Assembly: GCF_000003605.2 (NCBI RefSeq)
Contig: NW_003155739.1
Span: 104,446-137,394, forward strand
Source: Saccoglossus kowalevskii
Lineage: Eukaryota; Hemichordata; Enteropneusta; Harrimaniidae
Direction of reading: 5' to 3'
DNA: 32,949 bases
Part shown: in pieces, positions 1 through 32,949 of the stretch
Numbering within the stretch: position 1 is the stretch's first letter
Layout: each line of letters starts with the position of its first letter
Program-made: the position numbers and the translations under genes
The notes under the pieces: generated by a model
The model's database searches: none
The model's input: the letters and a program-made list of their open reading frames with translations, nothing else
What the model was told of the DNA's origin: nothing

Positions 1-426
1 GCAGTACTGACAAAAAGTCTGGCTAGTTAGTGTGAAATGTATGCTGGGAAAATAGGTGTCCATTTTTCACATGGTATTTTATGGCGTCGGTAAGAAGAGG
101 GTTAATCGCGGGCGACCATGCAACTAAATCCACTTTCATCACCCTCTCCAATTACTTATGTTTCAGTGTCGAATGCTCAGTCTTATTGAACTGAAATATG
201 AACTTACTAGAATAAGAGTACAACCTTTAAAGTCATCCGGACTTCCTGGACATCCCACATACATCTTGGTTTTGTAGTAATCAAATAAAGTCAACGAGTC
301 TGTGAGAACCCAGTACCTCAAATTTCAAGAGCAGCACACATGACGAGTAGAATCCCTTTTAAGACGGGGTCAATATAGCGCCCCCATAGTTAGGTCAAAG
401 GCGTGTCAAATATCCCGACGTTCAAA
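1..426 (+). promoter_or_regulatory. ZFAND1 upstream region and presumed 5' UTR
   Basis: This stretch lies directly upstream of the ZFAND1 start codon and must hold at least part of its promoter and 5' UTR. I see no TATA box in a convincing position. A few CpGs cluster at 81-115 and 375-422. Bases 14-24 (AAAAGTCTGGC) resemble the right terminus of the inverted-repeat element at 8163-8175, so the extreme left edge may be the end of another copy. The transcription start cannot be placed from sequence. Confidence 0.4.
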
Positions 427-481
427 ATGGCAGAGCTGGACATTGGAAAGCATTGCTCCGTGAAAACATGCAAACAATTAG
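427..481 (+). CDS. ZFAND1: ZFAND1 exon 1
   Basis: Codes for MAELDIGKHCSVKTCKQL plus the first base of an Asp codon. It holds the first two zinc ligands of AN1 finger 1 (C10, C15). The donor is TTAG then GTATTT at 482, and intron 1 is phase 1. No better upstream in-frame ATG is visible. Confidence 0.93.
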
Positions 482-3400
482 GTATTTTTATACGCTTTTC
501 TTCATTTATAAACAATACCTTGATATCTCAGATTGTGTAAGAATACTAGTACTTTTTTGTATTTACATTCAAACGCACAGTTCATATTGACTGATTCTAG
601 CTTGTACCACAGTCCCGCTGAGCTTGTACCAACTAACAGCCATTATTTATACACTTCCAGAAACCGTCGTCTGCTGCCAACCATCTCGTGTTTTTGTTGA
701 AAGTTTAGGGTTACAAATTTGGAAGGGTAGATATCCACAGTAATGGATTTGTTTCTCATACAGTTTATTTAGAAACATGGAATTGTAGTGAAATGAAAAT
801 CGTCAACTTGATAATTTCTACAAGTGTTTTTGAATTTATTCGCTGGTGAGTTTAATAATTTGAGTCTGGGCATATGCAGATAAGGCACGTTCAGGATATA
901 AACGGAGTGGAGTTAATTTTAGAACATGTGACCAATTTACACAAAACGAAGTTGAAAATGAAATAAACTTTGTTATAAATTGCTTAGCATACGGGATACA
1001 TACATAATCGCCACATTGAAACTGGCAGATATACTAATAAAGATGTGACTGACAGAAAATGCCAAATCTGTCAAAACAGTGAAATTGAAAATGAGAAACA
1101 CTTTTTCCTTCAATGCAGTCATTACACAGAATTAAGGAACACATTTTTTTAAAAATTCAACATTGTTCCTGATATCTGTTCAGCAGAACAGAATTTTATC
1201 AAATTATTAAAAAGTACACATCAGGAAACCATTATTGAACTTGGTCGACTTATCTATAGTTGTCTTCAAATGAGGAAAAAAAGTTTGAATAAATAAATTT
1301 ACCAGCTGTCTCATATCAGAACCATCAAGAAAAAAATAAATAAATAACACTTTATTGTAATATTACCATCTATGCAATGTACTTATTTTACTTTTGTCTC
1401 AACTGAATTTTCTGTTTTTACTTTTTTATTATCATGATTTTATTCTTTATTGTAATTTTATCTATATCTCAACAGAGATTCGATAACAATAAAGTTATTA
1501 TTATTATTACATAGACTGCATTTATTTAACAAAGTTTAAATTCATATAATTGTAGAGCCAGTAGTAAGAGTGATAAATTTATTTTCATTATGAACAAAGT
1601 TCACTTAAATTCCTGTAGCTCAATTTAATATGGATTCCATAGCGATAAAATACATCGTTCGTTTACACAAAATTTGTACACTCACTGCGCAATGACATTT
1701 CAAAATTAAACCCAGTTAATATTTCTTTTTCAGATTTCCTTCCGTTCACTTGCAGTGGTTGTTCTAAAATTTTTTGGTAAGTAAATAAAAATACTAAATT
1801 TTCTATGTTGTCTTTTGCTTTAGAAAGATGATTTGATGTACATGTAAATAGTTTCATATCTTAGCTGCATGTGATCTGAATTTAATGTTTGAAACAGTAC
1901 ACTAAAAGTTAGCTGTGGTTTTGCTGCGTTTTGGGTCCAGGAAGTTATTTTGCTTCGTCTGTCAATTATATACAAATCGTCAGTATACCCTTACGCCACA
2001 GTGCAGCCCTATGAGCAAAATGGTAAAGTGGAGAGAGTGAACACCGGCCTGTGAAAATGGCCAGAAAACAAAATAAATACCCTGATTTCGGCCAAACAAA
2101 ATATCTCCAGGCGAAGATTACATACTATTGATAAATCGACTGTGTCTTGGTCTTGTTATGTATCCGTTTTTTAATACATTTTGAGCCCTTCTCATTAAAA
2201 AACACAAACCGACGACGAGATGGCAGCCATTTTGTATTTTTGTATTTTGTACTTTGCATATACATGCTAGTTGTATCACAGCAAATTTGTGTCAGTGGCG
2301 TGTAATATATGCTTTGAGGGCACCCTGATGTAGAGATTGATGAACTGTTTGTGTTGTTCATTTGTATTGCTGCCAGGACTATATTAAAAAAAACTTGTTG
2401 TTGGTTTTCAGTTTGGAGCATCGTTCCATGGATGTTCATCAATGTTCAAAGGTGGGTGTTGAATTATTTTGTTTGACTATAAAATAAATATTGTTTGTAT
2501 TTTGTATATTTTCATACTGTTTGATGATAGCTGTCAAATCTAGACATAGTGGTGGTAATATGTATAGAGAGTGTTGGTTATAGTATACGTCAGGCAGACT
2601 TTGTATCACATTTGTGTGCCTTATTAGTCCCTGCATGTTTTGTTTTTAGTCTCATTGACCATTGACCAACTGGTGACCAGTTTTGTCCCTGAAAAAAAAA
2701 AAAATATCAACAGTTGGATATGTCATCCACTGTTCCTCTGGTACGCCTTAATAGGTGGTGGTCGTCGCCTTGCGCATGTGATGACATTAGTGTTGATAAA
2801 CATTGATTTTTCCCAATCCAATGCGCTCTTCAAATGGAAATCACAAGTATGAAGTTTGACCTGGACGCTACTTGTACTGATTACCGCCGGTGACTCCTTC
2901 GGATACCTTCAAATCACCTAAAAAATACTTAATTAAAGCCTAGTAACATCTCAGTTTGTACCCATGTTGGTTTTATTTTCTTGCATCTTTTACCATTTTT
3001 TGGACATGCTTTGTATAGTTCAAAGTCGGTAGAAAGACATAATGGTATTCTTATACACATTTGTGCAATACATTATTTCTGGTGTATCGAATTGGTGTAT
3101 CCTAGCTGTTTCAGAAAGGCAAGACATGGTTACTAAATATTGGTGGTGTGAAAATTCAGACTCAGTGTCTATGTCGTAGGCTGCTCCTCTAATATTATAA
3201 TGCACTGTATTCATAATGGAGACTCAGCAAATTCATTTTAAATGGATCTTGTTTCTTCTGTGATACGATACAATCAAAGATTCACTTTATTGAGTTATAC
3301 ATGTATCTAAGTGTGACATCTATGTCTTCATTGTACAGTGCAATATTTCAGATGAAAAACCAGAATTCCAAGGACCAAAATCTTACAAATGCAGTTTTGA

Positions 3401-6400
3401 ACATTGCGAATGCAAAGGAATTGTTGCCAATAATTTGTGAACACTGTCAAATGCAAGTCTGTCTGAGGTAGGTCATTATTAATTGCCTCATGTAAGGTTT
3501 TGGCTTCATGAACAGTAAACTGTAAATCGCTTTGATTTTGTAAGAGACCAAATTTTGGTGTCAGCAAAAGTGGTTAAATTTTCTAGCAGTGAAAATTATT
3601 CTTGAGTCTTTTTAATAATAAAGATTTGTCTTCAAAAATGTCGTAAAATCGGGTAAATTACTGTTGGTGAAAATAAACAAATTACAGTTTATATTAACGC
3701 ATGTAAATACACTAACTGGTATCTTGCAAAACACCAAATGCTATTGTGTTTTATTTTCTCTCAGTCATCGGCATCAAGTGGATCACAGATGTAGTAAATA
3801 TGAAGCCCCTACCGAAAAGATGACTAAGACTTCTGAACATGTTCGTCAAATTATTGGTAAGATTAATTCTAGAGAGCTTTCCATGTTTGAAATCACAAAA
3901 TTAATGGTGAAATTACAAGTGAAAAATTCATTCAAAAATAAAACATATTATAAATAATTACATGTTGAATTTTGTAAATGCTACTGAAAAAAACTGCAAG
4001 AGGGAGCACTGCAATTCAGCGGCGCCACCAAGTAGGGGAGATAGGGTTCTCCTTACCAGAGAGTTTTTGATAATTCCAAGTTAAAATGGAGCATTATATG
4101 GCTTCCTTTGGCCAAAATTACTATCAGACAGGTCACAGTTGAAGACTGTGGCCACATGTGATCCCTGGTCAATCAGAATTTTATTGTTGCCAGAGGATCT
4201 GGTCCCCAGGGTGCGCTGCGCTGCGCCTCTGTTCCCCTGTTTAAAAAAATTCCTGGCATCAAGAGCTGAAATTGGAAGCTACCCAATTATCATTGATATT
4301 TACAGACAGATTATTAGGTACCATGACAGAATTTTAGCTCCTGAATGTAATAAATTGCAATCTGTGATGCAATCTGCCTACACCTATGAAAGCAAAATTA
4401 TTGGCAGCACAAATGGATAAAAAAAACTGTAAATTGCATTCTGCTATATTTGTGGAGCCCTTTCATCTGGGAGCATTAAGTTGTTTGCCTGGTCTTCCTT
4501 TTAATAATAAAATCAACATCAAATTAATAGATTCATTGTTATTAATGAACAGATTTTAATATTTAACATCCTGGACTCAAACGTAGCAGAAGTGCTATAA
4601 TGCAACAGAAATAGAATCCTGTCAAAGGCTGTAATCTCATTTATTAAAATAAGGTTTTCATGAGAATAACAAAAAGTATGCATTCAATGTACCCAAGAGT
4701 TTTGGAAACAATGTATATGCTTTGGAAGGGCAAGCTTGGCCTAAGGGCATTCCCAAACGCACAGTAAATCCTTCTCAGGAATGAAAATTTTACATGTTTA
4801 GTCAACTTCCTCTTTCTTGTGGCAAAAAATTATATTTATTCTTGTAGACATCAAAACGAAAAAGCCAGAATTCATGGCATACAAAAGATATGTAAAACAT
4901 TTCCTGGAGATAGAGTACTTCATTGCTGTCAGACGGAATAGGTTGACTTCTCACAATAAGAAATGGGGAAATTTTATGAAAAATGTTCTCCTGTCCACTA
5001 CACAATATGTAGATTATATGCACTCAGCAATACAGGGGTCATTGCATCCTCTGCTATGCTTCAGTTGATATGACCACAGAACTGCCATTGTGCATATTTT
5101 GTGGTATTGTTACGTTTGATGGAAAGGAGGTGACATGGGTGGTTCGTGTCTGGGGCTACGTCTTACCAAATACCTTACATCAACATTGGCAACAGCCCTA
5201 AAATGTATTAATTATATAGCTTTGATGACTACTTGTACTAGATTCAAAGAAAGATAAAAGTCCTTTGAAGAAAGGTCCCAGTGGTGTCAAATCTAAAAAG
5301 ACTGCTGCTAAAGTTGCTCTTATGAAAATGAAAATGCATGCTGTAGGGGACAAAGGCTTGCCTCAGGTAAGTAAGTTTATGAACACAAAGAACAAATATT
5401 ATAGCTACACTATATAATATGACTAATACCGAAGTTGTTCGGATAAGCACCCAGGGTTCTGAACATGGGAAAATTGCCAAAAAATAGGGGTGGGCGTATG
5501 CTAAGACATCCCCTGCAAAAAAACGAAAATTCGTGAAAATTGACAACACGCAGATCGAACTGCAGCAGGGAATAGAACGACAAATGAAAACATGCAACAG
5601 AAATAAATGAACAATATGCAACATTAGAAGTTTAACAAAAATAATTTATTCCTTACAATGTGACAAATAAACCAGAAATAATAAAAATCAACAGTTGTTT
5701 GTTGTATTTAAGGTTTCAATGTTTGTATATAAGATTTTACACAATGAAGCACCATCTTATCTATCAGAACTCATTACTATTCCAGTTCCAGTTAGGCAAA
5801 CTCGTTCTTCGTCCACTATAATATTATAAGCAAGAGCATTACAAAAAGAGGGCATTTCCCAAAGCTCTTTGCCTTGCTCCCACTTTGTCTGCTTTCAAGT
5901 CTCAAAAAAACCCTCATCATTACCATATATCTTACCATAGTACAATGATGTGTTTTATCCAGTTTTTAATGTAATCTTATTTTTCTAAATAATTTATTTT
6001 TTATAACTATTTTTTAATGTAAAGTGCATTGAGATTATATGTTTTATGTAATGCGATATATATGAATTAAAAATAATAATAATTATAATAATCACTGCAT
6101 GGCTTTAAGTGCCTTGGTTGGCTGGCTTCATCCACAGATTTTAATGAACTATGATTATGATTGTGTAGGTTGTAGTTTCCCTCTCAATTTGCATGATAAT
6201 ATAATCATATGTTTTACATGCCACATATATTGTAACATTTTTAGTTTGTCGCAGATTGTTTTAATTCCTCTTCAGAATTAATATATGATTTCAAATAAAA
6301 TGTGGAGACTTGAATTTGATTTACATAATTTTTTTTTTCAGAATGAAAGACTATACTTTGAAATATTTTTGCCACTTGGCCACAGTGTACGTAGTCAATC

Positions 6401-9400
6401 CATGTTTTTCTCCAAAGTATGGACTATTGGTAAAACTATTGATAAGATAGCGGAACTAGCAAAATTGAAAAATAACAACAATATAGTTACTGCACAGGTG
6501 AGCTCAATACTACTAGTATATCGATATATACCGTAAGGCCAGACTTTTTTAGTCCCCGTTCGGACGAAGTCCAAAAACGGGGACTTATAACTCGGTCTCC
6601 GTCCGTGCGTCTGTGCGTCTGTCCAGAGTCATATCTCAGAATCCCTTGGACCGATTCCGTTTATTCTTTGCATGTGCCTAGTATTTTATGTGGGACATAT
6701 GCACATGCAGTGGTTTAGCGATTCAATTCAAAATGGCCGACTGGCAGCCATCTTGTTTTTTGAAAATGTTGTATTTTGGACATGCTTTGTCAGTTTTCAT
6801 TCAAACTTAGTACATAGATTATACATGTTAGGATACATGTTCATGACGATTTATTTCACAATTGGATCAAAGATGACCGACTGGCAGCCATCTTGTTTTT
6901 TGAAAATGTTGTATTTTGGACATGCTTTGTCAGTTTTCATTCAAATTTAGTACATGGATCATACATGTTAGGATACATGTCCCCGACCATCCGTGAGTTC
7001 CTGAGTCCGTCCGTGTGTCAGTCCGTCCCTGCATCACTCTGTCCAGAGTCATATTTCAGAATCCTGTGCACCGATTCTGTTCATTCTTTGCATGTGCCTA
7101 GTACCTTATGTGGGACATATGCACATGCAGTAGTTTAGGTGATTTGATTCAAAATGGCCGACTGGCAGCCATCTTGTTTTTTGAAAATGTTGTATTTTGG
7201 ACACGTCAGTTGTCATTCAAACTTGGTACATAGATTATACATGTTAGGATACATGTCCATGACGATTTATTTCGCAATTGGATCAAAGATGGTTGACTGG
7301 CAGGCATCTTGTTTTTTTGTTTTTTTTATGCGGTATCTTGGACGTGCTCTGTCAGTTTTCATTCAAATTTGGCACATACATGTAATTTATACATTTTAGG
7401 ATGCATGTCCATGACAATTTGTTTCAAAATCTGGTCAAGGATGGCCGATTGACAGCCATCTGACTTTTTGGCCTTACTGCTATATTTCCACAATTTATGT
7501 ACCATTTTCATTCATATTTGGCACATACAATCATACATATCAGTGTGTTTCATAATCAGATTAAAGATGGCCGAATAATGGCTGTTTTTTATTTTTGACC
7601 ATATTACTACTACAAGGAACACATGTTTTGATGTAAATAAACTATCTGTTGTATACGCCACTTGGAACTTCAAGTTTCAAGGACACGCTCGCGACAACCC
7701 CTCCGCTTTAATATGACAAGCACAAAGAGAACTTTTAAAAATTTAACGGGGACTGTGTCATTTTTTATTTTTTGTTTCTCAAGTTTTTATAAGGCAAATT
7801 TTTTGAGGAGGGCGAAAAAAAAAAAAAATTAATTCTTTTTTTTTCTATTAGATTTGTGTGATTCTCAAAGAATTGTGAGTGAGATCATTTATCGGAGAGA
7901 AGAAATGAAATAAAATAAAATTTTATTTCATGTATAATCTTGTTTCTCATCTGCGCAAGACTTCGGTACTTTGATTATGATACTCCCACGAAAATGCAAC
8001 TTGGATTTGTTATGCAGCGGGCGAAAAAAAAATTAAGATAAAAATAATCTTTTTTTGTACTTAGAATTCGGCAGGCGTGAGAAATTACACTGAAATAAAA
8101 TTTTATTTTTATTTAATTTTCGGCCCCTGTTCATTCGGCGGGTTTGCGAAACAAGGGATAATAAAAGTCTGGCCTAATGTGAATGTGGGTACATAGCGTT
8201 TTGTGTTCATTCAACACATATCATTAAGAATTCAATAGTGCAATCAATAATACATACCAAGTAACCAGAAATAGACAACACACTTGAATTGGGTGTTATA
8301 GAAGTGATTGTGGAGCAAAAAATTAAAACTTTCTTTTTCAAAATGTTTTTTTTTTAAAACTTCCATGTTCTTTGTTACTAATTTGTTTATACATTGCTGA
8401 ACTATCGTAGCAGTGATTGGTAATTTCTGTATTATCACAACAATGACTTGTACCGGTAATTGTTGACATCGCTAATTACCCTTATCCATAATAAATGACG
8501 GAAGTTGCCAGCTTTGGAAACCCATTAGCAAGCTGCCGGAACCTGACAGGAAACCCCAGAGTATAAAAAAGATTACTTGCTTTACATTGCCCAACGTTCT
8601 CCAGAATGTTAGATCTCATCCAGTATACATTTTTGACTCCCATGTGCGAAGCACAAAATGGGAGTCTTTGCGGTTAGTGTGTCTGTATGTGTATGTGTAT
8701 GTGTGTGTGTATGTGTGTCCGTCTGTTCCACTGATATCTCAAGAACCATACATCAGTTTTTTATGAAACTTGGTGCATAGATGCTCTGGGCTAATGCGCA
8801 GATTTGATTAGTTTTTGGTAAAATTTCATGCATATTAATTACCTAATTTGCATGATAATAAGCTAATTTTTAGCTGTTCCATGATTGTTCCATTGATATC
8901 TAAAGAACCACTTATTGGATTTTGATGAAACTTGGTACATAGATGCTCTGAACTAATGCTTGGTTTTGATTAGTTTTTGGTAAAAATTACCTACTAGTAA
9001 TTACTGATTACCTAATTTGCATAATGATTCGTCAATTTTAGTACTAATCATCACATTTCAATGAAACTTGGTACATAGATGTCATAGAACACTGCACAGA
9101 CCTGGTAGTTTTTAGGGTAATGTCAGTGCATATTAATTACTAATTTGCATAATTAATTAATTTTCAGCTTTTAATGTTTCAAGTAGTAAGCATTACATTT
9201 TAATAAAACTTGGTACATAGATACTCAAGGACTATGCAGGGATTGATTGTTTTGGGATAAATATTTGTGCATATTAATTACTAATTTGCATAATTAGTTA
9301 ATTTTCAGCTTTTCCCACAGATATCTCAAGTACTAATTATCACATTGCAATGAAACTTGGTACATAGATCCTTTAGGACTATCCAGAGACCTGATTAGCT

Positions 9401-11632
9401 TTAGGGTAATTAATTGTGTATATTAATTACCTAATTTGCATAATTAATTAATTTTCAGCTTTTAATGTTTCAAGTAGTAAGCATTACATTTTAATAAAAC
9501 TTGGTACATAGATACTCAAGGACTATGCAGGGATTGATTGTTTTGGGATAAATATTTGTGCATATTAATTACCTAATTTGCATAATTAGTTAATTTTCAG
9601 CTTTTCCCACAGATATCTCAAGTACTAATTATCACATTGCAATGAAACTTGGTACATAGATCCTTTAGGACTATCCAGAGACCTGATTAGCTTTAGGGTA
9701 ATTAATTGTGTATATTAATTACCTAATTTGCATAATTAATTAATTTTCAGCTTTCACACTGATTTCTCAAGTACTTAATCATCACATTTCAATGAAACTT
9801 TGTACATGGATGCTGTAGGACAATAGACAGACCTGGATTAAAATCTGTACATATTAATTACTAATTTACATAATTAACCATTTTTAAGCTATTACACTGA
9901 TATCTAAAATACTAATTATTCCATTTCAATGAAACTTAGTGCAAAGATGCTCTAGGACAATGTACAAACCTGATTAGTTTGGGGTTAAAATCTGTTCATA
10001 TTAATTCCCTAATTAGCATAATAATTTATAATTTTTTTTGGTTCCAATCACATTTCAATAAAACTTGGTACATAGATGGTCTGTTACATTGCGCAGACCT
10101 CGTTAGTTTTCCATTAAAATCTGTTCATATTAATTTTTTGATTTGCATTATTAGTTTTCGGCTTTTCCATCACTATCACTATCTCTGACAAGTAATTTTG
10201 AATTATATTTAATGTGTCTCCAATACTCTTGAGCAGCACATAGGAGTTCTTTCTAAGCTTTCTTGATTGTACATATTTGTGGATGATAATTATAATACAT
10301 TTGATTGTTTATATTTGATTTATATATCTTGTTACTTTAACATGATACACTGACCTGACCTGTTCCCAAATTAGATTACTTGTAATTACTCCAACATCTA
10401 AAATAATTAGCTTATTACAACAGGTCAACACAAAGTTGTTTTTTTCCACAAAAAAAAAATCACAATGGGTTCTATGGCCGTAAAAACAAATATATGTTCT
10501 TATCTGCTCACCAGAGGGCAGCCTGCCACTACACATTGCTCATAAATTAGTAAGTCAGAAAGAGGGGGGGGGCATAAAGTTTGTTTACCAAGATGATAGT
10601 GTGTGACAGGTTTTTTTACAGTACCTATATAATTTCAAATTACTAAGCTTCACCTAACTATTAAAGTCTATTGTTGCCCAAACCTATTATTGGTCAATGT
10701 CAATATAAAAAAAATGCAGTGTATATCACTTACAGGGATTTTTTTAAACAAGGGAACAAGGGCGCAGCGCCCTCATGCCAGGGCCATGCGCCTCCTTACC
10801 CTGGGGAGCAGATCCGCTGGCAACCATAAAATTCTGATTGACCAGGAATCACGTGTGTCCACAGTCTTCAACTGCATGTGACCTGTCTGATAGTAATTTT
10901 GGCCCCAAGGAAGCCATAGAATGCTCCATTTTAACTTAGAATTATCAAAAACTCCACACCCCAGTAGGGAGAACCCTATCTCCCCCACTTGGTGGCGCCG
11001 CCGCTAAATTGCAGTGCTCCCTCTTGCAGTTTTTTTCTAGAAAAACCCTTGTCACACACAATTGAAGTAATTGAATTGAGACCTTGAACATCATGTTTCC
11101 AAAGCCAAAAAAAAGTTTTTCATTGGTTCATCAAAGCTCACATGATTTGACCACTGCCACTGATTGACTATTTTATTTGGTGGACAAGATTATGCTGCCT
11201 GATAGATGATATTTATTTGTTTAGCGCCCTCTATAGACAGATAATGCCTGACATCAATACTTGCATGATTTGACCACGGCCTCTGATAGGCTATTTGCTA
11301 GAGGAAGATTTTAATTGAGTTGCCTGATAGCAATATTTACCTATTTATCGCCCTCTATAGATAGTTAATGGCTTACATCAATACATGTAAAGAGTTACCA
11401 TTTTATAACTCACTTCAGTCTTAATAACTAGTATTCATAATATCGTCAAAATATTTACTTTCAGAAACTACGTATATTTGATGAGAACGGTTGTATTATA
11501 TTACCTTTAGAGCAGTCATTGGATAGGCTGATAGAAAGTGAGGTGTTTCACAGTGGAGGCTCTGTTATAATAGAGTATGTAGATGACAGTTGTGCTAAGT
11601 TGGAAAATATTGAGAGTTATTCATCACGATAA
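427..11632 (+). CDS. ZFAND1: AN1-type zinc finger protein 1 (ZFAND1), 8 coding exons
   Basis: Coding segments are 427-481, 1734-1776, 2412-2451, 3339-3467, 3765-3856, 5242-5366, 6342-6497 and 11465-11632. All have GT-AG borders and fit in phase. With one extra base in exon 4 discounted, the product is 268 residues. Finger 1 ligands are C10, C15, C25, C28, C33, H36, H42, C44; finger 2 ligands are C64, C69, C79, C82, C87, H90, H96, C98. A Lys/Ser-rich linker (about 100-140) leads to an Ala-Lys helix and a ubiquitin-like C-terminal domain (about 162-260). The start MAELDIGKHC sits in a good context (AAAATGG). In mammals the family recruits p97/VCP and the 26S proteasome to arsenite-induced stress granules; yeast Cuz1 is the counterpart. 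That role is inferred by homology. As given, exon 4 carries a +1 shift and a stop at 3438-3440, so the assembled allele would encode about 79 residues. Confidence 0.95.
950..1510 (+). mobile_element. non-LTR retrotransposon (LINE) 3' end, decayed
   Basis: In intron 1, about 1008-1150 translates as HIETGRYTNKDVTDRKCQIC and then EKHFFLQCSHYTELR. This is the CCHC-like knuckle (C-x2-C, then H and C) found at the C-terminus of many LINE ORF2 proteins. After a frame slip at the T7/A5 run near 1146-1155 it continues to TIIELGRLIYSCLQMRKK and a stop at 1294-1296. A 3' UTR follows, ending in AATAAAGTTATTATTATTAT near 1488-1508, a typical simple-repeat LINE tail. It is 5' truncated and inactive. Confidence 0.75.
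1734..1776 (+). CDS. ZFAND1: ZFAND1 exon 2
   Basis: A 43 bp microexon-sized segment after a pyrimidine-rich TTTCTTTTTCAG acceptor. It codes for DFLPFTCSGCSKIF plus two bases of the next Cys, giving ligands C25 and C28. The donor GTAAGT at 1777 is a perfect consensus. It is too short for ORF-based gene finding and was recognised by homology. Confidence 0.93.
2412..2451 (+). CDS. ZFAND1: ZFAND1 exon 3
   Basis: A 40 bp exon coding for the end of C33 and then LEHRSMDVHQCSK. It completes finger 1 with H36, H42 and C44. The acceptor is GGTTTTCAG and the donor is GTGGGT at 2452. The intron that follows is phase 0. Confidence 0.92.
2752..2975 (+). mobile_element. diverged copy of the TTAA-flanked MITE
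   Basis: This stretch in intron 3 aligns in the same orientation with 27081-27300. Shared segments include GTGTTGATAAACATTGATTT, CAATCCAATG and AATGGAAATCACAA. Its left end AGGTGGTGGTCG follows TTAAT at 2748-2752, matching the TTAA-flanked start of the other copy. The right inverted repeat is missing or unrecognisable. Confidence 0.6.
3339..3467 (+). CDS. ZFAND1: ZFAND1 exon 4, with +1 frameshift
   Basis: The first reading frame gives CNISDEKPEFQGPKSYK and then the second-finger start CSFEHCECK. The match then jumps frame to ELLPIICEHCQMQVCL. The spacing C64-x4-C69-x9-C79 fits the family only if one base of the AAAGG run (3414-3418) is surplus. Read as written, the frame reaches TGA at 3438-3440. 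The acceptor is TTGTACAG (ending 3338). A second AG acceptor ends at 3351. The donor is GTAGGT at 3468. A sequencing or assembly indel is the simplest explanation, but a true allele cannot be excluded. Confidence 0.9.
3765..3856 (+). CDS. ZFAND1: ZFAND1 exon 5
   Basis: Completes S89 and then codes for HRHQVDHRCSKYEAPTEK onward, ending in VRQII plus one base. It supplies the last ligands of finger 2 (H90, H96, C98) and the start of the linker. The acceptor is TTTTCTCTCAG and the donor is GTAAGA at 3857. Vertebrate proteins have Arg where this one has Ser89; that residue is not a ligand. Confidence 0.93.
3985..4253 (+). mobile_element. hAT-like non-autonomous element, copy A
   Basis: About 265 bp in intron 5 are closely similar to the reverse complement of 10733-11040. 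Shared blocks include AAAACTGCAAGAGGGAGCAC, GAGATAGGGTTCTCC, AATTACTATCAGACAGGTCA and GGTCAATCAGAATTTTAT. The open frame across it (product reading ATCDPWSIRILLLPEDL) is also present in the other copy, but I think it reflects shared repeat sequence and not a gene. This copy lacks the outer terminus seen in copy B. Confidence 0.65.
4254..4425 (+). mobile_element. LINE ORF2 C-terminal fragment
   Basis: An open stretch ends in a stop at 4418-4420. It reads RAEIGSYPIIIDIYRQIIRY, then HDRIL, and later LQSVMQSAYTYE. This resembles the ElGryPl-idi---iikYw-rl segment that follows the reverse transcriptase domain in many LINEs. It abuts the hAT-like repeat and has no recognisable 3' tail, so it is a broken fragment. 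Confidence 0.5.
5242..5366 (+). CDS. ZFAND1: ZFAND1 exon 6
   Basis: Codes for DSKKDKSPLKKGPSG, then a basic linker and KTAAKVALMKMKMHAVG, ending in GLPQ, all characteristic of the family. The acceptor is ACTTGTACTAG and the donor is GTAAGT at 5367 (phase 0). A long minus-strand open frame over the same bases (5244-5624) is a shadow of this exon. Confidence 0.94.
5700..6092 (+). mobile_element. LINE 3' end (CR1/L2/Rex-like style), decayed
   Basis: In intron 6, about 5728-5825 reads YKILHNEAPSYLSELITIP and then VRQTRSS. After frame slips come RAFPKA, LAPTLSAFKS and similar, a garbled form of the RAFS-AAP-LWN-LP...FKS-LK motif at LINE C-termini. The 3' end has GTAAAGTGCATTGAGATTAT and a tail of AATAATAATAATTATAATAA at about 6068-6092. 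It sits 250 bp upstream of exon 7. Confidence 0.65.
6342..6497 (+). CDS. ZFAND1: ZFAND1 exon 7
   Basis: Codes for 52 residues beginning NERLYFEIFLPLG and ending NNNNIVTAQ. This is the first half of the ubiquitin-like C-terminal domain, including the MFF..VWTIGKTID segment typical of ZFAND1. The acceptor has a long T-tract and the donor is GTGAGC at 6498. Intron 7 is nearly 5 kb and is almost entirely repeats. Confidence 0.95.
6551..6585. other. terminal stem-loop of AGTCCCC-family element
   Basis: The outer arms AGTCCCCGTT (6551-6560) and AACGGGGACT (6576-6585) pair perfectly over 10 bp. Inside are an unpaired C (6561), an inner stem GGAC/GTCC (6562-6565 with 6569-6572), a GAA loop (6566-6568) and a 3' AAA bulge (6573-6575). 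Confidence 0.8.
6551..7760 (+). repeat. AGTCCCC-family hairpin-headed tandem-array element, copy 1
   Basis: The left end is AGTCCCCGTT (6551-6560) and the right end is AACGGGGACT (7745-7754). A GTCCGTGCGTCTGTGCGTCT segment and TCATATCTCAGAATCC follow the left hairpin. Then come tandem units with a core like ATGGCCGACTGGCAGCCAT at 6733, 6873, 7154, 7289 and 7441. A higher-order duplication of about 420 bp repeats the GTCC/ATATTTCAG leader near 7006-7130. Each unit has an AAACTTAGTACATAGATTAT-like phrase. The layout resembles pearl/HINE-type elements of bivalves, which carry tandem cores, but no family assignment is proven. Confidence 0.7.
8631..10175 (+). repeat. GACTCCCAT-family tandem array, copy 1 (10 units of about 144 bp)
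   Basis: A terminal hairpin is followed by a TATGTGTATGTGTGTG microsatellite, GTCCGTCTGTTCC and GATATCTCAAGAACCA. Ten monomers follow, each carrying TGAAACTTGGTACATAGATG or a variant. The AAACT start positions are 8766, 8928, 9064, 9206, 9353, 9497, 9645, 9795, 9932 and 10061. Each monomer ends with CATATTAATTACCTAATTTG and an ATAATTAATTAATTTTCAGC-like stretch. No coding frame is present. Confidence 0.85.
8635..8666. other. terminal stem-loop of GACTCCCAT-family element
   Basis: The outer arms GACTCCCAT (8635-8643) and ATGGGAGTC (8658-8666) pair perfectly over 9 bp. The inner stem is GTGC/GCAC (8644-8647 with 8651-8654), with a GAA loop (8648-8650) and an AAA bulge (8655-8657). The layout matches the hairpin at 6551-6585 although the stem sequences differ. 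Confidence 0.8.
10509..10522 (+). promoter_or_regulatory. CTCF-like motif
   Basis: CACCAGAGGGCAGC matches the core of the CTCF consensus known from vertebrates and flies. It lies in intron 7 between the tandem array and hAT-like copy B. A single 14 bp match in 33 kb has limited weight. Confidence 0.35.
10733..11051 (-). mobile_element. hAT-like non-autonomous element, copy B (inverted relative to copy A)
   Basis: Termini are CAGGGATTTTTTTA at 10733 and, at the other end, CCCTTG ending at 11051, whose complement starts CAAGGGTTTTTCT. CA-GGG ends are usual for hAT elements. The flanks TCACTTA and TCACACA could be a decayed target duplication. The interior matches copy A at 3985-4253 in reverse orientation. 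No transposase is encoded. Confidence 0.6.
11465..11632 (+). CDS. ZFAND1: ZFAND1 exon 8 with stop codon
   Basis: Codes for KLRIFDENGCIILPLEQSL and then the conserved GGSVIIEYVDD strand, ending in SYSSR and TAA (11630-11632). It closes the ubiquitin-like domain. The acceptor is ATTTACTTTCAG. A consensus donor (AAG then GTAAGA) lies 22 nt after the stop, so the 3' UTR may itself be spliced. Confidence 0.95.
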   Translation, partial: KLRIFDENGCIILPLEQSLDRLIESEVFHSGGSVIIEYVDDSCAKLENIESYSSR

Positions 11633-12125
11633 CCACACAGTTTAATATATAAGGTAAGATTAAAATCAATTATACTTATGAGAAAATTTGTGCTTATTTA
11701 TCTACTTGATCAGTTTTGAGAAATCAAAAGTACTTATTATTTGAACATTGTTTATCTGCCTATCCAAACATCTTTCTATAGTTCCATTTCATTTTTCCAC
11801 ACGTGATGTGATCCATTTGCTGACTGCGGGCTATTCAGACAATTTTCATCCAGACCCAGGAATTTGGATTTAGTTAAACTTACCATATTGTATGTCATAT
11901 TTTCTCCATGGTTATATATATTTTATTATAGCAAATGATCGATCTACTTCTAGTTTGATATTTGTAGTTATTGAGCATGCAATTGCTTCACAGGGTACAT
12001 ATGGTTGTAATTATTGCAGCTGGCAAATGTTTTAGAATTAAGCTCTTGAATACTGTAAACTACTGATGGATTTGGCAATCTGTCTAGAATAGAATAAAAT
12101 AAAGTTAAATTGAAATAAAATGTCA
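11633..12125 (+). other. probable ZFAND1 3' UTR and polyadenylation region
   Basis: Sequence after the stop contains a donor-like AAG/GTAAGA (GT at 11654-11655), an ATTAAA at 11659-11664, and the first canonical AATAAA signals at 12093-12098, 12098-12103 and 12114-12119. The exact cleavage site is not determinable. An alternative is a spliced 3' UTR that continues downstream. Confidence 0.4.
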
Positions 12126-13419
12126 GTGTTTGCTAAGAATAAAATAAACACAATGCAATTACTGGGCACAGTCCCTCTATCATACTGATAGAGAGACTGT
12201 GTACTGAGATTACGATAAACTAAATAAAATAAAACATTGATTCAATAAAATAGAAAACGATGATATTGAAAAATAAGGAAGCTTCAATAAATTCATCAGG
12301 ATATTTTTAATGTATTTACTTTTATTTAATGTACAAAACTAAATGTTGGCAGCTGTTTTTCAAAGTTTATAATCGCAACAACGTTTGCTCCAGGCATTCT
12401 TTTTCCTATTTTGAATGATAGTGTTGTTGAGGTTTGACTGACAGTAGTTGTGTATGGCTTCCTCTGACTGACTTTATTAGTCTAAGTATAGAATATCCCC
12501 ACCTGCAGGATATTCTCTTTAGCTTCTTTATTTAACCCTTACGTGGTCAAGTCAATGTAAAAAGTACATGTGGCTGACAAGATTAGAATTAATCTTTTTT
12601 TATACCTGCCTATAGAGTCTGTGCATGAAGAGAACTTCAATGCTCAGCTTAAATGGAATATTATATAATATTTCTTGTAGTATGCAGCACTAATTGCCTC
12701 ATTACTGCTCTAGCTTTAATTTCCTGTAAACTTGGAATAATTGTCTGTTAATATATTCTGTCACACTCCATTCTGTGATATTGCAGCTGGTCACTGAATT
12801 ACTGTTCAGTAATTAGTAATATGTCAAATTTAATTGGTTATATTGCTTCATATAGAATTTCATGTTCAGTATAAATTTAATTAGATTTACTGATAGTTAC
12901 TGTACTCTCATGAGTATGTTGGGACGATTTTACTGCTAATTTTTGGGCCTTGACCTGGTAAAATCTTAGGTGGTAGATATTTTTTTCTGCAGCCCCATCA
13001 CAGGTTGTGTGTTATCCCTCTAAAGAACTTGATTTCAAGAAAAAGGGATGACAGGGTGATTTTGTATATATATCCTGAGTCAAAATGAAATTCAAGTTCC
13101 GTCAGCTTATTGGCTGCTGGGGAGGTCGGTCTTTAAAAAAGTATGTGATTGTATACATGTATGTAACTTAAGGCACAAACAAAATTGCTTTGGTTCCTCA
13201 TTTCCTTAATTTTTACACTTATTTTGTTTATAAAATGTGAATTTCATTTTACCAAATTACAAATTGTATAACTAGTAATGTTTTTCAAGAACACTATATA
13301 AAAATTTCTGTTGCATCAAGGACGTGCCAGTGAATTAGCACAACTTGTTGCGTCGTACTAATTCTTTGTGCGTCAGTGACATGTCATATCAGCTAAGAGG
13401 GTACACTGTTTCATATTCC
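12126..13419. other. non-coding stretch with one hairpin, otherwise unremarkable
   Basis: AT-rich sequence with several AATAAAATAAA runs (12141-12250) and a short GAATTAG/CTAATTC inverted pair at about 13332-13366. No coding exon was recognised on either strand. Confidence 0.5.
12167..12201. other. 16 bp stem-loop downstream of ZFAND1
   Basis: CACAGTCCCTCTATCA (12167-12182) pairs with TGATAGAGAGACTGTG (12186-12201) with one mismatch and a TAC loop. It lies just after the cluster of polyadenylation signals. Confidence 0.65.
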
Positions 13420-13805
13420 AGTTGTTACTATAGATTCTGTTGCTAAGCAACCAAAGTCATTAGATGTAAATAAGGCTGCTGGTTTAGATGGGCTGCAGGC
13501 AAAGCTTTTAACTATTTACTAGTGTTCCAAATTAATTTATTACCTTGAAAATTTCGCTGCTTGTGGAAATATACAAGAGTTTGAGTGATCCCAGTGATTC
13601 TCGTCATGTCTGTACCAATTTTATCTATAGTATTAAACGCTATTTTCATTGTCTACTTACAAAGTAATATTTATCTTTATGGTAAATGATCTTAATCAAG
13701 TTTGTGCCTTCCTTTTGTGCCAGTCAGCTTGAATCTCAGTATGGACAACAAGGAACTGATTGGTGTAATTTTCCTGGACTTTAAATACGAAAAACATTCA
13801 AGCTT
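13420..13805 (+). mobile_element. decayed reverse transcriptase fragment of a LINE
   Basis: Read in shifting frames, the segment gives SLDVNKAAGLDGLQAKLL (near 13460-13515), SVPILSIVLNAIF and LQSNIYLYG (13605-13685), and NKELIGVIFLDFKYEKTF (about 13747-13797). These match the nKa-GlDgi, SvlPilSKvlE and gviFlDl-kAFDtv segments of LINE reverse transcriptases in order. The FLDF block carries the first catalytic Asp. Many frameshifts and stops, and large gaps, show that it is dead. Confidence 0.6.
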
Positions 13806-14029
13806 GTAAACTATACTCACCTTACTTCCATTTGTACCCCATCACTACAAACTTTCGTGGGCTCCATGGTGGCTAATTTAGAACTGCTCACTTGGATGCT
13901 AATATTTTCCCAGGCTGTCATTTTTTTCTGGTACCTGTGGGCGATTTTCTTCAAACTGAGAATTTTTAGACAGTTAATTATGCCCCTTGAGTTTAGTTGA
14001 TACTCAAATATAGAATAGTAGTAAAGCAA

Positions 14030-15360
14030 GCTAGTACGTGCGTGCGTGCATGCGTCCAGACCCGTATTTTAGAAATGCCTGGACCAATCACAATCAAACT
14101 TCACACATGCATCATACATGATATTATACATATGCACGTAAATTTGTTTCATGATCTGATTCAAGATGGCCGAATGGCGGCCATTTTTGTGCTAAAAATC
14201 ATCAAAATCAAGCATTTCCTGGCTGTTTACAGATGGATTTTGTTCAAACCTTGTACATACGTTGGACATTATAGGACCTTGATGCACATCATTTTTTTTT
14301 ACGATCTGATTCAAGATGGCCGAATGGCGGCCATTTTTGTGCTAACAAATCCTAAAATTCAAGCATTTCTTGGTTGTTTACAGATGGATTTTGTTCAAAC
14401 TTGGTATGTACATTAGACATTATAGTACCTTGATGCAAATAATTTTGTTTTTCAGATAAGATTCAAATTGGCTGACTGGCGGCCATTTTGTTTTCATGAA
14501 TGTGGTTCTCGTGCCATATCTCTGACTTGCTTTCACTGATTATGTTAAAATTTTAAATATTCATTATACATCATGCCATAGATAGACAGAGACATTGGTT
14601 TGACGATCCTATTCAAAATGGCCAAATGGTGGCCATTTTTGTGCTAAAAAATCATCAAATATCAAGCATTTCTGGATGAATTTCGTTCAAACTTGGTACA
14701 TACATTAGACATTACAGGTTCCGGATGCACATCATTTATTTTTCAGATTGGATTCAAAATGGCTGTCTGGCGGCCATTTTGTTTTAATGAATGGGCTTCT
14801 AGACCCATATTTCCGACTTGTTTTGACTGATTATGTTCAAATTTTAAATATTCATTATACATAATGTCATAGATAAACAGATATATTGGTTTGACGATCC
14901 TATTCAAAATGACCGAATGGTGGTCATTTTTGTGCTAAAAAATCATCGAATATCAAGCATTTCTGACATTTATGGATGGATTTCGTTCAAACTTGGTACA
15001 TACATTAGACATTACGGGTTCCTGATGCACGTCATTTTATTTTTCAGATTGGATTAATTCTAGAGCCATACACACATGTATCTCTTAAATGCTTTGACTG
15101 ATTATATTCAAATTTTATATATTCATTATACATCATGTTATATATACATGTATTCAAAATGGCTGATTTTGACTGCTGTTCCAGAGCAATATCTCTCAAT
15201 ATGGACAAGTACTTGTTTGACGATCAGATACAAATGTCAATCATTTTAATGTTAAAAAATCATATTCCTGACATGGTTATATTTCAGCTATATTATTATA
15301 AACAAAACTATATATCTTAAATTTGATAACTAACGGGGACTGTGCCATGCATGGCTTGTT
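14030..15360 (+). repeat. AGTCCCC-family element, copy 2 (5'-truncated)
   Basis: It starts in GTGCGTGCGTGCATGCGTCC without the left hairpin and ends with AACGGGGACT (15332-15341) and the palindrome GCCATGCATGGC (15344-15355). Units of about 150 bp carry palindromic cores at 14166, 14316, 14468, 14618, 14759 and 14909. The units alternate between two types, giving a 291 bp higher-order period (14468 to 14759 and 14618 to 14909). Each unit has TTCAAACTTGGTACATACAT or a variant. Confidence 0.75.
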
Positions 15361-15460
15361 TCCTATATTTTACATTCAACTCGTCTAAATTCCATACAAA
15401 ACACCTAAAAAGTATTTTCAGCGAAAATTAATTTCAGCTAAAATAAAGTATTTTACAGTA
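15361..15460 (-). mobile_element. half-copy of the TACTGTA MITE
   Basis: Its reverse complement aligns with the left half of 31437-31639. Shared features are a TACTGTAAAATACTTT end (here at 15445-15460), TTTAGCTGAAATTAA, a GTGTTTTGTATG-like block and a GAGTTGAATGTAAAATATAGGA-like block (here 15361-15382). It directly abuts the right end of the preceding repeat element. Confidence 0.6.
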
Positions 15461-15974
15461 GCCTTTTTAACTTACTTAATTAAAATTACTGGCTCTTTCT
15501 AGTAGTATACATGTCACCTGACTAGTTATGCTCAATGCACACATACATATTAACATACTGAACGGCAATCTTCTGAAGAATTTCATTTGTACTAGCAGCT
15601 GGCAACATCACATATTGATTGTCGGAATTGTGTGCTTGCTGTACTGCTTCACCTCTGGTCAGAATTAATGCAGCTCAAAGGTGAATTTGTTTATGAACTC
15701 ATGATCAATAAAATATTGTGTGATTTGATGTACATATATTATTCCATACCACTGAATCATCTAGTGTCATTGATCATCCAATACTACATATTCTTGGTGA
15801 AACAGATGGCAGATCTAGTTAGGTACATTCCACTACTATAATCCTGCATGTATTACTTATACAGATGGATTTCTAGTTAAGAAAATAATAAAATCAACCA
15901 AAAAATTTCCATCTGGGTCTAATATGTCCTAATACATTACCTTTTATTGAATTAGATAATACCATTTTATTTTT
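15461..15974. other. non-coding stretch, no feature recognised
   Basis: AT-rich DNA between two repeat copies. A 69-codon open frame at 15632-15841 has no recognisable similarity or splice context and is probably chance. Confidence 0.4.
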
Positions 15975-16590
15975 AGTCCCTGTTCGAACACAGCTTGAAA
16001 ATGCGAACATGTGTCTGTCAGTCAGTCTGTCTGTCAGGACATGTATCTAAGGCCAAGGCATGGCTGATCACATTCAAACTTCACACTTGGTTCATACATT
16101 GGATATTATGAGTACCGTGGGTACAATTGATTCACATCATTTTGTTTTTTAGATCAGATTCAATATAGCCAACCAGTGGTCATTTTGTGATTCCATCCTG
16201 TAGTTCTTGCCTGATCATGTTCAAGTATATGTATCATATATGATGTCACACATACCACATTAAGATTTGACAATCAGATTCATTTTGATGTTACAAATGC
16301 ATCAAAGTCAAGCATATTTGCCATTAGGGACCCAGATCTTGCTTGCCCTACTTTGTACATACATATAACTGGTTCATAATGTTTTTTTCAGGTCAGATTT
16401 GAAATCGATAGCCAATAAAAATGCTGTTCTAGCACCATGTCTCTGACATGCATTTACTGATCGCAATCAAACTTTACAACTAGACATTATATCATTTTGT
16501 TTCATATTCTGATTCAAAACGGCAGGCCCATTTTAGTTTTGTTTACTATTGAACCAACAGGGACTATGTCATCTCATGATGTAACTTGTT
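15975..16590 (+). repeat. AGTCCCC-family element, copy 3 (diverged)
   Basis: The left end is AGTCCCTGTT (15975-15984) and the right end is AACAGGGACT (16556-16565). They are exact inverted complements, although both differ from the copy 1 ends. A GTCTGTCAGTCAGTCTGTCT segment follows, and then weakly preserved units (ATCACATTCAAACTTCACAC and GTGGTCATTTTGTGATT). The inner terminal hairpin has decayed. Confidence 0.65.
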
Positions 16591-17574
16591 GCATGATACA
16601 ATTGGATCATTGGGTAAAACCGATTTTCTCATTCAGATTCTAAATCCACATTATAAATAATATCAAATCACACCTGTAATGCTATACTTTTAACCCTCTG
16701 TTGGAAAACTCATTTGAACATATGAATCAGGTGTTACACAGTGCTATTTTGGAACCCTGAATTCTTTGCTAAACACTGAGATAAAAGATGTGCACAGGAG
16801 GACACCCTCTAATTACACCATGATGTCCAAAATGGCAGGGAATAAACAAACCATTGTGAACAAGTGAGAGGATAAGTCATTGGGAAAAATGAGATTCAAT
16901 TTGAACAGACAGACAAATTTTTTACTCAAGTTTTTACTCAACAAATTTTGGCTATTTTTGTCCGAATCTTTTGAAGAAAAGTACAGACTATAAACATGAC
17001 TACTGTATTTTGTGAATTTTCAATGAAAAGATGAAACTGGTGGTGAAAACAGTCATAAATATGCATTTCACTATTTTAATCTTTAATCTTCATATAATTA
17101 ATCACATTACCTAGTATTTAGTGATGTAATTTGATACACACTCTATTAATTCTATCCAAGTGCATACTTTGCAGTATCCATACATCTTCCCTATCCAACT
17201 GTTTGATGTATGAAGTCCTGGGCATTATAGTGACAATTAATGAAAAAATGTTCATCATGCATTTCAGATAATACTACAACATTTATGGTACACTGTAAAT
17301 TTTGGAGGTATTTGTATATAATCCTCTGATATTTTCTATTAGTTTTATGTCAGGTTAGAGAAGATTTTTGTTAATACGAGATAAAGGAAGGAATTGTAAC
17401 AAGATTTCTGAACTAAAGAGGATACAGACAGAGTGATGTAATATATTAACTGGAATGAAACTGGCTGATACAAAAATGCAAACTATTTATTTGTATGCAT
17501 GTTTTGGTTATAGTAACTGTTTTATTGCATGCAAAGCCTATGTATCGAACTATATTATTTTTGTTGCCATGCAG
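16591..17574. other. non-coding stretch, no feature recognised
   Basis: AT-rich single-copy-looking DNA. A direct repeat of TTTTTACTCAA near 16919-16941 is the only local structure seen. No exon was recognised. Confidence 0.4.
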
Positions 17575-18800
17575 ATATAAACCACAAACATGTATTATTA
17601 TTGAGGTTGTAAACTGCACACTTGTTTTCAAATTGAGATTGTAAACATCATACCTGTATTCATGTGGAGATTGTACACATCGCACCTGTATTCACATGGA
17701 GATTGTAAACGTCACACCTGTATTCATGTGAAGATTGTAAACATCACACCTGTATTCACATGGAGATTGTAATCGTCACACCTGTATTCATGTGAAGATT
17801 GTAAACATCACACCTGCATTTGTGTGAAGATTGTAAACATCATACCTGTATTCATGTGGAGATTGTACACATCACACCTGTATTCACATTGAGATTGTAA
17901 ACGTCACACCTGTATTCATATGAAGATTGTAAACATCACACCTGTATTCACATGGAGATTGTAAACATCACACCTGTATTCATGTGAAGATTGTAAACAT
18001 CACACCTGCATTCATGTGAAGATTGTAAACATCACACCTGTATTCATGTGGATATTGTAAACATCGCACCTATATTCATGTGGGGACTGTAAACATCATA
18101 TCTGTGTTCATGTGAAGATTGTAAACATCACACCTGTATTCATGTGAAAATTGTAAACATCACACCTGCATTCATGTGGAAATTGTGAACATCATACTTG
18201 TATTTACATGGAGATTGTAACTTGCACACTTGTATTCAAATTTAGATTGTAAATATTGCACCTGCATTGACGTGAAGATTGTAAACATCACTGTTGTATT
18301 TAAATGAACATCATACTTGTATTTATTGAGAGTGTAAACCACACACCTGTATTCATGTTAAAATTGTAAACATCACAACTGTATGCATTTGCAGATTATA
18401 ACTATCATACCTGTATTTATGGGAAAATTGTAAACATCACAACTGTATTTATTTAAGTTTTTAAATATCAACTATATTCAAATACAGATTTTGAAGATAA
18501 GACTTGTATTCAAATTATGTTTGTAAACATCACACCTGTATTTATGTGGAGATTGTAAACATCATACCTGTATTCATGAGAAGATTGTAAACGTCACACC
18601 TGTATTCATGTGGGGATTGTAAACATCGTATCTGTATTTATGTGGGGATTGTAAACATCATACCTGTATTCATGTGGAGATTGTAAACATCATTCTTGTA
18701 TTCATGTGGAGATTGTTAACATCACACATGTATTCAAATGGAGATTTAAAAAAATCACACTTGTATCTATATGGAGATTTTGAACATCACACTTGGAGAA
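17575..18800. repeat. minisatellite, 32 bp unit, about 37 copies
   Basis: The consensus unit is CACACCTGTATTCATGTG followed by GAGATTGTAAACAT (32 bp). The centre (17690-18180) and the 18520-18720 block are regular. The edges and 18180-18510 are degenerate, with units drifting in length. In 17690-17960, units with TTCACATGGA alternate with TTCATGTGAA units, giving a 64 bp dimer. About twenty units keep TGTAAACA exactly, and most keep the CACCTG E-box. Confidence 0.9.
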
Positions 18801-19690
18801 ACAACAGAGCCTTGTAAATCTTGTGTTTTTCTGTAGATTGTCAATTTATACTTTGCAATTTGAGCAAGCCATAATCTTTGAAATTGAAGTGGCTTGAGAC
18901 CACTTTCTCAACTATTGAAGAAGATGCCCATAGGCTGAGTTCAAACTCATACATTAAAGAAGTGCGGATTTGTCTGTTGATGCAATTATATACATATTTT
19001 AATGATATCATGAGCTGTCAATGCTACATTGTAGGTATTCAGTTATTAATGAGCAAAGCATACAATATTACTGCACCATACTTAATTGTGCAGTTGGATA
19101 TTTTAGTTTTTTTCTTCCTAGTCTATTATTGACTGGCATTTGATATATTCTAGTCCAAAAACAGATATGCACTCATAAAACAAAGTCATTCAATGCTATA
19201 TAGCACTTCAGTTATGACTACCAGTAGTTAAACTTTAAATTTATCTTCTATGATAAAGTGAAGATATCAAAACTAAATGCTTACCTTAATAAATAATAGA
19301 AATTAATGTTATGCCATTTAAGATAATAGAGTAGACCCTTCAGATTTACAGATTTTTATTATGATGGAAAATATAAATGCAGTATTTGCTCTTTTAATGT
19401 GGTAATGTATTTAAATTATTTGTATTTAAATTATTAGCATCACATCTCTAAATAGAAGTTCTCATAAACTAAAGATTGCATTTATTATATGCTGGTTCAT
19501 TAATAAAAATATGACTTACTATGTATTTTGTCCTTTACATTCATGTGTTACCCCCTGATACTAATAGAACAAAAACCCACAGACTGACTGAACCACTGAC
19601 TCAAGTCAGTCTTTCAAGTGCAGCAGCAGCATTTCAACTGTCTGAACTACTAGAAAACACGATAAAAACAGCCTCTTAGCATATTCATAA
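18801..19690. other. non-coding stretch, no feature recognised
   Basis: AT-rich DNA between two tandem arrays. The open frame at 18878-19132 (84 codons) has no recognisable domain or splice signals and is judged to be chance. Confidence 0.4.
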
Positions 19691-19739
19691 TTGAGTATAT
19701 TATTTGTTTTCAGAAAAAGAAATATTTTAAAAGCGACTC

Positions 19740-20400
19740 TGTTGCACGTCACACAGGATAGACAGACAGACATGAAAAACATGTTTTTAGCTCTGCTGTT
19801 GACTTTGTCGAGTGGAGCTTATCATATGAGTGGTTGTTCGTCGTCTTCGTCCGTGTCAATGTTTTACTTTTTCGACTTCTTCTTGAAAACTACAAGCCTG
19901 AATGCTTTGATACTTGGTGTATATGTACCTTGGTTAGACCGCTCTCAGATTTGTTCAATTCATGATGATATCTTTAATTCTCTAATTTTAGTGAATATTT
20001 TTGTCATTTTTGGTAAAAAGTGATATTTTTGACTTCTTGTTAAAAACCGTAAGTCCAATTGCTTTGATATTACATATATAGGTACTAAATGTGGACCTCT
20101 CCCAGATTTGTACATTTAATAATCATATCTTCAATTCTCTAATTTTGGAGAATATTTTTGTCATTGTTGGTAAAAAATGATATTTTCGACTTCTTGTTAA
20201 AAACCGCAAGTCCAATTGCTTTGATATTGCATATATAGGTACTACATGTGGACCTCTTTCAGATTTGTTAATTCCATGGTGATATCTTCAATTATCTAAT
20301 TTTAATGATTATTTTTGTCATTTTTGGTGAAAAGTGATATTTTTGAATTCTTGTTGAAAACAGCAAGTCCCATTGCTTTGATACTATACATATTGTTCAT
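19740..20400 (+). repeat. four-unit tandem repeat of about 160 bp with a leader
   Basis: Units beginning near 19868, 20029, 20187 and 20343 share TTGACTTCTTGTTAAAAACC, AAGTCCAATTGCTTTGATAT, GGACCTCT-CAGATTTGT and ATATCTTCAATTCTCTAATT. The leader holds CACACAGGATAGACAGACAG, CTTATCATATGAGTGGTTGT and a TCGTCGTCTTCGTCCGTG run. The 110-codon open frame at 19691-20023 with an apparent signal peptide is produced by this repeat and is not a gene. Confidence 0.75.
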
Positions 20401-22040
20401 TTTCTAATGATATCTTCTGTTCTTTTATTGAAATGTGCATTGCTAACAGCGGAGCTATCTCTGCCGACAGGCTGCTTGTTAAATAGCTTGAAGCCTGGTG
20501 ATTCTAAAAATGTATATTTTGATGGGTCTTTTGTAACCATTTATAGTCATAATCAGTCATTTATAGTCACAAGATGAAAACTTGTACACAAATAATACTC
20601 TTGCTATGCCTAAGGACTGACAAATAGTATGAAGTCCCAAGGAGTCTTAATGTAATACTGCCATACCTATCTATTCTAGCTGCTCAAGAAAAATACCACA
20701 GACTAAATATAAATACCCTCTAAATAAAGAATGTCAAATTTAATAAGACCTAGTTGCAGACACCAATTAACTTTCTACCTGGAAGTGTGGTACCATGCTG
20801 AGTTGTGATATCACCACATTGGGTGGGCATCCAACCACAGTGACACTTGAATCCAGGTCATCTAAAAAGTTATAATTAATTCCTAAATTAATGGTTCAAA
20901 ATGTGATACATGGCAAATAATTTATTGATATTTGACAGCACAATGAACTGACAGATGCATCTTTTATGTAGTAGATATGTAAACTATATTGTGATGTCAT
21001 GTCTCTCTATACTCAGTACAGGGAAAGAAAGTGAAATAAAATCAGTCATTGACTTTATGTTCTTAAAATATCTCTAAACTTATTTAACTCATCAGGAATA
21101 TAATGTAGAGATGCATTCCAGTAGATATTATGCTTGATTGTAACTTCACTGCAAACCGTTTTTATTGGGAGGTGTTGCTTTTACAGGGAGGGTAATGCTG
21201 CCTATCATTCTGGAAGAATAATTTTAGTTTCATTTTACCACATGTAAAGTTATTTTGAGGATTGGTGGACCAAGGATTTTTCTGAACTCTCACAAAATTG
21301 TCATAAATCATAAATACTGTATTTTCTGTAATAAATTAGCCAGAATTTTGATAAACAAATGAAACCCTATTCAATGGCCTTGGTTGCCTGGAAAGGAGAG
21401 ACAATTGGCACCACGTACCTCATCCCAACAAAAATGCTCTTCCCCATACCATAATAGTGTAGTGATCCTTGGGCAATTCTAGATGGGTCATATCTGTTTT
21501 TATCATCGTATTTTATTTCATTTTGTGCCTCTATATAATTTTCATCTGTTCCTGTCAGTTATAAATAAATATAGGTTTATACAGGTTTCACCTTAATGGG
21601 ATAAATTTATCTGAAAGCTTTTTCAATGTCATATCATATTGCTTGATTGTTTATATGAATATCAATTGCCTGCTCTTGTTTGACATTACAATTTTCATAT
21701 TGTGGGAATTTAATTCTTGTCTCAAGAAATCCATTGTTATATAAAATGTTGTCTCTGATCCCTGATGCCTAACAATCTTAAATATTACTATTACTGTTAC
21801 CAGTAAATGTCAGCCTTTTAAGTGAACCCCTAATATTATCTGAAATATATCTCCCAAACATTGGCGGAAACTGAATGCTAAACCTCCCTAACCATATTTT
21901 TCAGGAAATCAATCAAGGAAATCAAGTTTATTTTATGCAAATGAGCAAATTCTATATATTTTCAGCTGTCCAATTAGATCGAAACTTGGTTCAGTGCTCT
22001 AGCATATTAAAAACAGTTGATTTGTGTTACAATACAATCT
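20401..22040. other. non-coding stretch, no feature recognised
   Basis: No exon, RNA gene or clear repeat was found. The tail end (about 21955-22062) is a weak remnant of the AGTCCCC-family monomer, with GATCGAAACTTGGTTCAGTG and a palindromic core at 22044-22062. Confidence 0.4.
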
Positions 22041-22064
22041 GAGATGGTTGACTGGCAACCATGG

Positions 22065-22202
22065 ATCATATCGTAATTTCAAATCATATTGTATTGTAAG
22101 ATAGTTATGACTGAGTCAAACACAACCCCATAAAGCATGTCTGCTCTCGCAATCTGACATAACTATCCCACAATGCACTATAATTTGGAATTGTGATATA
22201 TG
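22065..22202. mobile_element. inverted-repeat element with arms of about 45 bp
   Basis: The arms are 22065-22109 and 22158-22202. They share ATCATAT, AATTTCAAAT-like and TGTATTGTAAGATAGTTATG, against the complement ending CATTGTGGGATAGTTATG, with moderate divergence. The spacer is 48 bp. It directly abuts the monomer core at 22044-22062. It is a folded MITE or a local inverted duplication. Confidence 0.55.
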
Positions 22203-23469
22203 TTTTACATTGATATTAGAGACTCGCATATGTCAGATCGTCTGGCAGTCCAAGGAATTTGTTCAGTGTAGAACTGGTACATTCAAAAAGAAGCATATAA
22301 ATGCTGACATTTCTCTTGTCATATATTAAGGTAGAAGCCTATTCATAGTTTTACAGAAAATTGGTCATAAAACCCATGACAATATTCATTGGTTTATTAT
22401 GTAAAATCATGAAGCTATTGCCTCATGACACAATAAAAGCATTTTTTGTGTGTGTTGCAGTGTTGTTTTTTGAGAAACTTGGAAACTTTTCCAAATATTT
22501 TTCAAAAATCGCTACTTTTAGAACAATTCCATAGAACACAATGTTAATTGTATTTTCAACACTTTTTAAACCAGATTTTCAAAATCAGAACAACAATAAG
22601 TACTCTGAGATTACCAATATATGTAATCAGCGTTCAATTTAAAATATGGCATAATATATCTCTGCCATATGAACCTATGGTAAAAGTGTATAATAATACT
22701 GCCAAAATGGAAACAATCAACTAAAATAAGAGTATCATTTTTCTCTGAAATTAGGCTGGTCACCCTATATTTTTTTTAAGTCAATATCCTTATATTGCCC
22801 TGGAGTACAATATATTGTCAATGACTTGTTTATATTACTTCCTTCCATTGTGAATGCCTTGCACTTGTATACCTCTGTATGAATGTCATTTATCACATCT
22901 TCATACTATGATCATAACAATATCTGTCATATACATAAGCATATTTACTACTATTAGTTTAATTTTAATAATCTGATGTTCATAAATTTGTTACGCAATT
23001 GTTATTACGATAATGTTCCAGGTGTACTGTATTATGCGGCTTTCTTTTTGTATAGAAGGCAATCTGATCATATGGACTCATTGTGCATTGAACCTCACTG
23101 ATTTTAGTAAATATCACCTACACATGTACACTAGTGTTCTTTCACAGACAATTCAATGAACAAAACATCCTCTGAGAAACCTTCATTTAAAAAAAAGGAA
23201 TTCCATCATGTATGTATTGCATCTGTGTTCAGTCAGTGATAGTACTACCCAGTGTGTTTTATTGTGACCCTTTTGTATCAGGGCCTCATTATTTGAATAA
23301 TATTAGAATCTTGAATTTATATTTCTGTGAATTCAAAGATGGTTAAAAATTATAATAAGACACTGTCAGAAAAGTTTGACCAAATATTACAAAACATAGT
23401 TTGTTGTTAGTTAAAAGAGTCTATAGTCTTTTATTTTTTATTTTTTGCACTGATTACATCAACTGTTTG
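22203..23469. other. non-coding stretch, no feature recognised
   Basis: AT-rich DNA with no recognisable exon on either strand and no clear repeat. Confidence 0.4.
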
Positions 23470-23760
23470 TAAGCCTTCACAAGTAGGAAAAATTAATGGG
23501 AAACCAGTAGGCAGCAGGCAATGTATTAATAAATTTGTCATCAAACAGTTGTGCACTAGTGACTTGCTCAAAATCTTTGTATATGTTTAATTTGTTTATG
23601 CCTCTCGTCAGCGTTAATAGTTCTCTGCACTGAACAACATTTGTACTGAAGAACAAAGTGGTCTGGAGTTGCATCCTTACAAAGTGTGTAAATACTGTCA
23701 TCAGGGGTACAACTTTGGTTTTTTATTTGTTCATATGCCAAACTGAGTCGGTGTTTGTCA
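23470..23760 (-). mobile_element. possible LINE ORF2 C-terminal remnant
   Basis: The minus strand from about 23760 reads DKHRLSLAYEQIKNQ, then CTPDDSIYTLCKDATPDHFV, then LQYKCCSAENY and a stop. This loosely resembles the Cys/His knuckle at the C-terminus of LINE proteins (C...LCK....HF-L--KC). The adjoining frame is open (23477-23701). No tail is visible, so the call is weak. Confidence 0.3.
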
Positions 23761-26700
23761 TTAAAAAATTATATGGGGAAGAAACTATTGCAGATGAACT
23801 TTTGATACTTTAATACCTTGACATCATTTGTACCTATCTAACTACATTTCACAAATTTAACAATGTACCAGTATCAAATGAAAATATTGTAAAGTACAAC
23901 TTCTGTTTAGTTTTATCAGATTTACAGCTCTTACTATTTGATATACAGAGTTTTCAAATGGACTCTCAAACACCAACTTAAATAATTCAAAATAAATAAA
24001 TGAAGCTTAAACTTCCCTATCTGTAAAGTTGCATGCCCCTCCCCCTACATAAATCTCACTTTTATAGCATGGAGCGTTTATAAATAACTTGACATACTGT
24101 AGCTGGAAACCCTATACATATGACCTCTGCATTTTACATTTTCAAAACATTTTAATAATGAAAAAATCAGAAGTAGAAATAAAAAATATGCCTCAGTCTC
24201 TTTAACGAGATCCTTCAGTTTTGCAGATTTCAATAAATACAGATGAGTGGTGTCCCCATTTTCTTAGAAGGTCATTCATATCTGCCCCATGTTTTCACTG
24301 CTATCTCCCTTTGTTTGATAATGGTTTATCCCACAGTTATGTAAACCAATAAAGCATTAGCAAGACTGTCTTGAAAGTTGATGTGTTATTTCTGGAGATT
24401 TCTGAGATGCTACACACACCACATGCCGAGTGATCCATTTAAAATCTGTGAGTGCCATTTTCTTTCACCTACTTCTCTTTTCTTTTGGGCAAACTTGTGC
24501 ATTGAAGTGTTTGTATTACCTGATAGTGTGTACATGGTGTATATAAGGCTGTTAAAAGTGACTTCCATCTATGTATTAACTATGTGGTAGACTATAACTT
24601 CCTGATCATAAACACATTGTGGGTCCTATTTTTAAAAAGGCCAGGTCTTGACAGCTCAGAGACTCATTACATGACATTAATTAGATGATCAGTAAAAAGC
24701 TAAGAAAAGAACTAAGAATTGACCGTGTCATTTATCATGCTCATTTCACTTGAGTTGGTAACCTTTTATAGTTCTTTAATCCCTAGTGGTCAGTCGTGCG
24801 CTGCAGGAAATTCAATCTCTGTAGTAGGAAGCATGTAGGAATTGGTATGTATACTCATTTCTGTTTTCGACAATTTAGTATGGTTTCTACTTGGCTTTAT
24901 TTTATGATTCCTGACACCAATTATTCACCAGAGATATGCAGTGCATACATTCAATTGCTGCATTAGGTTAAAATTCCTAACTTCCTCATGAAAAACTACA
25001 TATGCCTGACATATACAGTGTATAGGGAATATCATAACAGCATGTTCACTATTCAGTATGTACTTCACTTTTATGAAAGCACTAGGTATTCAAAATAAAA
25101 TAGTAATAATTCTAGTTAATTATTGTAACTAAATGTAATACATAGTATACCAATTTATATGATTAACTTCTTGCTTGGCCAGTGTTTGTGCAGAGATAGT
25201 ATTCTAATATTCTATTGTCAATATCCAATCTTAAGATTAAGGGCTGTTCCAATGTTTTATTGGTTTCTGTGTAAATTATTTTTCCCCCTAGAATTAGTAA
25301 TTAAATTATATATTTTTATACAGCCTATGGATCAAATCAATTATATACAATGAGTTTACTGATTAGAGATGAAATGGTATTGATTTTTAGAATCAAAATT
25401 GACTGGTGTGCACTCATTAAATTAAACATGTCCTTGGGAGAAAAGTTTTATTTAGACAAAAACAAGTGTCTGTTCATTAAAAAAATCAAATACTCTGCAT
25501 ATTGATTTTGATAGAACTACATGATGTGAGACTATAATGAAATGAAAAAAATAATACCTTTTAAAAATTATAGGTCTAAAGTATTACAAAATATGGGAAA
25601 GATATTTTGTGGAAGATTTTAATTTCACTATTTTTGAAAGTTTTACATATTTGTGTGTACCAAAATGAATCTACATATTCTGATACAAATATTTGTGAAA
25701 TCCTAATATATATCATATAACATGCCAGGGGTAGAATTATGGGGTGACATTTTGGGACCATGTGGGCTTGTTTGAGAATAATTTTAGAGCCAGCCAAAAA
25801 AACAAAGAGCTTGGAAACATAACAAATATTTGGGAAGTTAATGGCAGGATAGATTAGGAGGTAAAAAATAATTCAGACAGAAATTATGAGCAGGATAAGA
25901 ATATAAAATTATTGTGAAGAAAATTAAAGATATTCTTAAGCATATCTGACATGTATCAGAGCATTCAGAAAATAGTTAATTTGAATGAAGCATTTAGAGA
26001 GTCAAGTGAGCTTCTCATGGCAATATAAGCTAATAATAATAATAATATAATTTATTGTTTCTTTAGAAATACCAGTTTCTATCAGGACGTAGCAATAACA
26101 TTTTATGAAAAAACAAGTACATAAATATGAAATGAAAAAAAGAGTTCAGCTTACATATTTCATTCATTGAAAGCAGTGTGAATATAGTGTGCAAGATTGG
26201 TTAATGCATAATGTATATAAATTTGTTAGTATTTTAAATAATTTGTGATTAATAGTAAATCTGGAGGTCTTGGTGTAAAATTTAGAATATTGCATCAGAA
26301 AATAAGACCCTATGAAAGATTCTAGAAGCATCCTGGGTTCCCTTAATTTAAATCCCAGTATATAAAAATGTTAGTACATTGTATAATAATATCGTGAGAA
26401 ACCCTCAAAGACATTGTATTCAACCTGCAAATCCAAGTGAAAGAATAAAACTTGAATGGGTTTGCCATACTGTACTAAATGAGAGTTACCAGGGTAATGA
26501 GCCAATAGGTAGTAGTTGGAATGTCTTGGTTATGCTAGATGTCTAATGATTTCATGTGTCATTTCCCCCAGTAGCCAGCATGTCTACAATACTGCATTTT
26601 GCTCATTACCATAGTAGTTCTGTCATTCTTGTACGCTATTGACAGTGTATGCAAGTTATTGGGTATTGAAGAGTGAATATCACTCACTGAGTATTAGCAA

Positions 26701-26854
26701 TAGAACTGTAGGTTTCACACTACAATTAGAATTCAAGGCATGAGGTCACATATGCATCTACGAATGTAATTCTCATCATTTTCGAAATGTGTTTTCACAA
26801 GGGATGGCATTTCAAATACGAGACCAGAATAACCTAATTTTCAATTAATCATTG
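23761..26854. other. gene-free stretch, no feature recognised
   Basis: About 3 kb of AT-rich DNA. A run of AATAATAATAATAATATAAT at about 26033-26052 could be an old LINE tail. I see no open frame with splice signals or known domains on either strand. Confidence 0.4.
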
Positions 26855-27060
26855 TGATTAATCAATCAATCAAGTTTATTCCACCAAATAATAAATACAA
26901 TATTAATAATAATAACAGTAGCTATAATATAATAATAATCTGGCATGGACCACAGGTGTAGTTCATTCAAACTAATCTGGTCTGTGGCCCAAAATATCAC
27001 ATATTGTAAGAAAAAAAATGTAAAGTATAATTATTCTTTAAATGACAAAAAAAAAAGCAT
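26855..27060 (-). mobile_element. LINE 3' tail on the minus strand
   Basis: On the minus strand a segment with TGGGCCACAGACCAGATTAG and ACACCTGTGGTCCATGCCAG (able to pair imperfectly) runs into ATTATTATTAATATTG. It then ends in GGTGGAATAAACTTGATTGA repeats (26860-26890). An AATAAACTTGATTGATTGAT end is typical of CR1/L2-like LINE tails. Only the 3' UTR remains. Confidence 0.5.
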
Positions 27061-27080
27061 TGACATAAATAATTATTTAA

Positions 27081-27378
27081 AGGGCGGTGGTTGTTAAGCC
27101 GTGCATGTGTGACATTTGTGTTGATAAACATTGATTTACCCACAATCCAATGAGCTCTTCTAATGGAAATCACAACTACAAGTTTTGATTTGGATGCGAG
27201 GTTCAGAAATTAACACTGTTGACTCTTTTGATACATTTCCATCACAAAGGAAATTACATAGTTAACGCTCAGTAACGTCTCAATTTGTATTCGTTGGTCT
27301 ATGCAACAGTCAAAGTCACCATCTTTGTTCATATGAGTCCCACATCTTGCGCATGAGTGGCACAATGACCACCGCTCT
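27081..27378. mobile_element. 298 bp MITE flanked by TTAA
   Basis: TTAA at 27077-27080 and 27379-27382 flanks termini AGGGCGGTGG (27081-27090) and CCACCGCTCT (27369-27378). These are inverted repeats with one mismatch in 10, and a weaker match extends to about 27 bp. A TTAA duplication is the hallmark of piggyBac-type transposition; the termini are not the canonical CCC. A same-orientation relative lies at 2752-2975. No coding capacity. Confidence 0.7.
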
Positions 27379-27382
27379 TTAA

Positions 27383-29360
27383 TAATTAATGTTTTACAAT
27401 TTTTTTTAAATGCTTTTGTTTGTTATAGATTTGAATATGTAAGGCAGGGTGTTCCAGTGATTTGTTGTTGAATAGGCAAAGCAGTGCTGGCTTTATAGAT
27501 TTGTGATGTTGAAAACTTTCAAGCAACTACATAAGATGCAAATTGAACTAGGCTGCCACAAACAACCTAAAATATCTAAGAAAAAAAGTGCAATGTTGTA
27601 GAAGATGAAATTCATTTTATTATAACCTGTGACAATTACAATATTGGGAACAAAAATGTATAGCCATTTCTCAAAACAAATTCTAAAGTTCATCAGACAG
27701 GTAGTTCACTATTTAAAAACTTCGTTTAGATATTATTATTATATACCCAGTAGTGATGATATTAGCAAAAACAACTTTTTTGAAGGTAATGCACTTGTGT
27801 AAAATAGGTGCTCTAAAATTTAGTTTCAGCAATGTTTACAGAGAGACATGTACAGTTTATGTGACAACGAGGACTACCAAATATGTGGCAGCTTTCAAGG
27901 CAAATGCATTATAAAAATTGGACATTAACAAAAATATGTATTGCAGTGAATCATTGTTGAATGTGTTTGAATGTACTGCACCTAATCATTATTACTAGAA
28001 GAAAATATGAGTGAAAAACCACTGAAGAACAGAAAACAATGGAAGAACAGAAAATTTGCATATACACAGTTTGTGACAGTGTCTTTTAAAACCTATTTTG
28101 AAAATTAAAATAAATTGTACCTTGCGGCAATATAAATATAATGATATAAAAAATAATTGGAGATCCCCATGCTATGCTAGGATTCATAATAAGTGGCATC
28201 AATTTTGTTGAATTGATAAGAAAGAACTGCCTCGTAGCCATTTGTTGTCCACAAACTGCACTTATTTTACTGCACAATTAGACAATTTATATTTAATAGT
28301 TTCCTGAATGAAAGTAGTGAGTAAAAAATTTCCTATATAGAGATATATAAATTTACATTGAACACCAAATGTGGTTAGACATCCTTTGACTATTCTCCTT
28401 CCCAGAGTTCCTTGCGGTTAGAACACCCAAAGTATCTCTGCCACCACACACTGCCATTTTGTGGTGAAACACCACCAGACTTTTACTACACGTATCATTT
28501 GTGTATTTTTGTTATTAGAGGGCTCTCGTGTTAATTTATTCCTACTGGAAAACAAGTTATAAAATATTTTATCGATAGCTGATAACGATTTTTCCGTAAA
28601 TGCACTGTCAAAGGTGAAGTAGTTATAATTTACAAAAATAAATAATTTCATCCCGGAACAGTTACTAAGCAAGGTGTTACTTGGTTCATCAAAACTGACC
28701 ATCCTGTCGATTGCCAGACAAAGGAATATAAAGAAACGATTGCACTTAAACGTATTGACGGCTAAATCGTCCTACTGTCTGTGTTATGGAAAGAAAGAAA
28801 AAAAGCTTCTAACTTTTAAAACAGTCAGTATATGCAAATAACAGGTACACATTTGTCGGGTTCGAAAATCAAACACTTGCATGGTAATGTTTTGGTGAGC
28901 ATCTTGAAAGTAGTGCCACTGTCATGCATTGACCAATCAACGATGAGCATAAGATCGTATGGTGGCAGAGATATATTCGTAATAGAACTCTGCCTGGGAG
29001 ATTGTATTATATGCTCATTTTCCCTTGTTTTTATAGTATAAAAAATGAAATATTTTGTAGACTAGAATATAAAATAAACTATTGATCAAGCAAAATAAGC
29101 TGCCAGATCATTCCATTCTGGTAATCCTTTGTTATTCAACTGTACTGTACTGTGACATATTTTTTCGAGAGTTTTTTTTTATGCACATTAGCAGATTTCA
29201 TGAATGAAAAAATTGCTAATGTCTCTATTAAAAGCAGGGTACAGTTAACGAACCAACAAGTTCATCATGACAGACACTTTCCCTACCGAGGACCATGTCT
29301 TCAACCATTTGTTATGAATTCAGCAATGTGTGCAGCTTTAACAGATTTTAGTCTGTCTGT
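27383..29360. other. gene-free stretch, no feature recognised
   Basis: AT-rich DNA without recognisable exons. The open frames at 28418-28702 (minus) and 29152-29454 (plus) have no domain similarity that I can see, and the latter runs into the repeat at 29361. Confidence 0.4.
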
Positions 29361-29865
29361 TTTTGACTCCCATATGCGAAGTCTTTGTGTGTCTGCCTGT
29401 TCCACTGATATCTCAAGAACCATATGTTTGTTTTGGAAGAAACTTGATGCATAGATGCTCTGGGCTAATGTGCAGATTAGATTAGGTGTTGGATTAAATC
29501 CATGCATATCAATTACCTAATTTTCATAATGATTAGTCAATATTCAGTGTTTCCACAGATGTCTCAAGTACTATTCATCACATTACAATGAAACATGGTA
29601 CATAGATGTCATAGGACAATTCACAGACCTGATAAGTTTTGGGTTAATACATTTACATGAAAGTCTGTGCATATCAATTACCTGATTTGCATAACAATCA
29701 GTTATCAGGTTTTTCATCAATATCTTAAGTACTTAAATCTTATTTCAATGAATCTTGGTACATAAATACTCTAAGACAATGCAATGATCTAATTAGTTTT
29801 GGGTGTATATACATCCATAATAATTACCTAATTTGCATAATAACTTATATTTTGGCTTTCTCTCG
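29361..29865 (+). repeat. GACTCCCAT-family element, copy 2 (3 units)
   Basis: It starts TTTTTGACTCCCATATGCGAAG (GACTCCCAT at 29365-29373) and continues GTCTTTGTGTGTCTGCCTG, CACTGATATCTCAAGAACCA and monomers with GAAACTTGATGCATAGATGC, TGAAACATGGTACATAGATG and TGAATCTTGGTACATAAATA. The hairpin's 3' side (inner arm and outer arm) is missing, as if deleted between the GAA loop and the following TCTTTG. Confidence 0.75.
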
Positions 29866-30776
29866 AAGCTTGTGGGGGTGAGTTACATTGCATAACAAGA
29901 ACTAGCATTTAATAGTTAGTCAATTATATCACTGTCAAGGAAGTAATTTCCCAATAGAAAGGTTGCAGAAGTATTTTATTTCTCGTGGGGAATTAAAAGC
30001 CTTAAATTTAGTGCAATGATATTAAACCTAGAAAACGAAAAACGACTGTGCCTGTAATTAGTTATTGATAGAAGTTGACACTTATTTTAGTCAATATAAC
30101 TTTCTCTCACTATTTTTAACCTGTACAGGATTGTCTTGATAATGTAACAACAATTTTAATTTCTGCTATCTATAGTGTTTTATTTTATGTTATTATAAAC
30201 ACATTCTGAGTACTCATTTGACTTCAATTTCAGAGTTTATTGAGAAATTCTGGTAATTTTGTTTTTAAAGTTGTGCATTGTTCAATTATAACAATCAAGG
30301 ATTGGTGGTTGTGAATGTTTGCATGTTTGCATATAGAACATGCAATGTACTGCTATCTTGCTCATTATTATCCCATCTTTCCCTTGTTATCACACAATAA
30401 TAAACAGTGCATTACACTTAATTCCCTAAATATCACATACCTGAACAACCCTGTGCAGCTCTCAGAGCATCTCTGGGGAGGGGTGCTAAAATTTAACAAT
30501 TCTACTTCATTCAAGTGATTTTCAACACATGAGAGACCAATTTGACAGTCTGAACCATCTACATGTATTTGGATGACTTATTGTATTACTTTAGCAAATC
30601 ATTTCAACTTAGGAAATTAAAATTTTTTCAGTTCATAATCAATATATATATCAATATATAGCATTTGCTTCACATGGCCGTGATATTTATACATCCTTTT
30701 TTGGAAATATTAGGGACTAAAGAATTTTTCTCTTTCATTTGGCTGTACTCATCATCTAGCTGAACTTATTCCATGC
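29866..30776. other. non-coding stretch, no feature recognised
   Basis: AT-rich DNA with no convincing exon or repeat. The frame at 30315-30518 is judged to be chance. Confidence 0.4.
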
Positions 30777-30857
30777 CGACCACTATAACCATCAAAATAC
30801 AAATACATGTAACAGTTAACTGTTACATGTTTTGTATTTTGATGGTTATAGTGATCG
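30777..30857. repeat. 81 bp near-perfect palindrome
   Basis: The left arm runs 30777-30817 and the right arm 30818-30857. They meet at GTTAAC with no spacer. Over 30781-30853 the arms differ only by one extra T in the left arm (within AAATACATG against AAACATG). One further mismatch precedes the outer CGA/TCG pairs. Confidence 0.9.
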
Positions 30858-30949
30858 TTCAAATTTTTGCTTTGGATCTAGCTCTGGCATGAAAAGTTCA
30901 ATAGAATTCAATAAAACATCGCCGACAGGTTGACATGACTTTGCTTTGT

Positions 30950-31110
30950 AATCTAAACCAAGGCGGCTACTTAGTGGTCATTTTAGTGGTAAAAATTAGT
31001 GAACCAGTTGATTTTATTCATACTAGGCAAATAGACCAGACATAATAGACCCACAGAACAAATCATTTCGTTGCATGGATTCAATAAAAAATGACAAACT
31101 GGTAGCCATT
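30950..31110 (+). repeat. remnant of AGTCCCC-family monomers
   Basis: Two degenerate units are visible: AAGGCGGCTACTTAGTGGTC followed by ATTTTAGTGGTAAAAA, and GGATTCAATAAAAAATGACA followed by AACTGGTAGCCAT (core at 31091-31109). They align with the unit phrases at 14600-14650 and 6721-6751. The 125-codon minus-strand open frame over this region follows from the repeat. Confidence 0.5.
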
Positions 31111-31436
31111 TCATCTCTGAAGCATGGTTACCCGGCAAACAATATATGATTGAATCTAAAATTGACGGTTTGAAACTAATAATTGACCATGAGCCTAACA
31201 ATACAATACCTAAAGGAATGTTGTCAAGTGTTGTCAAGTGGTACTCCATCATGGAATACATGAAACAATTAGGTGTTGGTAACTTTAAATAATTATAAAT
31301 GAGGAATGTCAATGTGTTTGACTTGTTACTGCAAAACACACTCCAGTGTGTGTATGCCATAATTGTCTATATTTATTGCAACAGTATTCTTTAAACATGT
31401 ATGAATGCACCGAAAAAGTAGTACCAGGTAGTCTTT

Positions 31437-31639
31437 TACTGTAAAATACTTTCTTTTAGCTGAAATTAAATTTTACTGAAAAAGTTTTTTGGGTGTTTTG
31501 TATGTAATTTATTTTCACTGATTTTTGTCGAGTTGAATGTAAAATATAGGATAAAAAGTATAATCAGTGGAATCTATTTTCACTGAAGCATCTCTTCAGT
31601 GAAAATAACTTCCAAGCGAAATTAAAGTATTCTACAGTA
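31437..31639. mobile_element. 203 bp MITE with TACTGTA termini
   Basis: The ends TACTGTAAAATACTTT (31437-31452) and AAAGTATTCTACAGTA (31624-31639) are inverted repeats with one mismatch in 16. Each begins with TA, so a TA target duplication (Tc1/mariner type) is possible. Inside, TATTTTCACTGAAG (31575-31588) and CTTCAGTGAAAATA (31594-31607) form a perfect 14 bp stem with a 5 nt loop. Confidence 0.7.
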
Positions 31640-32133
31640 CATGGCTACCAAAACAGAAAAACAATTCACTTGTGCTTCTTCTTCGAATAATATAGGAAGT
31701 TATGTATGAATCAAGTCACAACTACTACTTTCTAATTTCATTTCCAATAGCTGTGCTGCATTACTATGGCTGTGTTGCATTACTATGGCTGCATTAGGCT
31801 TAGTTATTCAAAATAAAACACCAAATACATTTTGGATGAAAATAACCTGAATTTCCTAATGTAAAAGAATTATGGTTGGTTCGCTGTTCAAAAGATCCAT
31901 ACAAATATGGGGAAACATTGGATAATATTGATTAATTCACACACAATTTTATTTGTCTCTTCATGCATTAACCTCAGGACTGTTCAATAACAGGGCTTCA
32001 CTTAGTACGTACCCATCAAGTATAGAGAACATGCCGTTTCCGCACAACAGAACTATTAATTATGGAAACATTTAATCAGAGAGTTTGTATATTGTAGGTT
32101 CTTTGATATAATTGGGTTACATTATAAACAGCT

Positions 32134-32344
32134 TACTGTAAAGAGATTAATTGTTCACTGGGTTTTAATTTTGCTTATTTTGCTGACTGGAAAATACGCT
32201 AAATTAAAACCCAGTGAATATGTAAAATTTAGCATAGAACATATTATCTAAATGATAAAACCGTGAATTTAAAACCCACTGAATATGCCTGAAATGGTAA
32301 ATCAGCGAAATTTAAACCCAGTGAAAATTAGTCATTTTACAGTA
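32134..32344. mobile_element. 211 bp MITE with TACTGTA termini
   Basis: The ends are TACTGTAAAG (32134) and ATTTTACAGTA (ending 32344). Internal TTCACTGGGTTTTAATTT (from 32154) pairs perfectly with AAATTAAAACCCAGTGAA (ending 32219). Further AACCCACTGAA and AAACCCAGTGAAAAT copies lie to the right, so several alternative folds exist. It shares its termini with 31437-31639. Confidence 0.7.
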
Positions 32345-32449
32345 TAAAATATCTTTGTAAAAAAAAAAAATGTTTTTCAAATTCACCACAGTGCCTTGTT
32401 GGATGAAGAGTTTATAAATCTTATGAGCCGAAGACGAGCACACCTTATT

Positions 32450-32825
32450 CAATACGGGATTTTCCGTACAATTGCGAGATCTCGCGAGATGCATGAAAGA
32501 CGCGCGTCGAACGTCTGCCGCAAAAATCGAACGATTTGATTTTGAACTAGAATTTCTTTATTTCGCAGCTTACATTGACCGGCCGATCTTCGACAGAGGA
32601 ATATTGCTTCCGAATACCCTTACTTAATCGAAATTGCCTATCATCAAATGTGGACAGCACATTATTAAGCATGGAAATGTTCCCCAAAATACTTCGCGTT
32701 TGTCGAATCCCACGCGATGTTTGACGCGACTACGACGCTATGACCTTTGTTTGTCCTGTTTTTACATTCGATTTCACGCATAACGCGTGATTCTCGCAGT
32801 GAACGGAAAATGGTCTATTGCATGG
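32450..32825. promoter_or_regulatory. CpG-rich probable promoter of a neighbouring gene, with TCTCGCGAGA
   Basis: CpG density rises sharply against the CpG-poor rest of the window, with many sites in 32450-32520 and 32690-32800. TCTCGCGAGA at 32480-32489 is the palindromic element known from TATA-less, often bidirectional vertebrate promoters and bound by BANP. It overlaps a second palindrome, GCGAGATCTCGC (32474-32485). An ATG in good context (32810, AAAATGG) followed by a donor-like GTATAG (32826) could be a short first coding exon, but this is weak. Gene identity and direction are unknown. Confidence 0.55.
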
Positions 32826-32949
32826 GTATAGTAATCCTCACTATTACCTCTGGTACAATTCTCTGGAGTCAAAACTATGCATGTTATAAATTCTTTATAA
32901 ACCCCAAAATAATTATAAAATAAAAACAACACTTAGTCATTGTTTGGTG

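Follow-up and report, generated by a model that had tools for sequence, protein, structure and literature searches.

Families A and B, two repeat families that open with similarly shaped hairpins, lie in a 32,949-nucleotide stretch of Saccoglossus kowalevskii DNA (the window), and we conclude that both are very probably HINEs, non-autonomous members of the Helentron group of rolling-circle transposons that carry a satellite-like tandem array as cargo. Each has 5′ and 3′ subTIRs, a local inverted repeat, a microsatellite leader and central repeats. Together with T-rich targets, empty sites of family A that are free of duplications and the absence of a long ORF, these features make up the layout published for HINEs. 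Both families have many copies in the genome, which also contains a Helentron-type protein locus.

Organization of families A and B

Family A spans window positions 6551 to 7776. It starts with AGTCCCCGTT directly after TT, and its end consists of a second copy of the 3′ arm of its hairpin (AACGGGGACT), a short palindrome and CTTGTT. Its features are as follows.

6545–6550, + strand, run of Ts bordering element A on its 5′ side, belonging to the target, the terminus or both; TT in 21/21 copies
6551–6585, + strand, 5′ head: subTIR at 6551–6560 and a local interrupted inverted repeat with its arm at 6576–6585
6590–6625, + strand, leader, a degenerate GTCC/GTCT-rich microsatellite, read from the sequence and present in 20 fetched copies
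6630–7720 (approximate bounds), + strand, central degenerate repeats with the ATATCTCA phrase and AAACTTRGTACATA monomers
7745–7754, + strand, 3′ subTIR AACGGGGACT, a perfect 10 bp complement of 6551–6560
7755–7776, + strand, 3′ palindrome and terminus, degenerate in the window copy

Family B spans positions 8635 to 10268, starting with GACTCCCATGTGC directly after TTTTT and ending with GCACATGGGAGTT ... TTTGATT.

8630–8634, + strand, TTTTT bordering element B on its 5′ side; exactly five Ts in 26/30 copies
8635–8666, + strand, 5′ head: subTIR GACTCCCATGTGC, interrupted inverted repeat GCAC-AAA-ATGGGAGTC, GAA loop
8677–8718, + strand, leader, a TGTATG/GTGT microsatellite, read from the sequence
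8731–10200 (approximate bounds), + strand, central tandem array of about 150 bp monomers with AAACTTGGTACATA
10236–10248, + strand, 3′ subTIR, uninterrupted, GCACATAGGAGTT in this copy, 11/13 against the 5′ subTIR
10255–10268, + strand, 3′ palindrome (AAGCTT) followed by the terminus, which reads TTTGATT in the majority of fetched ends
29365–29850, + strand, a second B copy, damaged, with the greater part of the inverted repeat missing from its head

Because of the second copy of the 3′ arm, the 5′ arm of each element has two complements, one immediately next to it and the other close to the 3′ end. The original prediction described a GTCTGTC-rich leader in both families. This description fits A, but the leader of B consists mostly of TGTATG/GTGT and contains only a short GTCCGTCTGTTCC stretch. 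The ATATCTCA phrase was found after both leaders as anticipated, at 6631 in A and 8734 in B, and was present seven times in the window compared with 2.03 expected, the largest number in any shuffle being six. Monomers of the AAACTTGGTACATA type were likewise enriched, with 21 occurrences (at most two mismatches) compared with 0.81 expected. A text search of the literature for this 14-mer returned no match. TRF reported no array in A, the repeats of which are degenerate, and a second partial copy of the leader lies inside them from about 6985. We also observed an inverted repeat within the A monomer (TGCATGTGCCTA / TATGCACATGCA) at 6669–6709 and 7089–7129, which was present in many A copies. 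Neither A nor B appears to have coding capacity; the largest ORF in either element (ATG, GTG or TTG starts) has 92 aa.

Families A, B, C and D of the window (C and D are described below) have different ends but loosely share a phrase, ATATCTCAGAA...AAACTTGGTACATA. An alignment of nine hand-chosen stretches had a mean column identity of 54%, with 6 of 77 columns invariant, and a phrase common to families with different ends is no more than suggested by so loose an alignment.

Shape and folding of the hairpin heads

The A hairpin (6551–6585) consists of a 10 bp outer stem, one unpaired C, a 4 bp inner stem (GGAC/GTCC), a GAA loop and an AAA bulge, while the B hairpin (8635–8666) has a 9 bp outer stem, a 4 bp inner stem (GTGC/GCAC) and the same loop and bulge. 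Both hairpins had been predicted with these positions, stems, loops and bulges, and a scan of both strands of the window for the GAA-loop shape identified 6551 and 8635 as the only two places. When folded as single-stranded DNA, the A hairpin reached −11.2 kcal/mol (z = −3.8) and the B hairpin −11.1 kcal/mol (z = −6.4), and in each case none of 200 shuffles folded as well. The 5′ arms of the two families have no detectable similarity, as 1267 of 5000 shuffled arms aligned equally well. Thus the stems have no detectable common sequence, as had been proposed, and a shared shape without shared sequence is a fair point for A and B.

It had also been claimed that every structural element occupies the same place in both hairpins. 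This needs qualifying. In 14 of 22 family A rows the inner stem can extend to 5 bp (CGGAC/GTCCG), leaving a bulge of AA, and the window's version was present in only three of the 22. Since most A rows allow the longer inner stem and shorter bulge, the two shapes are close without being identical.

The folding results bear on the possibility that the heads are chance palindromes in front of ordinary immobile satellite arrays. Compensatory changes are absent from the 5′ stems in both families (see below), in keeping with such an origin, but the failure of all 200 shuffles to fold as well, the dozens of copies with the same ends in varying flanks and the empty sites described in the next section all argue against it, and we give it practically no chance of being correct.

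Copies, ends and target sites

Copies of A and B were sought in the 572 Mb genome (4830 contigs). The search with A gave 1953 first-look candidates, 40 of which were scored, and that with B gave 1589, again with 40 scored, so that copy numbers are numbers of candidates only. For A we examined the window copy together with 20 further copies, fetched with their flanks from among 39 full matches elsewhere in the genome. The hairpin directly followed TT in all 21 copies, and the sequence further upstream varied between them. In family B, at least TT preceded GACTCCC in 30 of 30 loci, the window locus included, and the sequence further upstream again varied. As proposed, the 5′ end of the element therefore coincides with the hairpin in both families.

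The 3′ end of A was found in 15 of the 21 copies, most commonly as AACGGGGACTGTGTCATTTTCAATGACTTGTT followed by a varying flank. Five of these 15 ends were free of errors. In other copies the palindrome reads GTCATT-loop-AATGAC and is followed by CTTGTT. No A 3′ end under the error limit was found in the remaining six copies (L042, L044, L045, L051, L053 and L058).

The end of B was read from five extended copies and the window. The shared sequence stops at GCACATGGGAGTTCTTTCTAAGCTTTCTTTGATT or close variants of it in L010, L022 and the window, and the remaining three extended copies run into N. A search with the B 3′ end gave 1004 candidates, 40 of which were scored, and among 20 places fetched for their resemblance to this end the terminus was present in all 20 (13 of them exact), with differing flanks. 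Most of the fetched ends carry the 3′ subTIR GCACATGGGAGTT, which pairs with the 5′ GACTCCCATGTGC at 12 of 13 positions and is uninterrupted, unlike the local hairpin partner of the 5′ subTIR, which is split by AAA. The sequence AATGGGAGTC (at most one error) was present in none of the 30 B loci within 0.8 to 1.7 kb of downstream sequence.

Empty sites were sought by joining 80 bases of each flank of the 15 A copies that had both ends and comparing the product with the window and the fetched loci. We found empty sites for two of the 15 copies, L056 and L057, both of which are insertions in one repeat family. Uninterrupted versions of this host repeat are present in L031, L037, L021, L012 and L015 and at window 31499–31639; the repeat is dispersed and contains TTTTCACTGAA-type inverted repeats. 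The joined flanks of L056 meet at GGATTTTATT^TTCACTG without a duplication, and the empty copies align across this junction with substitutions, with nothing duplicated or lost at the junction itself. Matches of L046 and L048 to their own 3′ ends, the shorter alignments that L056 and L057 gave with L043 and L006 (the same place) and one match to the minus strand of the window were not counted as empty sites. The target of A is thus T-rich and without a target-site duplication, as judged from TT in 21 of 21 copies and the empty sites of two. One A copy, that of L048, lies immediately downstream of a C-type element and begins where the CTTGTT of the latter stops.

DINE-1-like elements were formerly taken to be cut-and-paste MITEs with terminal inverted repeats, and A would suit this view in having perfect inverted repeats of 10 bp close to its two ends. 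The 3′ repeat of A, however, lies about 22 bp inside the end and is followed by a palindrome, and the empty sites of two A copies are without target-site duplication. We therefore consider a cut-and-paste MITE origin very unlikely.

Canonical Helitrons have a 5′ TC, a 3′ CTRR with a hairpin and an A^T target. We rejected assignment to this group, as A ends in CTTGTT, B ends in TTTGATT and the targets are T-rich.

Genomic setting and related elements

One half of the ZFAND1 ubiquitin-like domain (PF25327, Pfam) was matched by window 6342–6497 (6.9e-11) and the other half by window 11465–11629 (0.0065, under the Pfam cut-off). These two exon-like stretches flank A and B, and the elements therefore seem to lie in an intron. 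Element A is also enclosed by the ends GGCCAGACTTTT (6537–6548) and AAAAGTCTGGCC (8163–8174), which are flanked by TAA (window 6534–6548 and 8163–8177). The unit around A is probably a PIF/Harbinger-like cut-and-paste element that duplicates TAA, with A nested inside it. A 32 bp minisatellite, TGTATTCATATGGAGATTGTAAACATCACACC, occupies window 17591–18792 with about 37 units. An Rfam search of the whole window identified no family at threshold.

The same 33 kb contains four more HINE-like insertions, which are the damaged second B copy and the following three elements.

14041–15360 (5′ bound approximate), + strand, element C, a 5′-degraded relative of A; 3′ end at 15332–15360
15975–16590, + strand, element D, a short decayed relative of A, AGTCCCTGTTCGAAC ... 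AACAGGGACT, CTTGTT
19789–20480, + strand, element E, a third HINE-like family, AGCTCTGCTGTT ... AACAGCGGAGCT, CTTGTT

Element C has the 3′ subTIR of A with a different 3′ palindrome, GCCATGCATGGC, and no intact head was seen in it. The 3′ end of E was read in the window copy only, with a subTIR match of 11/12. The consensus of the E head is AGCTCCGCT-gt-CGAC-ttt-GTCG-AGCGGAGCT, which has an inner stem, a TTT loop and a bulge on the 5′ side.

Covariation and distribution of the hairpin shape

The original prediction held that a conserved shape with changed stems reflects selection on the hairpin. Copies with fully consensus-paired heads made up 11 of 22 A rows and 20 of 31 B rows, the A rows including one (L042) that is out of register through an indel. 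Compensatory cells numbered 0 of 330 in the 22 A rows and 0 of 403 in the 31 B rows. Since no cell contained a pair-keeping change on both sides, covariation does not support selection on the A and B heads. One outer pair of B was changed on both sides, to G and A, in 7 of 31 rows, and this variant breaks the pair. The genome search for E gave 653 candidates, 40 of which were scored, and 20 heads were fetched for their resemblance to the mutated window copy; these contained one compensatory cell, and none of the 20 was fully Watson-Crick paired. In an earlier sample of five E copies, three heads were fully paired and no compensatory cell was found. With only three families, it is not possible to distinguish selection on shape from palindromes having been captured repeatedly.

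At the 3′ end, comparison of A-type with C-type palindromes identified a single pair altered in both of its bases, from T-A to C-G. The C-type ends compared were those at window 15332 and in L048, a third (L032) being damaged. Loci L001 to L009 were left out of this and the covariation comparisons as duplicates. By sequence, the 6 bp palindrome stem of A was intact in 10 of 15 ends, that of C is GCCATGCATGGC and that of B is only AAGCTT. When the ends of C, D and B were folded, many shuffles did as well, with 41 of 200 as good for the window C end, 86 of 200 for the window D end and 40 of 200 for a B end with its flank (L073).

A two-tier hairpin scan of the window and the fetched loci returned 105 rows compared with six in one shuffle, and 96 of the 105 belonged to A, B or E; several rows can describe one hairpin, and the A and B loci had been chosen for carrying hairpins. 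The corresponding single-tier scan returned 144 rows compared with seven in one shuffle. Ninety of the 144 were not keyed to A or B, some of these being A or E heads and many being one inverted repeat of the A monomer.

Across the genome, a pattern with other inner stems, the GAA loop and AAAA, which covers one exact form only, had 22 matches, whereas its reversed control had 25. In this exact form the GAA-loop shape is thus not the marker of a wide class here.

Comparison with known elements

According to PMC4067079, HINEs are defined by subTIRs, a 3′ palindrome, T-rich targets and the lack of target modification, and have an inverted repeat whose 5′ side nests in the 5′ subTIR. A microsatellite and central tandem repeats are found in many HINEs, not all. 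Among the elements closest in description are the 11 Cg_HINE elements of Crassostrea gigas (PMC7492417), in which a 5′ subTIR with a complementary inverted repeat is followed by a microsatellite (GTCY, GTCC or GTCK in several), satellite-like arrays of mostly 140–180 bp central tandem monomers, a 3′ subTIR and a palindrome. Further points in common with A and B are the TT target without target-site duplication, the presence of several unrelated families in one genome and an autonomous partner that is not identified. The gap between subTIR and inverted repeat is 1–12 bp in Cg_HINE, whereas that between the outer arms is 15 nt in A and 14 nt in B when compared by description. In A and B the gap holds the inner mini-stem, and counting this stem as part of the repeat leaves a 3-nt loop. 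Pearl elements of bivalves, which PMC7492417 describes as short arrays of about 160 bp repeats, are also classified there among the HINEs.

In Drosophila DINE-1 (PMC2374699) the 5′ subTIR likewise adjoins a partial and/or interrupted inverted repeat; the element also has a GTCY microsatellite, central repeats that vary, TT targets and a 3′ stem-loop whose structure is kept while its sequence differs between species, for which compensatory mutations were suggested. It differs from A and B in its 13 bp subTIRs of other sequence and in its hosts. HINE-Mo and Helentron-Mo of Metaseiulus occidentalis (PMC4067079) resemble A and B in having subTIRs 2–4 nt from the 5′ end, a 3′ palindrome of 5–10 bp, a variable number of Ts at the termini and no target modification. 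In these mite elements the 3′ subTIR lies 38–60 bp from the 3′ end, compared with about 20–22 bp here, the subTIRs are themselves palindromic and the autonomous partner is known.

These comparisons bear out the proposed likeness to pearl/HINE elements, as the layout is that published for DINE-1, HINE and Cg_HINE (PMC2374699, PMC4067079, PMC7492417). For the same reason the suggestion of an undescribed class is not supported. Such a class of mobile element, hairpin-headed and carrying a tandem array but unrelated to Helentrons, would draw on the inner stem, GAA loop and A-rich 3′ bulge common to two families with dissimilar stems, and the literature searched, as far as its text was available, gave no description of this exact loop and bulge. 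The larger features are nevertheless those of published HINE and DINE-1 anatomy, the inverted repeats of DINE-1 had already been called partial and/or interrupted (PMC2374699), and the shape with other inner stems was no commoner than the control (22 compared with 25 matches). We accordingly judge a separate class to be highly improbable. The main inference of the original prediction had itself been published for such elements in 2008, since PMC2374699 argued for DINE-1 that an inverted-repeat structure conserved despite changing sequence implies function.

A Helentron-type protein locus

A search of the genome with Pfam Helitron_like_N gave eight matches, all over the cut-off. The best locus (L072, C2261:3144500-3154400, minus strand) consists of three adjacent open pieces with matches to the Rep domain Helitron_like_N (PF14214, 9.5e-31), a PIF1 helicase (3.7e-24) and an Exo_endo_phos endonuclease (5.1e-12), and the motif-2 S residue is present. 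A DUF6570 match precedes the Rep domain in the first piece, and the locus is broken. The tested motifs of A and B had no match within two mismatches at this locus, part of which reads N, while E motifs had three two-mismatch resemblances in two places. Helentron machinery was thus present in this genome, but the locus does not show it to be what moves A or B.

Model for movement and significance

From what is known of the family, we infer that HINEs A and B move by rolling-circle transfer driven by an autonomous Helentron relative, with the hairpins serving as start and stop or binding structures. In such a model, the Rep, helicase and endonuclease of this relative would nick the T-rich ends, with the head and the 3′ subTIR and palindrome read as start and stop signals. 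One strand would then be peeled off by rolling-circle replication and joined into a TT target without duplication. The hairpins would act in single-stranded DNA as structures for protein recognition or for stopping, and the 5′ subTIR could pair either with its neighbouring interrupted complement or with its match some 20 bp inward of the 3′ terminus, beside the palindrome. A more speculative version, which we consider rather unlikely, is a two-state switch in which the bulged local hairpin and end-to-end pairing of the subTIRs (clearest in B) compete and thereby time strand transfer; unlike families would then have kept or re-evolved the two-tier bulged triloop fold because the Helentron Rep reads shape.

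Our results assign abundant repeats of the Saccoglossus kowalevskii genome, A and B and probably E, to the Helentron group. As the exact ends of A and B are fixed, their annotation and masking become straightforward. What is left on the mechanistic side is modest, namely the bulged inner stem of HINE heads as a candidate structure for recognition by the Helentron Rep.

Follow-up and report, generated by a model that had tools for sequence, protein, structure and literature searches.

The stretch of DNA analysed here (the window, 32,949 nt) carries two tandem arrays, each headed by a nested hairpin, and the question raised by this locus is whether such hairpin-headed arrays represent a new kind of mobile element or a kind already described. 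The first-pass annotation had raised the possibility of an undescribed class, comparable in layout to pearl/HINE elements, in which two stems without any common sequence keep the same shape. We refer to the two arrays as E1 and B1; E1 belongs to family A, of which the window holds three copies (E1, E3 and E4), and B1 to family B, with two copies (B1 and B2). The coordinates of all the features are collected in Table 1.

Table 1. Positions of the elements of families A and B and of the terminal repeats that surround E1, numbered from the first base of the window.
Feature	Position	Strand	Remarks
Probable MITE, left terminal repeat AGGCCAGACTTTT	6536..6548	+	
E1, T-run at 5' boundary	6546..6550	+	read directly
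E1, hairpin	6551-6585	+	outer stem 10 bp, inner GGAC/GTCC, loop GAA, 3' AAA
E1, 5' subTIR / ATIR (outer 5' arm) AGTCCCCGTT	6551..6560	+	exact complement of 6576-6585 and 7745-7754
E1, inner mini-hairpin GGAC-GAA-GTCC	6562..6572	+	
E1, IR (outer 3' arm) AACGGGGACT	6576..6585	+	
E1, GTCY-rich leader, microsatellite-like	6593..6625	+	5 GTCY in 6593-6630 against 0.15 expected
E1, ATATCTCA phrase and tandem array	6631..7600 (bounds approximate)	+	
E1, 3' subTIR AACGGGGACT and conserved tail GTGTCAT	7745..7761	+	17-mer in 3/3 family A copies
Probable MITE (same), right terminal repeat	8163..8175	-	
B1, hairpin	8635-8666	+	outer stem 9 bp, inner GTGC/GCAC, loop GAA, 3' AAA
B1, 5' subTIR (outer 5' arm) GACTCCCAT	8635..8643	+	TTTTT at 8630-8634 just before
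B1, inner mini-hairpin GTGC-GAA-GCAC	8644..8654	+	includes GCGAAGC
B1, IR ATGGGAGTC	8658..8666	+	
B1, leader of GTCT/GTAT/GTGT units	8675..8730	+	
B1, array	8734..10180 (end approximate)	+	~150-bp monomers with ATATCTCA and AAACTTGGTACATA
E3, third family A copy	14045..15348 (start approximate)	+	5' hairpin missing, 3' subTIR intact
E4, family A copy	15970..16572	+	both subTIRs (AGTCCCTGTT / AACAGGGACT) differ from E1 at the same pair; IR decayed
B2, second family B copy	29360..29860 (end approximate)	+	most of hairpin 3' half missing

The window looks eukaryotic and is probably animal DNA. One half of the Pfam domain UBL_ZFAND1 was recognized at 6330-6518 (E 6.1e-11, above the family cut-off) and the other half at 11456-11629 (E 0.0022, below it), and E1 and B1 therefore both lie in the gap between these two predicted exons, which belong to a ZFAND1-like gene. 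A ZFAND1-like AN1 finger piece was also observed at 3340-3471, with its cysteine-rich start and its later part in two different frames. No Helitron domain was found in the 10 ORFs scanned, out of the 33 of at least 75 aa present in the window.

Concerning the hairpins, the outer stem, the inner 4-bp stem, the GAA loop and the 3' AAA described in both elements by the first-pass annotation were confirmed by folding: as single-stranded DNA, the E1 and B1 sequences on both strands (four strands in all) were each more stable than 200 out of 200 of their own shuffles, with z between -3.6 and -5.5. The corresponding stretches of E4 and B2 showed no such folding, 116 and 67 of 200 shuffles, respectively, being at least as stable. 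It had also been stated that every structural element is in the same place, and this is true for the stems, the loop and the AAA, but not for an unpaired C at 6561 in E1, which has no counterpart in B1; the distance from arm to arm is 15 nt in E1 and 14 nt in B1. We then compared the frequency of such structures with 100 dinucleotide-preserving shuffles of the window. The window has 26 inverted repeats whose arms measure 9 bp, 13 per strand, where the shuffles average 4.4 for the two strands together; two of the 13 on the + strand enclose an inner 4-bp GAA hairpin, a combination that occurred 0 times in the 100 shuffles. The pentamer CGAAG alone is not enriched in the window (17 occurrences against 12.1, with 11 of 100 shuffles reaching 17).

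The two stems are not devoid of common sequence, as had been supposed. The structural alignment of E1 with B1 compares 13 pairs, of which 6 are unchanged and 7 have both bases replaced; anchoring the outer stem at its inner end gives 7 and 6 instead. In no pair is a single base changed. Such double-sided changes look like those left by kept pairing, a resemblance drawn from two sequences only, for which selection is inseparable from an older shared origin combined with the need for complementary ends. The idea of changed stems with a kept hairpin has already been argued for Helitron2, on the basis of compensatory changes between Helitron-1N1_CQu and Helitron-1N2_CQu (PMC3627910). An intact 5' subTIR with its adjacent complementary IR was kept by two of the five copies, E1 alone in family A and B1 alone in family B, the hairpin being decayed in E4, mostly deleted in B2 and missing in E3.

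As regards the ends of family A, the local IR and the 3' subTIR of E1 have an identical ten-base sequence, the exact complement of its 5' arm. A 3' subTIR is present in all three copies, and in the two that possess a 5' arm it is the exact complement of it; in E4 the two ends are exact mutual complements despite differing from those of E1. The 17-base 3' tail AAC[GA]GGGACT[GA]TG[TC]CAT occurs in the three copies, and allowing up to 3 mismatches yields no other match in the window (0.39 expected); the 5' end TTTTTAGTCCC[CT]GTTCG is found in two of the three (0.08 expected). In family B, a 5' end of 22 bases is common to B1 and B2 (0.00 expected). These patterns were written from the copies themselves, and so the counts indicate that there are no further copies and do not constitute an independent test. 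Judged by eye, a 3' palindrome is clear only in E3, where 12 nt, GCCATGCATGGC (15344-15355), overlap the 3' subTIR; it is weak in E4 and none was seen in E1, and none of the three 3' ends of family A folds better than its own shuffles. Inside E1, the block 6618-6990 is repeated at 7038-7418 with 85% identity.

For family B the 3' subTIR was not found in either copy, within the 450 nt searched after each array: the best match has 2 mismatches after B1 (at 10240; about 0.3 such matches expected) and 3 after B2. The bases CACAAAATGGGAG of B1 have no counterpart in B2, where the loss of hairpin sequence at 29360-29400 resembles what deletion of a folded or slipped strand would leave.

TTTTT directly precedes all four surviving 5' ends of families A and B, and starts at 225 of the 32949 positions of the + strand. 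In E1 this T-run belongs to a repeat of another element, a probable MITE at 6533-8178, with terminal repeats of 12-13 bp, TAA on both sides and E1 in the T-run of the left one. When the repeat is read as 12 bases, GGCCAGACTTTT (from GGCC), TAA stands on both outer sides. With at most 1 mismatch, AGGCCAGACTTTT matches the window at these two terminal repeats (2 matches, 0.04 expected) and nowhere else. Taking E1 out brings the left repeat next to the downstream TTGTTTCTCAA, which matches TTGTTTCGCAA on the inner side of the right repeat, and the terminal repeat is thereby partly restored: the alignment score is 49 for the joined flank, compared with 34 and 36 when the two sides are kept apart. 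Among background windows 23 of 9264 attain the junction score of 20, as do 12 of 1862 T-rich windows. E1 was probably inserted into the T-run of an older MITE terminal repeat; the 5' boundary of the element would therefore fall at the hairpin, with which its end seems to coincide, as the first-pass annotation had expected, and the exact boundary base is not fixed because the boundary runs through T.

The same region bears on a different explanation, namely that the arrays are themselves cut-and-paste MITEs, moved by a DDE transposase, and that their inverted arms are ordinary terminal repeats. Family A is indeed flanked by inverted arms, and E1 lies within terminal repeats of 13 bp; these repeats, however, must be assigned to the surrounding element (6536-8175, which itself fits a MITE), because E4 has the family A ends without them and the window contains no other example of them at up to 1 mismatch. 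Moreover, the family A ends are asymmetric, in that the 5' arm has a 3'-arm copy next to it and, in 3/3 copies, a conserved tail extends beyond the 3' arm, so that matching extreme ends are absent, and no target duplication beyond T was seen at the single junction examined, that of E1. We regard this explanation as improbable.

Besides the hairpin, the leader, the phrase and the monomer motif that had been reported downstream in both arrays were found again in both families. GTCY exceeds its expectation in six of the six leaders counted (two of them in E1), from 5 against 0.15 in E1 to 1 against 0.16 in E3. The phrase ATATCTCA is located at 6631 in E1 and at 8734 in B1. Allowing up to 3 mismatches, AAACTTGGTACATA gives 28 matches on the + strand, 25 of them within the five copies, against a simulated mean of 3.9 in 30 sequences. 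Beyond AAACTTGGTACATA the monomers of the two families are not visibly related, the best local match being one of 25 nt with a score of 30, inside the range of 200 shuffles (mean 17.7, maximum 31). This last result is what would be expected if A and B were unrelated satellites whose hairpins agree by chance or convergence; against this stand the nested hairpin, which the shuffles did not reproduce, and the T-run, hairpin, leader and ATATCTCA, which follow one another in identical order in E1 and B1, and we consider such a coincidence even less probable than a DDE-moved origin. A third possibility, that the hairpin acts as RNA (a ribozyme or a structured transcript) and spreads as a retro-element or satellite RNA, agrees with the good folding of both hairpins as RNA on both strands, but no Rfam family reaches its gathering score in the window, the only match with E up to 1 in 6000-17000 is a weak mir-7 match away from the hairpins, and the T-runs and the 3' subTIR would be left unexplained, making it the least credible of the three.

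Outside the window, no stretch with the hairpin or monomer patterns was found in viral contigs and prokaryote genome contigs; blastn gave no match of B1 in plasmids or phages and no match of E1 in phages. A monomer 19-mer in viral contig L001 lies inside phage-like coding DNA and was taken as a chance occurrence; the second viral-contig match is L002. Printed copies of the shared phrase were also looked for, and the search for sequence strings in literature text gave only matches unrelated by title.

Other repeats are present in the window. Dispersed inverted pairs were observed at 3986-4255 / 10733-11037 (82% identity) and at 15361-15460 / 31437-31551 (79%), the second adjoining the 3' end of E3. 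A minisatellite with a 32-bp unit occupies 17591-18792, in rows of 21.9 and 15.3 copies. About 3 copies of a 157-bp unit lie at 19869-20393, where the ORF 19691-20023 has a HlyIII match below cut-off (E 0.0032) and is perhaps a tandemly repeated exon. Finally, an inverted repeat at 30777-30857 has 27-nt arms, 96% complementary, with 27 nt between them.

Taken together, we consider it very likely that the two arrays are copies of two diverged families of HINE (a DINE-1-like, pearl-like kind of element), passengers whose movement would depend on Helitron2/Helentron rolling-circle transposons. HINE, DINE-1 and pearl elements are the non-autonomous kin of Helitron2/Helentron (PMC4067079, PMC7492417, PMC3627910). 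Family A is placed among the HINEs because its arm, IR and 3' subTIR, their spacing, the GTCY leaders and the T-runs match the published anatomy; family B is placed beside them, less certainly, because its 3' end was not found. Against the HINE reading stand this gap in family B, the doubtful 3' palindrome, the retention of the hairpin by two copies out of five and the lack of a Helitron domain in the 10 ORFs scanned. An undescribed class is not supported, since family A agrees with the HINE description component by component, and the comparison with pearl/HINE made by the first-pass annotation was right beyond layout, extending in family A to the subTIR, the IR, the leader, the array and the 3' subTIR. 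A canonical Helitron (Helitron1, with a 5'-TC start and no 5' hairpin) was discarded: the 5' ends read TTTTTAGTCC and TTTTTGACTC, and E1 and B1 have the hairpin.

Two HINE families, A with more confidence than B, suggest how the arrays could have moved. The arrays would be mobilized in trans: an autonomous Helentron at another genomic site would supply a Rep-helicase-endonuclease that makes a nick at the T-run and peels away the + strand. The hairpin would fold on the peeled single strand and mark the 5' end; late in replication the 5' arm would leave the local hairpin and pair instead at the 3' end, marking where copying stops. The IR and 3' subTIR of E1, being identical over their ten bases, offer the 5' arm two equivalent partners, and a late swap of this kind was proposed for Helitron2 by Bao and Jurka (PMC3627910). 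The matching altered ends of E4 support the arm-swap model weakly; in each arm the changed site falls on a CpG, so that independent CpG decay in the two arms could also account for it. The C-GAA-G tip might be an unusually stable DNA turn that aids hairpin formation, perhaps more strongly for one of the two strands.

This tip caps both GGAC-GAA-GTCC in E1 and GTGC-GAA-GCAC in B1. Mini-hairpins with GNA loops are extraordinarily stable and nuclease-resistant, and a GCGAAGC fragment melts at as high as 78 C (PMC4686876); the stability attributed to the tip rests on that work, as seen in its available text, because the DNA folding parameters assign the same energy to GAA and to the five other loops tested (six in total). 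A GAA loop closed by C-G is also printed in the 5' hairpins of FoHeli1 and FoHeli2 of Fusarium oxysporum, which have ATIRs of Helitron2 type (PMC5148889), and in the available text of that paper the loop is given without comment. FoHeli1 and FoHeli2 differ from our elements in having a single stem (6 pairs, as folded here) instead of an outer and an inner one, in being autonomous and in inserting at TNAT sites; joined-end amplicons of FoHeli1 suggest a circular intermediate, and the 5' hairpin of FoHeli3 to 5 is described as degenerate (PMC5148889). We found no discussion linking Helitrons with GNA/GAA mini-hairpins in the open-licence literature text. It is possible, and we put it forward only tentatively, that C-GAA-G has been retained over deep divergence, in animal HINEs and fungal FoHelis alike, as a structural mark of the 5' end in Helitron2/Helentron elements: an extraordinarily stable turn of single-stranded DNA that the transposase might read as shape and not as sequence, leaving the arms free to vary provided that arm, IR and 3' subTIR change together. 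The four elements, probably from two independent lineages, are too few for a rule. If the tip were general, it would offer a concrete structural signal in the DNA, open to testing, by which Helentron/Helitron2 enzymes may locate the 5' end, and a means of searching for elements with little arm sequence in common.

As a find, the addition of two HINE families is ordinary, and the comparison with known systems clarifies where they stand. According to the available text on Helitron2 (Bao and Jurka 2013, PMC3627910), a 5' ATIR lies inside a 5' hairpin and a second ATIR near the 3' end, an arrangement present in E1, B1 having the hairpin with no 3' ATIR found; compensatory changes between related elements and insertion after TTTT, in Chlamydomonas elements, are further likenesses, while a tandem array and a nested inner hairpin are not mentioned in that text. 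HINE/DINE-1-like elements (Thomas et al. 2014, PMC4067079) share with ours the subTIRs, an IR about 3 to 22 bp from the 5' subTIR (in DINE-1), the microsatellite, central repeats in some of them and the lack of coding capacity; their T-rich target without target-site change has a possible counterpart here in the T-runs before the four 5' ends and in the one junction examined. They differ in that the available text does not mention a nested GAA mini-hairpin in the spacer, and in the 3' palindrome, here weak or missing in two of the three family A copies. In the DINE-1-like elements of Calliphora the subTIRs are 11 bp long, the IR is partial and the repeats are rich in GTCY; the DINE-1-like Helitron3_Cv lacks the 3' subTIR, the part not found in family B (PMC3630058). 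In the bivalve Cg_HINE and pearl elements (Vojvoda Zeljko et al. 2020) the spacer is 1-12 bp, against 15 and 14 nt here, and the available text makes no mention of an inner hairpin (PMC7492417). The bivalve elements, oyster HINEs among them, nevertheless combine subTIR, IR, a GTCY/GTCC/GTCK microsatellite, tandem monomers (about 160 bp in pearl, comparable with the tandem monomers of our arrays) and a 3' subTIR, and in them too, as in the window, HINE families unrelated in sequence coexist in one genome (PMC7492417).
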